From positions 2,738,501-2,802,500 of the forward strand of contig NZ_AP023410.1 in the NCBI RefSeq assembly GCF_000193495.2: 64,000 nt of DNA, in the 5' to 3' direction. This document shows positions 1 to 64,000 of this stretch, piece after piece. The notes beneath the pieces were generated by a model. It searched no databases and was not told the DNA's origin. It saw nothing but the letters and a program-made list of their open reading frames with translations. The translations under genes and the position numbers were made by a program. The stretch comes from Acetobacter aceti NBRC 14818. GTDB taxonomy: Bacteria > Pseudomonadota > Alphaproteobacteria > Acetobacterales > Acetobacteraceae. Positions within the stretch are counted from its first letter, which is position 1. Each line of letters begins with the position of its first letter.

Positions 1-160
1 CTTCCGCGCAGATGCTCCGGCGTAGTTCGGCAAGGTCAGCCTTGTCTTCACCCTTGCGCGGTATGAGGATCAGGTCGGCGGCATTGAGTTCACGTACGGC
101 TTGGAGAGTCAGATGTTCGGGATTTCCCGTGCCGATGCCGACAAGCACCAGATCGATCAT
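1..160 (-). CDS. cobF: Precorrin-6A synthase (deacetylating), N-terminal part only
   Basis: The first 53 residues are visible before the window edge. The N-terminus MIDLVLVGIGTGNPEHLT carries the glycine-rich start of the tetrapyrrole (SAM) methylase fold, and the following ADLILIPRKGEDKADLAELR stretch is typical of CobF. The enzyme methylates precorrin-5 at C1 with loss of acetate in aerobic cobalamin synthesis. The ATG at 158-160 has a purine-rich GAAAGAG upstream. It is the last visible gene of the leftward cob operon, 70 bp after cobM. CobF is specific to the oxygen-dependent pathway, in agreement with cobG here. The rest of the gene lies outside the window. Confidence 0.85.
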   Translation of the reverse strand, partial: MIDLVLVGIGTGNPEHLTLQAVRELNAADLILIPRKGEDKADLAELRRSICAE

Positions 161-230
161 GAAACGCTCTTTCTCAGATTAGTTGCCAATGCGCCCGATG
201 TGGCATGGTCCTGCCAATATCCGAAGCAGG

Positions 231-1019
231 TCATTCTGCCTCGGGTGCCGGGAAACGGGGCGCGGTGCCGACAGGGCGGAAGCGACGGTCGTAATCACCG
301 GCATAGAGCCGACTTTCGCCGAATCCCGTCGCTCCGATCGCAGGACCGACCAGAATCAGCGCCGTGCGTTCCAGTTCGGTAGCTAGTGCGGACTCCAGCG
401 TCGCCAGCGTGGCCCGGACGATGCGCTCATCCGGCCAGCTTGCGCGCCACACGATGGCGACAGGGCAGTCGGCACCATAATGCGGAGTGAGTTCGGCCAG
501 AACGCGGTCTAGCACATGGATCGACAGATGGATCGCCAGCGTCGCGCCTGTGGCGGCGAAAGCGGCCAGATTCTCGCCCGGCGGCATGGCGGTGGCTCGA
601 CCGGAGGTGCGTGTCAGCACGACCGACTGGGCGATACCCGGAAGGGTAAGCTCCGCACCCAAGGCAGCGGCAGCGGCGGCGAAGGATGGCACACCGGGTG
701 TGACGTCATAAGGAATGCCTAATTCACGAAGACGGCGCAGTTGCTCCCCCATGGCGGACCACACTGACAGATCGCCGGAATGCAGCCGGGCGACGTCATG
801 GCCCGCTTCGTGCGCCGCTACGATTTCGGCGATAATCGCATCTAGCGATAGTGGGGCGGTATTCACGATGCGCACGCCGGGCGGGCAATGGTCGAGCAGC
901 GCCGCCGGAACCAGAGATCCGGCATAAAGGCAGACGGGACTGGCTGCGATCAGGTCTCGTCCGCGCAAGGTAATGAGATCAGGTGCGCCGGGTCCGGCTC
1001 CAATGAAATGAACCGTCAT
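231..1019 (-). CDS. cobM: Precorrin-4 C11-methyltransferase
   Basis: 262 residues, the normal length for CobM/CbiF. The N-terminus [20 protein letters not shown] is the SAM-binding signature of the family, followed by CLYAGSLVP and the [14 protein letters not shown] motif near residue 80, which is characteristic of CobM. It adds a methyl group at C11 of precorrin-4 in the cytoplasm. Its ATG overlaps the stop of cobE by four bases (ATGA at 1016-1019), so it is probably translationally coupled. It belongs to the riboswitch-led leftward operon. Confidence 0.95.
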
Positions 1020-1384
1020 GGAGTGTTCCTTTCTGCGATCGCGGCCATGGCCAGCCCGTCGGCAGAAGTCGCGCGCGGGGTGAGCAGGTAAGCGCCTGTT
1101 CCGGCGGCGGCCAATGCAGACGCTTCGGCGACACTGCCGGTGCCGTAGCGGGCCATGGCACGATCGGAACGGGTGGGTGTGCTGATATGCGCCAGCGTGT
1201 CGGCGTTCAGCGCGTGGATGGGCAGCTTCATTTCCTTCGCCAGCGCCAAAAGCGCGGGTGAGGCGGCCTTTTGCGCGACCGTGGCCAGAGCGTCGATGCC
1301 TTTGGCACCACCCGCCGCAGCCAGAGCATCACGAAGCGATGCGAGGCTGGCGGCCTGCCGGAAGCCGAAGCCTGCGACCCTCAT
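1016..1384 (-). CDS. cobE: Cobalamin biosynthesis protein CobE (CbiG C-terminal domain-like)
   Basis: 122 residues beginning [21 protein letters not shown]. The FGFR start, the conserved [16 protein letters not shown] segment and the [12 protein letters not shown] segment match the CbiG C-terminal/CobE family, which is about 120-140 residues long. CobE is needed for cobalamin synthesis in the aerobic pathway but its exact role is poorly defined. A longer reading frame exists upstream (to 1576), but the ATG at 1382-1384 is preferred: it overlaps the cobL stop as ATGA and gives the family's usual N-terminus. It sits between cobL and cobM with four-base overlaps on both sides. Confidence 0.88.
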
Positions 1385-2562
1385 CGTGTCACACTCCACT
1401 GCACGACAGGGCGCGCCGGGCTCCATCCGCGCATCGACCCCAGCGGTGCGGCTTTCGCCAGCTCGATACGCATCAATTCGCCGCCTTTTTGACCATGCCA
1501 CAAGGCCAGCAAGGCTTCGGTTTCCAGCGTGACGCCGTTTGCGACAATCCGCGTTCCGGGCCGCAGCACGGTCCATAAATGATCCAGCAGGACCGCATTA
1601 CCGCCGCCGCCGATGAAAACGGCATTCGGGGCGGGCAGGCCTTCCAGTGCGTCCGGGGCTGCGCCGTCCACAACATGCAGAAGATGATCCACACCCAGAG
1701 CCTTTGCATTGGCACGGATATTCTCGGCGCGGTCAGCGCGGCGTTCGATCGCGATCGCCTGTCCACCCGCCAGACACCATTCCGCTGAAATCGATCCCGA
1801 TCCGGCACCGATATCCCACAGGATTTCACCGGGACGTGGCGCGAGAGTCGATAGCGTGAGGGCGCGGATCGGGCGCTTGGTGATCTGCCCGTCATGGAGG
1901 AAGGTGCTGTCCGGCAGACCCGACGTCCGGCTCAGGCCCTGTGGCCCCGACATGGCGATGGCAACGGCTACCGGTGCCGTGACGTCCGTAAACGCGAAAT
2001 CTTCCGCAAGGACAGTGAGGATGCGCTCGCGTGGTCCTCCCAGCGCCTCCATGACATGGAGCGTGGAAGTTCCGTATCCCCGGCCGATCAACCACTGCGC
2101 CAGATCTCCGGCAGTGGGCCCATCGCGCAGCAGACAGATCGCCCGCCCGTTGGCCTGCAACACAGGGCTCAGCCGCTCGAACGGCGCTGCATGCAGCCCC
2201 AGACAGGCGATCTGTTCAAGCCGCCAGCCCAGCCGGTTCGCCGCCAGAGAAAAGGTCGATGGCGCGGGGTAGGACACCCACTCGCCGGGATCGAGGCGGT
2301 CAGCAAGGCAGGAGCCTGCGCCGAACCAGAATGGATCGCCTGATGCCAGCACCACCACTTTGCGCCCACGCTCGGCCAATACCGGATCGACTGAGAAGGG
2401 CACCGGCCATGCGCGGCCCCGGTCATCCGCCTCCACCAGCGCCAGATGGCGCGGACCGCCGAAAATCAACTCGGCACGGGCCAGCTCGGCTTGGCATGAC
2501 GCCGACAAACCTGCCATGCTGTCTTCACCGATGCCGATGATCACAAGCCAGGGTTCAACCAT
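1381..2562 (-). CDS. cobL: Precorrin-6Y C5,15-methyltransferase (decarboxylating)
   Basis: 393 residues, a CbiE-CbiT fusion. The N-terminal half has the methylase start LVIIGIGEDSMAGLS and VVLASGDPFWFG; the C-terminal half has the class I SAM-binding motif DIGAGSGSISAEW near residue 240. The protein methylates C5 and C15 and decarboxylates the C12 acetate side chain of precorrin-6Y. The start MVEPWLVIIG at 2560-2562 is preferred to a longer frame because the methylase signature starts there and AAGGAC lies upstream. Its start codon shares bases with the start codon of cobK on the other strand. Confidence 0.94.
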   Translation of the reverse strand: MVEPWLVIIGIGEDSMAGLSASCQAELARAELIFGGPRHLALVEADDRGRAWPVPFSVDPVLAERGRKVVVLASGDPFWFGAGSCLADRLDPGEWVSYPAPSTFSLAANRLGWRLEQIACLGLHAAPFERLSPVLQANGRAICLLRDGPTAGDLAQWLIGRGYGTSTLHVMEALGGPRERILTVLAEDFAFTDVTAPVAVAIAMSGPQGLSRTSGLPDSTFLHDGQITKRPIRALTLSTLAPRPGEILWDIGAGSGSISAEWCLAGGQAIAIERRADRAENIRANAKALGVDHLLHVVDGAAPDALEGLPAPNAVFIGGGGNAVLLDHLWTVLRPGTRIVANGVTLETEALLALWHGQKGGELMRIELAKAAPLGSMRGWSPARPVVQWSVTR

Positions 2563-3310
2563 GACGCGTGTCCTTCTGCTGGGCGGCACCACCGAAGCCA
2601 GCCAGATGGCCCGCGCATTGGCCGAAACAGGCATTGACGCCACCTTTTCCTATGCCGGTCGCACCGCATCGCCAGCGTGCCAGCCCCTGCCAGTCCGGAT
2701 CGGTGGGTTCGGCGGAGTGGAGGGGCTTATCGCCTATCTTCGCGAGGCGGCAATCACTCATGTCATCGACGCCACCCATCCCTTCGCCGCCCGGATGAGC
2801 CGGAATGCGGTGGAAGCCTGTGCGGCTGTTGGCATTCCGCTGCTGGCGTTCGAGCGCGCGCCCTGGACGGCGGCGGAAGGTGACGACTGGCGTGCGGTTG
2901 CCGACATCACGGGCGCGGTCGCTGCGCTGCCCGATGAGCCAGCAAGGATCTTTCTGGCGATCGGTCGACAGTCGATCGACGCCTTCGCGGTGCGCCCACA
3001 GCACGATTACCTGTTGCGTCTGGTCGATCCGCCCGATGCCGTCCTGCCCTTGCCCAAGGCGACAGTGGTTATCGCAAAGGGACCGTTTACCTTGGCAGGG
3101 GATCTCGCCCTGATGCAGGCGCACGGCATCACCCATGTCGTGGCGAAGAACGCTGGTGGCGTGGGCGCGCGTGCGAAGCTGGATGCCGCGCGGGCGCTGG
3201 GTGTGCCGGTAATCCTGATTGATCGCCCTGTTGTGTCGCCGCGTCCTGTCGCACGCACCGTCGAGGAGGTGATGACGTGGCTTGGTCATCCCGCGCGCCT
3301 TGGCGTGTAG
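2561..3310 (+). CDS. cobK: Precorrin-6A reductase
   Basis: 249 residues starting MTRVLLLGGTTEASQMARAL, with the NADPH-binding GGTTEA motif, DATHPFAARMS near residue 75, and KNAGGVGARAKLDAA near the C-terminus, all typical of CobK/CbiJ. It reduces the macrocycle of precorrin-6A to 6B/6Y. It is the only cob gene on the plus strand: it lies between the leftward genes cobJ and cobL, its start overlaps that of cobL (CATG at 2560-2563), and its last 25 bp overlap the 3' end of cobJ. An upstream in-frame ATG at 2537 is possible but gives a less typical N-terminus. No good ribosome binding site is seen for either start. Confidence 0.93.
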   Translation: MTRVLLLGGTTEASQMARALAETGIDATFSYAGRTASPACQPLPVRIGGFGGVEGLIAYLREAAITHVIDATHPFAARMSRNAVEACAAVGIPLLAFERAPWTAAEGDDWRAVADITGAVAALPDEPARIFLAIGRQSIDAFAVRPQHDYLLRLVDPPDAVLPLPKATVVIAKGPFTLAGDLALMQAHGITHVVAKNAGGVGARAKLDAARALGVPVILIDRPVVSPRPVARTVEEVMTWLGHPARLGV

Positions 3311-4023
3311 ACATACCGGCCGACCGGTCGCGTTGCTTCATTTCCGACCAGCACCACTGTCCGCATATCGGCCATCTCGGCACGCGCTTCGGCCAGTGTC
3401 ACCACGCTGATCCGTTCATCAGGTGTCGTGACGGCGCGGGCGAAGATGATCAGCCGGTCTGGTCCGCATTCCTCACGCAAGATTTCCAGCGCGCGGGCCA
3501 GTTGATGCGGGCGGCTGGCCGAGCGTGGATTGTAGAAAGCCATGGCGAAACCCGCCTGTGCCGCAAGTCGCAGCCGCCGCTCGACGAGGTCCCAGGGCTT
3601 GAGATTGTCCGACAGATTGATTGTGCAGAAATCATGACCCAGTGGCGCGCCGACCCGTGCGGCGGCGGCCAGCATGGCGGTGATGCCGGGCAGGACCCGG
3701 ATCTCGACATTGGCAAAGCGAGGGGACTGTTCGACCGCTTCGAACACCGCCGAAGCCATGGCGAACACGCCGGGATCACCGGACGAGACGACGACGACCC
3801 TGCGCCCGGCCGCCGCCAGTTCCAGCGCATGAGTGGCCCGTTCCAGTTCCACGCGGTTGTCCGTGGCGTGCAGCGTCAGCCCCTCGCGTGCCGGGATGCG
3901 CGCCACATAGGGGATGTAGCCGATCACATCAGTCGCATCCGCCAAGGCGGCGGTCACTTCCGGCGTAATCAGTGCCTCGTCACCGGGACCGAGACCGGCA
4001 ATGACCAGTGGCGTGACGGTCAT
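3286..4023 (-). CDS. cobJ: Precorrin-3B C17-methyltransferase
   Basis: 245 residues, starting MTVTPLVIAGLGPGDEALIT. The tetrapyrrole methylase GLGPGD start, the VVVVSSGDPGVFAMASAVFE motif near residue 80 and AFYNPRSASRPHQL near 170 identify CobJ/CbiH. It methylates C17 of precorrin-3B with ring contraction. The ATG at 4021-4023 overlaps the cobI stop (ATGA). A longer frame to 4164 exists but lacks family features. The 3' end overlaps cobK on the opposite strand by 25 bp. Confidence 0.94.
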   Translation of the reverse strand: MTVTPLVIAGLGPGDEALITPEVTAALADATDVIGYIPYVARIPAREGLTLHATDNRVELERATHALELAAAGRRVVVVSSGDPGVFAMASAVFEAVEQSPRFANVEIRVLPGITAMLAAAARVGAPLGHDFCTINLSDNLKPWDLVERRLRLAAQAGFAMAFYNPRSASRPHQLARALEILREECGPDRLIIFARAVTTPDERISVVTLAEARAEMADMRTVVLVGNEATRPVGRYVYTPRRAG

Positions 4024-4766
4024 GATTCCCCTCCATGCTCGTTTTCGGGACGGCGGCCCTGCCCATGCACCAGCACGATCGCGAAATACGGGCAGTCGTC
4101 GTCGCTGGCCTCGACAAGGCGGATCACCCGCTGGCCGGGCATGGTGCCACGCTCCACCAGCCACGCATCCTCAAGCCGACCGGAGGCGGCCAGAGCCCGG
4201 CGCACCTTGGGCAGGTTCCGGCCGGTCTTCATCACCACGAGTGCATCCGCGGCCTGCATGTGTTGTGTCAGGTCGGCCTCCGGCATCGTGCCGGTCAGCA
4301 CGGTGAGCACGTCGTCGCCCCATGTGATCGGAATGTCTGTGGCGTTCCAGCAGCCGGTCATGCCGGTGATGCCGGGGACGACTTCCATCTCGACGCGGCC
4401 CTGAAGTCGTGCGTGCAGATGCATGAAGGAGCCGTAGAAGAACGGATCGCCCTCACACAGCACCACCACTTCCTGCGTCCGCGCCAGATCGGCCAGGCGA
4501 CCCGCCCAGTCATCGTAAAAACTGGCCAGCGCGCTGCGATAGGCGGGACTGTTCACCGGCAGTTCGGTGGTGACGGGATATTCCATCGGATATTCGACAA
4601 TGCCGGGCGCCAGCATGCCTTCGACAATCCGCCGTGCCTGACCTGCGCGTCCGGCTTTGCGGAAATAGGCCACATGGCGGGCATTGCGAATGAGCCGGTC
4701 GGCGCGCACGCTGATCAGGTCGGGATCGCCGGGGCCGAGGCCTGTGCAGATGATCTTGCCGGACAT
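4020..4766 (-). CDS. cobI: Precorrin-2 C20-methyltransferase
   Basis: 248 residues with the methylase start KIICTGLGPGDPDLISVRA, CEGDPFFYGSFMHLHARL near residue 105, VVPGITGMTGCWNAT near 128 and a C-terminal VIRLVEASDDDCPYFAIVLV. These are diagnostic of CobI/CbiL. It converts precorrin-2 to precorrin-3A. The gene begins four bases after the stop of cobH and overlaps cobJ by four bases, so the cobH-I-J block is tightly coupled. Confidence 0.95.
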   Translation of the reverse strand: MSGKIICTGLGPGDPDLISVRADRLIRNARHVAYFRKAGRAGQARRIVEGMLAPGIVEYPMEYPVTTELPVNSPAYRSALASFYDDWAGRLADLARTQEVVVLCEGDPFFYGSFMHLHARLQGRVEMEVVPGITGMTGCWNATDIPITWGDDVLTVLTGTMPEADLTQHMQAADALVVMKTGRNLPKVRRALAASGRLEDAWLVERGTMPGQRVIRLVEASDDDCPYFAIVLVHGQGRRPENEHGGES

Positions 4767-4770
4767 GATG

Positions 4771-5400
4771 CTATTCTGTCCGACTGGCCAGCGCGTTCAC
4801 CGCCGCGACCGTGATCGCCGAACCGCCCAGACGCCCCCGGACCGTCAACGCGGGAACAGGCAGCGCCTCCATCAGCGCGTCCTTCGATTCCGCAGCACCG
4901 ACAAACCCGACCGGGCAACCGATGATCGCCGCTGGCCGGGGACAGCTTGCGTCTTCCAGCATGTTGAGCAGGTGGAACAGGGCGGTGGGCGCGTTGCCGA
5001 TGGCCACCACAGCTCCCGCGAGGTAAGGACGCCACAGTTCGAGCGCCATGGCCGAGCGGGTGTTGCCGGCCTCGCGGGCCATATCGGCTACGCGGGGGTC
5101 GTTCAGCGTGCAGATCACGTCATTGTCGGCGGGCAGGCGCGCGCGGGTAATGCCTTCGCTGACCATGCGTGCGTCGCACAGGATGGGTGCCCCGGCTTCC
5201 AGCGCCGCCCGCGCCGCGATCGCCATGTTGGGCGAGAAAGCGATGTGTTTTTCCAGACCGACCATGCCAGCCGCATGGATCATCCGTACGGCGACGATTT
5301 CTTCTTGCGGAGTGAAGCGGGCCAGATCGGCCTCCGCCCGGATGATGGCGAAGGACTGGCGGTAGATGGCAGCGCCGTTGGTTTCATACTGGTAAGGCAT
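4771..5400 (-). CDS. cobH: Precorrin-8X methylmutase
   Basis: 209 residues, normal for CobH/CbiC. MIHAAGMVGLEKHIAFSP contains the conserved histidine thought to be catalytic in the family, followed by APILCDARMVSEGI, DVICTLNDPRV and IIGCPVGFVGAAESKDAL, all typical. It moves the C11 methyl group to C12 to give hydrogenobyrinate. Its start lies 17 bp inside the end of cobG, which suggests translational coupling. Confidence 0.95.
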   Translation of the reverse strand: MPYQYETNGAAIYRQSFAIIRAEADLARFTPQEEIVAVRMIHAAGMVGLEKHIAFSPNMAIAARAALEAGAPILCDARMVSEGITRARLPADNDVICTLNDPRVADMAREAGNTRSAMALELWRPYLAGAVVAIGNAPTALFHLLNMLEDASCPRPAAIIGCPVGFVGAAESKDALMEALPVPALTVRGRLGGSAITVAAVNALASRTE

Positions 5401-6553
5401 TTGGATTTTCCATCAGCGTTCCGGGATTGGCCAGCAACTGTTCGACCGTGAGGGAAGGGTGTGGGGAAGGGGAGGCAGCGTTGCCGTCTCTGACAAGGCC
5501 AAAGTTATGGGCTTGAGCCACGAGTGTCAGCGCTGTCGGCCCGGGATGTGCGCACCCTTTCGCACAGCCGGACACATGCAGCATCTTGTCGACAGGAACG
5601 TGCGGCGCGAGAACTCGCGCCAGTGGTCGCGTGGGTTGCAGGGCCTGGGTGCAGCCGGGCAGACCGGGACAGGCGATGACCCGCAGCAGGGGATCGTCCG
5701 GGCGCGTGATGATCCCCTCGATATCTGGTGCGATCGTCTGCCCTTCGAGCAGCAGCATGCGCCATGGTGTGACGCGCAAAGGGGCGATGTCGGCTAGGGC
5801 GGAGAGGGTGTGCGCCTGCATCTGTCCGAAGGCGAAGCCGATCATGAATCCGGCGGCCGATGGACCGGGCACGGGAGGCGACATGTCGGTCATCGGTGCG
5901 GCTTCGACTGCGGTAAAGGCGGAGGGCAACGTTGCGCCGCCAGCCAGATGCACCGCCATCCGTTTCCGACCGCCGCTGGAGATGAACCAGCGGGCCAGAC
6001 TCAGCGCTGTATCCACGGCTGTGTCCGACGTAACCCGTGCGCCACTGGCAGCGCCATTGGCCCGGCAGAGCAAAGCGCCCGTAGCGTCGCGTTCGATCCG
6101 GATATCGGCGGAGACATCCCTCAGGACGGGCATCTCGCCTGTATCGACGGCAAAGCCAAATTTGCCGGGAAGGTCGAGCGTCCGGTCGTCCCGCAGGGCG
6201 TTGCTCAGCCGTTCGGCCAGTTCCGCCGTGACGTCGCCGCTCTGCCAGAATGGCGTCACGACGATATTACGTCTGGCTTCCGCTTCAGGTGTCGCGTCGA
6301 CAAGACCTAGCGAGGTGAGGCTCGTGACAAGCGGGACATAGGTCGGGTCGGCAACGCCACGAATCTGGATATTGGACCGTGCGGACAAGTCGATTTGCCC
6401 ATTGCCATATTGCTCGGCAAGGCGCGCAATGCCGGTGGCCTGCGCCTGGGTCAGTCGCCCGATGGAAGGACGGACACGGACAAGCAGTCCGTCACCGGAG
6501 GGCATCGGGCGAAGAGCGCCGGGACACCAGCCCTTGACTAGCGGTGCAGTCAT
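5384..6553 (-). CDS. cobG: Precorrin-3B synthase
   Basis: 389 residues with sulfite/nitrite-reductase-like ferredoxin half domains: LSARSNIQIRGV near residue 60 and, towards the C-terminus, CPGLPGC and CAKGCAHPGP, the cysteines expected to hold the 4Fe-4S cluster and siroheme-like site. CobG uses dioxygen to hydroxylate precorrin-3A at C20, which marks the aerobic pathway. The start MTAPLVKGW (ATG 6551-6553) is preferred over an ATG four codons upstream, because it overlaps the stop of a short upstream ORF as ATGA. Confidence 0.92.
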   Translation of the reverse strand: MTAPLVKGWCPGALRPMPSGDGLLVRVRPSIGRLTQAQATGIARLAEQYGNGQIDLSARSNIQIRGVADPTYVPLVTSLTSLGLVDATPEAEARRNIVVTPFWQSGDVTAELAERLSNALRDDRTLDLPGKFGFAVDTGEMPVLRDVSADIRIERDATGALLCRANGAASGARVTSDTAVDTALSLARWFISSGGRKRMAVHLAGGATLPSAFTAVEAAPMTDMSPPVPGPSAAGFMIGFAFGQMQAHTLSALADIAPLRVTPWRMLLLEGQTIAPDIEGIITRPDDPLLRVIACPGLPGCTQALQPTRPLARVLAPHVPVDKMLHVSGCAKGCAHPGPTALTLVAQAHNFGLVRDGNAASPSPHPSLTVEQLLANPGTLMENPNALPV

Positions 6554-6660
6554 AGTGCCTCGCACAGACTGGCGACGATGGTGTTACGACGGATCGTCCA
6601 CAGACCTGCTGCGGCGAACGTGCGGAAGCGACTGTGATTTTCGCGGAAGACCACCTGCAT
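6550..6660 (-). CDS. Unrecognised 36-residue ORF coupled to cobG
   Basis: A 36-codon frame starting MQVVFRENHSRFRTF and ending ASLCEAL, too short for usual gene callers. It has a GGAAGGGA ribosome-binding-like sequence about ten bases before the ATG at 6658-6660, starts six bases after the previous stop, and its TGA overlaps the cobG start codon. These features are what one would expect of a small real gene or a coupling ORF for cobG. I do not recognise the sequence. It could equally be a chance frame in the cobG 5' untranslated segment. Confidence 0.35.
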   Translation of the reverse strand: MQVVFRENHSRFRTFAAAGLWTIRRNTIVASLCEAL

Positions 6661-6666
6661 GGTGAT

Positions 6667-6957
6667 TTATCCCTTCCGCCTCATTTGACCCGATGGCGTG
6701 GCATGGCTCGTCTGGATATCGATAGGGTCGTGCCCGGCAATAATCATCAGCCGGGTCTGATGCGGCTGCGTGTTCCGTAGGTGATCATACCGGGTGCGCA
6801 CATGCTCGCCCACGGCCATACGTATTGGTTTTCTGCTGCTGTGGGCGACGTAGTCTTTTACGCGCCGTATCTGTTGCTCGCGGATCAGGGTCGGGGCCGC
6901 TTCAGTGTCGGCTGGAGCAGAGACGGGAATTTTCGCAAAGCCGGTCGAGCAGGTCAT
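6667..6957 (-). CDS. Unrecognised 96-residue ORF in cob operon
   Basis: The frame from the ATG at 6955-6957 encodes 96 residues (MTCSTGFAKIPVSAPAD...), polar and rich in Arg/His in its second half, with no membrane segment or metal motif I recognise. It starts one base after the DUF1636 stop and ends six bases before the next short ORF, so spacing fits an operon gene. Its composition is not convincing as a folded protein, and it may be a decayed gene. Other strand frames here look no better. Confidence 0.35.
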   Translation of the reverse strand: MTCSTGFAKIPVSAPADTEAAPTLIREQQIRRVKDYVAHSSRKPIRMAVGEHVRTRYDHLRNTQPHQTRLMIIAGHDPIDIQTSHATPSGQMRRKG

Positions 6958-6958
6958 G

Positions 6959-7315
6959 TCATCGCTCCTGCGGAGGGAGGCGGGCAAGGCTCTGTTTGCG
7001 GAAAATCTGCGAGCACTGGCGCCAGGGCACCAGACCGTCAGGAGTGGCGGCATAGGCAGTTGCGCCAGTCAGGATCTCGGCCGCGTCGTTTTCACTGAGA
7101 CGCCCGTAGACATAGCTCCAGCAGCCGGGTGCGGTCAGTGCTATCGCGCAGCCATTACCGCAGGCGGACAAACATTCAACCGGTGCGATGGTGAGATTTT
7201 CGGGCATGGGTTTACTGGCCAGCGCGCTGTAGAGGCGAGCGCCTGCTACGGGTTGCCCCTTCACGGTCGGTTGACCTGCGCGGCAGGTCGTACAGACGAG
7301 GAGTGTCGCATTCAT
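6959..7315 (-). CDS. DUF1636 family metal-binding-like protein
   Basis: 118 residues from the ATG at 7313-7315. The N-terminal LLVCTTCRAGQP and central VECLSACGNGCAIALTAPG supply the cysteines of the DUF1636 family, often described as ferredoxin-like or metal-binding; the tail TPDGLVPWRQC is also family-typical. Function is not established. It is the first gene after the B12 riboswitch, so control by cobalamin is expected, and a role linked to cobalt or corrin handling is an inference from position only. A longer frame reaching 7375 would run into the untranslated leader and is not preferred. Confidence 0.85.
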   Translation of the reverse strand: MNATLLVCTTCRAGQPTVKGQPVAGARLYSALASKPMPENLTIAPVECLSACGNGCAIALTAPGCWSYVYGRLSENDAAEILTGATAYAATPDGLVPWRQCSQIFRKQSLARLPPQER

Positions 7316-7430
7316 GTCCCAGCTCTGTTCAGCAACTGGGGTGCCCGCGGCCAAACCCCGGCCGCGAACGGACAATGGGGAGCGTCCAGCCGGTTGCAGC
7401 GCACCCCGGCTGCCCGTTGTCTCGTTTATT

Positions 7431-7585
7431 GGCAGGTCTCCCGGCTCCCGGATTCAGGGTTTCCCCAGTGATCGTCCACCTTCCCGACGATGCGTCAGTG
7501 GCATTGGGCGATCTTTCCGGTAACGGTCGCGGGGGCGGCTGTGCCTGGGGCGGTCCTTTCGGACAGGCCTGTCACATTCCCTCTT
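7431..7585 (-). promoter_or_regulatory. Cobalamin (B12, AdoCbl) riboswitch
   Basis: On the minus strand the segment contains, in order, GGGAATGTGAC near its 5' end, a GCCGCCCCCGCGACCG core, AATGCCACTGACGC, and the B12 box GCCGGGAGACCTGCC at 7431-7445. This order and spacing match the cobalamin riboswitch. It lies 115 bp upstream of the DUF1636 start and leads the whole leftward cob operon, so binding of adenosylcobalamin should lower cob expression. Confidence 0.95.
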
Positions 7586-7986
7586 AGCTACTCCACAGAT
7601 ACTCTATAGAGCAGAACCAATAGATCGGCTGTTGGGGCAATGCGCCTCTCATGTCAAGCGATGGAGCCTATCATGACCCATGCATCGGATCCGGCCGACG
7701 GTAATAGCTTGGGTGATACTGCCCGTAAGGTCGGACGCAACAGGATCATGGTCTTCACTCACGCAAGGGAAAAGGGTTGCTGATCATCCATGCCAGGGTC
7801 AGAGACAGGAAATTCTTATCAGGTTTCGGGATGATCCTGCGTGGTGGTCCATCTGGCTGTCGGCAAGGGCTCTAAGGCTGAACTCACCGGGAGCGGATAG
7901 CCAATAAGCGCTGCTTTGAACGGGTATCGGGTCTTTCTGCGTTCCCGCGCAAAGTAGTCTCATCAGCAGACAAGACAAAACGCCAT
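7586..7986. other. Intergenic region upstream of the cob riboswitch
   Basis: About 400 bp between the riboswitch and the leuA terminator. It must contain the cob operon promoter. A perfect minus-strand TTGACA is present at 7652-7657, but no convincing -10 box lies 16-18 bp downstream of it. A plus-strand frame at 7680-7907 has no family features and is not called. No gene or repeat was recognised. Confidence 0.5.
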
Positions 7987-8018
7987 AAAAAAAGCCGCCC
8001 CATGAAAGGACGGCTTTA
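7987..8018 (-). terminator. Rho-independent terminator after leuA
   Basis: On the minus strand an AAAGCCGTCC / GGGCGGCTTT stem (8017-8008 and 8000-7991) with a seven-base loop is followed by a run of seven T residues. It begins 26 bp after the leuA stop. Confidence 0.9.
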
Positions 8019-8043
8019 TACTGCTTAATAAAAGAAGCAGACC

Positions 8044-9618
8044 TCAGCTCACCACCAGCTCTTCCGGCTCGCTGCGGGTCCGTTTGACCAGCAACTTGTT
8101 TAGGGCGTGGATGTAGGAACGGACGGCGGAAACGACCGTGTCAGCGTCAGCGCCCTGACCATCGACCATCTTGCCCTCTTCTTCCAGACGCACCGTTGTG
8201 CGTGCCTGCGCATCGGTGCCTTCGGTGACAGCGCCGACAGAGAACAGGGCCAGACGCGCATCGTGCGGGAAGGCGCTGCGGATCGCATTGAAGGCTGCAT
8301 CAACGGGACCGTTGCCGTTGGCTGTCGTTTCCACGGCTTCACCGTCGATTTCCAGAACCAGCGTGGCTTCGGCAGGACGCTGTGAACCGGCGACGACGTC
8401 CAGCGACAGGAAGCGGATACGGGCGTGATCGCGAACTTCATCGTCAACCAGCGCGATGATGTCCTCGTCGTAGACAACCTTCTTGCTGTCAGCCAGATCC
8501 TTGAAGCGCTGGAAGGCTTCATTCATCTTTTCATCGCTGATCGTGTAACCCAGCGCTGCCAGCTTGTCGCGGAAGGCCGCACGCCCGGAATGTTTGCCCA
8601 GCACCAGCGACGTCTTGGACCAGCCGACGCTTTCCGGCGTCATGATCTCGTAGGTCGCGGCGTTCTTCAGCACACCATCCTGATGGATGCCGCTTTCATG
8701 CGCGAAGGCATTGCGGCCGACGATGGCCTTGTTCGGCTGAACATCGAAACCTGTTGTCGTGGACAGCATCTTTGACAGCTTCAGCAGCTTCGTCGTCTCG
8801 ATGCGGTTGGTGTAGGGATACTGGTCATGGCGGGTGCGGATCGCCATGACGATCTCTTCCAGCGCCGCGTTGCCTGCACGTTCGCCGATGCCGTTGATCG
8901 TACACTCGATCTGGCGAGCGCCACCGCGCAGGGAGGCCAGCGTGTTGGCCACACCCAGACCCAGATCATTATGATTGTGGGCGGAGAAGATGACCTGATC
9001 CGCGCCCGGCACGCGCTCCTTCAGCATGGAGAAGATGCGCTCCATGTCTTCCGGCGTGGCGTAGCCGACCGTGTCGGGGATGTTGATGGTCGTAGCGCCA
9101 GCCTTGATCGCGGCCTCGACGCAGCGGCACAGGAAATCCGGCTCGGTACGCGAGCCGTCTTCCGCTGACCATTCGACGTCGTCCGTCAGGTTGCGGGCGG
9201 CCTTGTTGCCGGTGGTGATGATTTCCAGAACCGTCTCGGGCTCCATCCGCAGCTTGTATTTCATGTGCAGCGGAGAGGTGGAGATGAAGTTGTGGATACG
9301 ACCACGCTCGGCGTGCCGGATGGCGTCGCCTGCCGCCTGAATGTCGTTCTTGCCGCCGGAACGGGCCAGCGCGCAGACAACCGAGCCTTTCACGACACGG
9401 GCGATTTCAGCGACGGACTGGAAGTCACCCTTGGACGCAACGGGGAAACCCGCCTCAATCACGTCCACGCCGAGGTCGGCCAGCGCTGCGGCCATGCGCA
9501 GTTTCTCTTCCAGATTCATGGAGAAGCCCGGCGACTGCTCGCCGTCACGCAGCGTTGTATCGAAGATGAAAACCCGATCGTCGGTGATGCGGCCGAAGGA
9601 AGGATGGTCGAAGGTCAT
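8044..9618 (-). CDS. leuA: 2-isopropylmalate synthase
   Basis: 524 residues, first committed step of leucine synthesis (acetyl-CoA plus 2-oxoisovalerate). The TIM-barrel signature [15 protein letters not shown] lies near residue 18, the metal-binding [15 protein letters not shown] near 205, and [15 protein letters not shown] near 300; the last ~130 residues form the LeuA regulatory (feedback) domain. The ATG at 9616-9618 is preferred over an in-frame start at 9669, since GGGGC lies upstream and the family N-terminus follows. The leader upstream (9651-9828) suggests attenuation by leucine supply. Confidence 0.96.
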
Positions 9619-9650
9619 GAAAAGCCCCGGTATGACGTGTCTTGGTCCCT

Positions 9651-9736
9651 GTTTCGTCCTTTTAGGCACGAAACGCTCTGCTGACGATATCCCCTAAGCG
9701 TTATCGGCAACGCATGCCGATGGGCGCGCTCAGGGG
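9651..9736 (-). promoter_or_regulatory. leuA attenuator stem-loops
   Basis: Two structures follow the leader peptide. In the first (9736-9691), CCCCTGAGCG, which includes the leader stop codon, pairs over ten positions with CGCTTAGGGG and encloses a perfect ATCGGCA/TGCCGAT hairpin (9721-9703). The second (9674-9651) is a GTTTCGT/ACGAAAC hairpin with no following T-run. The absence of a T-tract suggests translational control or a structure that also involves the leuA ribosome binding site, rather than a classical terminator. Confidence 0.65.
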
Positions 9737-9828
9737 CGGATAAGTCGAAGGAGAAGCTGGGAGAGGCCGCGCGTAGTCGTGGCGCTGAAGCGCTTCATCG
9801 ACTCGGAACGGGCGGCGGCAATAGTCAT
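9730..9828 (-). CDS. Leucine-rich leader peptide of leuA
   Basis: A 32-codon frame (ATG 9826-9828, TGA 9730-9732) ending ...RGLSQLLLRLIRP: five leucine codons fall within eight consecutive codons near its end. A shorter start at codon 11 (9796-9798) is also possible. It lies 111 bp upstream of leuA in the same direction and its stop codon is inside the base-paired arm of the next hairpin, the typical arrangement of an amino-acid attenuator. The peptide itself probably has no function other than to report charged tRNA-Leu. Confidence 0.75.
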   Translation of the reverse strand: MTIAAARSESMKRFSATTTRGLSQLLLRLIRP

Positions 9829-9987
9829 GCTGGTCAAAATACTGGATCAGCAGAGAGATGCAACCCAAAGATGGATGCAATCTGCGTGTGCAGAATGGGT
9901 GCCTGTGCGTTGCCCTGTGTGGGCCAGGCTTTTCATCGCAAGGCTACGGCTGACAGCGCAATCTGTCAGCCGTAGCGTCAGGAGTGC

Positions 9988-10416
9988 TCAGTCCTGAAGT
10001 GGGAGAAGGAAGGTGCCATCGTCCAGCTCGGTGCCGCGCTGGGCAGCATGAGCGCAGGATGCTGTGCGAACGTCGCTTTCTGCAGCGGTCAGGTCAACCA
10101 TCTGACCCGGACCGACCATCAGCTTTCCGACGCCACCAGCGGCATAGGCTGGGTCGTTTTTCACATCGGCGCGCTTGGCCAGCGAGCGACCGAGCGAACG
10201 CACCGTGGTGTCGTCATCAATATCGTGCGCGTAGCAATAGTACATCAGACCGGCGATGTTGCCGACGGAGGCGTTGTCCACTGTCGGGCCAGGTCCCACA
10301 GGAGCCTCAGCCACGGAAGGAGCCGCTGCGGGAGCGGCCTGAGCGGACACCACACCAGCGACCAGTGTCAAACCGCATGCAGCTGCAAGAGCTGCGGATT
10401 TGCACAGTGATTTCAT
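9988..10416 (-). CDS. Secreted protein of unknown function
   Basis: 142 residues from the ATG at 10414-10416, which has AGGAGAT just upstream. A clear Sec signal peptide (MKSLCKSAALAAACGLTLVA, cleavage near AQA-AP) is followed by an Ala/Pro-rich linker and a compact domain containing YYCYAHDIDDDTTVRSLGR and SCAHAAQRGTELDD; the two cysteines could form a disulfide in the periplasm. I do not recognise a named family. It stands alone between the leu leader and a long non-coding region. Confidence 0.75.
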   Translation of the reverse strand: MKSLCKSAALAAACGLTLVAGVVSAQAAPAAAPSVAEAPVGPGPTVDNASVGNIAGLMYYCYAHDIDDDTTVRSLGRSLAKRADVKNDPAYAAGGVGKLMVGPGQMVDLTAAESDVRTASCAHAAQRGTELDDGTFLLPLQD

Positions 10417-11449
10417 GAAAAATCTCCTGAAAACCAAATTGACGCACTAGTGTTCGCTTCTCTCACGATGGGCGCAAGAGGTCTGGATGCTGGTCTGTTA
10501 TGCGGGAGTTCTTCTGATTTTTGGCTGTTTACCACCAATTCGGACCGGATAGGTCTTTAATTATTCATTGATATGCTTTTTCTGTGTATAGTTGTCTTTC
10601 ACATCGTGAATGGTTTCTTTTTGGAATGTAGCTGTTTCGATAAGCTATCGATCTGTCTCCGGTTTCTTGAGTGCGCTTTGAGAAGAAGGGGCTTGTTGGG
10701 TTCGGTTCAGAACTGGGGTTGGTGAGCCAGTTTTGCTTGAACGCAGCGCGTTTCAGGGAGCGTCCAGAACGCCTCTGGCGACGGTTTTCCTGTCTGTCGA
10801 GGGTGCAAGACCAGACGAATATCGACATCAAGCCGGGTATGTCTGTTTTTGAGGCTTTGGACTGACGCTCGCCTTATTAGCAGCAGGCATGGTGTTCTGT
10901 TGACGAGTGGTTTCCGTCGCTTCGATCATGCAGGTTACCCTGCGCCATGCCGGAAAACAGCTGACGTTTTCATCCTGTTGTTCTTGATTCCTAGCGACAG
11001 AGAAAAATACCGATTTGGCGAATGAAATATATGTGAGTCCGATAAACTTAATTTGTGTATAAAACATATTCGTTTTGTATTGAAATTCGTGATGTCGTGT
11101 GAGAGGCTGTTTGTGTCGGATAAGAACAATAAGAAATGGCGGCGACCTTCGGGTCGCCGTTTTCATGTTCTCTGCTTGGAAACCGGGTTCAGCGGGGCTT
11201 CTGTTCAATGTCTCCTGACGGACAGTCCGATAATGCATGCGATCATCACCATGAGACCTGAATGTCGGGTGCATGCATTGCCATTATGCGCCGATGCTGG
11301 AACACAATGACCCGAACCTGCATATAGGCAAGCCCATTGTGAAATAGGGTCAGGGTGAAGTCGAAAAGCGTGCTTCTTGGCATCCTGAAGCATGAAGTGC
11401 TGCCTCAGACAGGTTTTTGGTGAGTGTCAGAAAGGCAGGAGTTCGACAG
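10417..11449. other. Long intergenic region, no confident gene
   Basis: About 1 kb, AT-richer than its surroundings. Short frames occur (for example a 64-codon frame from a GTG at 10671) but none has family features or a good ribosome binding site. It contains a UUCG-capped terminator at 11138-11164 with no gene in front of it, and a 9-bp inverted repeat AATGCATGC / GCATGCATT (11232-11240 and 11271-11279). Confidence 0.6.
11138..11164 (+). terminator. Orphan rho-independent terminator with UUCG loop
   Basis: Perfect 8-bp stem CGGCGACC / GGTCGCCG with a TTCG tetraloop followed by TTTT. On the plus strand no convincing gene lies in the preceding 700 bp, so it may end a small RNA or an unrecognised short transcript. 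Confidence 0.75.
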
Positions 11450-11791
11450 ATGCTACAAAAGATTCAGCCGGGTACGATTTTCAAGGAAAATCTCCAGAAA
11501 CTGCCTTCCATCGAGGGAGTGCAGCGCATCGACCTGCTCGACGGTACGGGTAAGGTTGTCGCCAGCATTGAAAACCAGCCGGGAAAGCAGGGCTCGCTGG
11601 CTGTTTATCAATATCTCAAACAGGCTTTCGGCAAACTCGACGCAAACGCTGCCGAGCATGGTCTGGCTGTTTTTGGTGAGCATACGCTGGACGCACGCAA
11701 TCGACCGGGAGCTCATCCCAATATTGATCGTTTGCTTGTAATTGCTGCTGGCGAAGCGCCGTTGGAGATCGAAGTTATTCCGGCTCGGTAA
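11450..11791 (+). CDS. DUF2322 family protein
   Basis: 113 residues from an ATG at 11450 with GCAGGAG upstream. The sequence GTIFKENLQKLPSIEGVQRIDL, then SIENQPGKQGSLAVYQYL and the tail GEAPLEIEVI match DUF2322, a small cytoplasmic family of unknown function. It is monocistronic, followed after 60 bp by a paired-palindrome repeat and then by the convergent antiporter gene. Confidence 0.85.
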   Translation: MLQKIQPGTIFKENLQKLPSIEGVQRIDLLDGTGKVVASIENQPGKQGSLAVYQYLKQAFGKLDANAAEHGLAVFGEHTLDARNRPGAHPNIDRLLVIAAGEAPLEIEVIPAR

Positions 11792-11850
11792 ACGACGGTC
11801 TTCTGTAAAAGGAAGCCGCCTACAATACTTTCAAAGCTGATCACAGCTTC

Positions 11851-11897
11851 AGGGCTTTGCCCCGAACCCTCTCAAAGGGATGTCGTCCCTTTGATCC
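11851..11897. repeat. Paired-palindrome intergenic repeat, copy A
   Basis: GGGCTTTGCCC followed by AAAGGGAtgtcgTCCCTTTGATCC: two adjacent palindromes. The same order recurs at 19085-19132 (decayed second palindrome) and, inverted, at 63031-63080. It lies between convergent genes and could act as a bidirectional terminator. Confidence 0.8.
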
Positions 11898-11953
11898 TGC
11901 TTTGTATTGGGTGGTGAGAGAGAAACATCCTGCCCCGAATGGCTCTCCAAGCC

Positions 11954-13201
11954 TTACGGAGCAGGATAGAACCGTCTCACCACCCGTTCCATGGTGAGAC
12001 CCTGCACGATGATGGTGAACACGACGACACCGTAACAGATCGGCAGCACCAGAGTACGCAGATCACCTTGCGGCAGACCAAGCGCCAGCGACAGCGAGAT
12101 GCCACCGCGTAGGCCGCCCCATGTCAGGATGCTGAGCAGTCTTCCCTTGTCCCAGTGTCTCAGATGGAGAGGCAGCGTCGAGAGAAATACGCTCAGGCCA
12201 CGTCCCAGAATGGACAATGGGACAACAAGAAGCATGGCCGCCAGCGAAGAGAGATGCAGCGGAATTTCGAGGATCTCAAAGCCGATCAGCAGAAACAGCA
12301 GAACATTCAGCACTTCGTCGATGAGCGTCCACGCGATGTTCAGTTCCTTGCGTCCGTGCTCATCAAAGATGGACTGGCTGTAGTGCGTGCCAAGGCAGAG
12401 ACCGGCGACAACCACAGCGACAGCTCCCGACATGCCGAAATAACTGGCGACACTGTATGTGCCCGTCGCCAGCGCGAGCGAGGCGATCAGTTGCGTATGC
12501 GCATCCTTGCTGGAACGCAGCAGGAAAAGGGTCAGCCAGCCGGTCGCAGCGCCCAGCAGTGCGCCACCACAGGCTTCCCACAGAAACCCCTCGGCAATCT
12601 GGGTGAAGGTGACATGGCTGGCGTCACCTGTCGCAAGGCCGATCGTCACGCCGAAAATGACGATGCTGATACCGTCATTGAACAGACTTTCGCCTGCAAA
12701 GATTGCCTGAATATCCTGTGGCAGGCCCAGACGCTGCAACATGCCGATAACGGCGACGGGGTCGGTCGGTGCAAGGATCGCGCCCAGTATGACGCACCAC
12801 GAGAAGGGGATATTCATTCCCAGAAGCGGAAAGATCAGCCAGACAGCACTGGCCAGCAGCAGGACGGCGAGCACCGTCCCCAGAACCGCGAGCGCCGTGA
12901 CAGATTTCAGCTTTGAGCGAAAGCAACCGAGATTGACGCCCAGTGCTCCGGCAAACAGCAGCAGAGACAGTGCTCCGTTCAGCAGGGCTTCCGGCAGATT
13001 GACGCTGCCAAGAACTGACCGTGCGAACACCCGCGGATCATAAGCCGGACAGAGCAGCCCGGTCGCAATAATCAGCAGGGACGCCGCGATGGATATCAGC
13101 ATGACACCAATCGTCATCGGCAACCGAAGCCAGCGGTCATTCACAATACTGAAGACCGCAGACAGGGTCAGAAGAAGCGCCAGCAGACCAAGAGTATTCA
13201 T
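11954..13201 (-). CDS. CPA1 family cation:proton antiporter (NhaP-like)
   Basis: 415 residues, almost wholly hydrophobic with about 12 predicted membrane spans. Family motifs are present: LAPTDPVAVIGMLQRLG near residue 145, FAGESLFNDGISIVIF near 170, and LTWGGLRGGISLSLALGLP near 365. Such transporters exchange Na+ or K+ for protons across the inner membrane, which would suit an acid-producing organism. Substrate cannot be told from sequence. It is convergent with DUF2322 and lies downstream of serB in the same direction with a 93-bp gap. Confidence 0.9.
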   Translation of the reverse strand: MNTLGLLALLLTLSAVFSIVNDRWLRLPMTIGVMLISIAASLLIIATGLLCPAYDPRVFARSVLGSVNLPEALLNGALSLLLFAGALGVNLGCFRSKLKSVTALAVLGTVLAVLLLASAVWLIFPLLGMNIPFSWCVILGAILAPTDPVAVIGMLQRLGLPQDIQAIFAGESLFNDGISIVIFGVTIGLATGDASHVTFTQIAEGFLWEACGGALLGAATGWLTLFLLRSSKDAHTQLIASLALATGTYSVASYFGMSGAVAVVVAGLCLGTHYSQSIFDEHGRKELNIAWTLIDEVLNVLLFLLIGFEILEIPLHLSSLAAMLLVVPLSILGRGLSVFLSTLPLHLRHWDKGRLLSILTWGGLRGGISLSLALGLPQGDLRTLVLPICYGVVVFTIIVQGLTMERVVRRFYPAP

Positions 13202-13294
13202 ACCTCCCGGTCGCGCTCCGGGCCCTCAGATGTCAAGAAGAATGCGACAGACGACTCTTTCCGTCATATTTCGTCACAAAACCCCTGAGGTGTT

Positions 13295-14191
13295 TTAGTC
13301 CTCGACCAGTTCTGAAGCGCGATAACCCTGCGCGAACAGGGCAGTACGCAACGTGCCGTGCTCAATCCGGTTCACAATCTCCCTCCGCACTACGGGTTTC
13401 GCGTGGAAGCCAATGCCAAGGCCCGCTGCACGCAACATGGGCAGGTCGTTGGCACCGTCACCGATCGTCAGGGCCGCACTCAGAGGTGCGCCAGCGGTGG
13501 CGGCGATACGGATGAGGTGCTGCAATTTGGCGTCAGGGCCGAGAATGGGTTCGCCGACCGTGCCGTCCAGCGTGTCACCTGTGACATTCAGGATATTGGC
13601 GTGGTTCTCGGCAAAACCGCATGCCGCTCCAACGCGGGCGGTGAACCAGGTAAAGCCGCCGGAGACCAGTGCTGTCGCTGCACCGTTTGCCTTCATGGTC
13701 TGCACCAGCGTGCGGGCACCGGGATTGATTTTTACGTCTTTCCACGCGTCTTCCAGCAGGGAGGCCGGTAGATCGCGCAGAAACGCCACACGGTTGCGGA
13801 GCGAGGTCTGGAAGTCGATTTCGCCATTCATCGAACGGCGGGTGACGGCGGCGACTTCTTCTCCAATGCCCGGACGGATGCGCTCGGCATGAGCGGCGAT
13901 ATCGTCCAGCGTTTCATTGGCGACGATGGTGCTGTCCATGTCGGCCACAAGGATTTTCCTGCGCCGGTTTTCGCTCGGACCATACAGCACATCGATAGCG
14001 CGATCCGTCAGGGCGAGGCGGATGGCGTCGATCTGTGCTGGCGTGAGGGGCGCGCAGGCGATATCGACAGCCTCGCCCGGCGAGAGGATGGTCGTCTCGC
14101 CCCCTGCGGCCAGCGTGCTGGCCAGCGCAATGTCCTGGGGTGTGAGGGATGTGGCTTCGCGGTTCGCGACGAGTGTCAGAATAGCGCTCAT
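13295..14191 (-). CDS. serB: Phosphoserine phosphatase
   Basis: 298 residues. HAD motif I is VADMDSTIVANET near residue 83 (DxDST is diagnostic of SerB), motif II is ALVSGGFTWFT near 180 and motif III GDGANDLPMLRAAGLG near 245. The N-terminal ~75 residues form an ACT-like extension, as is common in SerB. It dephosphorylates phosphoserine to serine. The ATG at 14189-14191 is chosen because the frame upstream of it lacks homology and reaches into the divergent miaA promoter. Divergent from miaA with 47 bp between starts. Confidence 0.95.
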   Translation of the reverse strand: MSAILTLVANREATSLTPQDIALASTLAAGGETTILSPGEAVDIACAPLTPAQIDAIRLALTDRAIDVLYGPSENRRRKILVADMDSTIVANETLDDIAAHAERIRPGIGEEVAAVTRRSMNGEIDFQTSLRNRVAFLRDLPASLLEDAWKDVKINPGARTLVQTMKANGAATALVSGGFTWFTARVGAACGFAENHANILNVTGDTLDGTVGEPILGPDAKLQHLIRIAATAGAPLSAALTIGDGANDLPMLRAAGLGIGFHAKPVVRREIVNRIEHGTLRTALFAQGYRASELVED

Positions 14192-14238
14192 AATGATGCT
14201 GCGTGTGACAGGGTTGATGGCTGGAGGCAAGCGACAGG

Positions 14239-15201
14239 ATGATGAAGAAAACGGACACCAGCCGTGCGGCGCTGATTGTCGCAGGGCCGACATGCTCCGG
14301 AAAGTCCGCGCTGGCCATCGCTCTGGGCGAGCAGTTGAACGGCACCGTCATCAATGCGGATTCGATGCAGGTTTACCGCGAACTGCGGGTGCTGACCGCC
14401 CGCCCGACATCGGAAGAGGAGGCGCGTCTTCCGCACCGGCTGTATGGCGTCAGCCCAGCAGCCGAAGCCCGCAGCGTGGCGTGGTGGCGACTGGAAGCGC
14501 TGGCCGCGATGGAAGAAGCGTGGGCGGCGGGTCGCCTGCCCATTCTGTGCGGCGGTACCGGCATGTATCTGCGCGCCTTGACCAATGGACTGGCCGAAAT
14601 CCCGGAAGCCAGCGCAGAGGCGCGGGAAGAAGCGCGTGCGCTCGCGGCTGACCCCGCTGCTTTGCATGACCGTCTTATGGCGGTGGACCCGGACACGGCG
14701 GGCGGGTTGCGTCCCACCGACCCACAGCGTCTGGCCCGGGCATGGGAGGTCTGGCGCAGCACGGGGAGGGGGCTGGCATGGTGGCGGGCGCAGCCGGGCC
14801 TGCCTGCCGCGGACTGTCAGTTCAAGGCGATCCGCCTCGACCCGGCGCGGGATGTGCTGCGCGCCGCCATCGCCCGCCGCTTCGGTCTGATGATCGAGCA
14901 AGGAGCCATAGAAGAAGTCCGCGCCCTGCTGGAGCAGCACCTCGATCCTGCGCTTCCCGCAATGCGGGCGCATGGCGTGCCGGAACTTTCGGCCATGCTG
15001 CGGGGAGAGATCAGTCTTGCCACCGCGGAAGAGCGGGCGGTGCTGGCGACAGGCCGTTACACCAAGCGTCAGGCCACATGGTTCGCGCATCAGCCTCTCG
15101 TCAGTCCAGAGGACACGATTATTATCGAAAACAGAATTGCCCTTAATGAGCAATTTTTGAAAAGAAAAATCCCGGAAATTATATCTTTCATGCAAAAGTA
15201 G
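14239..15201 (+). CDS. miaA: tRNA dimethylallyltransferase
   Basis: 320 residues. P-loop GPTCSGKSALAIALG near residue 16, substrate-binding INADSMQVYRELRVLTARP near 38, LCGGTGMYLRAL near 95 and the C-terminal TGRYTKRQATWFAHQ are the usual MiaA marks. It isopentenylates A37 of tRNAs that read UNN codons. Two ATGs in tandem occur at the start (14239 and 14242). Divergent from serB, followed by the ilv operon in the same direction after 162 bp. Confidence 0.95.
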   Translation: MMKKTDTSRAALIVAGPTCSGKSALAIALGEQLNGTVINADSMQVYRELRVLTARPTSEEEARLPHRLYGVSPAAEARSVAWWRLEALAAMEEAWAAGRLPILCGGTGMYLRALTNGLAEIPEASAEAREEARALAADPAALHDRLMAVDPDTAGGLRPTDPQRLARAWEVWRSTGRGLAWWRAQPGLPAADCQFKAIRLDPARDVLRAAIARRFGLMIEQGAIEEVRALLEQHLDPALPAMRAHGVPELSAMLRGEISLATAEERAVLATGRYTKRQATWFAHQPLVSPEDTIIIENRIALNEQFLKRKIPEIISFMQK

Positions 15202-15202
15202 G

Positions 15203-15231
15203 TTGACGCTCCGACGGGTGAGGCTTAAACC
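15203..15231 (+). promoter_or_regulatory. Possible ilvB promoter
   Basis: TTGACG and TAAACC separated by 17 bp, just after the miaA stop and 132 bp before the ilvB start. The -35 is good, the -10 is poor. The leader that follows has a GCCGAtGCG / CGCggTCGGC hairpin but no branched-chain-rich leader peptide that I could find. Confidence 0.25.
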
Positions 15232-15363
15232 ACCCCTCCACCTTCCGACACTGACGCCGGAGGTCCAGCCCTGCCGATGCGCGAAACGCGGTCGGCTCAA
15301 CACAGCAAACCCGGGTGAAAACAGGTCCCACAGAGACGGGTGCCCACCTTGCGGGAGACGACG

Positions 15364-17178
15364 ATGAACGCCACCACACAGACGATTGCGACCCAGCCCG
15401 ACGCCAGCACCACGCTGACCGGCGCCGAGGTGCTCATGAAGGTTCTTGTGGATCAGGGCGTCGAGGTCGTCTTCGGCTATCCGGGAGGCGCGGTCCTTCC
15501 GATTTACGATGCGTTGTTCCAGCAGGATCGCATCCGCCACATTCTCGTGCGCCACGAACAGGCCGCCGTGCATGCCGCCGAAGCCTATGCCCGCTCGACC
15601 GGTCGCGTGGGCGTGGTGCTGGTGACCAGTGGCCCCGGCGCGACCAACGCCGTGACGGGTCTGCTCGACGCGCTGATGGATTCCGTGCCCGTCGTTTGTC
15701 TGACAGGGCAGGTGCCGGTGTCGCTGATCGGCAACGACGCGTTCCAGGAAGCCGACACCACCGGCATCACGCGCCCGGCCACGAAATACAACTATCTGGT
15801 CAAGCGCCCGGAAGAGTTGGCCCCCGTGGTCAACGAGGCCTTCGAGATCGCCCGCTCCGGCCGCCCCGGCCCGGTGGTGGTCGATCTGCCGAAGAACATC
15901 ACCGTCGGCCCGGCCCCCTACGCGCCGCCAAGCCGCACGCCGCGCGCGTCCTACCAGCCGCGCACCGAGCCGGACCGTAAGGCCGTCGCCCGCGCCGTCG
16001 CGGCCATGAAGTCGGCCAAGCGCCCGCTGTTCTATGTCGGCGGCGGCGTGATCAACGCAGGCAAGGAAGCCTGCGCCGATCTCACGCGCCTTATCCATAT
16101 GACCGGCTTCCCCTGCACCGCCACCCTGATGGGCCTCGGCGCGTTCCCCGGCAGCGACAAGCAGTTCCTCGGCATGCTGGGCATGCACGGCACCTACGAA
16201 GCCAATCTGGCCACGCATGACTGCGACGTGCTGATCGCCCTTGGTTCCCGTTTCGATGACCGGGTGACCGGTCGCGTCGATGCGTTCTCGCCGCACTCCT
16301 TCAAGATCCACGCCGACATCGACCCCTCGCAGATCAACAAGATCATCCGTGTAGACGTGCCGATCGTTGGTGACGCCGGACGCATCATCGCCATGATGAT
16401 CGAGGAATGGGAGGCACAGACCGCCAAACCGGACACGAAGGCGCTGGAAACATGGTGGTCCCGCATCAAAGCATGGAAGGCGCTCGACTGCCTGCGCTTC
16501 ACGCAGGACAAGTCTGCGGACGCCATCATCAAGCCGCAGCAGGCCATCAAGCGCATCTATGAACTGGCCGTCGAGACTGGCCGTGAGACCTTCGTGTCCA
16601 CGGAAGTCGGTCAGCATCAGATGTGGGCCGCCCAGTTCTTCAAGTTCGAAAGCCCGAACCACTGGCTGACCTCTGGCGGTCTTGGCACGATGGGCTACGG
16701 CCTCCCCGCCGCCGTCGGCGCACAGGTCGCGCACCCGGATGCGCTGGTCATCGACATCTCCGGTGAAGCCTCGGCCCTGATGAACATTCAGGAACTGGGA
16801 ACCATCGCCCAGTATCGCCTGCCAGTGAAGATCTTCCTGATCAACAACCACTATATGGGCATGGTTCGTCAGTGGCAGGAACTGCTCCACGGCTCCCGCT
16901 ATTCCGAGAGCTACAGCGACGCGCTGCCGGACTTCGTGAAGCTGGCCGACAGCTTCCACGCCAAGGGCTTCCGCGCTACGAAGATGAGCGAACTGGATGA
17001 CACCATTCGCGCCGCTCTGGAGCATGACGGTGCGGCGGTCATCGACATCTGCGTGGCGGAGGGAGAGAACTGCTTCCCGATGATTCCGTCTGGCGCGGCC
17101 CATAACGAGATGATCCTCGGCCCGGAGCAGGAAGAGAAGGGCGCGGAAATTACCGACGAGGGGAAGATGCTCGTTTAA
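15364..17178 (+). CDS. ilvB: Acetolactate synthase large (catalytic) subunit
   Basis: 604 residues, thiamine diphosphate enzyme making acetolactate and acetohydroxybutyrate for Val, Leu and Ile. The catalytic glutamate lies in RHEQAAVHAAEAYAR near residue 62; VTSGPGATNAVTGLLDA, GSRFDDRVTGR and the C-terminal ThDP fold follow. The cofactor motif reads ISGEASALMNIQEL, with Glu where many homologues have Asp. ATG at 15364 has GCGGGAG upstream. First gene of an ilvB-ilvN-ilvC cluster. Confidence 0.96.
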   Translation: MNATTQTIATQPDASTTLTGAEVLMKVLVDQGVEVVFGYPGGAVLPIYDALFQQDRIRHILVRHEQAAVHAAEAYARSTGRVGVVLVTSGPGATNAVTGLLDALMDSVPVVCLTGQVPVSLIGNDAFQEADTTGITRPATKYNYLVKRPEELAPVVNEAFEIARSGRPGPVVVDLPKNITVGPAPYAPPSRTPRASYQPRTEPDRKAVARAVAAMKSAKRPLFYVGGGVINAGKEACADLTRLIHMTGFPCTATLMGLGAFPGSDKQFLGMLGMHGTYEANLATHDCDVLIALGSRFDDRVTGRVDAFSPHSFKIHADIDPSQINKIIRVDVPIVGDAGRIIAMMIEEWEAQTAKPDTKALETWWSRIKAWKALDCLRFTQDKSADAIIKPQQAIKRIYELAVETGRETFVSTEVGQHQMWAAQFFKFESPNHWLTSGGLGTMGYGLPAAVGAQVAHPDALVIDISGEASALMNIQELGTIAQYRLPVKIFLINNHYMGMVRQWQELLHGSRYSESYSDALPDFVKLADSFHAKGFRATKMSELDDTIRAALEHDGAAVIDICVAEGENCFPMIPSGAAHNEMILGPEQEEKGAEITDEGKMLV

Positions 17179-17198
17179 AGACCGCATTCCCGCGTGTA

Positions 17199-17234
17199 GC
17201 GCTTCCTTTTCTTCAGAAAAAGAAAAGGAAGCGC
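17199..17234. repeat. Perfect 15-bp inverted repeat between ilvB and ilvN
   Basis: GCGCTTCCTTTTCTT (17199-17213) is repeated as its exact reverse complement at 17220-17234 with a 6-base loop. No T-run follows on either strand, so an RNA stability or processing element is as likely as a terminator. Confidence 0.8.
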
Positions 17235-17321
17235 CGCACATCGCCCATGCTCTTCCCTTTTACGCCCGGCGCGGTTACAGCCGCCCGGACGTCGTAACGG
17301 ATCGGACTCCGGATTCAGTCG

Positions 17322-17891
17322 ATGAAGCATTTTTCTGACCTGTCGGCCCCGACAGCCTCGTTCTCTCCCGACGGCCTCGCCTCGGGTGGCGAAAACATCA
17401 CCCGCGCCGTGATTTCCGTGCTCGTGGACAATGAAAGCGGCGTTCTCGCCCGCGTGGTCGGCCTGTTCTCCGGTCGCGGCTACAATATCGAGAGCCTGAC
17501 CGTCGCCCCGGTCGAAGGGGGCGGCACACGCTCGCGCATCAATATCGTGACCTCCGGCACGCCCGAGATCATCGAACAGATACGCGCCCAGCTCGACCGA
17601 CAGGTTCCGGTCTGCCGAGTTGCCAACCTGACAACGCTTGGTCCACATATCGCCCGCGAGATGGTGCTTGTGAAAGTCGTCTCCACTGGCGAGGCCCGCA
17701 CAGAGGCGCTCCGCATTGCGGAAGCCTTCCGGGCCCGCGCCGTGGACACGACCGCAAGCTCTTTTGTGTTCGAACTGACGGGAGCAAGCGACAAGCTGGA
17801 CAGTTTCATCGAACTGATGCGACCCATCGGTCTCGCTGAAGTTTCCCGCACCGGTGTCGCCGGTCTCACCCGAGGCCCCCGCACCCTCTGA
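17322..17891 (+). CDS. ilvN: Acetolactate synthase small (regulatory) subunit
   Basis: 189 residues with an N-terminal ACT domain (ISVLVDNESGVLARVVGLFS then GRGYNIESLTVAPVE) and the second half typical of IlvN/IlvH, including REMVLVKVV and FVFELTGASDKLDSFI. It stimulates the catalytic subunit and mediates valine feedback. The start MKHFSDLSAP extends about 25 residues before the ACT domain. It lies 143 bp after ilvB, an unusually large gap that contains a strong stem-loop. Confidence 0.95.
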   Translation: MKHFSDLSAPTASFSPDGLASGGENITRAVISVLVDNESGVLARVVGLFSGRGYNIESLTVAPVEGGGTRSRINIVTSGTPEIIEQIRAQLDRQVPVCRVANLTTLGPHIAREMVLVKVVSTGEARTEALRIAEAFRARAVDTTASSFVFELTGASDKLDSFIELMRPIGLAEVSRTGVAGLTRGPRTL

Positions 17892-17940
17892 GTTTCCTTT
17901 TCGGGGTGACGCCACAGGCGCGCTCCGGTTTCTGCACTGA

Positions 17941-18978
<1,038 letters not shown>

Positions 18979-19026
18979 TTACAGCATGAAGACCCGGCGT
19001 GGGTGACTGCGTCGGGGATTGTGTGA

Positions 19027-19067
19027 GAAAGGCCTTCCGCTGGTGTTCCTGGTGGAAGGCCTTTTTT
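19027..19067 (+). terminator. Rho-independent terminator of the ilv operon
   Basis: AAAGGCCTTCC / GGAAGGCCTTT stem of 11 bp with a 15-base loop followed by six T residues, 48 bp after ilvC. Confidence 0.93.
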
Positions 19068-19084
19068 GTTGGGGGAGTGTTGGC

Positions 19085-19132
19085 GGGGCTTTGCCCCGTG
19101 CCTCATAATGAGACGTGTCCCTTTTGATCCCG
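19085..19132. repeat. Paired-palindrome intergenic repeat, copy B
   Basis: A perfect GGGGCTTTGCCCC (19085-19097), then a decayed second palindrome ending GTCCCTTTTGATCCCGG. Same order and orientation as the copy at 11851. It marks the end of the GC-rich ilv region. Confidence 0.7.
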
Positions 19133-19489
19133 GTTTATTGTTTATGGTTTGATAGATTGCATGGCTGCTTTCGTCTCATGCCGGACATAGAAACATCCAA
19201 GCAATTTTTCGCAAAACGGATAGGGTGCCCCTGACCGCCACAAACGATTCGGATCAATCCCATGCAATTCATTGTCCTCCTACTTCAAAGCGGAATAGTC
19301 CATTTTTGGGCTGCCAAGGATGATCCCGCAGGTAATTTCAGCATGGGCTGGAGCAAATCCGATCAGAAAAATGCAAAGGGCAATCTACAAGTTTAAGAAC
19401 GCATTACATAGATATTTCATGGAAAACTTCTTTTATTACAATCGCGAGTTCTTCACCCTTTCCGAGGCAAGTCCATACGACGATCTGGC
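19133..19489. other. AT-rich intergenic stretch after the ilv operon
   Basis: A 44-codon frame starts at 19262 (MQFIVLLLQSGIVHF...) and an 82-codon frame at 19320, the latter running into the 3' end of the patatin-like gene on the other strand. Neither has a recognisable family or good ribosome binding site. They may be remnants of accessory genes. Confidence 0.4.
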
Positions 19490-21808
19490 TTATATAATGG
19501 AAAGCGTCGTGCGGATTTGGGGGACCGTCAACATACGCTCGACGCAGGCGAAGCCGAGTTTTCGATAGGCCTCGAAACGAGCCTCATCAAAGAACTGATT
19601 AAGGGTGGTGTCGTGAGGAAAGGCAGGAAAAGTTCCTTTGAACCCAAGAATATCCAGTTGTAGAGTATCAAAAATCGCTGGCTTGATGTAATAAAGCGTT
19701 CCGGTAGCTCCGCTTTTATAAATAATGTCAGCAACGGCAAACGGCGTTTTCGCGAACGGAATGTCAGCAGGGAAATAACCACTCCGCTGAGTGGGCATAA
19801 GGGGACCAAGTAGTGGCTTGGTCTGGAATCTGAAAATCACCCCGAAATCCGCTTCGGCTCGGCTGATGAGGTTCTGCAGATCGGAAAAAGCAAGGTTCGG
19901 GTCCGCCGTCGCATCACACGCCACGATGGTGCACACCTCTCGGCGCAGCAACTCGTAAACACCTAGATTTTCAAAATGACCACCATCGGTCAGTTCAAGA
20001 AACCGTCCGGAACCACCAGTGCCGCAACTGTTGGAAAAGAGGCCTGGCGAAAAATGGTTCGGCACAGGCGCATGACGACTATGAGCAGCCCGCCGTGGAT
20101 TAGGCAACCAGTATCCGAGACGAATGTTGAGCAATTTCATAAGTCTGCCGAAAACTTTGTTGCGTTGCGGTCCAACTCCTGAATCTGCTGCTCCTGGATT
20201 GACGGCGGCTCCAGATATGGCCATCGCGGTAGCGAGAGTAATGTGTTTAAAGGCCGGGTTTTCGGCTGTTCTATGCCAGCCTGTGACATCGCTCCCCGAA
20301 TAGTGCGGAGCAAAGACAAAACTCACTCCTCCGCGCAGGCGCCAGCGGGCTAGGATGCCTTCATCAATCGGCAACCGCCTCTCGCTGATCGTATCTTTTC
20401 TGAGGTTCGATATCATCAAATGAGTATTGATCAGGTGGTAAGGCCCTGCCGGTGCGCCTTTTCGGTCGCACATCTCACAAAGCTTACCAGTATCTGCAGC
20501 GAGGTTACTTTCTCCAAGCGGAAAACCTCTGTTATCTAAGTCCGGCATAAAAGCTGCCATAAGACTGTCCCGATAAAAACGGTGCAGCGTTGTTTCGTTC
20601 AGGTCGACGATCAACCCGACGAAGAATGCTATACAGACCGAAAATCCGAAAATTGCGACTGGTAAAAACGGTTCGCGAAATATGGCATTTGATTGAAACA
20701 GATAAAATAGGAATTTGAGTATACCGCGATTGTCCACTTCGCGAAGAATAGCCTCAGAATGAAACAAATAAGACGAAAGAAAATATGACAGAATCACGAG
20801 ACCATAGAGGATTAGACCTGCACCGATCGGACCACTCCATGCAGGAATTCTGGTGGTGGATGCTCCTCTCGGCATGAGGCGGCTCCATATTCCCAGCAGA
20901 GACCCAGCACCCGTCAGGAATGAGCCAAGAAAGGGCAGAGTTAAGTAAGTGGGTAGATGAGATGCGATGAATGGAATGCTCTCCAGTGTTAGGAAGACAC
21001 TGAGGACCAACAAAATCGAAGCACCAAGTCGTTCGAATTCACGACGTGCCGAATATCGAAGGAATGGATTTAGGTCTGACCAGCTAGAGAAATAAGCCGA
21101 CAGACCCGACCCAACAGAGTAGTAAATTGAGGCTAGAAGAAAAACAGATATAACCGAAAAGGAGAATATCCAGGATAGAAAATAGGGAGTAATACTTCCG
21201 TGTAGCACCCACTGCGAAAAGGGAGACTGAAGCGAATACCGTAGGAATTCGCAAGTCAGATAGCGGTGCACGGCGCGGACAAACACCATTACCAAAGTAA
21301 AAAGCGGCAGCCAGATAACGAGCAGATTCAGGATGAGTCCCCGAGCTACCACGGCGGCCCCCCTCATCAGTCCAAACCGGTCTCCTCTGTCGAGATAGCT
21401 GCCATGGCGCCGGAGATAGGACAGAAGCGGAGTAGAGGCCGGTTTCTCTGGTGGTGCCTCTGCTGGATCATCAATACCATAGGGCAAGGTATCAGCATCA
21501 ACTCCGCATCCGTTTTGAGTACTCGAAAACCATGTTAGGGACGATCCGATATATCCGCCGCCTGAAACGGTCGAGAGGTAATCGAACCTTCTGAGTATAC
21601 CATTTTTTGCAAGCGCTTGGATAACCCCGAGGCAGAACACTGCTGAACGAATACCGCCCCCCGACAGGCTGAGGCCGGTAAGGGGCAGATCGTCTTCTCG
21701 ATCCTTCTCTTTCCGCCATTTGCTGATAAAATCTCTTTCTGCGGTAAGTGCCGCCTCAAGGTCTGAACCGGTAGTTCCCTGAAGTTTAGCCGTCATATTA
21801 TCAAGCAT
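19490..21808 (-). CDS. Membrane-anchored patatin-like phospholipase/acylhydrolase
   Basis: 772 residues. The patatin oxyanion motif LSLSGGGIRSAVF is at about 47-59, the nucleophile serine probably S82 in STVSGGGYIG, and the catalytic Asp about D608 in LTDGGHFENLGVYELL. Between them (about 150-430) lie several hydrophobic membrane spans that split the hydrolase domain, an architecture known in large bacterial patatin-like proteins. Expected activity is lipid acyl hydrolysis at the membrane; substrate is unknown. AAGGAG precedes the ATG at 21806-21808. It is AT-richer than the ilv genes and lies 62 bp downstream of a lipoprotein gene, probably as one unit. Confidence 0.82.
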   Translation of the reverse strand: MLDNMTAKLQGTTGSDLEAALTAERDFISKWRKEKDREDDLPLTGLSLSGGGIRSAVFCLGVIQALAKNGILRRFDYLSTVSGGGYIGSSLTWFSSTQNGCGVDADTLPYGIDDPAEAPPEKPASTPLLSYLRRHGSYLDRGDRFGLMRGAAVVARGLILNLLVIWLPLFTLVMVFVRAVHRYLTCEFLRYSLQSPFSQWVLHGSITPYFLSWIFSFSVISVFLLASIYYSVGSGLSAYFSSWSDLNPFLRYSARREFERLGASILLVLSVFLTLESIPFIASHLPTYLTLPFLGSFLTGAGSLLGIWSRLMPRGASTTRIPAWSGPIGAGLILYGLVILSYFLSSYLFHSEAILREVDNRGILKFLFYLFQSNAIFREPFLPVAIFGFSVCIAFFVGLIVDLNETTLHRFYRDSLMAAFMPDLDNRGFPLGESNLAADTGKLCEMCDRKGAPAGPYHLINTHLMISNLRKDTISERRLPIDEGILARWRLRGGVSFVFAPHYSGSDVTGWHRTAENPAFKHITLATAMAISGAAVNPGAADSGVGPQRNKVFGRLMKLLNIRLGYWLPNPRRAAHSRHAPVPNHFSPGLFSNSCGTGGSGRFLELTDGGHFENLGVYELLRREVCTIVACDATADPNLAFSDLQNLISRAEADFGVIFRFQTKPLLGPLMPTQRSGYFPADIPFAKTPFAVADIIYKSGATGTLYYIKPAIFDTLQLDILGFKGTFPAFPHDTTLNQFFDEARFEAYRKLGFACVERMLTVPQIRTTLSII

Positions 21809-21870
21809 TGTTAAACTCCTTATATTTTAGATGCATTTCCTTTTTGTGACTGTATTCTAATCCGACGGTA

Positions 21871-23301
21871 TCAGCCGTTGGTGGAGGGAATGATCGATGA
21901 CCGTGCAGAATCAGATGTAGGGTGATTGGCTGGCAGACGTGTTCCAGCTACCGGCGCTTGCGCTTCTGCGCCGCCCAGCCGTTTGTAAAGCCCGGCTCCC
22001 GATCCGCCGCAGGCGGAGTTTCCACTCTTTCCGAATGCATCGTCTACGCGATCACTAAAAGACTGCTTCTGATCAGGGAGCGCCCGATAATGGGTGTAAT
22101 AAAGATTTTGCCAAGGAAGAAGCAGTTCACTCAGCCTGTAACGAACCGGACTTGCGAAACCGACTGCCATGGGCTGCGAATATGTGTCTGACAGTTTCAC
22201 ATTCCCAGTTCTTGAAAGACCGGCCTGCAGGGAGCCCCCGGGCGCAGCAGTAGTCCCGGCCATCGTGCGCAGAACGGCAAATGCTGCAGCCTGAGCAGCG
22301 GCCACAGTTTTGATATCCTGTAATGCGCCCACTGTGGTTTCGGAGGGGGTCTCTTCTGTTCCAGTGTCCGTTCCGCTAGTTTCCGACGAAGCAGAGGACG
22401 TTACAATGGCGGCATTTGCCGCCGCTGCAGAGAGCTGTCCGACAAGAGAACTGCCATCCGTGTAACTGTAACTTATCTGGTGCGTATAGAGAACTTCATT
22501 AGCAACCATTAGGCGGACATCGGCATCATGGTCGATTTTTTCTAGGTTTCCGTCACAGTAGGCTTTCAGAAGACCAGGTCTATACTGGGCGATCAGGGCA
22601 GCGATAAACCCGGGTGTGACCTTTGTTCCGAGCAAAATATCCCGCTCGTTCCGAATGAGCTGGAAGGCGTCCGCCAGATCAAGATGAACTTCCTCCAGCC
22701 CGTTCAGGGTGATTTCCAGCCCGACGTTTGCTGATATGCCGAATGCAGCCCGTATCGTGGCTCCGTAAAGAGATCCTCCGCAAGCCAGATCGGCGCTGCT
22801 GATACGAGCCACTGCCAAGCCAGGCACGGCAATGCGTTTCATACGAAGAGGAGAAGATGACCCTGCGGCATGGATGTCGTAGCGAGAAGCGGGCGTTTTC
22901 TTCGTATCGGCGTATTTCGTGTTAACTTCCTTCTCCGCACTAGCCGCTGAGTTGTTCGATGGCACCGAAGGTGTTTTCATCCATTCGACAGCGGGCTCGA
23001 TGGTCACACGGTCTTCATAAGTTTTCTGCAGAATCTCAATCAGTTTCTTTTTATCACTGGCGGTGACTCGCATCGGCCACCCGCTGTCGGGACTGTCGTC
23101 GTCGGATTTCATGGTTATGAAAATATCGCCGATTGCGACGTCTTCCTGCATCGGATAAAGTGCCCTGAAACCGTAAGATTCTAGTGATCTCGACCACATT
23201 TTCGAGATATCGATTTCTGGCGGACGCATGGCGCACCCTGACAGTGGCATCAGCACAAAGCCGAAAACGATCATATGCTTCGTTTTACCTGATATCATCA
23301 T
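21871..23301 (-). CDS. Putative lipoprotein of unknown function
   Basis: 476 residues. The N-terminus has a basic start, a hydrophobic stretch and a lipobox, VLMPLSGCAMRPP, so it should be lipidated at that Cys and exported. Translation may start at either of two adjacent ATGs (23301, 23298) behind GGAGAGAG, or at Met10. The middle has an acidic, hydrophilic segment (about 95-135) and a Ser/Thr/Glu-rich low-complexity stretch near 300-320; the C-terminal part contains many alanines. I recognise no domain. It is upstream of the patatin-like gene in the same direction; a shared role at the envelope is inferred from position alone. Confidence 0.72.
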   Translation of the reverse strand: MMISGKTKHMIVFGFVLMPLSGCAMRPPEIDISKMWSRSLESYGFRALYPMQEDVAIGDIFITMKSDDDSPDSGWPMRVTASDKKKLIEILQKTYEDRVTIEPAVEWMKTPSVPSNNSAASAEKEVNTKYADTKKTPASRYDIHAAGSSSPLRMKRIAVPGLAVARISSADLACGGSLYGATIRAAFGISANVGLEITLNGLEEVHLDLADAFQLIRNERDILLGTKVTPGFIAALIAQYRPGLLKAYCDGNLEKIDHDADVRLMVANEVLYTHQISYSYTDGSSLVGQLSAAAANAAIVTSSASSETSGTDTGTEETPSETTVGALQDIKTVAAAQAAAFAVLRTMAGTTAAPGGSLQAGLSRTGNVKLSDTYSQPMAVGFASPVRYRLSELLLPWQNLYYTHYRALPDQKQSFSDRVDDAFGKSGNSACGGSGAGLYKRLGGAEAQAPVAGTRLPANHPTSDSARSSIIPSTNG

Positions 23302-23504
23302 TTTCTCTCTCCGCTTTCTTGCGGATGTTTATTTATTCTTAAAACAAATATCATATATCTTTGTGGCGGCGCAAAGTTTATTTACGAATCGGTTGAACCT
23401 AGGCTCAGGACTCATTTCTTGAGGTGGAAGATGAAGGTTGTTGTGATGTGGATAGCGGACATGAACATATGAACGCAGCGATCATATCGTGTTGCGACAC
23501 GCCG

Positions 23505-23837
23505 TCAGTCTTTGAGTTTTGCGAACATGTTTTCGATGAGGTGGCGCTTTTTATACAGATGCCAGTCGTAAGGTGGCTTTGATTTCTGGTTCTTCTTCGG
23601 CGGAATACAGGCGGTGATATTCCGGTCTGCGAGAGACTGTCTGATTTTATTGCTGTCGTATCCTCGGTTCCCGAGAATTTCTTCAGTCTCTTCCGGCAGG
23701 TTTGTCAGCAGAACATCCGCGCCTCTGAAGTCACTCACCTGACTCGCTGTCAGATGAAGACGAACAGGACGCCCCTCACCATCACACACGGCATGGAGCT
23801 TTGAATTCAGGCCGCCTTTTGTGCGTCCGATATGGCG
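23505..23837 (-). CDS. IS5-family transposase, second frame (OrfB)
   Basis: The DDE catalytic part: TKGGLNSKLHAVCDGEGRPV, then ETEEILGNRGYDSNKIRQ and the C-terminal RHLIENMFAKLKD, typical of IS427-type OrfB. The first ATG in this frame is at 23787-23789, but homology extends upstream as IGRTKGGLNSKLHAV to about 23837, so expression is expected through frameshifting from OrfA at the ACAAAAGG region. The frame is intact to its stop. Confidence 0.75.
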   Translation of the reverse strand, partial: RHIGRTKGGLNSKLHAVCDGEGRPVRLHLTASQVSDFRGADVLLTNLPEETEEILGNRGYDSNKIRQSLADRNITACIPPKKNQKSKPPYDWHLYKKRHLIENMFAKLKD

Positions 23838-24190
23838 GAGAAAAGCCTCTTTTTGAGCGGGGAGGCGGCTGTTCGGTGAGCCTTGAGATAGGTCGCATCA
23901 ATCATCAGGCGCTTTGAACGACCCGCCTGCTCCGTCAGGGCGACAAAGATCCTTTCAAAGACACCGAGGCGGCTTCACCGGATAAAGCGATTGTATAAAG
24001 TCTTGTGGGGGCCATAGGCTTTCGGGGTATCTTTCCACTGAAGACCATTGCGGATCACGTAAACAATCCCGCTCAGAACTCGTCGGTCATCCACACGCGG
24101 AACGCCGTGGGCCAGAGGAAAATACGGCCTGATCCGTTCCATCTGGCTCTCGGACAGCAAAAACAACTCACTCACAGGCCCACTCTCCAT
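23814..24190 (-). pseudogene. IS5-family transposase, first frame (OrfA), with in-frame stop
   Basis: Begins MESGPVSELFLLSESQMERI and continues VIRNGLQWKDTPKAYGPHK to YNRFIR, the N-terminal domain of IS427-like transposases. After 71 residues a TGA stands where homologues have a tryptophan TGG; the same frame then goes on SRLGVFERIFVALTEQ, LMIDATYLKAHRTAAS and KKRLFSAISDAQKAA before its natural stop. A single G-to-A change would explain it, so this copy probably cannot make active transposase. Confidence 0.72.
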
Positions 24191-24411
24191 CGGTAAGCCT
24201 GTGAATCACAACAGCCAGATCAGTTCAAGAAATTAACAGGTCCTGAGCTTAGTAATTTTTTTGGTGAAGTGCTTTTTTCAAAAAGTTTTAGAATACGCCG
24301 CACGAAAAATATTCGCTCCACACCTGCTCATGAAGTAGTCTGAAAAACCATTGTCATCAATGATATTTCTGACAACAACCTCATCTTTGGCATAACTGTG
24401 ACTCCACCACC

Positions 24412-25350
24412 TTACAAAGAAGGCTGCGTCCCCGGCCAGTTGCGGGAAGACGCCATTGCCTTTGCCAGCCCAATAAGTAGATCCCTGACGGCAAGAGAGG
24501 CCTCTGTCTCAGGAATCATTTCTGGGACACAAAGTGAGACGACTTCATGGATGGTCGGATTATGCAGCGGCCAGATCTTTGACTTTCCGGGCACGACAAT
24601 ACGACTTGCCACGGACCAGGGGAGAATTGTGCTGCCGAGACCATCGACAATCGCGTCTTTCAAAGTCAGCAGCGCTTCAATTTCAGCCGCAATCCGCGGT
24701 TTCAGCTGTTTACGCACGAAGGCTATATCAATGCTTTTGCGAACAAAATTATGGCTGGGGGGCACCAGAAGAGGGATATCGACAATATCCTGAAGCTGCA
24801 CGGAGCCCGTGTCCGAGCATGGCAATTCAAGAGGTTCCGGTGCGAGCAGAAAGAACTCTTCTTTCATCAGGGGCGTAAACACGACGCCCTTCATCGGACC
24901 AGCACCGTGGATGACGGCCATATCCAGCCTGCCGGTCATGACCAGTTCGCTGTAAATGTCGTCAAAACTTTCAGTCAGATGCAGAGTGATGCCGGGTAAC
25001 TGCTCTCGGACAAGGCGCAGAAGCTCCACTGACAGGGTGGAGCCGGCGCTGTAGGGAGACAGGCCGACAGAGACCTTGCCCACCAGCGGTCCGCTGCCGA
25101 GGTTGATTTCAGTCATGGCGCGATCGAGCTGCTTGATCAGGGTCTGCGCGTGACGATAGAGGTCGGAGCCTGCTGCTGTAGGCGTGACGCCGCTTTTGCT
25201 GCGGATGACCAGCTTCTTCTTGAACGTGCTTTCCAGTGTCGCCAGCTGCTGGCTGAGCGCAGGCTGCGCTATGTTGAGCAGATCGGCCGCGCGCGAGATG
25301 GACCCGAGGTCAATGATCTTTACGAAAGCCTGAAGGCGCCTGATGTCCAT
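24412..25350 (-). CDS. LysR family transcriptional regulator
   Basis: 312 residues with an N-terminal winged helix (MDIRRLQAFVKIIDLGSISR, then AADLLNIAQPALSQQLATLE) and a periplasmic-binding-like effector domain. The overall look resembles the Nac/Cbl-like branch but no effector can be named. It is divergent from the TonB-dependent receptor gene across 337 bp that contains a 12-bp perfect inverted repeat, so regulation of that receptor is a reasonable inference. Confidence 0.92.
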   Translation of the reverse strand: MDIRRLQAFVKIIDLGSISRAADLLNIAQPALSQQLATLESTFKKKLVIRSKSGVTPTAAGSDLYRHAQTLIKQLDRAMTEINLGSGPLVGKVSVGLSPYSAGSTLSVELLRLVREQLPGITLHLTESFDDIYSELVMTGRLDMAVIHGAGPMKGVVFTPLMKEEFFLLAPEPLELPCSDTGSVQLQDIVDIPLLVPPSHNFVRKSIDIAFVRKQLKPRIAAEIEALLTLKDAIVDGLGSTILPWSVASRIVVPGKSKIWPLHNPTIHEVVSLCVPEMIPETEASLAVRDLLIGLAKAMASSRNWPGTQPSL

Positions 25351-25687
25351 GTGAATCCCCAGGTGCGTGATGCGTCAGTGAGAAATATCAGGCGCTCGAC
25401 TCTGCGATATTTCCTGCTTTCAATGATTATGGATGTTTGTCCTCTAGCGCAATGGTGGGGTGGAGCGGATGGCTCAATCGCGCAGAATATTTATTGTTCC
25501 ATATAAACAACAATAAATATGTTTTGGAAACACAAAGAAATTTTCAATGAATGGCGAGATTGCTCGTTCCATCCGGAAAGGAGAGGTCATGACGTATCGT
25601 TAATCGGTATGACGTCAAATCATAACGGAACCGTATCATATTCATACCAGCACAGATGTGCACATTTAAGCGTGGTGTCGGGAGAAT
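25351..25687. promoter_or_regulatory. Divergent lysR / TonB-receptor control region with inverted repeat
   Basis: ATATTTATTGTT (25487-25498) is repeated as its exact reverse complement AACAATAAATAT at 25509-25520, with a 10-bp spacer. The dyad is AT-rich, centred about 154 bp from the lysR start and 184 bp from the receptor start. It may be a regulator-binding site. No other gene is seen in this stretch. Confidence 0.55.
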
Positions 25688-28150
25688 ATGATGGCAGGTC
25701 TGTCGAAAAAGAAATTGTATCTTGCTTCCGGCATGATGGCCAGTTCCTTCGTGGCAGTGCCGGGTTATGCCGAGACGGTGTCTGTCCATAAGCCGGTAAG
25801 GCATTACAAGACAGAGAAAAATGTTTCTTCATCGACACGTCCGGTTCACGTAGCACCCAAGTCGGTCAATGCCAAGGACGCCGAGGTGGTGCATGTCGCC
25901 GCCCGCAAAAGAAACTCTGTTTTCATGACGTCCACGCCGCAGCACAGCACGACACAGGTGACCGTCGTAACGGGTGCCGAGCTCATGAAAACCGGTCAGA
26001 CGAATGTGCTTTCCGCGCTGGCTCAGGCAAACCCAGCGATCACGACGGCCGCTTTGCCGGGTGGTGGCGCCAGCTCCTTCGTGCAGACCATGCAGCTACG
26101 CGGCCAGTCGCCGGATGACACGCTGATTCTGGTCAATGGTCACCGTCGCCACATCGGTGCGAATTTCAACTCCAATTCCGGCACCAACTGGGGCAGCGAA
26201 CCGGCTGATATTTCGCTGATTCCGGTTTCCGCCATTGACCATATCGAAGTGATTACCGAAGGCGCTTCGGCCCTGTATGGACAGGACGCCATCGCCGGTG
26301 CGGTCAACATTGTTCTCAAGCACGATACGCATGGCGGCACCGTCAACTTCAAGAACAGCGGTTTCTATGCCGGTGACGGGCAGGGGCTTGATGGCTCGGC
26401 AAACTATGGCATGGCGCTGGGGCAGAACGGTGGCTACCTTGATCTCGCCGCGCAGGTGACGCATCAGCTGCCGACCACCAGAGGCGGCGATTTTTACGGC
26501 ACCCTGTTCAGTGATTCCCGGAATGAGACGGCCAATCGCGACGTGCAGCGTGGTCTTGGCATCCCAAAATCGACACTGGAAACGATCAGCGAAAACATGG
26601 CCGTGCCGGTGGCTAAAGGCTTCCAGTTTTACAGCACGTCGACATTTTCCCATCGCCGCGCCAATGTCGCCGAGACCTACCGGAGCGCCGCGGACAGCGA
26701 TACCTGGATCAACACAAACCTATATCCGCTCGGCAATCAGCCTTACATCACCATGAACCAGTATGATTTCGAAACGGACAACGGAATCAGAACGCATCAG
26801 CTTGGTTTTGCATGGGATGCCTACATTACTTACGGGCGTGACAAGCAGGATTACGGAACCAAAGATTCCGAAAACATGTCCTTTCCCGACAGCACCCAGA
26901 CGTCTTTTTATGATGGTGCTTCCATTGCGTCTGAAATGACTGCCGGTTTGAGAGGTTCACGATCCTTCCACACGGGTTTTCTGCCCAAGGACATCAATCT
27001 CAGATTTGGTGGCGAATATCGTCACGACACCTTCCAGATGACCGAGGGTGAGGCGGCTTCATGGGAAGGGCTTGGTGCAACGGATCACCCCGGTAACGTG
27101 CCGATGGCGGTGACCCATCAGAACCGTGATGTCTATGAAGGAAACGTCAATCTTGATTTCTATATAACGAAGAAATGGGAGTGGACGCTCGGCGGTCGTG
27201 TCGCCAGCTACAACAATCTTGCTACGGTCGAGACGGGTTCCATCGGCACGCGTTACGACTTTAACAAGCGCTGGGCCATTCGCGCCAACATTAATACCGG
27301 CTATCGCCCTCCGACCCTTGGCGAAATGTCATATTTCTACTCGGCTCCGTATCCGGGATATACGGTCGATCAGGTTCCAGCTAACAGTGCCCTTGCCAAA
27401 TATCTTGGTGCAGGAAACATGAAAGGCGAGTACTCCAGAAGTTATACGATTGGCTTTGATGCCACGCCGGTCGATAATTTCCAGATAACAGGAAATCTGT
27501 ATTACATCGCTATCAACGGTCGTCTGGGAAGCACGAAATCCTACAGTGTCAATACAAATGATTCGGCACTGATGGATCTTCTCCGCCAGTCGAATCTCGA
27601 AAGCGCCACGACACTTTCCTATTACGCCAATCTGTATAACACGCAGACATTTGGTGGTGACCTGAATGCGAACTACACACTGAAAACCAGACGCTATGGT
27701 AAATTTCGGTTTTCGATGGGTATCAATTTCTCGGATAACGAAATCAGATCCGCAAAAGACAATCTGGTCAATGAATACACAAAAATGATGGTGCTGCATG
27801 CAGCTCCTAAAAACCGTGAACAGATCAGCGTAAACTGGGAGATGGGAAAGTGGTCTGTCTTCGTTCAGGAAATGCGCTACGGGTCAGTTGTCTATATGGC
27901 GGCGCCGACCGGACCTGGCAGTGTTCCGTTCATGCAGAATCCCGGTTTCATTACAAATCTGGAAGTTGATTATAAAATCCTTCCCCAGTGGACGATCGGT
28001 GTTGGGGCGAACAATCTCGGAAACAAGTATCCGACCCGTGTTCCACGTGCGATTGCAAACTCCCAGCAGGGATTGGCGAAATATGCATCCTACTCGCCTT
28101 ATGGCTTCAACGGTGGAATGTATTATGTGAAAACATCTCTGGATTTCTAA
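25688..28150 (+). CDS. TonB-dependent outer membrane receptor
   Basis: 820 residues. Signal peptide MMAGLSKKKLYLASGMMASS with cleavage near GYAET, a TonB-box-like DAEVVHVAA near residue 62, plug domain with TVVTGAELMKTGQTNVLSAL, QLRGQSPDDTLILVNGHRRH and VITEGASALYGQDAIAGAVN, then a long beta-barrel ending in aromatic Phe (KTSLDF), as expected for outer membrane assembly. The substrate cannot be told: no siderophore or vitamin gene is adjacent. Two ATGs in tandem follow GGGAGA. It is divergent from a LysR regulator and ends at a terminator at 28167. Confidence 0.93.
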   Translation: MMAGLSKKKLYLASGMMASSFVAVPGYAETVSVHKPVRHYKTEKNVSSSTRPVHVAPKSVNAKDAEVVHVAARKRNSVFMTSTPQHSTTQVTVVTGAELMKTGQTNVLSALAQANPAITTAALPGGGASSFVQTMQLRGQSPDDTLILVNGHRRHIGANFNSNSGTNWGSEPADISLIPVSAIDHIEVITEGASALYGQDAIAGAVNIVLKHDTHGGTVNFKNSGFYAGDGQGLDGSANYGMALGQNGGYLDLAAQVTHQLPTTRGGDFYGTLFSDSRNETANRDVQRGLGIPKSTLETISENMAVPVAKGFQFYSTSTFSHRRANVAETYRSAADSDTWINTNLYPLGNQPYITMNQYDFETDNGIRTHQLGFAWDAYITYGRDKQDYGTKDSENMSFPDSTQTSFYDGASIASEMTAGLRGSRSFHTGFLPKDINLRFGGEYRHDTFQMTEGEAASWEGLGATDHPGNVPMAVTHQNRDVYEGNVNLDFYITKKWEWTLGGRVASYNNLATVETGSIGTRYDFNKRWAIRANINTGYRPPTLGEMSYFYSAPYPGYTVDQVPANSALAKYLGAGNMKGEYSRSYTIGFDATPVDNFQITGNLYYIAINGRLGSTKSYSVNTNDSALMDLLRQSNLESATTLSYYANLYNTQTFGGDLNANYTLKTRRYGKFRFSMGINFSDNEIRSAKDNLVNEYTKMMVLHAAPKNREQISVNWEMGKWSVFVQEMRYGSVVYMAAPTGPGSVPFMQNPGFITNLEVDYKILPQWTIGVGANNLGNKYPTRVPRAIANSQQGLAKYASYSPYGFNGGMYYVKTSLDF

Positions 28151-28166
28151 AAACAGTTTGAGACGA

Positions 28167-28216
28167 CGCCTTCTTCGTATGCCTGAAACGCATGCGAGGA
28201 AGGCGATCTCATTTTT
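28167..28216 (+). terminator. Terminator after the TonB-dependent receptor
   Basis: Long stem with CGCCTTC / GAAGGCG outer arms (28167-28173 and 28199-28205) and an inner ATGC / GCAT helix, followed by ATCTCATTTTT. Confidence 0.85.
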
Positions 28217-28464
28217 CAGAATACCCAGATTACGTCAAAGAGTTGAGTATTTCACTCCGGGTTGGTTCGATAGAGCGGAATCAATCACACTACAGCTGAA
28301 AACTTCTAGCCTGATCAGGCTAAATGAGTAAAAAACCTCTGTGCTCATAGGATTGTTCTATGACGCCAGAGTGTTTTCCTCGCTACCTGTAATGCCTTCA
28401 AATGATTTATGATGTTCCTGATGATATCATGTGTCCAACCGGACAAGCGCTGGAGAAATAGCTG
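28217..28464. other. Intergenic region upstream of the aminotransferase
   Basis: About 250 bp, moderately AT-rich, with a short TAGCCTGATCAGGCTA palindrome at about 28308-28323. It probably contains the promoter of the aminotransferase. No gene is recognised. Confidence 0.4.
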
Positions 28465-29667
28465 ATGCCTGGCTTTGCTGATCGACTGAACGGGATCGGA
28501 ATCTCTGCTTCGGCTGCCATGACGGACAAGGCTACTGCGTTAAAAGCTGAAGGTCTGAAAATCATCAGCCTTTCTTCCGGCGAGCCTGATTTTCCTACGC
28601 CAGCTCATGCTGTCGAGGCGGCTGTCGAGGCGGCCCGCAGCGGTGATACGAAATACCCGCCACAGGCAGGCAAGCCCGCGCTGAGAAAGGCGATCCAGGC
28701 CAAGTTTCTGCGTGAGAACAATCTCGACTACGCGCTGGATGAAATTCTGGTAGCGAACGGCGCCAAGCAGATCATCTATGACGCCATGATGGCCACCATC
28801 AATCCCGGTGATGAGGTTGTTCTGCCAACGCCTTACTGGATCAGCTACGCCGATATTGCCCGTCTTGGTGGTGCCGAGATTGTGCAGGTTCCGTGCCCGG
28901 CGGCCAGTAATTTCCGGCTTTCAGCGGCAGATCTCGATGCGGCGATCACACCACGCACCAAATGGCTCGTGCTGAATTTCCCCAATAATCCGACCGGTGC
29001 TTGCTGCCCCAGAAAGGATATGGAAGAAATTGCGGCTGTCATGCTGAAGCATGAGCATGTCTGGATCATGACTGACGATATCTATGAGCATCTCGTCTAT
29101 GATGATTTTGATTTCTGCACGCTTGCGGAAGTCGAGCCTCGTCTGAAAGAGCGCGTGCTGACCGTTAATGGCGTTTCCAAAGCGTATGCCATGACTGGCT
29201 GGCGTGTCGGCTTCTGTGGTGGTCCCCGTGAACTGATCGCCGTCATGAACAATATGCAGGGACAGTCGACCAGCGGCATCAACACGCTTGCACAGGCTGC
29301 TGCGATTGCCGCTCTGGAAGGGCCGCAGGACTTTCTCCGTGAGCGGGCTGCCGAATATCAGATGCGCCGGGATCTCGTTGTCAGTCTGCTGAATGCTATT
29401 CCGGGCGTGCAGTGCCATACTCCGCAGGGTGCTTTTTATGTTTATCCGGATATCAGTGCCTGCATCGGCAAAGTAACGCCGGAAGGCCGGCAGATCAAAA
29501 CGGATGCTGATTTTGTCATGGCGCTTCTGGAAGAGAAACAGGTGGCGACCGTTCAGGGCGGCGCTTATGGGATGAGTCCTTTCTTCCGCATTTCTTATGC
29601 CACCAGTGTTGAGACATTGCGTGAAGGATGCCAGCGTATTGCTGAATTCGTTCAGTCGCTGAAATAA
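28465..29667 (+). CDS. Class I pyridoxal-phosphate aminotransferase (aspartate aminotransferase-like)
   Basis: 400 residues, the length and pattern of the Ib-type aspartate aminotransferases of Alphaproteobacteria. ISLSSGEPDFPTPAHAVEAA lies near residue 36, LNFPNNPTGACC near 175, and the PLP lysine in NGVSKAYAMTGWRVGFCGG near 238; GAFYVYPDISACIG and PFFRISYATS follow. Likely reaction is aspartate plus 2-oxoglutarate to oxaloacetate plus glutamate, though prephenate or other substrates are possible in this group. Monocistronic, with GGAG upstream and a strong terminator after it. Confidence 0.92.
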   Translation: MPGFADRLNGIGISASAAMTDKATALKAEGLKIISLSSGEPDFPTPAHAVEAAVEAARSGDTKYPPQAGKPALRKAIQAKFLRENNLDYALDEILVANGAKQIIYDAMMATINPGDEVVLPTPYWISYADIARLGGAEIVQVPCPAASNFRLSAADLDAAITPRTKWLVLNFPNNPTGACCPRKDMEEIAAVMLKHEHVWIMTDDIYEHLVYDDFDFCTLAEVEPRLKERVLTVNGVSKAYAMTGWRVGFCGGPRELIAVMNNMQGQSTSGINTLAQAAAIAALEGPQDFLRERAAEYQMRRDLVVSLLNAIPGVQCHTPQGAFYVYPDISACIGKVTPEGRQIKTDADFVMALLEEKQVATVQGGAYGMSPFFRISYATSVETLREGCQRIAEFVQSLK

Positions 29668-29707
29668 GGCCGCATTAAAAGGGCAATAGCTGTTGCCCTG
29701 TCATAGC

Positions 29708-29753
29708 AAAACGCGATCAAAAGGACCTGATGTTCCTCTGATCGCGTTTTTTT
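29708..29753 (+). terminator. Terminator after the aminotransferase gene
   Basis: A 12-bp stem AAAACGCGATCA / TGATCGCGTTTT with a 19-base loop followed by further T residues. Confidence 0.92.
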
Positions 29754-30001
29754 GTCGATAAGTATGGAAAAGTGATTCTGGCAAAAACGAGAGTGCAAGC
29801 TTAGTGCTGATCTGCATGCGGACGTATGCACTCAGGATTTATGAAGATGTGGAGTGAATTTTTCTCTGCTACGATAGAACGTTGAGTAGTCGGTACCAAA
29901 TGCACACAGGCTTGTGGTTCAAATGCTTTTTTCTATGACCGACATTCAGGGACATCAGGGTTTTTCATAACGCATTCGACTAGTCGCAAAACATTTTAAA
30001 T
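29754..30001. other. Intergenic region between convergent genes
   Basis: About 250 bp, AT-rich, between the aminotransferase terminator and the 3' end of the leftward carboxylase operon. No gene and no clear terminator for the leftward operon is seen. Confidence 0.4.
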
Positions 30002-30460
30002 TTAAGCGGCTTGGGTAGGGCGGATTTTCATAATTTCCGTGCCAAAGCCGGTCAGTTCACCTTCCTGAGCGGTGATCTCGATAACTTCACCGCCAACCGA
30101 TGCCACAACAGGTATCTGCAGTGTTTCCAGTGTCAACAAGGCGACAATATCACCGGTTTTCACATGTGAGCCGACCGGTGCAAACGGGGCGTCACGCAAG
30201 GGATGGGTGAGAGTCAGGACGCCGAAATACGGCGTCTTTACTGCGAAGCAGGTGTCAGCAGCATCAGTTTTCTGTGACAGAGGTGGCTGCGTATGCCGGG
30301 TTTCAGACTGAGGCTCTGATTGGGAAGTCTTTATAAAAAGTCTTGTTCCATCCGGACCAGATATTTCGAATGACTCAAGTCCCGCCTGGGCGAGCATCCC
30401 GGCAATACAGGCAATATCATCCGTATCAAAAGAAGGGATTTGTGCGGCTGATCCGGTCAT
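30002..30460 (-). CDS. BCCP-like biotinyl/lipoyl-fold protein lacking the biotin lysine
   Basis: 152 residues, last gene of the leftward operon; its ATG overlaps the accC stop (ATGA). An N-terminal helix pair and a linker are followed by a biotinyl-like domain (about 70-148). VALLTLETLQIPVVASVGGE (106-125) aligns without gaps with VGLVEAMKVFNAVKAPQSGR of the neighbouring BCCP: EAMK becomes TLET, so the lysine is Thr113. The second half SVGGEVIEITAQEGELTGFG is well conserved. It therefore probably cannot be biotinylated. A structural, regulatory or partner-binding role beside the true BCCP is inference; simple decay is the other option, though the frame is intact. Confidence 0.82.
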   Translation of the reverse strand: MTGSAAQIPSFDTDDIACIAGMLAQAGLESFEISGPDGTRLFIKTSQSEPQSETRHTQPPLSQKTDAADTCFAVKTPYFGVLTLTHPLRDAPFAPVGSHVKTGDIVALLTLETLQIPVVASVGGEVIEITAQEGELTGFGTEIMKIRPTQAA

Positions 30461-31824
30461 GGTGCAGCTCTTTCTTCAAGCCATTTTTCAAGAAAGTGAA
30501 TATCCATACTGCCTTTCCGGACAGTCGGATTTGCGAGAAGGTCCTGATGCAGACCGATATTCGTCGATATGCCTTCCACCTTCATTTCCGCCAGAGCAAC
30601 CTGCAGACGTGCAATTGCTTCTTCGCGCGTCGCGCCATAGCCGATGATTTTGCCAATAAGCGAGTCATAATAAGGCGGGATCGTATAGCCAGACACGACA
30701 TGGCTATCCACCCGGATACCTGGACCGCCGGGTAGATCCCAGCGAGTCACAGTGCCGGGCGAGGGAAGGAATGTCAGACCGTCTTCTGCATTCAGGCGGC
30801 ATTCAATGGCATGACCACGAAAGACAATGTCCTCCTGTCGGATTGTCAGCCTGTCACCCTGAGCGATGCGGAGTTGCTCCGCGACAATATCGATGTCCGT
30901 GATCTGTTCCGTGACGGGATGCTCAACCTGCACACGTGTGTTCATCTCGATAAAAGCGAACACACCGTCTTCATACAAAAATTCGAATGTTCCCGCGCCA
31001 CGATAGCCAATGTGGCGGCATGCTGCGGCGCAGCGTTCACCAATCTCCGCGATAACTGCGGGATCAATGCCCGGTGGAGGCGCTTCTTCCAGAACCTTCT
31101 GATGGCGTCTCTGTAGCGAGCAGTCACGGGCGCCAAGCCAGAGAGCGGTTCCATGCGTGTCACAGAGAACCTGAATCTCGATATGACGGGGTTTCTGCAT
31201 GAATTTTTCGAGATACAGAGTCGGGTTTCCGAACGCCTGCTGGGCTTCGCGTGAGGTCAGGCCGACTGCTTCGATCAGATCTTCGGCTCGATGTACGACG
31301 CGCATTCCACGTCCACCGCCTCCGCCCGACGCTTTGACAATAACAGGAAATCCAACCTTTTCAGCCAGCGCGAGGATCTCATCAGGAGATTCCGGCAGCG
31401 GACCGTCTGATCCGGGCACGCAGGGCACGCCTGCGGCCAGCATCGTGCGTTTGGCCATGATCTTGTCGCCCATCATCCGGATTGAAGTCCCGGTCGGACC
31501 GATGAATGTCAGACCAGCTTCCTCAACAGCATCAGCGAAGTCTGCATTTTCAGAGAGAAAGCCATAGCCGGGATGAATGGCCGTAGCACCCGTCGCCCGT
31601 GCCGCCAGCAAAAGCCCGTCCCGATCCAGATAGCTGCGGGAGGCTGCTGCCGGACCAATGCACAGGGCGATGTCAGCTTCCTGCACATGGCGGCTTTCCC
31701 GATCCGCGTCCGAATAAACGGCCACAGTTTCCAGACCAAGCTGTCGACAGGCACGCTGGATACGTAACGCAATTTCACCACGATTGGCGATCAGGACTCT
31801 GTTAAAACGACGATTATCAGTCAT
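30457..31824 (-). CDS. accC: Biotin carboxylase
   Basis: 455 residues, normal for AccC. N-terminal VLIANRGEIALRIQRACRQL, ATP-grasp glycine loop KASGGGGGRGMRVV near residue 160, ATP-binding EMNTRVQVEHPVTEQITDID near 290 and the C-terminal SLIGKIIGYGATREEAIARL are all present. It carboxylates the biotin of BCCP with bicarbonate and ATP. It overlaps accB and the BCCP-like gene by four bases each. Because a YcsF/KipI/KipA operon lies next door, this may be a second, pathway-specific copy rather than the housekeeping acetyl-CoA carboxylase subunit; only the whole genome can tell. Confidence 0.94.
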   Translation of the reverse strand: MTDNRRFNRVLIANRGEIALRIQRACRQLGLETVAVYSDADRESRHVQEADIALCIGPAAASRSYLDRDGLLLAARATGATAIHPGYGFLSENADFADAVEEAGLTFIGPTGTSIRMMGDKIMAKRTMLAAGVPCVPGSDGPLPESPDEILALAEKVGFPVIVKASGGGGGRGMRVVHRAEDLIEAVGLTSREAQQAFGNPTLYLEKFMQKPRHIEIQVLCDTHGTALWLGARDCSLQRRHQKVLEEAPPPGIDPAVIAEIGERCAAACRHIGYRGAGTFEFLYEDGVFAFIEMNTRVQVEHPVTEQITDIDIVAEQLRIAQGDRLTIRQEDIVFRGHAIECRLNAEDGLTFLPSPGTVTRWDLPGGPGIRVDSHVVSGYTIPPYYDSLIGKIIGYGATREEAIARLQVALAEMKVEGISTNIGLHQDLLANPTVRKGSMDIHFLEKWLEERAAP

Positions 31825-32258
31825 GCCAGACGAAACAGGGGAGTCCCCGCCTCCACTTCAGCGCCATCTTCCACCAGAATTTCTGTAATACGCCCGGACT
31901 GGGGCGCCTTGACTGCATTGAAGACTTTCATGGCTTCAACCAGACCGACCTGCTGCCCTGCTTCCACCACATCGCCGATCTTCACATAAGCCGGTGTTCC
32001 GGGTGAGGGCGAGATATGGAAAACGCCGTAGGTCGGTGAAGGAATGACCTGCTCTACGGGCTGAGAAACGGCAACAGTATCTGTTGTCTTTTGGGGTGTA
32101 GTTTCGCTCGGCGTGAGCTGCGTGACGGGAGAAGTCATCGCAGCATTGCCGGTCCCCCGGGTCAGCCTGATTTTCCATCCGCTTTCTTCGAGCTCAAGTT
32201 CGTCGATCGGAGAACGAGCGAGCAGATCTATCAAATGCTGAATCCGCGGGATGTCCAT
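31821..32258 (-). CDS. accB: Biotin carboxyl carrier protein
   Basis: 145 residues. N-terminal helical part (IQHLIDLLARSPIDELELEE), a Thr/Gln-rich linker and a C-terminal biotinyl domain with the modification motif VGLVEAMKVFNAVKAP; the biotin lysine is Lys111. It carries carboxybiotin from AccC to a carboxyltransferase. It starts five bases after the SDR gene and its stop overlaps accC. No accA or accD gene is in the window; the adjacent KipI/KipA-type genes are alternative candidates for the carboxyltransferase. Confidence 0.93.
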   Translation of the reverse strand: MDIPRIQHLIDLLARSPIDELELEESGWKIRLTRGTGNAAMTSPVTQLTPSETTPQKTTDTVAVSQPVEQVIPSPTYGVFHISPSPGTPAYVKIGDVVEAGQQVGLVEAMKVFNAVKAPQSGRITEILVEDGAEVEAGTPLFRLA

Positions 32259-32263
32259 TGTTT

Positions 32264-33019
32264 TCAGACCTTGTCGGCGGTTTTCTTTGCGAAGTTCAGT
32301 CCACCCACGACCTGCATGGTTGGCAGAACTTCCATGAAACTGACATTCATGCGTGACGGTGCGAGCACAGCAAAAGCCACTGAATTCGCGATATCTTCCG
32401 GCAGAAGCGATTCATATTCATCGAAAAACCGCTTTTTCGCTTCGGCCATGTCGCCAATCAGGCGACCGAAGACTTCCGTCTCCACGCGAGCCGGGGAGAT
32501 TTCGGTGACGCGGATATGATGCCCGAACAGATCACAGCGAAGCTGCTGGGAAAGGGAGTGAACGCCAGCCTTCGTTGCATGATAGACCGTGTTGCCGCCC
32601 GCGAAAGCGTAATGGCCCGCAATGGAGCTGATGTTGACGATATGTCCGCGATCCCGCTGCATCATTCCCGGCACAACAAGTGCGGTCAGTTGCAGGACTG
32701 CCCGAAGGTTCACATCAACTAGCGCGTCAATGTCCTCCGGTGTCGTCTTTGTGATGTTGCCTGTGCGGGACTGCCCGGCATTGTTGATCAGCACATCGAC
32801 TTCAATGTCCTTGATGAGTGCTTCAATGCCTTTCTGGTCCGCCACACTGACAGCGTGAGGGATGCAGCCAGTCTCTTCCGCCAGCTGCGCCAGACGCTTC
32901 TCGTCACGGGCCACGGCATGGACTTCCAGACCGGCTTCCCTGAGCCGCCTGACAATCGCCGCACCGATTCCGGAGGAAGCGCCTGTAACGAGAGCGTTAC
33001 GATACGGCTGACTGCTCAT
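32264..33019 (-). CDS. SDR family NAD(P)-dependent oxidoreductase
   Basis: 251 residues from the ATG at 33017-33019. Rossmann motif ALVTGASSGIGAAIVRRL, then LINNAGQSRTGNI near residue 85, active-site serine in NISSIAGHYAFAGG and YHATK (Tyr/Lys) near 152-156. The family reduces or oxidises small alcohols and ketones; clade resembles YdfG/serine-3-dehydrogenase-like enzymes, but the substrate is not determinable. First gene of the leftward operon with accB-accC-BCCP-like, which suggests that it acts in the same pathway. Confidence 0.9.
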   Translation of the reverse strand: MSSQPYRNALVTGASSGIGAAIVRRLREAGLEVHAVARDEKRLAQLAEETGCIPHAVSVADQKGIEALIKDIEVDVLINNAGQSRTGNITKTTPEDIDALVDVNLRAVLQLTALVVPGMMQRDRGHIVNISSIAGHYAFAGGNTVYHATKAGVHSLSQQLRCDLFGHHIRVTEISPARVETEVFGRLIGDMAEAKKRFFDEYESLLPEDIANSVAFAVLAPSRMNVSFMEVLPTMQVVGGLNFAKKTADKV

Positions 33020-33363
33020 GTTGATTATCCCGGTTCTGAAACAAAAAAAGTGCTCTATCCGCAAGGAAAACAAGCGGAATTGAGAGTTCTGCGATGATGC
33101 TAGTATCGTAACGATTCCAGCGCCAAGAGCAGTTCGTTCTCACGTCATAAGATAATACTATACCGCCGGCCCGCTCTTCACGACCTATAAGATTATCCGA
33201 TGGCCTCACATCCGGAAGAGGGCTGGAAATCATTTCGAAAACAATTCTATTTTCCATAATGGGCACTGAGCGGTGTTCCGGATTGGAAATTAGCTTTTCC
33301 TGAGCGGTTCCGGCGTTCCTTTTGTGAAGGCGGCACTGGGAAGACAGGACTGGACCGTGTATT
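33020..33363. promoter_or_regulatory. Divergent control region between SDR-acc and pxp operons
   Basis: 344 bp between divergent starts, expected to hold both promoters. Two direct repeats of ATAAGAT (33147-33153 and 33187-33193), exactly 40 bp apart, in the contexts CATAAGATAAT and TATAAGATTAT, are candidate regulator sites. No coding frame is supported. Confidence 0.45.
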
Positions 33364-34089
33364 TTGAATGATGGCATGACAGATACTTCGGAACGCAGCA
33401 TCATCCTGTCAGATCAGAAATCCGGTCCGGCCGGTGATCAAGCGCCGGTCATCAGCATGATTGGCACCAAGGCGATGCTGTTTGAAGCGCCGGGTGCTTT
33501 CACGATGGCGCATCAGCGTCGCATCTGGGCTTTGATCGAGGCCGCTGAAAGCCGCAGCGACGTTCAGGAACTTATTCCGGGCGTCACGAATCTGATGCTC
33601 GTTTTCAAGATGCCTCCGAAAGATCCGGAGCAGATTGCTGCATGGCTGCGTCACGCCTGGGACACGCTGCCTGAGCGACACATCAAGGGGCGTCTGTTCG
33701 AGATTGGTGTCCAGTACGGCGGCGGACTCGGTGAGGATCTTCAGCGTGTCGCAGATCATGCCGGTTTGACGCCGGAGGAAGTGATCTCCATTCACCACGG
33801 TAATGAATACACGGTCTGCGCCATCGGGAGTGCTCCCGGTTTTGGCTATCTGCACGGTCTCGATCCGCGTATCGCTACTCCACGGAAATCGGTTCCGTCC
33901 CTGCATATGCTGGCCGGAACTGTCACGATCGGCGGGATGCAGGCAGGCATTTCGGCCCTGACCGGACCGAATGGCTGGAACTCGATCGGTTTTACGGAAA
34001 TCACGCTGTTCGATCCGATGAAGGAGCCACCAGCTTTGTTTGCGATCGGAGATCGTATTCGTTTCTATCCTGAGAGTATCGTGCTGTGA
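33364..34089 (+). CDS. pxpB: 5-oxoprolinase subunit B / KipI family (AHS1 domain)
   Basis: 241 residues. After about 30 polar residues comes the AHS1/KipI fold, with VTNLMLVFKMPP near residue 75, RLFEIGVQYGGGLGEDLQRV near 112, APGFGYLHGLDPRIATPRK near 155 and GMQAGISALTGPNGWNSIG near 200, all conserved. In Escherichia coli and Bacillus the PxpABC complex opens 5-oxoproline to glutamate using ATP; the same domain is part of urea carboxylase. The start codon region is weak (no clear ribosome binding site), and an ATG at 33376 could be used instead. Overlaps pxpC. Confidence 0.9.
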   Translation: MNDGMTDTSERSIILSDQKSGPAGDQAPVISMIGTKAMLFEAPGAFTMAHQRRIWALIEAAESRSDVQELIPGVTNLMLVFKMPPKDPEQIAAWLRHAWDTLPERHIKGRLFEIGVQYGGGLGEDLQRVADHAGLTPEEVISIHHGNEYTVCAIGSAPGFGYLHGLDPRIATPRKSVPSLHMLAGTVTIGGMQAGISALTGPNGWNSIGFTEITLFDPMKEPPALFAIGDRIRFYPESIVL

Positions 34090-35096
34090 TCACCGTTCTC
34101 GAAACATCACCGCTGAATACCGTTCAGGATTGCGGCAGACCCGGTTATCGTAATCTTGGTGTCGGCAGCTCGGGTGTCATGGATATGCTGGCGCTACGTG
34201 CCGGGAATATTCTGCTCGAAAACCAGCCTGACGATGCCTGTATCGAGTTGCAGACTTTTCCTTTTCTGCTGCGTTTTGATGCGCCTGCCAGCTTCGCCGT
34301 CACCGGGATAGACGCCGACATGGAACTGGACGGACAAAAGCTCCTGCCCTGGTCGGCAGTCACGGCTTCTGCCGGACAGACACTCCGTATCGGACCGCCG
34401 CGTACTGGCGCACGAGGATATGTCTGCGTGGCAGGCGGCATTGATGTTCCGGTCACACTCGGTTCGCGCAGCACGCAGCTTCGTGGTGGCTTTGGGGGCC
34501 TGTCCGGACGTTTTCTGGAGACAGGCGACACGCTGGGTATTCGTTCCGGGGGTGCTTCCTGCTCTGGTTATGCGGTGCTTCCGCCATCGGTGGCTTTGAA
34601 AAACGGAAATGATACCGAGACGCCGGGCATTGTGACGCTCCGTTTTATCCCGGCGACAGATTATCTGCTGTTTACCGAGCAATCCCGTGCGATTTTTCAG
34701 AATTGCGAGTGGAAAATCACGCCACAGAGCAACCGGGTCGGATATCGGCTGAGCGGGGACAAACTTCAGCTTACAAACCCTGTGGAATTGCGTTCCTACG
34801 GGATTGTGCCGGGCATTGTGCAGGTGCCCCCCGCTGGAGAACCGATCGTGCAGATGGCGGACGCCAACACGGCAGGTGGCTATCCCCGTATCGCTACGGT
34901 CATCGAGGCGGATCTCTGGCGGCTCGCTCAGGCGCGGATCGGCTCCCGCATCCGTTTTCAGGAATGCAGTTACGAGGAAGGGGTTGACGCCATGCGGCCT
35001 GTCGAAGCCTGGCTTGAAAACATGAAGCTGATGGTCAGCCGTTATCGTAATTCCTGTATGCGTCGAGAGTCCGGAAAGGCCGGAGGCAAGAAATGA
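34086..35096 (+). CDS. pxpC: 5-oxoprolinase subunit C / KipA, biotin-dependent carboxyltransferase family (AHS2 domain)
   Basis: 336 residues from a GTG at 34086 that overlaps the pxpB stop. Family motifs: TVQDCGRPGYRNLGVGSSGV near residue 10, DMLALRAGNILLENQPDDAC, YVCVAGGIDVPVTLGSRST near 115, NRVGYRLSGDKLQL near 220 and IVQMADANTAGGYPRIA near 255. It forms the PxpBC complex with PxpB; the AHS2 domain is also the carboxyltransferase half of urea carboxylase. The last ~20 residues are basic and variable. Overlaps pxpA by four bases. Confidence 0.92.
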   Translation: MITVLETSPLNTVQDCGRPGYRNLGVGSSGVMDMLALRAGNILLENQPDDACIELQTFPFLLRFDAPASFAVTGIDADMELDGQKLLPWSAVTASAGQTLRIGPPRTGARGYVCVAGGIDVPVTLGSRSTQLRGGFGGLSGRFLETGDTLGIRSGGASCSGYAVLPPSVALKNGNDTETPGIVTLRFIPATDYLLFTEQSRAIFQNCEWKITPQSNRVGYRLSGDKLQLTNPVELRSYGIVPGIVQVPPAGEPIVQMADANTAGGYPRIATVIEADLWRLAQARIGSRIRFQECSYEEGVDAMRPVEAWLENMKLMVSRYRNSCMRRESGKAGGKK

Positions 35097-35860
35097 AGAT
35101 TGATCTCAATTCCGACATGGGCGAAGGCTTCGGCCGCTGGACAATGGCCGATGATGACGCGCTGATGGGGCTGATCTCGTCCGCCAATATCGCCTGTGGT
35201 TATCATGCCGGTGATTACGCGATCATGGATCACACCGTCAGGCTGGCGAAAGAAAAGGGCGTTGGGATCGGAGCGCATCCGGGTCTGCCTGATCTTATCG
35301 GTTTTGGCAGACGCACCATGGTTGTTTCCGATACGGATATGGAAGCCATGCTGGCCTGTCAGATCGGTGCCCTTCAGGGGGTCGCCGCCCGTCACGGCCA
35401 TCGTGTCACGCATGTGAGCTATCATGCCGCTTTCGGCACCATGGCCAATGAGAATGACGATCGTGCCCTGCGACTGGTTCGGGTAATTGCGGCTCTTGAT
35501 AAGGATCTGACGGTCTTTTGCATGCCCGGCCAGCCAACTGAGCGGGCCGCCGAAAAAGTCGGATTGAAAACACACACCCTGTTTCTTGCTGATCGGGCCT
35601 ACACTGCTGCCGGAACGCTGGTGCCGCGTGGTCAACCGGGCGCGGTGATTCATGATCTTGCAGGCGTGCGCGCCCGTGTCAGGCAGTTTCTTGAAGATGG
35701 TTTAGTGACAACGATTGACGGCGTGCGGATGCCGGTGAAGGCACGTTCGATCCTGGTTCATAGCGACACACCGGGTTCGCTCGAGATCGCAAAAGCCATT
35801 CGCGGCGAGATGGATGCCTGTGGAGCGGTGCTGACGCCAGCGCACAGACTGAACGACTGA
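35093..35860 (+). CDS. pxpA: 5-oxoprolinase subunit A (LamB/YcsF family)
   Basis: 255 residues, normal for YcsF/PxpA. IDLNSDMGEGFGRWTMADDD at the N-terminus, SANIACGYHAGDYAIMDHTV near 40, GVGIGAHPGLPDLIGFGRR near 65, EVFADRAYT-like FLADRAYTAAGTLVPRGQPGAVI near 165-185 and ILVHSDTPGSLEIA near 220 are the family blocks. It works with PxpBC in ATP-dependent cleavage of 5-oxoproline. Coupled to pxpC through ATGA; a sugar-free cytoplasmic enzyme. Confidence 0.93.
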   Translation: MKIDLNSDMGEGFGRWTMADDDALMGLISSANIACGYHAGDYAIMDHTVRLAKEKGVGIGAHPGLPDLIGFGRRTMVVSDTDMEAMLACQIGALQGVAARHGHRVTHVSYHAAFGTMANENDDRALRLVRVIAALDKDLTVFCMPGQPTERAAEKVGLKTHTLFLADRAYTAAGTLVPRGQPGAVIHDLAGVRARVRQFLEDGLVTTIDGVRMPVKARSILVHSDTPGSLEIAKAIRGEMDACGAVLTPAHRLND

Positions 35861-36010
35861 CGCCTCTGTCGAGGAAAAAGAGTGCCTGACAGAAGAAAAA
35901 TCGTTTCCTTATCGTCATTTAGTTGCATAATCGTAATAGTGTAGCGCCTGAACATTTTTCTTCCCCGGCTGTCGCGAAATGCCAGTGCCGTATTCTGAAA
36001 TGAGGTGAGC

Positions 36011-36934
36011 ATGAAGCATGATCTTCAGCGTGGCGCGATGCTTCTGGTGTCAGCGACTTTCTTTACGGCTCTCCTCAACGCGCTTCAGAAACTGACGGGT
36101 TCGACCCTGCCGGCTCTCGAGATCATCTTTTTCCGAAATCTTTTTTCACTACCTTTTGTTCTTATCATTGCATCACGCACAACCATCGTTCTTCGGACCA
36201 GAAATTTCAAAGGCCACGTGTTGCGGTCGGTCATCGGCCTGATCAGCATGATCATGGTTGTGGTCAGTGTCACCCGTCTGCCGCTGGCGGAACAGCAGGT
36301 GCTGTCCTACACGCAGCCGCTTTTTCTGGTCATTCTTTCGATTCCGCTTCTGCACGAAAGACCCTCGCTTCAGCGTTGGATCGCTGTTTGTATCGGTTTT
36401 TCCGGTGTTGTTGTCGTGGCTCTTGGAAAAGGCTTGTTGCACGGTAGTGCGGCCGCTGTGCCGACATGGGCTTATCTCGTTGCGCTTGCGCAGGGGGCGG
36501 TCGGGGCGCTGACGACCATGCAGATCCGACAGCTTTCCGCCACGGAAGCGAGCACAACCATCTCCCTGTGGCAGGCCATTCTGATGACGGTCATGACGGC
36601 AGCGCCCCTCCCGTTCATCTGGACAACACCGCATATGGCGGATGCACTTTGTCTTGTTTCTGTCGGGGCTTTTGCCGGAATCGCTCAAGTTCTTCAGACG
36701 GAAGCCTTTGCTTCCGCGCAGGTCTCAGCGATCGGTCCGTTCGCCTATTCCGGTCTGCTCTGGGCCGCGCTCATCGGATGGTTCGGTTTTCAGGAAATTC
36801 CCGGATTGGCCATGCTGGCTGGTGGACTGCTGATCATCGGGTCCGGTGTGTGGATGCTTCGCGGTGAACGACCTTCAAAAGCGCCTGTTGCAACAGAAGA
36901 TGTTCTGACAACCGTCGATGAAGCCCGGTCGTGA
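36011..36934 (+). CDS. DMT superfamily (EamA-type) transporter
   Basis: 307 residues with about ten hydrophobic spans in two EamA halves (for example FFTALLNALQKLTG, then a second repeat from TWAYLVALAQGAVGALTTMQ). A GTG at 36005 would give two extra residues, but ATG 36011 has GAGGTGA at the right distance. The family moves metabolites or amino acids across the inner membrane; direction and substrate are unknown. It lies 150 bp after pxpA, so it could be part of the same functional group as an importer or exporter of the pathway's substrate. Confidence 0.9.
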   Translation: MKHDLQRGAMLLVSATFFTALLNALQKLTGSTLPALEIIFFRNLFSLPFVLIIASRTTIVLRTRNFKGHVLRSVIGLISMIMVVVSVTRLPLAEQQVLSYTQPLFLVILSIPLLHERPSLQRWIAVCIGFSGVVVVALGKGLLHGSAAAVPTWAYLVALAQGAVGALTTMQIRQLSATEASTTISLWQAILMTVMTAAPLPFIWTTPHMADALCLVSVGAFAGIAQVLQTEAFASAQVSAIGPFAYSGLLWAALIGWFGFQEIPGLAMLAGGLLIIGSGVWMLRGERPSKAPVATEDVLTTVDEARS

Positions 36935-36994
36935 CCATGCTTATGGACGGGCTCCTGTTTCTTCTTCTTCCATTCTGCTCTTCGGTGGACCGTC

Positions 36995-38257
36995 ATGCCC
37001 TTTAATCAGACAGTGCCATGTTCCGAAAACGTCGTGACAATTCAGAAAAAAATAGCATCGCGCTATGTTTTTTTTGGTCTGGTCTTTCTGATGTACGTCA
37101 TCAGCTATGGGGACAGGGCGGCGCTTTCAATTGCGATGCCGGATCTCGGGAAGGAGTTCAGTCTGACGCCAGTGCAGATGGGGTGGGTCTCTTCCAGTTT
37201 TCTCTGGTCGTATTTCCTGTTGAATCTGCCTTCAACGATTCTCCTCGATAAAGCCGGGGCACGTCTGATCGGTAGCCTTGCCGTCTCTGTCTGGTCTTTT
37301 GCGATGCTACTGGGTGGCTTCGTGCAAACCATTTCACAGTTTTTGCTGACTCGTGTTTTATTGGGAGTGGGAGAGGCTCCCACATTCGGGGTAGGCGCTA
37401 CGGTTGTCAGAAACTGGGCGCTTCCAAAAGAACGTGGTTCTGTCATGACTGTTCTCCTGACCGGCATGCAGCTTGGTCTGGCGGGGGGAACAATTGCCGG
37501 AGCATGGCTCATAACGTTTTTCAGCTGGCGCTGTGAGTTCATTGTTCTCGGCGGCATCGGCTTTGTCTGGGCGCTGGTATGGTGGATGATCTACCGCAAT
37601 CCAGTTGAAAAAAAGACAATGACGCCGCGTGCGGTCATTTCTTTTCAGGAAATAAAAAACCTTTTCAAATCCAAATCTTTTATGGGAATCCTGTCCGTTC
37701 AGTGCACACAGAATTATCTCAACTTTCTGATGATGTCGTGGATGCCGCTTTATCTCATTCATGAACTGCACATTGATATTACACGCACAGGCACAAGAAC
37801 GGCGCTCTGTTATCTTGCAGCGGCAGCCGGGGCCGTGGTGATAGGCAAAGTTCTCGAGGCGATTGTTTTCCGTAAAGATGCCTCTCCGGAAAGACGGCGT
37901 TTCATTGTCTTTATTTGCCTGATGGGGGCGTCTTCCATCGGAACCTTGCCGTGGTTCCATACGATGCAGCCCATTCTTCTGGTGATGTCTGTCGCGATGG
38001 CATGTCTTATTGCAGCAAATGGAGCCAACACGGCGCTACTGACCGATCTGGTAGAGGATGGACACAGAATTGGCACTGTTACCGGCGTCACTCTGACGTG
38101 CAGTAATTCTTTGGGCCTTCTGGCGCCGATTGTGACGGGATATATCGTCTCATTGACGGGACAGTTCGATATTGCCTGGTATATGTGCGCCGTAGCGTTG
38201 GTGGGTGCAGGGCTTTTTTCGGTTTTCGCTGTCAGGGAAACAATCAGAACAAGTTGA
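36995..38257 (+). CDS. MFS transporter, anion:cation symporter-like
   Basis: 420 residues, 12 predicted spans. YVISYGDRAALSIAMPDLGK near residue 36, followed by MGWVSSSFLWSYFLLNLPS, matches the ACS (hexuronate/galactonate/tartrate-type) branch of MFS, as does RVLLGVGEAPTFGVGATVVRNW near 115. These take up organic or sugar acids with protons. It follows the DMT gene by 60 bp, so uptake of a carboxylic acid substrate for the neighbouring enzymes is a reasonable, unproven guess. Confidence 0.9.
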   Translation: MPFNQTVPCSENVVTIQKKIASRYVFFGLVFLMYVISYGDRAALSIAMPDLGKEFSLTPVQMGWVSSSFLWSYFLLNLPSTILLDKAGARLIGSLAVSVWSFAMLLGGFVQTISQFLLTRVLLGVGEAPTFGVGATVVRNWALPKERGSVMTVLLTGMQLGLAGGTIAGAWLITFFSWRCEFIVLGGIGFVWALVWWMIYRNPVEKKTMTPRAVISFQEIKNLFKSKSFMGILSVQCTQNYLNFLMMSWMPLYLIHELHIDITRTGTRTALCYLAAAAGAVVIGKVLEAIVFRKDASPERRRFIVFICLMGASSIGTLPWFHTMQPILLVMSVAMACLIAANGANTALLTDLVEDGHRIGTVTGVTLTCSNSLGLLAPIVTGYIVSLTGQFDIAWYMCAVALVGAGLFSVFAVRETIRTS

Positions 38258-38615
38258 AGTCTATTCGTGAAACACCCTGCGAAGCCAAAAGGGTTTTTGA
38301 TAGACCTTAATTTTGGGGAGTATAGTTCAGAGATGCCCCGAGCAGAATATTATGTTTTACCTCAGCGGACGAACTCTTCTGGTAAGACACCGCACAGCCA
38401 CGGCCAATAACACTAACCTAAGTTCATAGCACGCTACAGGCGCGTTAGGTCGGACCGCAATGTCCGGTCTGACTGCATCACGGCCACATCGAAACCACAC
38501 TATCGCGGTAACGCGACGACCATCCTGACCGCAGAGATCGGAAAGTCTGAAAAAGACAGAGAACTATTCACGTTCGCTTGCGTGTTCTGCTGAATTTCAC
38601 AAATTTTAGGAAGAA
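38258..38615. other. Intergenic region before tRNA-Arg
   Basis: About 360 bp with a GTCGGACCG/CGGTCTGAC-type imperfect dyad near 38450. No coding frame, integrase remnant or tRNA-derived duplicate was recognised. Confidence 0.4.
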
Positions 38616-38692
38616 TGGCGCACCCGAAAGGACTCGAACCTCTAACCCCCAGATTCGTAGTCTGGTGCTCTATCCAATTGAGCTACGGGTGC
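38616..38692 (-). tRNA. tRNA-Arg (anticodon ACG)
   Basis: Minus strand: acceptor stem GCACCCG (38692-38686) pairs with CGGGTGC (38626-38620); D arm GCTCAATTGGATAGAGC, anticodon loop ACTACGAAT with ACG, T arm GGTTCGAGTCC. CCA is encoded at 38618-38616. Reads CGN (CGU/CGC/CGA after A34 deamination). Confidence 0.95.
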
Positions 38693-38743
38693 GTCGTGGC
38701 GGCCTTATAGAAAGGAAAAAGCCACCGCGCAATCCCCTTCATT

Positions 38744-41700
38744 TCATTTTTCTGAAATTTTTTCGGCGCGGTCCGGCAAACACTCATCCATCGCCCTGAT
38801 TTCTCCTCTCCCACAGAAGGTATCCTCGGTGAAAAGAACATCGGAAATGGCGGGTGACAGCCGGATTGCACCGCTCTGGAGCGCCGAGAGGGGAGCGAGG
38901 GCAGCAGCCGTTCCATGCTGAAGGGCGCGCAGCACGCTGGGGCCATAACTCCCCAGCAGATCGCTCAGATACTCTTCCGCTCCATTGATGATACGGGTGA
39001 GCATCATGAAATTCTGCTGGCTGAGACCCGCTGCCACAAAGCGCGGTTGTGGGGGCGAAACAGAGGGGTCGTAACCAGTCACTTGTCCGTGCGGTGCAGT
39101 GAGAATCGACTCAAGAAAGATCGAGGCATCCTGTCGGAAGGCCCTAGCCCGTTCGCCATTGGCCAGCAGTCCGAAAGCGAGGCCGCCGGTTTTCTCCACG
39201 CGCCGTATGCCGGGTTCGGCGGCCATGTAAAAGCCTGTGAAGGGCACATTCAACGCAGTCTGGAGGTGGCGCTGGATCGTACCGCCATATCCGACATCGA
39301 CTACGCCCCGTCGAATCTCAGTCCCCGCCTCAATCCCCTGTGAGGCCGCCCATGCCAGCAGTTCATTCCGACTGATGTGCGCCTGTTGAAGGATGGCGTC
39401 CTGCAGCAGCCGCGTCAGATTACGGGTGGTGGCACGGTCTTCCGGGAGCGACACAATCAAGTCGTGCAGGGAATCATCATCCGGGACGATCACGCCCAGT
39501 CGTGCGGCGAGCAGGTCCGCCATGCTGCCGCGATAACCGTCTCCTGAATGGAACAGGATTTCCGGGTCGAAACGCACGGCCTGAGCCGCGGAGATGGCGA
39601 CACGGCGCGAGACCGGGAACACGGATGCTTCCGGCAGATGCGGCAGCCAGTGCGTGCGCAGGTGCGTATAAAGACGGCAAAGAAAATGCCCCTCGCGCGA
39701 CAGAAAATGCAGATGCTCCAGTCCAGTAAGGGCCGGGTGCAACGCCAGCCGGGCGAGAAACGTCGTCAGCAGGGGGCCAAGCAGAACGCGTCCCACGGTT
39801 TCGGGTGCAGTCAGGGTGATGGGTGTGGTCAGGCTGGCCGCATGACTGCCGGGTGTTCCCGGATCGAGAAATGGCGACGCAAAGAGGTTGGAGACCAGTG
39901 GACCAAGCAGGATATCGCCTGCGAGACGTCGTTGTTCCGCGTGGCGGGAGGATGTGCCCGGCGGACTGGAAAGACAGTCGAACACATGCGGAGCCAGCGG
40001 TGACAGGCGCAGCATGTTGAGGCCGGACAGCACATGGTGGTGGCGTATCCGCAGGTCCGCAGTACGCTGGATATCGGCCTGCTCGTTATCGCCGATATGC
40101 AGGAGCGTGTCGGTCTGTTCCGTTGCTCGTAGCAGATCCCACATATCCCCGCGATCCTTGCGGGCGAGGCGTTCGGATGACAGATAAATCTCGTCGATCA
40201 GAGGCAGGATGCCGGTTCGGTCCAGAACGGGATCAAGCTCGGTCCGGGTCAGGTAGGTGTCACTGACAAGCAGCGTCCGCTTGCCTTCCGCCCGCGCCAG
40301 TCTGAGCGCGTCCATCACGGCCGGACGAGGACGTAGCACGTTCTGGTCGATCCTCACTTCCTCGGAGCGCGCCAGAGCAAGCGCCTCGTCAGGCCAGCCT
40401 GTCAGGGCGGCAAGCGCCGTATAGATGTCGTTCAGCGTCACGTCATCGGTGCCGAACAGGGCTTCACGGGCGGCGTGTTCGGCCTGCTTCCGCAGAGACA
40501 GGAAATTCTCGCCGGAAGGGGTGAGTTGCGGAAATGTGCGGACGAGGTGATCCGCGACAGCGTGATGGATCGTGTCCGGGGTGAGGGCGATCCGCGTGAG
40601 CAGGGTATCGAACAGATCGAAGGACACTGTCGTCGCCGTGTGGATGGCGGCAGCGAGGTCTTTCGGGGTCTGGCGTTCATACAGATCAAGGTTGCGCCGT
40701 CCGTAACCGACACGGATGAGCCCGGCGTTGCGGTCATATTCATCAAGGCGGTGACCTGTGGAGCGGGCGACGAGACCGATGCAGCGTTCGATGACATGAG
40801 CCGTCGTGCCGTCCGTCTGACCGCTTTCTTCCGGGAAGTCGTCCGGTGACCAGGGAAGTTCCAGAAGAGGCGCAAGAGCCTGAGATCGCGCCCAGAACAT
40901 GCCGCCAGCCGGATAATCGAAATAGCCGTCGGGTGGCGTGATGTTCAGTCGTTTCAGGAGGGGACGTGCGGCGGCCTTGTTGGTCAGCCAGGTCCAGGCC
41001 CACCACGGCACAGTCGGACCGGGAGCGGGCTGAAGTACGCCGAGCGCCTTGTCCTCCATAAAGCGTCGCACGATCCCGGCGACGCCCTGCTGCGTCGGAA
41101 GGAGCGTGTCCAGCAGTGTGTCCCGCCATTCCTGCTGGTCTGAGCCGGTGTAGAGCGATTTCTTGGTGTGCAGATGCAGGAACAGGTCGTGTTCGAGAAG
41201 CGCGTTCCGCCAGCAGGACAGGAGAGGGCCGAAATTGCGTCCCCGGTTTGGGGTGACGCGGATAAAACTCTGAGCATTAGGCAGGCTATCCGCGATCAGC
41301 TGTCCGATGTGGGCGGCTTTTTCCTCGCTGTCGGTGGTGATCAGCAGGGAATACGCACAACCAAAATGCTTCAGGCGGGGCAGTATGCTGTGTTCCAGAA
41401 CGTCCGGGTAAAAGGCGTGGACGACAACAGCAATCCTGGGGAGGGGAGCCGGGAAGGCGGTCAGGCGCGTAGGAACCGTCGCTTGTCGGTCATTGTGAAG
41501 CCGTCGGTCATGCACGCCTTCAACGATCCGGCCTTCCTCAATGCCGTGCGTCAGGTAATGCACCAGCGCGTTGTCTGTGCCGGGCCTGAGATGCCAGCAC
41601 TGTTTCAGGTAACGTGCCGTGTTGAACAACGGTCCGGGATCAAGCTCGCGTTGCGTGCCTTCGGTCAGGAAATGCCGGACAAGATCATCCGTCTCCCGTT

Positions 41701-41806
41701 CACAGGCAGGCAGGCGGTTGGCATACCAGAGTGCGTCGAACAGACCTGATTGGGCGATGAGGCTCTGGAGAGCGCTGATCCTGTCGTCCGGGGCGGTCAT
41801 GGTCAT
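38744..41806 (-). CDS. Rhamnan synthesis F (RgpF) domain protein fused to a HAD-like domain
   Basis: 1020 residues. The N-terminal third carries an RgpF-type region: RIAVVVHAFYPDVLEHSILP near residue 123, TPNRGRNFGPLLSCWRNAL near 183, FLHLHTKKSL near 207 and YFDYPAGGMFWARSQAL near 298. From about 395, VSFDLFDTLLTRI starts a HAD-like domain with KRTLLVSDTYLTRTEL near 512 and LLHIGDNEQADIQRTADL near 570. The last part (about 690 on) has HFLSREGHFLCRLY and VVDVGYGGTIQRHL. The RgpF family takes part in rhamnose-containing cell-surface polysaccharides; no glycan locus flanks it here. ATG at 41806 or 41800. Confidence 0.82.
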   Translation of the reverse strand: MTMTAPDDRISALQSLIAQSGLFDALWYANRLPACERETDDLVRHFLTEGTQRELDPGPLFNTARYLKQCWHLRPGTDNALVHYLTHGIEEGRIVEGVHDRRLHNDRQATVPTRLTAFPAPLPRIAVVVHAFYPDVLEHSILPRLKHFGCAYSLLITTDSEEKAAHIGQLIADSLPNAQSFIRVTPNRGRNFGPLLSCWRNALLEHDLFLHLHTKKSLYTGSDQQEWRDTLLDTLLPTQQGVAGIVRRFMEDKALGVLQPAPGPTVPWWAWTWLTNKAAARPLLKRLNITPPDGYFDYPAGGMFWARSQALAPLLELPWSPDDFPEESGQTDGTTAHVIERCIGLVARSTGHRLDEYDRNAGLIRVGYGRRNLDLYERQTPKDLAAAIHTATTVSFDLFDTLLTRIALTPDTIHHAVADHLVRTFPQLTPSGENFLSLRKQAEHAAREALFGTDDVTLNDIYTALAALTGWPDEALALARSEEVRIDQNVLRPRPAVMDALRLARAEGKRTLLVSDTYLTRTELDPVLDRTGILPLIDEIYLSSERLARKDRGDMWDLLRATEQTDTLLHIGDNEQADIQRTADLRIRHHHVLSGLNMLRLSPLAPHVFDCLSSPPGTSSRHAEQRRLAGDILLGPLVSNLFASPFLDPGTPGSHAASLTTPITLTAPETVGRVLLGPLLTTFLARLALHPALTGLEHLHFLSREGHFLCRLYTHLRTHWLPHLPEASVFPVSRRVAISAAQAVRFDPEILFHSGDGYRGSMADLLAARLGVIVPDDDSLHDLIVSLPEDRATTRNLTRLLQDAILQQAHISRNELLAWAASQGIEAGTEIRRGVVDVGYGGTIQRHLQTALNVPFTGFYMAAEPGIRRVEKTGGLAFGLLANGERARAFRQDASIFLESILTAPHGQVTGYDPSVSPPQPRFVAAGLSQQNFMMLTRIINGAEEYLSDLLGSYGPSVLRALQHGTAAALAPLSALQSGAIRLSPAISDVLFTEDTFCGRGEIRAMDECLPDRAEKISEK

Positions 41807-41873
41807 GCAGGATTTGTCTCACGGTGGACAAGCAGGGGCAATATGTACGCTTGTTGCCTGTATTCAAAAGTCT

Positions 41874-41899
41874 GACCTACTATCAATTCCGGTTAGGTC
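41874..41899. promoter_or_regulatory. Possible TetR operator dyad
   Basis: GACCTA (41874-41879) and TAGGTC (41894-41899) form a perfect 6-bp dyad with a 14-bp spacer directly before the tetR-family start and between divergent genes. The arms are short, so chance is not excluded. Confidence 0.35.
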
Positions 41900-41905
41900 T
41901 GCGAT

Positions 41906-42496
41906 GTGGCGGAAAACGGATTGAATACAGTGAACAGGAAGCCCGAAGTCCAGTCGCCGGACCGGCGTGGCGAGATTCTCGAGGTGGCGGCGCAGCTTTT
42001 TGCCGAGCGCGGCTACCGGGGGACCTCCATTCGCGACATTGCGGATCGTGTCGGCATGCTGCCGGGTTCTCTCTATTACCACATCACCTCCAAGGAAGCC
42101 CTGTTCGTTGAAATCCACGACAAGGCGATTGATGCGGCTGCCCACCGTGTCCTGAAGGCCATGGAGCCGTTTTCCGATCCGTGGAAACGGCTGGAAGCAG
42201 CCTGTGGTGAGATGCTGGATCTGCAGCTGAGTCCCGACCACGTAACGCTTCCGATCATGAACAATCTGCATGCCGTGCCGGATGACGTGCGTGAGGCGCT
42301 TGTGCGTAAACGCGATGATTATGAAATGATCTTTCGGCGCATTGTTGATGATCTGCCGCTGCCGGACGAGATTGATCGCAGCGTCTACCGTATTCTCCTG
42401 CTCAAGATCCTGAACACGGCGGAAAGCTGGTATCGGGAAGGCAGGCTCAGCCGAAAGGAAATCACGGCGCAGATTGTCGCGATTTTTCGGCACTGA
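41906..42496 (+). CDS. TetR/AcrR family transcriptional regulator
   Basis: 196 residues. Helix-turn-helix domain RRGEILEVAAQLFAERGYRG then TSIRDIADRVGMLPGSLYYH and ITSKEALFVEIHDKA in the first 80 residues; the C-terminal ligand domain is unremarkable. The frame starts with a GTG at 41906 (MAENGLN), and a GTG at 41930 is an alternative. Divergent from the RgpF-HAD gene with 99 bp between. The effector and targets are unknown. Confidence 0.92.
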   Translation: MAENGLNTVNRKPEVQSPDRRGEILEVAAQLFAERGYRGTSIRDIADRVGMLPGSLYYHITSKEALFVEIHDKAIDAAAHRVLKAMEPFSDPWKRLEAACGEMLDLQLSPDHVTLPIMNNLHAVPDDVREALVRKRDDYEMIFRRIVDDLPLPDEIDRSVYRILLLKILNTAESWYREGRLSRKEITAQIVAIFRH

Positions 42497-42802
42497 ACAG
42501 GCGTTGTTGGCCAGATTTTCCGGGTTCTACCAATAAGGAGGCGGCTGGATGCTGGCGATGCATCTGAAACGTCTCAGGGACGCTTAATTGAGAGCGCGTA
42601 GGGCGTTTTCTGATCCATTACCCAATGCCGCAATAGATCACATACGAAGACTATGCTCGGACTGTCCCGTTTCCTCTTCAGTAGAAGAGGAGATGAACGA
42701 GTCAGGGGTCATTTTTGTCACTGATATCAGACGAAGACTGTTTCTACGTAGTAATCATCCGTCTATTATACATCACTTATACCGAAAGATGCATAATGCC
42801 GC
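42497..42802. other. Intergenic region between tetR and yqaE-like genes
   Basis: About 300 bp, AT-rich at the right end. A 12-codon frame (ATG 42549) sits behind a strong AAGGAGGC, and a perfect CCTCTTC/GAAGAGG hairpin occurs near 42671-42688, without a T-run. Neither is called as a gene. Confidence 0.4.
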
Positions 42803-42991
42803 TTAGCTCAGACCTGCCCGTTTCAGTTTCTGATCCGTGCTGTACTGGCTCAGGGCATAGACCGCCCATATCGCGGCAGGGATCCAGCCAAGCACGGTGA
42901 TCTGTAAAAACAGACACAGCAGACCGGAGATCGGACGCCCAATCGTGAAAAATGTCAGCCAGGGTAGAAAGAATGCAATCAGCAGGCGCAT
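42803..42991 (-). CDS. YqaE/Pmp3 family small membrane protein
   Basis: 62 residues, two hydrophobic spans: MRLLIAFFLPWLTFFTIGRP, then FLQITVLGWIPAAIWAVYAL and a short polar tail. This is the UPF0057/Pmp3 fold (about 52-62 residues) found in stress-induced inner membrane proteins. CCGGAG precedes the ATG. It lies only 13 bp after the terminator hairpin of the DUF1269 gene, so it may be transcribed by read-through from the operon upstream. Confidence 0.92.
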   Translation of the reverse strand: MRLLIAFFLPWLTFFTIGRPISGLLCLFLQITVLGWIPAAIWAVYALSQYSTDQKLKRAGLS

Positions 42992-43004
42992 GGATCACTC
43001 CGGA

Positions 43005-43042
43005 TAATAAAAAGCCCCGCACACAGTGTGGCAGGGCCTTTT
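43005..43042 (-). terminator. Terminator/attenuator between DUF1269 and yqaE-like genes
   Basis: Minus strand: AAAAGGcCCTGccaCACtGTGtgCGGGGCTTTT stem-loop followed by TTTTTATTA. It lies between two genes read in the same direction, directly before the ribosome binding site of the second. Confidence 0.85.
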
Positions 43043-43094
43043 ATTGTGACCTGACTTGCGCTGGGCTGTCCAGTCACGGACAGCACCGCAAAAC

Positions 43095-43619
43095 TCAGGC
43101 GGAGGCAGTCTGTCCGAGTGCCTGACGCAGCTTGCCTTCGACTTCCGGAGACAGGGACGTCTGGATGATCTTGGCATGGCCTTTCAGTTCTGAAAGATGC
43201 GCAATCACCTTTTCCGGCTCAGCCTTGCGGATCAGGATGAACAGGGCTGACGTGCCCGGTGTCAGGGTGGCGCCGAGGTTTTTCATGAAATCGTCATTGA
43301 TTCCAAAGTCGCTGTTCTTGCCGTCCAGCGCACCGATACCCGCACCGGCAATACTCCCGACGAGAAGACCGGCCAGCGGGTTCAGGAACAGGAGACCGAC
43401 AAGCGCTCCCCAGAAACCGCCCGACAGAAAGCCCCAGGAAGCGCCAATCTTTTCGAGATTGTAGCTCTGGTCCAGATGCGTCTTGCCATCCGCCGTGCGC
43501 CGCACGACAACCGCGTCTTCAAGATCCAGAAGATATTCTTTTTCAAGTTCACGACATTCTGTCAGCGCATTCTGCGCTCCATCCAGACTGTCGAAACCAA
43601 CAACAACAAGCGTACTCAT
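43095..43619 (-). CDS. DUF1269 domain-containing membrane protein
   Basis: 174 residues from the ATG at 43617-43619. N-terminal LVVVGFDSLDGAQNALTECR, then LEDAVVVRRTADGKTHLDQS, a glycine-rich hydrophobic middle (SGGFWGALVGLLFLNPLAGL, residues 70-95, a likely membrane hairpin) and C-terminal TSALFILIRKAEPEKVIAHL. This is the DUF1269 pattern; the family is stress-associated but of unknown biochemical function. It lies between a small tail-anchored protein and a Pmp3-like protein in one direction. Confidence 0.9.
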   Translation of the reverse strand: MSTLVVVGFDSLDGAQNALTECRELEKEYLLDLEDAVVVRRTADGKTHLDQSYNLEKIGASWGFLSGGFWGALVGLLFLNPLAGLLVGSIAGAGIGALDGKNSDFGINDDFMKNLGATLTPGTSALFILIRKAEPEKVIAHLSELKGHAKIIQTSLSPEVEGKLRQALGQTASA

Positions 43620-43635
43620 GATAATGCCTTCCGGA

Positions 43636-43887
43636 TCATTCAGCCGCCTTGCGACCCAGCACATAGCTGATCGCAGAGGCCGCCACGAGAATCAGAAAAC
43701 CGAAGACCTTGCAGCCCGTCGGGATGGTCTTCTCGTGCAGTTTTGTCTCACTTTTGATATCGGCGAGATGTTCTGAAATCTGCTTGTGCAGTTCGTCCTT
43801 GTGCTTGTGCAGAGACTTGTCGAGACCCTTCACAATCTCTTCAAGGTCTTCGGGTGCGAGTTTCCGCAGGACATCGGTTGCGCTCAT
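43636..43887 (-). CDS. Small tail-anchored membrane protein of unknown function
   Basis: 83 residues: a charged, probably helical/coiled N-terminal 55 residues (LRKLAPEDLEEIVKGLDKSL then HKHKDELHKQISEHLADIKS) and a C-terminal span VFGFLILVAASAISYVLGRK. The layout resembles DUF883/ElaB-type membrane anchors but the sequence is not clearly that family. GGAGTG lies upstream. It is 16 bp from the DUF1269 gene and probably in its operon. Confidence 0.75.
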   Translation of the reverse strand: MSATDVLRKLAPEDLEEIVKGLDKSLHKHKDELHKQISEHLADIKSETKLHEKTIPTGCKVFGFLILVAASAISYVLGRKAAE

Positions 43888-44000
43888 AACAGCAGCACTC
43901 CTGAAAATTCATGACCGTGACTCTTGCAGCCACAGCTCTCCCTGAAATATTGGCCCGCAATGCCAGTTTTTCAAGAGTTGCTTTTCTTAACTTGCGTCCA

Positions 44001-45524
44001 TCAAAGAATGGGGCCGATCATCGCCAGCGTGTTGTTCCACAGTACGCGCGTCTTGGGCCAGTTCACTACTTCTTCAAGTGACACCTCGTTCGAGGCGTCG
44101 ATATAGGTCTGCTGGCGCTCGCGAACCGCCTGCGTGAAGGCATCATCGACAAGCTGGATGTTGTTTTCGAAATTCAGATCAAAGCTGCGGCGGTCCAGAT
44201 TGGCCGAGCCAATGAGCGTCATGCGTCCGTCCACAGTCATCGCCTTGGTGTGCAGCAGGCCATGCGGGTATTCATAGATCTTCACACCCGCCTCCAGAAG
44301 ATCGCGGTAGTAGCTGCGGCTCGCCCCGGCGACGATCCATGAATCGTTCTTTTTCGGCATGGTAAGGGTGGTCTTCACACCGCGTCGCGCCGCCGCGCAG
44401 AGAGCCGCCTGAATCGGCTCGTCCGGCACGTAATAAGGCGTTGTGACCGTCAGTTCCTCAGCAGCCGAGTTCATGATCGACACGAAGGTTTCCGGCATCG
44501 CCGCATACCGCACGGCGGCACTTGTGCCGATGACCTGCGCCACGAACCCGTCGCCTTCCTGCACTTTGGCAGAAGCCAGAAGCGGGGTCAGATCCTCATT
44601 GGTGTGGGCCATCCAGTCCGTGGCGAACAAATGCTGGTTCTGCAACACCACCGGACCTTCAAAGCGCGCCAGCAGATCCACCCAAGGCGCAAACCGTGCC
44701 TTCACCCGGAATTCCGGGTCGGCGCAGTTCTGGCTGCCGCAATAGGTCACGCGATTGTCAATCACTACAATTTTACGATGGTTGCGCATGTCGAACCGTC
44801 CCCGGAAGGGACGCAGCAGCACGCTTCCCAGTGGCAGGGCCCGCACAAGGAAGACACCAGCCTGCTCCATGTCCGCCCAGTGACCGCTATGAATCAGCCG
44901 CCGCGAGCCGAGGTCATCCGCCATCACGCGACAGACCACGCCACGTCTGGCCGCCCGCATTACAGCATCGGCCACCTTCATGCCGTTGCCGTCCGCCAGC
45001 CAGATATAGAAGCACACATGCACATGCTCTTTGGCGGCATCGATATCGGCGACCATGGCGTCGATCGCGGTATTGGAATCCTTCATCAGACGCGCCGTAT
45101 TGCCGCCCATCGGAGGGTAGCCGCTGATCGACTGTCCCACCTTGAACAGTGGAGCAAGACGCGGCGGAAGACCGAATTCCTTTTCAGCATCGATCAGGGC
45201 TTCGGCTGTCTTTCCCGGCACGGGCAGGCGTTTCATTGCGTCACGGATACGCAGCACGCGCTGGGGTGTCAGCTTGGTTTCACCAAGGAAAAGATAGGCC
45301 AGTATGCCGCCGATCGGCAGAGCGCCGATGATGGCGACCCAGGCCACACGGGAGGCAGGCTGACGGTGAGGACGCAGGAGCGCCCGCACGATGAACAATG
45401 CCTGGAGCGAGGCGGTCAGACCCGCCGCATACCAGCTCCATTTTACGGTGCGCGCATCCACCACCGGTCGACCGCCCGAGCGACGCAGGGCGAAAGAAAA
45501 TTTCCTGTCTGATAGTTGCGACAT
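44001..45524 (-). CDS. cls: Cardiolipin synthase (phospholipase D family)
   Basis: 507 residues. Two hydrophobic N-terminal spans (WYAAGLTASLQALFIVRALL and VAWVAIIGALPIGGILAYLF) are followed by two HKD motifs: MRNHRKIVVIDNRVTYCGSQ near 255 and LLHTKAMTVDGRMTLIGSAN near 430. It condenses two phosphatidylglycerol molecules, or PG with another donor, into cardiolipin at the inner membrane. The ATG at 45522-45524 is chosen over a GTG at 45554. Divergent from trpB. Confidence 0.92.
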   Translation of the reverse strand: MSQLSDRKFSFALRRSGGRPVVDARTVKWSWYAAGLTASLQALFIVRALLRPHRQPASRVAWVAIIGALPIGGILAYLFLGETKLTPQRVLRIRDAMKRLPVPGKTAEALIDAEKEFGLPPRLAPLFKVGQSISGYPPMGGNTARLMKDSNTAIDAMVADIDAAKEHVHVCFYIWLADGNGMKVADAVMRAARRGVVCRVMADDLGSRRLIHSGHWADMEQAGVFLVRALPLGSVLLRPFRGRFDMRNHRKIVVIDNRVTYCGSQNCADPEFRVKARFAPWVDLLARFEGPVVLQNQHLFATDWMAHTNEDLTPLLASAKVQEGDGFVAQVIGTSAAVRYAAMPETFVSIMNSAAEELTVTTPYYVPDEPIQAALCAAARRGVKTTLTMPKKNDSWIVAGASRSYYRDLLEAGVKIYEYPHGLLHTKAMTVDGRMTLIGSANLDRRSFDLNFENNIQLVDDAFTQAVRERQQTYIDASNEVSLEEVVNWPKTRVLWNNTLAMIGPIL

Positions 45525-45724
45525 AAACTCAGCTGATCCCGGTCGTGATGACACCAGAGCGGAAGGTTACAGCCGCCACCTCATTGGAACAACCGAGGCC
45601 GGAACCATCGGGCGGCTCCGCATGGACGCCCATCCCGGGCCTTGTTATACCGCCAGACCTGATCTTTCCGCACGAAAGCGGAGCCACATACCGTAGAAAC
45701 CGGGCAGCGGAGACACCAACAGTC

Positions 45725-46948
45725 ATGACAGACGGCGTACGAGCAAACAGCCTGCGAAACGGCCCCAGCGCCTCCGGCCATTTCGGCGACGGGCTGGGCG
45801 GGCGTTTTGTCGCGGAAACGCTGATGCCCCTGCTCCTTGAGCTGGACGAAGCCTACAAGCAGGCCAAGGCCGATCCGGCCTTCCACAAGGAGCTGGCGTT
45901 CTATCTCAAGGACTATGTTGGTCGTCCTTCTCCGCTGTGGTTCGCAAAGCGTCTGACGGAAGAACTCGGTGGCGCGAAGATCTACATGAAGCGCGAGGAG
46001 CTGAACCACACCGGCTCCCACAAGCTCAACAACGTGATGGGGCAGATCCTGCTCGCCCGCCGCATGGGCCGCACGCGTATCGTCGCCGAGACCGGCGCGG
46101 GTCAGCACGGCGTCGCCACGGCGACGGTCTGCGCGCTGTTCGGCATGAAGTGCGTCATCTACATGGGTGCGACCGATGTAGAACGGCAGATGCCCAACGT
46201 GTTCCGCATGAAACTGCTCGGCGCGGAAGTCGTGCCGGTCACGGCGGGCGCGGGTACGCTGAAGGACGCCATGAATGAGGCGATGCGTGACTGGGTCGCC
46301 AACATCAGCGACACCTATTTCCTTGTCGGCACGGTCGCCGGTCCGCACCCTTATCCCGCCATGGTCCGTGACTTCCAGAGCGTGATCGGTGATGAAGTGA
46401 AAGTGCAGATGCAGGAGGCTGAGGGTCGCCTGCCAGACGTGATCGTTGCGGCCATCGGTGGTGGCTCGAACGCAATGGGCATCTTCCATCCGTTCCTTGA
46501 TGATCCTTCCGTCAAACTGATCGGTGTGGAAGCTGCCGGTCACGGTCTGGACAGCGGCAAGACTGCCGCGTCCATCGAACGCGGCTCACGCGGGGTGCTG
46601 CATGGCAACCGCACCTATCTGTTGCAGGACGAGAACGGACAGATCACCGAGGCGCATTCGATCAGTGCCGGGCTGGACTATCCCGGCGTCGGCCCGGAAC
46701 ATTCATGGCTGCATGAAATCGGTCGTGCCGAATATGTCGGCATTACCGATAACGAGGCGCTGGAAGCGTTCCAGACCTGCACCCGCACCGAGGGCATCAT
46801 CCCCGCGCTGGAATCCGCCCACGCCATTGCTTACGCGGTGAAAATCGCGCCGACGCTGAGCCCGGAAACCCTGCTCGTCATCAACATCTCGGGCCGTGGA
46901 GACAAGGACATCTTCACCGTTGCCGAACATCTGGGAGTGAAACTGTGA
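45725..46948 (+). CDS. trpB: Tryptophan synthase beta chain
   Basis: 407 residues. The PLP lysine lies in [20 protein letters not shown] near residue 98, [20 protein letters not shown] near 120 and the phosphate-binding [16 protein letters not shown] near 245. It joins indole and serine to give tryptophan. A long upstream frame from 45545 exists but the ATG at 45725 gives the family start ([18 protein letters not shown]). Its TGA overlaps the trpA GTG start. No trpF or trpCD gene is adjacent, so trpBA stands apart from other trp genes here. Confidence 0.96.
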
Positions 46949-47760
46949 GCCGCATTGCCCGCCGTTTTGCGGCACTGAAACAGGAAGGGCGCGGCGCGCT
47001 CATCCCTTACCTCGAAGCCTGCGACCCGGACTTCCAGACCTCGCTCGACCTGCTGAAAGCGATGCCGGAAGCGGGCGCGGACCTGATCGAGATCGGTATG
47101 CCGTTCTCCGATCCTTCCGCCGACGGCCCGGTCATCCAGCTTGCCGCCCGTCGCGGTCTGAAGGCTGGCGCTACGCTGCCGCGCCTGTTCGAGATGGTGA
47201 AGTCCTTCCGCGAGCAGGACAACGACACGCCGATCATCCTGATGGGCTACCTGAACCCGATCGAGGCTTACGGCATTGATCGGTTCTGCGTGGATGCATC
47301 CGCCGCTGGCGTGGATGGTCTCATCATCGTGGATATGCCGCCGGAAGAAGCCGGACCGATGCAGGGACCGGCCAAGGCTGCGGGGCTGGACATCATCCGC
47401 CTGATTGCACCCACGACGGACGATAACCGCCTCAAGCTGGTGCTGAACCATGCTTCGGGTTTCGTCTATTACGTGAGCATCACCGGCATTACTGGCACGC
47501 GCTCGGCCAGCGACGAAGATCTGCGGGCGGCGCTGCCTCGTATCCGTGCTGCGACCAATCTGCCGATTGCCATCGGCTTCGGTATCCGCACGCCGGAGCA
47601 GGCTGCATCTGCCTCGCGCATTGCTGACGGTGCCGTGGTGGCCTCGGCTCTCCTGGCTACGCTTGCGAAAACACTTGATCCGAGCGAGCAGGCGACGCCG
47701 TCCACACTGCCATCCGTGCTAACTCAGTTGCGGGAACTGGCTGCGGCTGTTCGGGCCTGA
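46945..47760 (+). CDS. trpA: Tryptophan synthase alpha chain
   Basis: 271 residues from a GTG at 46945, overlapping the trpB stop (GTGA). Catalytic Glu and Asp lie in [20 protein letters not shown] near residues 48-60; [15 protein letters not shown] near 125, [13 protein letters not shown] near 172 and [13 protein letters not shown] near 210 are family blocks. It releases indole from indole-3-glycerol phosphate and passes it to TrpB through the complex tunnel. Followed by a terminator. Confidence 0.96.
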
Positions 47761-47770
47761 AAAGCCATGG

Positions 47771-47810
47771 CGCTGGCCGGTGATTTACAAACCGGTCAGC
47801 GTTTATTTGT
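47771..47810 (+). terminator. Terminator after trpBA
   Basis: CGCTGGCCGGT / ACCGGTCAGCG, an 11-bp stem with a G-T pair and a 9-base loop, followed by TTTATTTGTTG. Confidence 0.85.
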
Positions 47811-47864
47811 TGGGGTATATCCCTCTAGTCTGTTTCAGAGCCCCCATAAACCGCCGTGCCGATT

Positions 47865-48251
47865 TCAGAAGCGCGGAGGCCGCTCTTCAGCATGACACAC
47901 ATGACACGCTCGAACCGGTCCTGAAGCTCGCTTTTCCCGCTTTAGCTTCAGATGACAACCTTCACATTGCTGATGAAACTGTCGCTCAATGATCAGTGCC
48001 AGTTCCGGCGTCTTCTTGTGGCATTCGATGCAATGCTGAAACGGCCATGACGCCAGCTTTGGCTCAGTATAATTATGGTGACAAACCACGCAGTTGAATG
48101 CGCCGTGGTCCTGATGCGTAAAGGTCAGCGGCATCAGGGGGAGCGACTGTGCTGTGTGCGGTGCTCCACTGACACTCCACCAGATGCCACCACCGACAAT
48201 CTCTGCTGCGACACAAAACGCCGCAATGCTCAGTCGCCCATTTCGTCGCAT
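47865..48251 (-). CDS. Membrane-anchored four-heme cytochrome c (c3/c7-like)
   Basis: 128 residues from the ATG at 48249-48251. One N-terminal span (LSIAAFCVAAEIVGGGIWW) would act as uncleaved anchor or signal. The rest has four heme attachment sites: CVVCH (54-58), CIECH (74-78), CEGCH (96-100) and CHVCH (116-120), plus additional histidines (for example in FTHQDHG and at 59, 73 and 93) as possible distal ligands. It should be periplasmic and carry electrons. Its start overlaps the stop of the FRD-like gene (TAATG), so the two are coupled. Confidence 0.88.
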   Translation of the reverse strand: MRRNGRLSIAAFCVAAEIVGGGIWWSVSGAPHTAQSLPLMPLTFTHQDHGAFNCVVCHHNYTEPKLASWPFQHCIECHKKTPELALIIERQFHQQCEGCHLKLKREKRASGPVRACHVCHAEERPPRF

Positions 48252-48964
48252 TATCTGTCGAGCCACACGGCACACAATACCGGGACAAGCAGCCCGATAC
48301 ATCCGAGAGTGACAACTACTGGTAAGGCCAGCACCGCCGTATTTCTCAGACGTTTCTCTCCCCGACGAGCCTGAACCGGCAAGGCTCGCACCAGCAACGG
48401 CACAGCGAGCGCCAGAATACTTATGCCGACCAGACTGAATGTCAGAGCAGGCGCAGCCATCCGAAAATCTGCCTGCCATGCGTGTAGTCCGGTCACACAC
48501 AGCAGGGCTGCCGCCAGACCGTAATGGCAGTAACGGAATATGCGAGCATTACGGAAAACAGCCAGCTTCCAGCGAGGCTGCGACACAACAGCAAGAATGA
48601 CAAGCAGTAGGCTGGCGAACACACCCGTTTGCATGACGGGCAAGACGGGCGGCCAAATATCGTGCCAGAGCAGAGGCTCCGCCCAGAGACCTCCGATTAC
48701 ATGAGCTATGACCAGCAAAAGGATCAGATAAGCCGTATATTCATGCAGCCGGAGGAAGAACCTTCCTTCATACAAAGGCCGGTCAAGTGGTCGACCCGTC
48801 AGAAAAAACATCTGGAAAAGCGCGAACAGGGCAGAATAACCGCCGATCATCGCAACATCCCATAGGCCTGCCGTGCCGGGTTGCCCTGCCGCAAAGACGC
48901 ATATCAGCAGAAATGCCGTACAGAGCAGCGTGAGCAGTGCTGCGAGAGCGATCCATCCCGGCAT
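48251..48964 (-). CDS. Ferric-reductase-like / cytochrome b-type membrane protein
   Basis: 237 residues with six predicted membrane spans. Histidine-bearing helices RLHEYTAYLILLLVIAHVIG and YCHYGLAAALLCVTGLHAW suggest two b-hemes as in the ferric reductase-like transmembrane domain. No FAD/NAD-binding domain follows, so it is a heme-b membrane module only. The adjacent four-heme cytochrome makes transmembrane electron transfer to or from the periplasm likely. Electron donor and acceptor are not shown by the sequence. Confidence 0.75.
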   Translation of the reverse strand: MPGWIALAALLTLLCTAFLLICVFAAGQPGTAGLWDVAMIGGYSALFALFQMFFLTGRPLDRPLYEGRFFLRLHEYTAYLILLLVIAHVIGGLWAEPLLWHDIWPPVLPVMQTGVFASLLLVILAVVSQPRWKLAVFRNARIFRYCHYGLAAALLCVTGLHAWQADFRMAAPALTFSLVGISILALAVPLLVRALPVQARRGEKRLRNTAVLALPVVVTLGCIGLLVPVLCAVWLDR

Positions 48965-49434
48965 GGTTTCCGTTCTTGTTACGGTATCGTTTCATTGAAG
49001 AGCGATATCGCAAAGATCAGAAGAAAGGAACGGGGTTAGACATATCCGGTTTTGGATTTTTGAGAGAACGTTATGTTTTTTACTTACCCGCAATATCGCG
49101 AAGATGAATGAGTAATTCGTCTGAAAAGATGAAATCGGAAAGGTAAGATAAGCAATGAAAAAATTCTATACTTACAAAGAAAGTCTTCTAAGGTGATCTG
49201 TAATTATAGAAGCAATGTGTTATGAGTAGTGCTAACTGTGGGTTTAGAATTCGTTCACTTCAGTCGCATTCAGATAGATAATTGATTAAAATAGAAAGAC
49301 AATTTCTAACAAAATCGTCTTTCGTATGGTGATTGCGGATTTGTCAACCGAGCAAGCCTCTAGGACTTAAGTATAAATAAAATCTTCTTCATAACAATGA
49401 TCTTGTTACGATATTTAATGTACAAGTAATAAAT
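48965..49434. other. AT-rich intergenic region
   Basis: About 470 bp, strikingly AT-rich, marking the edge of a foreign-looking segment up to tRNA-Leu. It contains no supported gene, repeat or tRNA. Confidence 0.5.
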
Positions 49435-50855
49435 TCAATTTTTTATTCCAGTATTGCAGTAGGGATGGCAAAGTTGCCCGTTATCTTCGTCTCCAATTCC
49501 TCCGTCTTGTTTTCGGGTAACGTGGTCATATGAGACTGATAATAAAGGTTCAAGTCGGCCCTTACAAATTGGGCAGATCATAGCAGTTTGAATAGCCTGC
49601 CGCATCATTATTGCTGATTTGCTCGTGTCTGAGAAGATTCTACTATCAACTTTCTCTCTCAGGTTAACAATGCTTCCTTTTAGTTGGGCAGCGGAAGCAA
49701 GGCCTTCAACACTTAACTCTTCTGTTGCATGTGAAACCAAGTAATCAAAAATATCACTTACCCTCTCTATGCGGTATTGGCTGCGTATTTGTTGGAGCAT
49801 TTGCGTGATTATAGCTTTATTTTTTATTAAGAAATCTTCAATTATCGAACGATTTTCTGTGAATTTTCTGAAAAAATTACTATCATTATTTAGTAATTTT
49901 CCTTTTATTAGATATACTATGCCAAGAAATAGATCCGGGAGATATTTTCCTCTGTCTGAGTAAAAGTAAACAGCCGGATGTAGACCTAAGCTACAACTTT
50001 GATTTCCAGAAATGCGATTAAGAGTATGTAAAGCATTCGTGAGAACCTCGATGGTTAAACTTCCATCGATATCATTGTCAAAGCTTTCTAGTTTCGGTCT
50101 CCTGGTTTTAATGGAACCGCTTGTAATTGATAAAAGCTTCATGAGAAGAGATAGTGCATCCAAGGTGGATGCAGATCCTCCTAGTGGAAGCTGTAGTGTT
50201 TTTATGGGTGTAGTTATTTCAGGTTGAAATAACAATAGATTTGCATCATAGGCAAGCTCTTCGATTTTCTTTCTTTTTATTTCGTCAAATTTTGACCAGT
50301 ACTTGTGGCCTGTGGCAGCACGTACAATTGAACGTGCTGCAATCGCTGGTGCACGTTTTCTATTGCGCAGAAGAGCTTCTTCAGTTTTATCCAAAGGAGT
50401 TCCTTGGGTATTGATTTTAAAAAACGATGCTTCTGCGACAGTGGCATCTCCCGCTACCCACTGTAATTCTAATTGTCTTGAGCCTAAGTGCTTAAGTCTT
50501 TTATTTGTCTTTAAATCATATTCTATTTCAGGATTAGTAGCGCGAGCAGCTAATTTATCTCTTAATGATTGATAGCTGCCAATTTGTCGCTCTACAGACG
50601 TACGCATTGCCCGTGCAGCTTTTCTTTGTTCATCGGGAATTTCGCCGCCAAAAAAAGCGATAGATATTGATCCGTCACCATAGTCATTTTCAATCCATAC
50701 TTTCCGGGTATTGGCATTCGTGTTTCGAAGTTGGTTGGAAACGGTATGCGTAAGGAATGGAAGGTGATTTCAGTGAACAAGCCGATACGAATCTTGAGCA
50801 ACGAAAAAGCCAGTCCCAGTGCTGCTTCCCTGACACCTTGCTTGGAAGTGTCCAA
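49435..50855 (-). pseudogene. Decayed DUF262/HNH endonuclease-type gene
   Basis: The main frame (49435-50607, 390 residues from its first ATG) has the DUF262-like block ASFFKINTQGTPLDKTEEAL then LRNRKRAPAIAARSIVRAAT and a C-terminal HNH-type zinc module CPICKGRLEPLLSVSYDHVT ... CHPYCNTG. Homology-like sequence continues upstream without a start codon (SNQLRNTNANTRKVW...) to a TGA at 50771, and then appears in the next frame (GVREAALGLAFSLLKIRIGL), so a frameshift is likely. The N-terminal DUF262 part with the usual DGQQR region is absent. AT-rich, next to tRNA-Leu: probably a remnant of an acquired restriction/defence gene. Confidence 0.6.
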
Positions 50856-50984
50856 ATTGGGAATGAGGTAAAGGGGAGCCTCTAACTAGGAGCATAAAAT
50901 CTTCCCTCAGTGGGGAAGAACGATGGAGCAAAGACAACCTTCGCCCCTCATTCAGTCGAAAAATCGTGCTATTTCAGGTATCTG

Positions 50985-51070
50985 TGGTGCGAACTGCGGG
51001 ACTCGAACCCGCACGCCCTTACGGACTCGAGATTTTAAGTCTCGTGCGTCTACCATTCCGCCAAGTTCGC
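50985..51070 (-). tRNA. tRNA-Leu (anticodon TAA)
   Basis: Minus strand: acceptor GCGAACT pairs with AGTTCGC; D arm with GGCGGAATGGTAGACGC, anticodon loop ACTTAAAAT with TAA, a long variable arm (class II) and T arm CGGGTTCGAGTCCCG. CCA is encoded at 50987-50985. Reads UUA (and UUG). Confidence 0.95.
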
Positions 51071-51131
51071 GTTGGTGGCGGGTTTCTAGCATGTCACAAA
51101 GTGATCGGTAAGAGCCTTTTGTAAGGTCTCG

Positions 51132-51866
51132 TCAGCCCGCCCGCATCAGGGAGAGCCCATGGTTTTTGAGCCAGAGTTCGGCTTCATTGCGGGTCGGGCA
51201 CATCTGGTCGACCAGCGTCCAGAAGGCGGCGCTGTGGTTGTGATGCTTCATATGCGCGAGCTCATGCAGAATGACGTAATCCTGCACAAAATGCGGCGCC
51301 ATGATGAGACGCCAGTTCAGCATGATCCGTCCCGCCGTGCTGCAACTGCCCCAGCGAGAGGTCGCGTCACGCAGGGCGAATGTCTTCGGCGCAAAACCGC
51401 TTCGTCCGGCGAGTTCCTGTAACCGTTGGCCCAATCGTTTTTGCGCCAGAGTCAAAAGGAAATCACGCACCCTGCGTCCAAGAAAGGCGGCATCCCCACT
51501 GACGTGCAGCTTATGATCCGTATCGATCCATGCCCCACCACGACCTTCCGGGGTGTGATGGATGGTGTGGGCAACACCATTGATGGGAATGATGCTCCCC
51601 GCTGCAAAGCTGATCGCCGCCGGTTGCCGCTGCAATTGCCGGACGATCCAGTCGCGGTGTGCGTTGAGAAGCGAGAGACCTGTCTGTGGAGAGACACGCG
51701 GTGGCAGCGTCACGACGACACTATCACCGGCGCGGGACAGGCGCAGAGACAGACGACGTGCGCGCTTCGAACGACGCCAGGTAATCGGAAAAGGGCCTGC
51801 GGGAAGGAGGATGCTATCCGGAAGAGCATCCTCGGGAGAAGTGGGTCGGGGGACCCGAGGTTTCAT
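51132..51866 (-). CDS. YgjP/DUF45-type metallopeptidase (M48-like)
   Basis: 244 residues. The zinc-site motif VILHELAHMKHHNHSAAFW (HExxH plus a downstream His) lies near residue 203, preceded by ATSRWGSCSTAGRIMLNWRL, the conserved YgjP/SprT-like block. An N-terminal basic region RRSKRARRLSLRLSRAG is also typical. Function is unknown beyond probable metal-dependent proteolysis. The ATG overlaps the stop of the YcgN-like gene by four bases. Confidence 0.9.
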   Translation of the reverse strand: MKPRVPRPTSPEDALPDSILLPAGPFPITWRRSKRARRLSLRLSRAGDSVVVTLPPRVSPQTGLSLLNAHRDWIVRQLQRQPAAISFAAGSIIPINGVAHTIHHTPEGRGGAWIDTDHKLHVSGDAAFLGRRVRDFLLTLAQKRLGQRLQELAGRSGFAPKTFALRDATSRWGSCSTAGRIMLNWRLIMAPHFVQDYVILHELAHMKHHNHSAAFWTLVDQMCPTRNEAELWLKNHGLSLMRAG

Positions 51867-52330
51867 TCGGCAGGCTCATCCGTTGGGTCAAGTGCTGGCC
51901 ATGCGACGACATAGTCCTCGAGATTGCCGGCCTTGCGTTCACTGACACAGCGATCCCCGGCAGACACACCTGCCTCGCGGACACTATCCGGATTGCCGGT
52001 AATCAGCGGGTGCCATTCGGGAAGGGGCAGACCGTCCGACAGCCGCTTATAGGCGCAGGTTGGTGGAAGCCAGTCGATGGTTTCCAGCATGGGAGCCGTC
52101 AGGGTGATGCAGTCCTGCACCTTGCGGTGACGACCGGCATAGTCGGTGCAGCGGCATGTGTGGGTGTCGAGCAGGCGGCAGGCGACGTTCGTATAATGGA
52201 GGCTGCCGTCATCTTCATCACGCAGCTTATGCAGGCAGCAGCGTCCGCAGCCGTCGCAGAGGGATTCCCACTCCTCGGTGGTCATCTGCTCGAGGGATTT
52301 GGTTTCCCAGAAAGGGGAGTCGATGGTCAT
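51863..52330 (-). CDS. YcgN/UPF0260 family cysteine-cluster protein
   Basis: 155 residues from the ATG at 52328-52330. The cysteine pattern CDGCGRCCLHKL near residue 25, then TNVACRLLDTHTCRCTDY and the downstream HPLITGNPDSVREAG, is that of the UPF0260/YkgJ-type cysteine-cluster proteins, presumed zinc or Fe-S binding. Function is unknown. Coupled to the metallopeptidase gene. Confidence 0.92.
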   Translation of the reverse strand: MTIDSPFWETKSLEQMTTEEWESLCDGCGRCCLHKLRDEDDGSLHYTNVACRLLDTHTCRCTDYAGRHRKVQDCITLTAPMLETIDWLPPTCAYKRLSDGLPLPEWHPLITGNPDSVREAGVSAGDRCVSERKAGNLEDYVVAWPALDPTDEPAE

Positions 52331-52382
52331 GACGAAAGATACCCGCAACGCGCCGTTGGGGGAAGGTGCGGAATGCCGTCTC

Positions 52383-52853
52383 TCAGGGCCCGGCCAGCGG
52401 ACGCCAGAGCAGGGCGAACGTCATGATGATCGCCAGCAGCGCCGTGGCGACGCTTCCCAGAATCATCCGACGACGCAGAAGCGGCAGCCACAGCAACGAG
52501 ACCCGGTCGGACCAGCTTGCGCCAAGAGCGCGTGCGGTCCGTGTGGCGTTCGGTTGTGCATTGACCAGAACGCCCATCAGTGGAAGCGTCAGGGACGGGC
52601 TGATGAGAAACCCCTGAATCACGGAAATGAGGGTGGGAATGGGCTCACGCGGGAAGAATTCTGACGACAGAACCAGAGACGGAAGCAGGAAGGCAACGAC
52701 GATATCCGGGATCCAGAAGGCGATTGTCAGAAAGTACCAGATCCGGGCGCGGGATGTCGCCAGACACAGGGCCGACATCAGCACTGCGGAAGCAAAAGCG
52801 ATGATCGCGTGTGTCGCGATAACGCCGGGAGGGAAATCGGGAAGAGGAATCAT
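52383..52853 (-). CDS. Short ABC-transporter permease-like membrane protein
   Basis: 156 residues with four or five hydrophobic spans. TARALGASWSDRVSLLWLPL near residue 108 resembles the EAA loop of binding-protein-dependent permeases (EAA---G---------I-LP), but the total length is little more than half of a normal PotB/PotC-type permease (about 270). It follows the substrate-binding gene by 12 bp. Either a reduced permease or a remnant; the degenerate ATPase upstream favours a system that no longer imports in the usual way. Confidence 0.7.
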   Translation of the reverse strand: MIPLPDFPPGVIATHAIIAFASAVLMSALCLATSRARIWYFLTIAFWIPDIVVAFLLPSLVLSSEFFPREPIPTLISVIQGFLISPSLTLPLMGVLVNAQPNATRTARALGASWSDRVSLLWLPLLRRRMILGSVATALLAIIMTFALLWRPLAGP

Positions 52854-52865
52854 CGCGTCATTATC

Positions 52866-53891
52866 TCAGTGCTGACTGAGCCATTGGTCAAAGCGGGTTT
52901 TGATTGCTGGCAGATTCCTGCGCCAGAAATCAACATTCAGAGGAAAAGCGGGCGGTAACACCCCGACACGTGGCTGCGCCCATTCCGGCGCGGGCGTGAT
53001 CAACTGTGCATTCAGAGCGCTTTGTTGTTGGGACGCCGCTGCCCACGTCGCCAGCGCCAGTGCCGATGTCAGATCCCGGGTGCCGTTGGCGGGAATGACC
53101 CAGTCATAATTGACACGCAGAAGGGGAAACCAGAGGTTCCTGAAACGCGGCGTTGGGAGACCAGCGTTGGCGGCGGCGATCTCACTGGTCGGCGTGACGC
53201 TCATCAGTGCAGCACCCTTGGTCAGGATGTGCATGGCTTCGGCTGGAGACGTCCACCAGACGATGTAAGGCCGGAGCTGGGCCAGCCGTCTGAAGGCGCG
53301 GTCGAGACCGGTGGGAGAGCCCAACACATTATAGATGGCGTCCGGAGGAACGCCGTCAGCCAGAAGGGCAATCTCCAGAGTGATGCGAGGATCGGCGCGG
53401 AGACCACGTTTACCCGGATGCCGGGCGACATCCCAGAAATCTCTCCAGGTCGGCGTGTTTCCAAAGCGTGAACTGTCCCAGGAGAGGGCATAGTCCAGCG
53501 AAAGCGCAGGCACGCCACAGCGGGCCGGATCGGCATTGCTGCTTTCGGAAGCCGTCGCCGGAAACGGCAGAAACAAACCTTCAGTGCATCCTGTCTCGGC
53601 GTCATCATCTTCTATGAGCACCAGAGACCAGTTCTGTTTGCCTGAACGGAGCAGGCTGTAGTTTGCATCCGTCAGATCGGACCAGCGTGTTGTTCTGACT
53701 TTCTGATGGGTCAGTTGGGAAAAGGGCTTCCAGACGACGTCGTTCAGCGTGCTGTTCAGCGATCCGGCCTGCGTAGCAACCACAAGCGGCCCCGCACCAC
53801 TGTGTCGGACCTGTGCGGCATCCGATTTCTGAACAGGGCAGGCGGTGGAGAGCAGGGCAGCCGTCAGTCCGGCCAGAAGGCGGCCAGGCAT
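52866..53891 (-). CDS. Periplasmic substrate-binding protein, spermidine/putrescine type
   Basis: 341 residues from the ATG at 53889-53891 (an earlier TTG at 53939 is less likely). N-terminal signal with possible lipobox (LAGLTAALLSTACPVQ), then a PotD-like type 2 binding-protein fold: VVATQAGSLNSTLNDVVWKP, SLDYALSWDSSRFG near 130, TWRDFWDVARHPGKRGLRAD near 150 and the C-terminal NVDFWRRNLPAIKTRFDQWL. The ligand is not certain. It is in a three-gene unit with a permease-like gene and an ATPase-like gene. Confidence 0.82.
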   Translation of the reverse strand: MPGRLLAGLTAALLSTACPVQKSDAAQVRHSGAGPLVVATQAGSLNSTLNDVVWKPFSQLTHQKVRTTRWSDLTDANYSLLRSGKQNWSLVLIEDDDAETGCTEGLFLPFPATASESSNADPARCGVPALSLDYALSWDSSRFGNTPTWRDFWDVARHPGKRGLRADPRITLEIALLADGVPPDAIYNVLGSPTGLDRAFRRLAQLRPYIVWWTSPAEAMHILTKGAALMSVTPTSEIAAANAGLPTPRFRNLWFPLLRVNYDWVIPANGTRDLTSALALATWAAASQQQSALNAQLITPAPEWAQPRVGVLPPAFPLNVDFWRRNLPAIKTRFDQWLSQH

Positions 53892-53973
53892 TTTATGGAG
53901 CCGGAACGACTCACCCTTGCTCGGTGAAGAAGAAAACAAGATACGCCCTTGGGTTGCCTAGACTGTCCGCAGA

Positions 53974-55089
53974 CTAGCCTTCTTTGTCCTGTGACGGGAA
54001 GACCATCGCTGCCGAGGGGCCCCAGGCCAGCAGAACTGTCTGTCCGACGGCCACGCCGGGGGGCAGTGAGCCTGCCGGTCGATGCACGACCATCTCCGTG
54101 CTGTCTGCGAGTCGCACACGAAGCACAAGCACGTCACCCAGATTGCGCATGTCACTCAGGGTCGCAGGCAGACTGCCTTCTGCCCCATCCGTATTGATGG
54201 GGCCACGTGGAAACATCAGCGCAATTTTGCCGGGGCGGATGCACAGTTCCACAAGATCGTCTTCCTCCACGTCCCCTTCGGCGAATGCTTCCATCGTGGC
54301 GCCACAGGCGAGACGGGTCTGCACGATGTCGTCCTCGACCGTGATGGCCAGGCCGGTGAGAATGTTGGCGTCCGTCATGGCGGCGGCGATCCGTGCTGAA
54401 ACGGGACGCTCCATCAGTTCTGTGGTCGAGCCGATCTGCAAAAGCGCGCCATCTGCAATGACGCCAACGCAACTGGCGGCGGTCAGGGCGTCGCTACGGT
54501 CTCGGGTCAGCAGCAGAAAGCTGGTTTCACGTGCTCTTTGCAGTCGGATCAGGCGCTGGTGGATGTCCGTGCGCGTCTCACTGTCCAGTCCAGCGAAAAT
54601 ATCCTCCAGAATAATGACGACCGGATCGGTGGCCAGCGCTCGCGCGAGTTGCGCTCGCAGACGCTCAGACGCTGTGAGAGTTGATGGAAGCGCATCGGCC
54701 TGCTGTTCCAGTCCGAGAAGAGCGAGAAGCTGGGCAATTTTGTGCGCTGCCTGATCCTGCGGCAGCTTCCGTGTGCGGAGGGGGAAAGCGAGATTCTTCC
54801 GGACGGACAGATGCTCAAACAGCGGGTCGCGCGCTCCGACGGCAGCCAGGCCACGCTGACCGACCGGGCGGCGCGAGATATCCTGTCCCAGCAGGGTGAG
54901 ACGACCGTTTCCGGTGGTCCGGTGTCCGGTCAGGATGTCGGACAGCGTCCCAAGAATCTGTCCCGAATCATTCAGCATCAGGAGCGCCAGACATTCTCCT
55001 GCATGCAGCGTAAAGGAAAAGGCAGGGCGGCCTGAAACAAGGCTGATAGTGTCCACACTCAGTGTGGCTGAACGCGTGCGTGATGTCAT
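53974..55089 (-). CDS. Degenerate ABC-transporter ATP-binding protein (PotA-like)
   Basis: 371 residues in PotA layout: ATPase-like domain (to about 230) and C-terminal TOBE-like domain. Every catalytic motif is altered: the Walker A site reads NDSGQILGT (Lys replaced by Leu), the Q-loop lacks Gln (AVGARDPLFEHL), the signature is LTASE instead of LSGGQ, Walker B is ILEDIFAGLD, and the switch His is Arg (LLLTRDRSDAL). The frame is intact and the fold-defining hydrophobic pattern is kept (AQLARALATDPVVII), so a non-ATPase role is possible. Begins 82 bp upstream of the binding-protein gene. Confidence 0.85.
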   Translation of the reverse strand: MTSRTRSATLSVDTISLVSGRPAFSFTLHAGECLALLMLNDSGQILGTLSDILTGHRTTGNGRLTLLGQDISRRPVGQRGLAAVGARDPLFEHLSVRKNLAFPLRTRKLPQDQAAHKIAQLLALLGLEQQADALPSTLTASERLRAQLARALATDPVVIILEDIFAGLDSETRTDIHQRLIRLQRARETSFLLLTRDRSDALTAASCVGVIADGALLQIGSTTELMERPVSARIAAAMTDANILTGLAITVEDDIVQTRLACGATMEAFAEGDVEEDDLVELCIRPGKIALMFPRGPINTDGAEGSLPATLSDMRNLGDVLVLRVRLADSTEMVVHRPAGSLPPGVAVGQTVLLAWGPSAAMVFPSQDKEG

Positions 55090-55193
55090 GCCGGTAGGGA
55101 ACCACAACCTGACCAGAGAGTTAAGATGGTTGTTGAGCCCGGAACGCCGGGAACAGGGCTGACCGTCTGGTTGGCGAGCAGGAGCAAATGAAC

Positions 55194-55475
55194 ATGTCTG
55201 CAGAAAAGATCAAGAAACAGGCACAGGCAGCAGTAGACGATGCTTCAACCTCGGCCCGTGATGAGCTGGAAGCGCTGAAGAATCAGCTGGAGCACTTTCT
55301 GAGCGCCCACGTTGTTCCGCCGCTTTCCGACGCCGCCAACGCGGCGGTTTCCAATGCGCGTGAGATCGCGGAACACCAGAAGGCAAGCGTTGCAACCAGC
55401 GTCAGCGCAAAGCCTTTCCTCTCTATTGCGATCTCTTTTGTCGCTGGATTTGTCGTTGGACGCCTGTCGCGTTAA
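55194..55475 (+). CDS. ElaB/YqjD/DUF883-like membrane-anchored protein
   Basis: 93 residues (an ATG two codons earlier at 55188 is also possible, behind AGGAG). Helical, charged N-terminus (AEKIKKQAQAAVDDASTSAR) and a C-terminal span FLSIAISFVAGFVVGRLSR ending in Arg. YqjD-type proteins anchor at the inner membrane and bind ribosomes in Escherichia coli. Followed by a YqjE-like gene, as in yqjDE. Confidence 0.85.
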   Translation: MSAEKIKKQAQAAVDDASTSARDELEALKNQLEHFLSAHVVPPLSDAANAAVSNAREIAEHQKASVATSVSAKPFLSIAISFVAGFVVGRLSR

Positions 55476-55643
55476 TGTTCCGCCTCAGGAACCTGTCGTC
55501 AGGGGGCCTGAGGCCAGATAAAGAGTTTACCTTCTTGTGAAGTGTTCTGCTCCTGCCTCGGTTGCTCTTTGGACGAGGCAGGAGGCATAACAGGACGCCG
55601 GTTCATCCTCGATGCCGGCTTATGTGAGGTAGACGGGGATCCA

Positions 55644-56051
55644 ATGCACTTTTTTGATGTCGGCAAGTCCGCGGCCCAGGCGGAAGTTCAGCTTCTTCAG
55701 CAGAAGGCGATGCGGATCGGGCGTCAGGTCGCCCTGCTGCTGGTCGCAGCGCTCCTTGGCTTTTTCTCACTGATTACAGGCCACGCGCTGCTCTGGGCCA
55801 TTTTCCGGTACGAATTCGGGTTTGGCCCGGTTACTTCGCCTGCTCTGGTCTTTTTTGTCGACATTTTCCTGGCTCTGGTTTTCGCGTTCTTTGGGCGGCG
55901 TTCCTACCTGTATCCAGCTGAAGTGGAGGCCCACCTCAATCGGGATCGTCGTCTGAATGAACTGCGTCAGTCCTTTAATATGCTGTCGCTGGCTACTCTC
56001 GTGGCCGGACCGCTGGGTCGCTTTGTCGGCTCGAAATTGCGGCGGAGATAA
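55644..56051 (+). CDS. YqjE-like (phage-holin superfamily III-type) membrane protein
   Basis: 135 residues from the ATG at 55644. Two hydrophobic segments (IGRQVALLLVAALLGFFSLI and PALVFFVDIFLALVFAFFG) and polar ends. Order after an ElaB/YqjD-type gene and size fit YqjE. Function is unknown. The longer upstream frame starting at 55542 has no good ribosome binding site. Ends before a strong terminator. Confidence 0.75.
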   Translation: MHFFDVGKSAAQAEVQLLQQKAMRIGRQVALLLVAALLGFFSLITGHALLWAIFRYEFGFGPVTSPALVFFVDIFLALVFAFFGRRSYLYPAEVEAHLNRDRRLNELRQSFNMLSLATLVAGPLGRFVGSKLRRR

Positions 56052-56073
56052 CAGCATCACTTTTGCATGCTGG

Positions 56074-56104
56074 AAAGCGGGCCATATGGTCCGCTTTTTT
56101 TATA
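56074..56104 (+). terminator. Terminator after the yqjE-like gene
   Basis: AAGCGGGCC / GGTCCGCTT stem with a tight loop, then seven T residues. Confidence 0.9.
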
Positions 56105-56764
56105 GGTTTATTATGGTCTCTCAGTGCCGAAATTCTGGGATATCTGCTGTTTCCGATTGCAGCATGAGGACTGCTCTATCTGAAAAGATCTGCTGTTTTA
56201 CATGGTCTGGCCGGATGTATTCTGGCCGTTGAGTGCGGACTGCTTGCCGTCACCCACCATGCTTACGATAATCCCAGTGGAACGATGGGCGCCGTGCGTA
56301 TGTTGGGCGGTTTTATGGCGGAAATGACGCTTGGTCAGGCTGTTCTTATCGCAAAACCCTTACAAGGCTGGGAAGCAGCTCGCGTAACATGGGGAGGTCT
56401 CGGCTTTATTCTCTGTACTCTTGCATTTCCTCCTTTAGCACCTGCAATGGTATTTGGGTTTGCGTGGCTGCTGTTCGGTCTGGCCTATCAGCAGGATGTT
56501 GTTGGTCGAGTGCTGGGTAGTCGCGTGTTTCTGTGGCTTGGAGGGTTCTCCTTTTCTTTCTACATGGTGCATTTCATTTTATTCAAAATTTTCATGTGGG
56601 GTATTGAACCCGGTCTCCTTCAGGCTGGAACAGAAAAAATACTGCTGGGATGGACCGGGCTTCTTGCCGTGATGGTTCTGTGTGCTTTGGCACTGCGTCA
56701 ATGGGTGGAGCGTCCCTCTCATCGTCTCGCGAGGCGACTGGCGGGACCTCGTATATTGCCGTAA
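56099..56764 (+). pseudogene. Truncated acyltransferase family 3 (OafA/YrhL-like) gene
   Basis: Reading in one frame from about 56099 gives FIGLLWSLSAEILGYLLFP, typical of acyltransferase 3, then a TGA at 56165, then GLLYLKRSAVLHGLAGCILA and, from the first later ATG (56285), 159 residues ending WVERPSHRLARRLAG, a common C-terminus. The N-terminal half with the catalytic His is missing, the break lies at the T-run of the preceding terminator, and the frame has an in-frame stop. It is therefore a broken gene, although a short product from 56285 could be made. Confidence 0.75.
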
Positions 56765-56832
56765 GCCGCATTGGGTTGTTGCCTGATTGCCGATATCGGA
56801 CGTCAGTGTTGCTGAAAACAGGAACAGGCGGA

Positions 56833-57870
56833 ATGTGGCGTAAATTTCTGGACAAACGAAAACGGGCGTCTGGAAGGAAAAAACGGGCAGGGCAGGCAGG
56901 TAAAGGATCTGTCGATGCCATGTTTTCCATGGGGCAGGCTTATCTTGCTGGAGAAGAGGGTGTCGCTCCTCATGCAGGCCACGCAGCCTGGTGGATGGAG
57001 CGTGCTGCCAGAGCCGGACATCCGCAGGCTTGTGTGCATGCGGCCCGTCTGGCGTGGGATGGTTTTTTACCCGATGAGCGTGCGTTGGCGCAGCCGGTGA
57101 GGGAAGCGCCCCGCAAAGATGATGCTCTGACGTTCGCGCGCCTTGGTCATCAGCGCGGCGATCCGGAAGCCTCCCTTTTTCTCGTCTGGTTGCTGGATGC
57201 GACCAAAATGAAAGCAGATACGGAACGCCATGAGGCATTGCGGGCAGCGGCCGGAAAAGGTCTGCCTCTGGCATTGGTTGGACTGGCAGATCTTGAGGCA
57301 CGTTCGGGAGCCTCTGCAGAGCGTGTCATGGATTTGCTGTCGATCCCGCTGGAGAAAAATCTCGGTATTGCCCACCACATGGTCTCCATATGGTACGGTC
57401 AGGGACAATTGCTGCCACTGGATGAGAAAAAGGCACGACATCATCTGGAGATTGCTGCGAACACTGGATACGTTCCGGCGATGGCGCTGCTTGGCGAATG
57501 TCTGATGGTGGAGAATCACCGTCAGAATGACGGCGAGGAGCACGATGAAAACAAGGAGCGGTTGCGGCGTCTGACGCGGGGAGAAAGTTTGCTGCGCAAG
57601 GCTGCGGCCAGTAATGGAAGGGCTGCCTGCGTCCTTGGGGATTACTGGTCGAGTATTGCGGAATCGCCCGATTTGCAGCAGGCGGTTCAGTGGTATGAAA
57701 AAGCGGTCTCTTTGGGATTTGTTGGGGCTTTTTTCATGTCAGCGCGCCTCGTTCTGGAGGGGCGCTCTACGCATATGACTCAGCAGGACGCCTGGATGCG
57801 AATGAAACAGGCGGCTCAGGCAGGCCATGCAGGGGCTAAAGATATTCTGTCAAAAAGATCATTGTACTGA
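56833..57870 (+). CDS. Sel1-like repeat protein
   Basis: 345 residues from the ATG at 56833. Multiple Sel1-type repeats, each with an A-x-x-G-x-x-x-A pattern: DAMFSMGQAYLAGEEGVAPH, WWMERAARAGHPQACVHAAR, HHLEIAANTGYVPAMALLGE and QWYEKAVSLGFVGAFFMSAR. A basic N-terminus (KRKRASGRKKRAGQ) and no signal peptide suggest a cytoplasmic protein. Sel1 proteins mediate protein-protein contacts; the partner is unknown. Ribosome binding site is weak. Confidence 0.85.
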   Translation: MWRKFLDKRKRASGRKKRAGQAGKGSVDAMFSMGQAYLAGEEGVAPHAGHAAWWMERAARAGHPQACVHAARLAWDGFLPDERALAQPVREAPRKDDALTFARLGHQRGDPEASLFLVWLLDATKMKADTERHEALRAAAGKGLPLALVGLADLEARSGASAERVMDLLSIPLEKNLGIAHHMVSIWYGQGQLLPLDEKKARHHLEIAANTGYVPAMALLGECLMVENHRQNDGEEHDENKERLRRLTRGESLLRKAAASNGRAACVLGDYWSSIAESPDLQQAVQWYEKAVSLGFVGAFFMSARLVLEGRSTHMTQQDAWMRMKQAAQAGHAGAKDILSKRSLY

Positions 57871-57933
57871 AAAAGTTTTTTCTTCTTTTCAATCATCTAA
57901 AACTCGCTCTCTTTCGATGCAGGATCTTACATC

Positions 57934-58407
57934 ATGGAACACTCTCGCCCACCATGCCCGCCCTTCCTGACCGCAGCAGACGCCGCCAAAAAAGTTCGGC
58001 TTGCTGAAGACGCCTGGAACAGTCGCGACCCTGAAAAGGTTGCGCTCGCCTATACGCCGGACAGTGTCTGGCGAAACAGGATCAATTTTCTGGAAGGTCG
58101 TGAAAAAATCATCGGATTCCTGAAAGAAAAGTGGGAACGTGAGCAGGAATATCGCCTGATCAAGGAGCTCTGGGCATTTCATGAAGATCGGATTGCCGTC
58201 CGTTTTGTCTATGAATGGCACGACGACCAGCAGAACTGGTTCCGGTCCTATGGGAATGAATTGTGGGAGTTTGATGCAGCAGGCCTGATGCAATGGCGTG
58301 TCGCCAGCATCAACGACATGCCCATTGCAGAAAGCGATCGCCGGTTTTTCTGGCCGCAGGGGCGTCGTCCGGATGATCATCCGGGGCTGAAAGAAATGGG
58401 GCTGTAG
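57934..58407 (+). CDS. NTF2-like protein, DUF1348 family
   Basis: 157 residues. [20 protein letters not shown], then [20 protein letters not shown] near residue 40 and [20 protein letters not shown] near 88, [18 protein letters not shown] near 112 are typical of DUF1348 (SnoaL/NTF2 fold). Small-molecule binding or isomerase-type chemistry is usual for the fold, but no substrate is known. Monocistronic. Confidence 0.9.
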
Positions 58408-58528
58408 CCCGAATACACACCGGCGTATGCCCCGAGGTTGAGCATATCGGGGCGGGGTGAATATTGCCTCCCGCCGCTGGCTGGCGCACAACGTCCTCAG
58501 CGATAGTCAGCAGGAGGAGCGCGGTCGC

Positions 58529-59551
58529 ATGTCAGGCGCCACAGTCAGCACGGATGTTGTCATCATTGGCGCGGGTCCAACCGGACTCTTCGCCGCCTTC
58601 CAGTGCAGCATGCTCAAGATGAACTGTATTCTGGTCGATGCGCTGGATGAAATCGGTGGCCAGTGTGTGGCGCTCTATCCCGAGAAGCCGATTTACGACA
58701 TTCCTGCTTGTCCCGCCATTGAAGGTGGCGAACTGATCGAGAAACTTTCTGAGCAGATCGAGCCTTTCTCCATTCCCCGACTCCTCGGTCGGCGCGTGGA
58801 GGGACTGACAGGTTCGGCCGGAGATTTTCGTCTGGAGACCAGCAAGGGCGATGTGATCCATGCGAAAGCGGTGATCATCGCGGCGGGTGCGGGTGCATTT
58901 GGACCGAACAGGCCGCCGCTTGAAGGGCTTGAGGCATACGAGACGACAGGTTCTGTGCGCTACAGCGTTCGTCGCAAGGCCGATTTCGAGGACAAGAGTC
59001 TGGTGATCGCAGGAGGTGGCGATTCCGCCATCGACTGGGCGCTGTCGCTTTCCCGTCTCGCCCGCAAGATCTATCTGGTCCATCGCCGCGACAAGTTCCG
59101 TGCCGCTCCGGAAAGCCTGAGCCAGCTTGAGGACGCGATTGCCAGGGGCGTTGTGGAAAAGATCACGCCTTATCAGCTCAAGGGGCTTCAGGGGTCGGAA
59201 GGCAAACTGACGGGCGTGGAGGTCGCCACCTTGCAGGGCGAGGTAAGGACGCTGCAAGCTGAGCATCTGCTGGCTTTCTTCGGGCTCGCCACTGATCTCG
59301 GACCGATCGCGCAATGGGGTATCGACCAGACGCGCTCGACGATTCCTGTCACGCCGTCATCCTGCCAGACCTCTCTTCCGGGCGTGTACGCCATTGGCGA
59401 CATTGCCACCTATCCCGGCAAATTAAAGCTGATTTTGCAGGGCTTCAGCGAAGCGGCCATGGCGGCGCATGCCATTTACGCCATCGTCAATCCGAATCAG
59501 GCTCTTCATTTCGAATATTCAACGAGCAAGGGCGTGCCCGGTTCAGCCTGA
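58529..59551 (+). CDS. Ferredoxin/flavodoxin-NADP reductase, thioredoxin-reductase-like type
   Basis: 340 residues. FAD motif VVIIGAGPTGLFAAFQCSML, NADPH motif VIAGGGDSAIDWALSLSRLA near residue 158 and the second FAD motif GVYAIGDIATYPGKLKLI near 288. The CxxC of thioredoxin reductases is absent, which places it with the TrxR-like FNRs. It passes electrons between NADPH and ferredoxin. AGGAGGAG precedes the ATG at 58529, chosen over an in-frame ATG at 58457. Confidence 0.93.
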   Translation: MSGATVSTDVVIIGAGPTGLFAAFQCSMLKMNCILVDALDEIGGQCVALYPEKPIYDIPACPAIEGGELIEKLSEQIEPFSIPRLLGRRVEGLTGSAGDFRLETSKGDVIHAKAVIIAAGAGAFGPNRPPLEGLEAYETTGSVRYSVRRKADFEDKSLVIAGGGDSAIDWALSLSRLARKIYLVHRRDKFRAAPESLSQLEDAIARGVVEKITPYQLKGLQGSEGKLTGVEVATLQGEVRTLQAEHLLAFFGLATDLGPIAQWGIDQTRSTIPVTPSSCQTSLPGVYAIGDIATYPGKLKLILQGFSEAAMAAHAIYAIVNPNQALHFEYSTSKGVPGSA

Positions 59552-59704
59552 AACGGCCTTTTACCGTCATATATGAGAGGGTTTGTGGAGAAAGAAAGCT
59601 GGTTTGTCAGCAATCTTTCTCTGACAGCCTGTTTCCATCCGGTCCCATGATGCTCTAGTCTTTTTGTCTGGAAGCGAAACGGACAGTGGCGGAGATGTGA
59701 GGCG

Positions 59705-60850
59705 ATGAGCGTAGCGGCGCAATGGGCTGGCGGCATTCTGAATATCGATCTTCAGGCCATTGCGGAGAATTACCGCACGCTGTGTCAGACCATCCGACAA
59801 CCGGACGTGCTTTCCGCGTCCCACCCGCTTTGCGCCGCCGCTGTGAAGGCGGATGCTTACGGGCTAGATGCTTCCCTTGTCGCGCCTGTTCTTGAAGATG
59901 CCGGGTGTCGGCATTTTTTCGTTGCGCATCTGGCTGAGGGTGTGGCGCTCAAGCCTTCTGTCAAAAATCCTGAGTCCTTGATCTTCGTGCTGCATGGACC
60001 GCCGCCCGGTACGGCGCGTGACCTGCTGGAAGCCGGACTGGTGCCGGTCATCAACAGCATGGAGCAACTGACCGAGTGGCGTGCGTTGAGCCATGAACTG
60101 GAACGGCGTCTCCCTGCGGTGTTGCAGGTTGATTCCGGCATGGCCCGGTTTGGCATGAATGCCGATGAAGTCTCGAAAATCGCCGCTGATCCAACGCTTC
60201 TTGATGGTATCGAAACGGTGCTGGTGATGAGTCATCTCGCCTGCGCCGATACACCCGAAGTCCGCAGCAATCGGGCGCAGCTGGAAGAGTTCAAGCGTCT
60301 GAGCGCGCTGTTACCGAAAGCACCACGCAGTCTGGCCGCTTCCTCAGGCATTTTTCTGGGGCCAGACTGGCATTTCGATCTCGTCCGGCCGGGTGCGGCG
60401 CTGTATGGCGTCAATCCCACGCCCGGCAAACCCAACCCCGTAAAGCCTGTCATCCGTCTGCAGGCGCGCGTCATCCAGACGCGATCGATCCCGGAAGGGC
60501 AGGCTGTCGGGTATGGCGGCTATTTTATTGCGCCCCGTCCAAGCCGGATCGCGCTGCTTGGCATCGGGTACGGCGACGGATTTCTGAGAAGCATTTCCGG
60601 GCAGGGTACCGCCATCCTGCCATCGCAGCCCGATATTCCGCTGCCGGTCATCGGACGGGTCTCAATGGACTCGCTTGCTGTCGATGTTACTGATCTTCCG
60701 GAAGGCAGTGTCCGGCCCGGTGATCTGATTGATCTGATCGGGCCGCATAACACTCTGGATGCAGCCGCAACGGCGGCCGGGACCATTGGTTACGAATTTT
60801 TGACCGACCTCGGCAGACGCTATCATCGGACCTACACAAGAAATCAATGA
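59705..60850 (+). CDS. alr: Alanine racemase
   Basis: 381 residues. The PLP lysine is in AAAVKADAYGLDASLVAPVL near residue 48, LQVDSGMARFGMNADEV near 140, and the second catalytic Tyr in ALLGIGYGDGF near 285; GRVSMDSLAVDVTDLP near 318 completes the fold. It makes D-alanine for peptidoglycan. Begins 153 bp after the FNR gene with a GTGAGGCG-type ribosome binding site. Confidence 0.94.
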   Translation: MSVAAQWAGGILNIDLQAIAENYRTLCQTIRQPDVLSASHPLCAAAVKADAYGLDASLVAPVLEDAGCRHFFVAHLAEGVALKPSVKNPESLIFVLHGPPPGTARDLLEAGLVPVINSMEQLTEWRALSHELERRLPAVLQVDSGMARFGMNADEVSKIAADPTLLDGIETVLVMSHLACADTPEVRSNRAQLEEFKRLSALLPKAPRSLAASSGIFLGPDWHFDLVRPGAALYGVNPTPGKPNPVKPVIRLQARVIQTRSIPEGQAVGYGGYFIAPRPSRIALLGIGYGDGFLRSISGQGTAILPSQPDIPLPVIGRVSMDSLAVDVTDLPEGSVRPGDLIDLIGPHNTLDAAATAAGTIGYEFLTDLGRRYHRTYTRNQ

Positions 60851-60921
60851 GTCCTGCGACAGGGCTCCTTACCGCTGAAAACTGACGGTTTTTAGAGCAT
60901 GAATGTGGTTTGTTTTGAATA

Positions 60922-60962
60922 TGTAAGTATATTTACAACATTTTCATCTATGTAAATATGTA
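60922..60962. promoter_or_regulatory. TGTAAA-type palindromes upstream of acs
   Basis: TGTAAGTATATTTACA (60922-60937) is a near-perfect 16-bp palindrome, and TGTAAATATGTA starts at 60951, 29 bp later. Both lie about 150-190 bp upstream of the acs start, where an operator would be expected. Confidence 0.45.
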
Positions 60963-61107
60963 TCGTAAAAGCCGCAGTTTTCCGGGATCTCCGTGATCAG
61001 GATAATATTTTACTTGTTCGCGTGGCGGGAAACCGGCCAGTATTGTTGCAGTGACTGGTTTCGGCGCTGAACTCAAACTCTCTCACCAAAAAGAAGAAGA
61101 CTGCTCC

Positions 61108-63006
61108 ATGTTGTCCACGCCCCGCTTGACCCCTGAATCTTACAAGCGTTTGGTTGAAACGGCTCGAAATGATCCGGAAGCTTTCTGGCTCAGGGAAAGT
61201 CGGCGTCTGGAGTGGTCTACCCTGCCGACGACCGCTGTGGATGCTGAGAATGGCTGGTTTGCGGATGGCAGCCTCAATGTCAGCGTGAACTGCCTTGATC
61301 GGCATCTGGCGACGCGCGGGGATCAGGCGGCGATCATCTGGCAGGGCGAGGAGGACTCCAATGTCCTGCGTCTGACCTATCGTGACCTGCATGCCCGGGT
61401 CTGTGCTCTGGCCAATATTCTGCGGGACAGCGGTGTAAAGCGCGGCGACCGTGTGGCGATCCATCTGCCTGCAGTGGTGGAGGGCATTATCGCCATGCAG
61501 GCCTGCGCCCGGATCGGCGCGATGCATATGGTCCTGTTCGGTGGTTTTTCGGCAGAGGCCATCGCCGACCGTCTGGCTGACAGTGGCGCTGCTGTCGTGA
61601 TTACCGCCAATGTCGGACGGCGTGGCGCGAAGCGGATTCCGTTCAAGACCACGATGGACGCGGCGATTGCGCTGCGTGGCGAGGCTTCGACAGTCCGACG
61701 CGTGCTGGTGGTCGAGGTGACGGATGATACGGTGCCGCTGACAGAAGGGCGTGATGCGCTGCTGACACCTCTGCTGGAAGCAGCGCCGACAACGTGCGAG
61801 CCGGAAGCGATGAACGCGACCGACCCGCTGTTCCTGCTGTACACCTCTGGCAGCACTGGCAAGCCGAAAGGCATTGTGCATGGCACTGGCGGCTATCTCA
61901 CATGGGCGTCCTACACTCATGAACTGATCTTCGATCACCAGCAGGGCGACGTGTTCTGGTGCACCGCCGATATCGGCTGGATCACGGGGCATACCTACGT
62001 GGCTTATGGGCCGCTCGCCAACGGTGCGACCCTGATGCTGTTTGAAGGCATGCCGTCTCACCCCATGCCGGGCCGCTGGTGGGATGTGATCCAGAAGCAC
62101 GGAGTCACGACGTTCTACACCTCGCCAACCGCGATCAGGGCGCTGATGAGCGAAGGCAATGAGATTCCCGCTGCCTATGACTTGTCGAGCCTCCGGGTGC
62201 TGGGATCTGTCGGCGAGCCGATCAATCATGAGGCATGGACCTGGTTTCATGACGTGATTGGCGGAGGGCGGTGTGCGCTGGTCGATACCTGGTGGCAGAC
62301 GGAAACCGGCGGTGCGATGATCTCACTGGTGCCGTATGCTGTCGAACCGCGCCCTGCCTCGGCCACGCTGCCGCTGCCGGGTGTCAATCCTGTGCTGCTG
62401 GATGAAAAAGGCACGCCACTGGATGGGGCTGTCGAAGGCATTCTGTGCATTGATGGTTCATGGCCGGGGCGTGCCCTGACCATCTGGAATGATGACGCCC
62501 TGTTCCAGACAACCTACCTCAAGCCGTATCCCGGTCACTATTTTACGGGTGACGGTGCTCGTCGTGATGTGGATGGTTATTACTGGATCACGGGGCGCGT
62601 GGACGATGTGATTAACGTGTCCGGTCACCGTATCGGCTCGGCGGAAATTGAGGATGCCATTTCGGAAATTCACGATATTTCTGAAAGCTCTGCCGTGGGA
62701 ATTCCTCACGACATCAAGGGGCAGGGCCTTGTGGTCTATATCGTGCCGCATGAGGGGCTGAGCGAAGAGCAGATGGCTGGCCTGAAGGATCAGGTTATCA
62801 AGATCATCGCCTGCAAGGTGGGGCGTTATGCGGTGCCGGAGGCGGTCTATGTCGTGCCGGATCTCCCCAAGACGCGGTCGGGCAAGAATGTCCGCAGGCT
62901 CATGCGCAAGATTGCCTGTGGCGAGACGGAAGGGTTTGGCGACCTGTCCACGCTGGCCAATCCGGGGATCGTGGGCGAGTTGATCAGGATCGTCGGAAAA
63001 GCCTGA
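61108..63006 (+). CDS. acs: Acetyl-CoA synthetase (AMP-forming)
   Basis: 632 residues. ATP/AMP-binding LLYTSGSTGKPKGIVHGTGG near residue 252, DTWWQTETGGAMISL near 390, YFTGDGARRDVDGYYWITGR near 478 and the C-terminal lysine motif KTRSGKNVRRLMRKIA (the usual acetylation-controlled Lys) near 600. It activates acetate to acetyl-CoA with ATP, central to acetate use in this group. The ATG at 61108 is preferred over one at 61051 because the family N-terminus (ESYKRL) follows. Followed by a paired-palindrome repeat. Confidence 0.95.
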   Translation: MLSTPRLTPESYKRLVETARNDPEAFWLRESRRLEWSTLPTTAVDAENGWFADGSLNVSVNCLDRHLATRGDQAAIIWQGEEDSNVLRLTYRDLHARVCALANILRDSGVKRGDRVAIHLPAVVEGIIAMQACARIGAMHMVLFGGFSAEAIADRLADSGAAVVITANVGRRGAKRIPFKTTMDAAIALRGEASTVRRVLVVEVTDDTVPLTEGRDALLTPLLEAAPTTCEPEAMNATDPLFLLYTSGSTGKPKGIVHGTGGYLTWASYTHELIFDHQQGDVFWCTADIGWITGHTYVAYGPLANGATLMLFEGMPSHPMPGRWWDVIQKHGVTTFYTSPTAIRALMSEGNEIPAAYDLSSLRVLGSVGEPINHEAWTWFHDVIGGGRCALVDTWWQTETGGAMISLVPYAVEPRPASATLPLPGVNPVLLDEKGTPLDGAVEGILCIDGSWPGRALTIWNDDALFQTTYLKPYPGHYFTGDGARRDVDGYYWITGRVDDVINVSGHRIGSAEIEDAISEIHDISESSAVGIPHDIKGQGLVVYIVPHEGLSEEQMAGLKDQVIKIIACKVGRYAVPEAVYVVPDLPKTRSGKNVRRLMRKIACGETEGFGDLSTLANPGIVGELIRIVGKA

Positions 63007-63030
63007 TTTTACGGAAGGGATTCAAAGTAA

Positions 63031-63080
63031 CCGGGATCAAAGGGACTGTGTCCCTTTGTGGGGTCTGGGGCAAAGCCCCA
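63031..63080. repeat. Paired-palindrome intergenic repeat, copy C (inverted)
   Basis: CCGGGATCAAAGGGAC, TGTGTCCCTTTG, then TGGGGCAAAGCCCCA: the reverse complement of the order seen at 11851-11897. It lies between the convergent acs and gntR genes. Confidence 0.85.
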
Positions 63081-63092
63081 TAAAACCGTGAC

Positions 63093-63785
63093 TTATTTGA
63101 CAGCCGCTTCCTCAGCGACCTTTTTTCGGAAAACATCCACCGAAATGGCGGCCGCTTCCAGAATGTGATCCCGGGTCAGGCGGGCGCACAGCTCCGGGTC
63201 GCGGGCGCGGCAGGCGTCGAGTATGGCCTTGTGCTCACGGTCCGTGATGGCCTTGCGCCCCTCGATCACCAGATGCCCGCGGATGTAACGATCCAGCTTG
63301 ATGTGCAGGTCTTCGATCATTTCCAGCAGGCGGGGACGTCTGGCGGCGGCATAAATGGCGTTGTGGAACGCCCTGTTCAGGCTACCCGAATGGGCCACAC
63401 CATCCTGCACAAAGGCTTCGTAGGCATCTTCGACATGGGCGAGATCCACCCGTGTCATGTTGCGCACGCCCTCCAGGGCGGCCTGTTCTTCCAGCAGGGC
63501 GCGGATGCGGGAATATTCGAGAATATCCTCTTCATCGAGACCAATGACCACAGCTCCGCGATTAGGCAGACAGGTGACGAACCCTTCTGCCTCCAGCCGC
63601 TTGAGTGCTTCCCGGACAGGAATGATGCTGACCCCGAATCCATTGGCAAGCTCGGATTGCGGGAGCGCCTGTCCGGTCTGGATAATATCCGCGAGGATGG
63701 CGTTTCGCAGGGCGATACAGATCGTTTCAGCTGCGGTGCCATGCGCGATGGTTTCTACACTGGCAAAAAGTCGGGTCGGCAGCAT
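63093..63785 (-). CDS. GntR family transcriptional regulator, FCD (FadR-like) type
   Basis: 230 residues. N-terminal winged helix with LRNAILADIIQTGQALPQSE and VSIIPVREALKRLEAEGFVT near residues 25-70, then an FCD helical domain with EYSRIRALLEEQAALEG near 88, NRAFHNAIYAAARRPRLLEM near 138 and DREHKAILDACRARDPELCA near 182 (histidines/acidic residues for metal). Members usually sense carboxylic acids. Convergent with acs; its targets are unknown. Confidence 0.93.
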   Translation of the reverse strand: MLPTRLFASVETIAHGTAAETICIALRNAILADIIQTGQALPQSELANGFGVSIIPVREALKRLEAEGFVTCLPNRGAVVIGLDEEDILEYSRIRALLEEQAALEGVRNMTRVDLAHVEDAYEAFVQDGVAHSGSLNRAFHNAIYAAARRPRLLEMIEDLHIKLDRYIRGHLVIEGRKAITDREHKAILDACRARDPELCARLTRDHILEAAAISVDVFRKKVAEEAAVK

Positions 63786-64000
63786 TCAGTCGGCATTCCG
63801 GTCAGAGGAAAATCTGGAGGCGGAATGCATCATACCATAATCGTAATGTTTGGTCAGGCCGCAATTCCGCGAGGGGAGAGAGCCTCTGTCATAGCGAGGC
63901 ATCTCCTATAATATAATATATTGCAGTGATTATATTTCTATGACATGGGAGAAATTATCATTGTGATACCGCAACCAGATGGGTCAGCATCGTATCCGGG
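63786..64000. other. Upstream region of the GntR regulator to the window edge
   Basis: 215 bp. It probably contains the gntR promoter. An AT-rich TATAATATAATATATTGC stretch at 63908-63925 is the only notable element. No gene is recognised. Confidence 0.4.

Follow-up and report, generated by a model that had tools for sequence, protein, structure and literature searches.

The analysed window spans 64,000 nucleotides of the Acetobacter aceti NBRC 14818 genome and holds two divergent gene groups (Table 1). The leftward one (SDR-accB-accC-BCCP2) is tightly packed, with 4-base overlaps between BCCP2 and AccC and between AccC and AccB and a 5-base gap between AccB and the SDR gene, and the rightward one (pxpB-pxpC-pxpA) has a 4-base overlap at each of its two junctions. 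An earlier note, made from the sequence alone, had described this divergent arrangement with its four- or five-base junctions, and the open reading frames confirmed it. Promoter and terminator scans stayed near chance level (6 found versus 5.0 expected, and 7 versus 8.2).

Table 1. Genes of the cluster and its neighbours (positions are those of the window)
Feature	Position	Strand	Basis
BCCP2, BCCP-like, no biotin lysine (Thr113 at that site)	30002..30460	-	ORF, profile, alignment
AccC-type biotin carboxylase, second copy in the genome	30457..31824	-	ORF, profile, tree
AccB-type biotin carrier, motif EAMK (Lys111)	31821..32258	-	ORF, profile, alignment
SDR oxidoreductase, conserved cluster member	32264..33019	-	best model YdfG-type, under cut-off
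PxpB/KipI (AHS1, CT_C_D), Arg174 at the urea carboxylase Lys position	33364..34089	+	ORF, profile, alignment
PxpC/KipA (AHS2, CT_A_B)	34086..35096	+	profile; closest solved structure E. coli YbgJK (5dud)
PxpA/YcsF (LamB_YcsF), sole PF03746 match in the genome	35093..35860	+	profile
Aspartate-type aminotransferase, conserved cluster neighbour	28465..29667	+	profile, relatives' loci
EamA/DMT permease, neighbour in acetic acid bacteria	36005..36934	+	profile, relatives' loci
MFS transporter, neighbour in acetic acid bacteria	36995..38257	+	profile, relatives' loci

PxpA, PxpB and PxpC are all present, each over a family cut-off (NF003814, 315.9 versus 226 bits; TIGR00370, 170.8 versus 145.55 bits; TIGR00724, 293.3 versus 230.2 bits), i.e. 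the same three proteins as in the known PxpABC 5-oxoprolinases (E. coli YbgJKL; pxpABC of B. subtilis and C. glutamicum). Unlike these systems, the cluster adds a dedicated AccB, AccC and biotin-less BCCP, and its PxpC falls below the PxpC equivalog cut-off (NF045499, 279.2 versus 500 bits). AccC exceeds the accC equivalog cut-off (about 660 bits, precisely 660.7, versus 626.5), AccB lies just below the BCCP one (105.9 versus 115.2 bits) and BCCP2 passes PF00364 (26.9 versus 22.1 bits). The domain types of urea carboxylase/urea amidolyase (K. lactis, TIGR02712) are likewise represented (BC by AccC, biotinylatable BCCP by AccB, together with AHS1 and AHS2), but as separate genes instead of one BC-AHS2-AHS1-BCCP chain, and no cluster protein reaches the TIGR02712 cut-off.

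What is new in the cluster is the conserved second carrier-like subunit, BCCP2. With groups assigned by profile score, the biotin lysine was found in none of 93 aligned BCCP2 copies (90 distinct) and in 99 of 100 aligned AccB copies (97 distinct). The label 'BCCP-like' given in the earlier note holds as far as PF00364 and the fold are concerned, while the missing lysine had passed unnoticed: the predicted BCCP domain (pLDDT 95-98) has the biotinyl domain 1bdo as its nearest structure, and the BCCP2 profile matches AccB of 4hr7, N-terminal part included. The protein is thus a BCCP fold devoid of the biotin lysine that sits beside a biotinylatable BCCP and a BC (L188 and L253, which have no BC nearby, being the exceptions). 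That it might be a decaying pseudogene was rejected, as open frames of 126-161 aa are kept in the 83 distinct copies listed and the dN/dS values (0.25 and 0.17 versus two close relatives; finite range 0.17-0.49 over the pairs compared, with 2 of 7 pairs saturated) indicate purifying selection. The BCCP2 profile matched at least 385 of 398 genomes of the phylum, a count that is uninformative on BCCP2 because the profile also catches ordinary AccB genes (those of A. aceti included). Among six further regions of top profile matches, three were BCCP2 loci (L253, L256, L257) and three (L254, L255, L258) carried accBC with a biotin-type AccB and no Pxp genes that we could find.

The accBC of the cluster is a second copy, neither the sole nor the housekeeping pair of the genome. 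The separate housekeeping pair, for which the earlier note had proposed a search, was located at C1:1134.9-1136.5 kb, and its AccC scores higher (719.3 versus 660.4 bits for the cluster AccC). In the AccC tree the cluster protein was placed among housekeeping-type AccC; both BC motifs (written as our own patterns) were present in 26 of 28 AccC of the window group, a weak check, because the housekeeping AccC of this genome does not match one of the patterns. The genome also encodes, side by side, a urea carboxylase (1813.4 versus 1303.85 bits) and an allophanate hydrolase (768.4 versus 511.05 bits), both over their equivalog cut-offs.

A passage on the K. lactis urea carboxylase names Lys1605 as the most likely general base in AHS1 (PMC5770610). 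Counted on the 5i8i alignment, this position is occupied by Lys in 12 of 12 urea carboxylases and by Arg in all 14 PxpB of the window group that were compared, in 51 of 51 plain sequences and in E. coli; the Arg is a feature found here and not a published PxpABC criterion. The discriminating positions of the cluster PxpB/PxpC follow those of plain, biotin-free PxpB/PxpC, the window group adjoins the group containing E. coli PxpC in the PxpC tree, and the PxpC model is closest to YbgJK. Further departures from urea carboxylase are PxpA in place of allophanate hydrolase and the extra dummy BCCP.

All six subunits were encoded at 73 of the 80 PxpC loci retained in the genome scan, as counted with profiles built from the window and L052-L060 (by which diverged subunits may be missed). 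Several loci end at contig ends, and L054/L093, L056/L119 and L059/L130, whose contigs are of equal length within each pair, look like the same genomes reached twice. The conserved linkage of accB/accC with pxpABC, which the earlier note had suggested surveying, was thereby recovered; five of the remaining seven loci were short ones reaching contig ends. In an even draw over 159 genomes of the phylum, a biotin carboxylase gene was found near 17 of 69 stand-alone PxpC loci and none nearby at 51. The gene order varies (two divergent groups in acetic acid bacteria, a single operon in relatives that branch deeper) and the linkage spans genera and orders; since the same set recurs in many genera in differing arrangements, the association is more than chance. 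The SDR and aminotransferase genes are conserved with the cluster in relatives. Ten loci of Bradyrhizobium have two PxpBC pairs, and there BCCP2 and accBC both accompany the same one of the two. Amino-acid ABC transporters adjoin the cluster in some relatives outside the acetic acid bacteria.

Several clusters depart from this scheme. L188 and L253, which belong to another family, keep PxpBCA, BCCP2, SDR and aminotransferase and have no accB/accC within the fetched stretch (about 8-10 kb on each side); the strong AccC matches in their genomes comprise a single gene of accC length and frames as long as a urea carboxylase. In the relative G022, accBC, BCCP2, PxpA and SDR are kept and no PxpB match was found in the genome, and in L095 PxpBC and PxpA are present and accBC absent. 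Another set of clusters likewise places biotin carboxylase genes beside AHS1, AHS2 and PxpA, in the order PxpA-BCCP-BC-AHS1-AHS2 (L179, L180, L184, L187) or PxpA-BC-AHS1-AHS2-BCCP (L276, L277, L279), with L182 ending before any BCCP or PxpA. Whereas the A. aceti cluster has Arg and BCCP2, the AHS1 of these clusters carries the Lys of urea carboxylase; they have a single biotin-type BCCP (none before the contig end in L182), and no BCCP2 was found in any of the eight.

We reason, with a little less than even confidence, that the products of the seven genes make up a single enzyme of several subunits, a biotin-linked variant of the lactam-opening PxpABC in which BCCP2 acts as an assembly subunit. 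The gene set and its conservation, the lysine loss of BCCP2, the biotin motif of AccB and the Arg of PxpB are all read from the sequence; that the proteins form a physical complex, that a carboxyl group is transferred, that the substrate is a lactam and that BCCP2 serves as a scaffold is inferred. AccC would carboxylate biotin on Lys111 of AccB (using ATP and bicarbonate), the PxpB/PxpC pair would take the carboxyl group from AccB and activate a lactam (e.g., 5-oxoproline or a substituted lactam), N-carboxylation being the simplest way, and PxpA would hydrolyse the ring so activated. Loss of CO2 from the N-carboxy amino acid would then give the amino acid, to be taken up by the aminotransferase and SDR encoded nearby. 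BCCP2, unable to carry biotin, would be a dummy BCCP assembling AccB/AccC on PxpBC. The company that pxpABC keeps here and in many relatives, another biotin-carboxylase pair and a dummy carrier, points to a known enzyme in a new, biotin-linked form. In its most novel form, a biotin-dependent lactamase in which the lactam is N-carboxylated by carboxybiotin, the ring thus modified is hydrolysed by PxpA with release of CO2 and a bacterial BADC-like dummy carrier holds the complex together (biotin and bicarbonate serving as a recyclable activating group), the proposal appears rather unlikely.

A physical precedent for AHS1/AHS2 bound to a biotin carboxylase complex is PDB 9yx5, the M. smegmatis long-chain acyl-CoA carboxylase with MSMEG_0435-MSMEG_0436 (AHS1/AHS2) bound, which contains AccA3 and whose AHS1 has the Arg-type motif by alignment. 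It resembles the cluster in uniting an Arg-type AHS1/AHS2 pair and biotin carboxylase in one solved complex and differs in that its AccA3 joins BC and BCCP in a single chain and is part of an acyl-CoA carboxylase (the comparison being by entry title, chain names and alignment). Together with the conserved linkage to PxpA and the presence of another accBC in the genome, it supports the suggestion of the earlier note that the separate BC and BCCP may serve the AHS1/AHS2 pair, but not the epithet 'urea-carboxylase-like' attached to it, given the Arg in AHS1, the plain-type residues and the genome's own urea carboxylase and allophanate hydrolase. For BCCP2, the likeness is with the plant BADC proteins, BCCP-like, with the biotin motif gone and kept with BC and BCCP, which a passage of PMC11926652 reports as assembly glue for plastid ACC; BADC, however, belongs to the plastid enzyme and not to PxpBC, and is likened here by description instead of sequence comparison. 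The same passages mention inhibition as another proposal for BADC, which counts against the dummy-assembler role. Aspergillus lamA/lamB, considered as a further comparison, was dropped, the literature search having given nothing usable.

The strongest competing explanation, quite possible even if we lean away from it, is that PxpABC works here as an ordinary lactam hydrolase, dependent on ATP and free of biotin, in which PxpBC phosphorylate the lactam and PxpA opens it, BCCP2 is structural or regulatory for PxpBC, and AccBC is accessory (carboxylating a different metabolite of this same pathway or adjusting activity to bicarbonate). PxpB and PxpC are assumed in a passage of PMC13274462 to phosphorylate 5-oxoproline, and the place of the window group next to the group of E. 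coli PxpC agrees with this. The plain-type Arg and other residues of PxpB agree with it too and speak against the biotin-linked variant. The main contrary evidence to that variant is BCCP2 without nearby accBC in L188 and L253, which likewise favours the biotin-free hydrolase; G022, L095 and the 51 of 69 evenly drawn loci can be added to it. Against such a hydrolase stands the position of accBC, which is found within the operon or next to it in several gene orders. Moreover, the ten proteins scanned at the locus gave no match to another carboxyltransferase family, and the Bradyrhizobium loci tie BCCP2 and accBC to one of two PxpBC pairs.

Two further explanations were weighed. That accBC is an additional acetyl-CoA carboxylase pair serving fatty acid synthesis, its place beside pxpABC being incidental, is in keeping with AccC passing the accC equivalog model and with its tree position, but the linkage conserved over genera and orders in varied arrangements and the other accBC of the genome make it very improbable. 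A genuine urea carboxylase in split form (or an enzyme of the guanidine type) carboxylating urea or a small amide could account for all its domain types being present as separate proteins; it is the most improbable of the explanations weighed, for the Lys shared by the 12 urea carboxylases is missing in all 14 PxpB of the group that were compared, and urea as substrate was set aside because of this loss and because the genome already has urea carboxylase and allophanate hydrolase over their cut-offs.

Our search of the literature, at the level of titles and passages, gave no description of a biotin-linked PxpABC or of BCCP2. Genes annotated as extra acetyl-CoA carboxylase subunits adjoin pxpABC in many genomes, and such extra copies are read as fatty-acid genes in passages of PMC6249292 and PMC12427679. 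A conserved carrier that no longer has its cofactor site would be for bacteria what BADC is for plants. In a passage of PMC3199775, Lombard and Moreira ask whether stand-alone AHS1/AHS2 homologues cooperate with biotin carboxylases of other origin or have retained an older role; the existence of Arg-type and Lys-type clusters makes the question testable.

Here, we confirm the observation of the earlier note, find its interpretation partly supported, and consider the cluster as a new PxpABC variant with a conserved dummy carrier; no description of it was found in the literature searched, subscription papers being largely outside the reach of the search. Family models backed the identities of its seven products (SDR, AccB, AccC, the BCCP-like protein or BCCP2, PxpB (AHS1), PxpC (AHS2) and PxpA), and the tight junctions claimed in the earlier note for the divergent operons were borne out (4-base overlaps and one 5-base gap). 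The host genome (3.69 Mb, 5 contigs) also carries the separate housekeeping accBC pair that the note's reading presupposed, with an AccC that outscores that of the window (719.3 vs 660.4 bits). We found one PxpA match in this genome, and since PF02682 matched only the window PxpB and a urea carboxylase (1179 aa, with a 600-aa allophanate hydrolase 41 bases further on), the former is its sole stand-alone PxpB. One hydantoinase-B-type gene is present, so a further lactam-opening enzyme is possible.

BCCP2 is a conserved protein without the lysine for biotin attachment. It is alignable to AccB along its full length (N-terminal part included), and the lysine was present in 99 of 100 AccB copies vs 0 of 93 BCCP2 copies (97 and 90 distinct ends, leaving aside 21 weaker rows that came chiefly from fused or urea-carboxylase carriers); in the window the position is held by Thr113. 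PF00364 matched 39 of 49 members (E 0.001), and AlphaFold2 predicted a BCCP domain at residues 71-150 (pLDDT 95-98; chain mean 85.1, pTM 0.55), whose nearest structures are biotinyl domains. Against two Acetobacter relatives dN/dS was 0.25 and 0.17 for BCCP2, and 0.47 and 0.25 for AccB. Public plasmid records name the protein acetyl-CoA carboxylase (carrier), biotin/lipoyl-containing or hypothetical protein. The sole AccB-classed copy devoid of the lysine, the second carrier of locus L201, may represent a dummy carrier that arose independently.

Coordinates of the loci discussed individually (L, fetched loci) and of the other accBC pair of the host genome
Feature	Coordinates	Content
Housekeeping accBC	C1:1134.9-1136.5 kb	Outside the window
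L055 (genome G022)	7705-11537	accBC, BCCP2, PxpA and SDR frames open
L188	3673-10083	PxpBCA, BCCP2, SDR, aminotransferase kept
L201	5779-12096	Two BCCPs; second without lysine yet scoring nearer AccB
L253	3553-13606	PxpBCA, BCCP2, SDR, aminotransferase kept
L261 (Burkholderia pyrrocinia plasmid)	10133-14692	RraA-family protein, PEP carboxylase, D-glycerate dehydrogenase after cluster

Among nine same-family relatives examined around BCCP2-type matches (L052-L060), eight encoded PxpA, PxpB, PxpC, AccB, AccC and BCCP2 (the second carrier of L058 was picked up by the AccB query), arranged on one strand as accB-accC-pxpB-pxpC-BCCP2-pxpA-SDR in L058-L060 and as accB-pxpB-pxpC-BCCP2-pxpA-accC in L057. 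PxpB and PxpC were absent from the ninth stretch (L055), and no PxpB match was found anywhere in its genome; it is either a decaying locus or one functioning without PxpBC. Transposase-like ORFs (judged by eye) lie nearby. A genome_contigs scan by a PxpC-alignment profile found 411 relatives, and the linkage of accB/accC with pxpABC, the conservation of which the earlier note had proposed to survey, held in 73 of the best 80 of 411 (all six subunits; an uneven sample, chosen by likeness to the window group, i.e. loci with accBC, BCCP2 and PxpABC), accompanied by SDR in 71 and aminotransferase in 69 of the 73. The 80 loci include members of Acetobacter, Komagataeibacter, Gluconobacter, Gluconacetobacter, Novacetimonas, Variovorax, Bradyrhizobium, Caballeronia and Roseibium. 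Five of the seven incomplete ones (L075, L097, L110, L113, L115) are short and run into contig ends; in L102 AccC begins at the locus edge and AccB is not within the locus, and accBC is missing from L095, where PxpBC and PxpA are present. Ten Bradyrhizobium loci (L112, L114, L121, L123, L124, L126, L128, L129, L131, L133) carry two PxpBC pairs, one adjoining PxpA and the other sitting with accBC and BCCP2.

An even draw of 159 genomes of the phylum (completeness at least 97%) yielded 105 PF02626 matches in 75 genomes, 70 in frames <1100 aa (window included) and 35 in urea-carboxylase-length frames, from which 69 (all except the window) and 11 loci were examined, respectively. Biotin carboxylase was linked in 17 of the 69 short-frame loci, and none was found within ~8.5 kb (less at contig ends) in 51. 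Five were Lys-type, i.e. with lysine in AHS1 at the urea carboxylase position (L179, L180, L182, L184, L187); three had two BCCPs (L178, L201, L210), and one (L188) had BCCP2 without accBC. In nine (L190, L197, L203, L204, L206, L207, L208, L217, L224) a biotin carboxylase gene adjoined PxpBC, with a BCCP-type match on the carboxylase frame in all except L207, and PxpB and PxpC were fused in eight (all except L197). These eight fused-chain loci have PxpA alongside the carboxylase gene and are Arg-type (arginine at the same position). In a second draw, restricted to the family of the window (120 genomes), PF02682 was matched 45 times, 37 of them in frames <1100 aa; nine were the window or loci already analysed, and 18 of the other 28 were examined (ten weaker left out). 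Eight of the 18 were without accBC, five had accBC and BCCP2 (L267, L268, L270, L272, L273), three were Lys-type (L276, L277, L279) and two were cut by contig ends (L274, accBC present; L278, Lys motif present).

PMC5770610 gives Lys1605 of urea carboxylase AHS1 as the most likely general base, and by counting positions it is the K of TKYNPSR in 5i8i. Lysine occupies this column in urea carboxylases (12/12) and Lys-type clusters (5/5), and arginine in plain PxpABC loci, i.e. those without biotin carboxylase (51/51), E. coli, fused-type loci (9/9), the window group (14/14) and L188 and L253 (2/2), the 80 loci of the profile scan being excluded from these counts. At nine PxpB columns that split plain from urea carboxylase sequences the window group agreed with the former in 90% of cells and with the latter in 0%; at six such PxpC columns the values were 80% and 2%. 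Of the earlier reading, the conserved association of separate BC and BCCP genes with AHS1/AHS2 and PxpA is supported, and the urea-carboxylase-like character, given the arginine and the plain-type columns, is not. The Lys-type clusters are more promising candidates for a urea-carboxylase-like enzyme that is truly split, and the P. aeruginosa PA0492-PA0496 operon may be one of them. Their gene set (L179, L180, L182, L184, L187, L276, L277, L279) comprises PxpA, BCCP, biotin carboxylase, AHS1 with the lysine and AHS2; the contig of L182 stops before the set is complete.

In a PxpC tree (FastTree, 109 of 184 sequences) the three biotin-linked groups were separate, with support of 1.0 for Lys-type, 1.0 for fused-type and only 0.50 for the window group, which takes in L188, L253, L196 (plain), L095 and, of the two pairs in L112, the second one, which is linked to PxpA; this group adjoins the group holding E. 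coli PxpC. In the AccC tree (rooted with urea carboxylase) window-type AccC grouped with housekeeping AccC, the smallest clade of the window type (support 0.76) enclosing two of four housekeeping sequences. These placements suggest that the linkage to biotin carboxylase originated, or was retained, on more than one occasion.

In the most economical scheme, AccC and AccB would generate carboxybiotin, PxpBC would apply it to a lactam and PxpA would open the ring, with CO2 then released, at a net ATP use equal to that of PxpABC. For plain PxpABC, PMC13274462 assumes that PxpB and PxpC phosphorylate 5-oxoproline. PxpBC of the window cluster may likewise phosphorylate the lactam, or may transfer a carboxyl group: phosphorylation is favoured by the arginine in PxpB and by the two loci without accBC (L188, L253), and carboxyl transfer by the accBC linkage in the other loci. 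L188 and L253 belong to two genomes that share a different family (f49, which we take to be enteric bacteria), and no accBC lies within their fetched stretches; at a guess, BCCP2 there might recruit the housekeeping AccBC. Under the carboxybiotin scheme, BCCP2 might act as an assembly subunit on the model of plant BADC, which is reported in PMC11926652 to aid assembly and for which inhibition has been proposed as well.

A physical precedent is offered by PDB 9yx5, by its title the M. smegmatis long chain acyl-CoA carboxylase complex with MSMEG_0435-MSMEG_0436 bound, which is among the entries containing AccA3 and whose chains include AHS2 and AHS1. As this AHS1 has the Arg-type motif, an Arg-type pair is able to bind a biotin carboxylase complex; the pair might be an inhibitor.

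The conserved neighbours of the cluster are an aspartate-type aminotransferase and the SDR, joined in some relatives by a regulator (taken as LysR-type from sequence, or annotated Nac) and amino-acid ABC transporter genes (binding proteins below model cut-offs), and in acetic acid bacteria by DMT and MFS carriers. They would fit a lactam of an amino acid, perhaps hydroxylated, that is transaminated after ring opening, and the extra genes of L261 are a hint at the pathway. In L253, too, there are genes for amino-acid ABC transporters and for a regulator resembling LysR.
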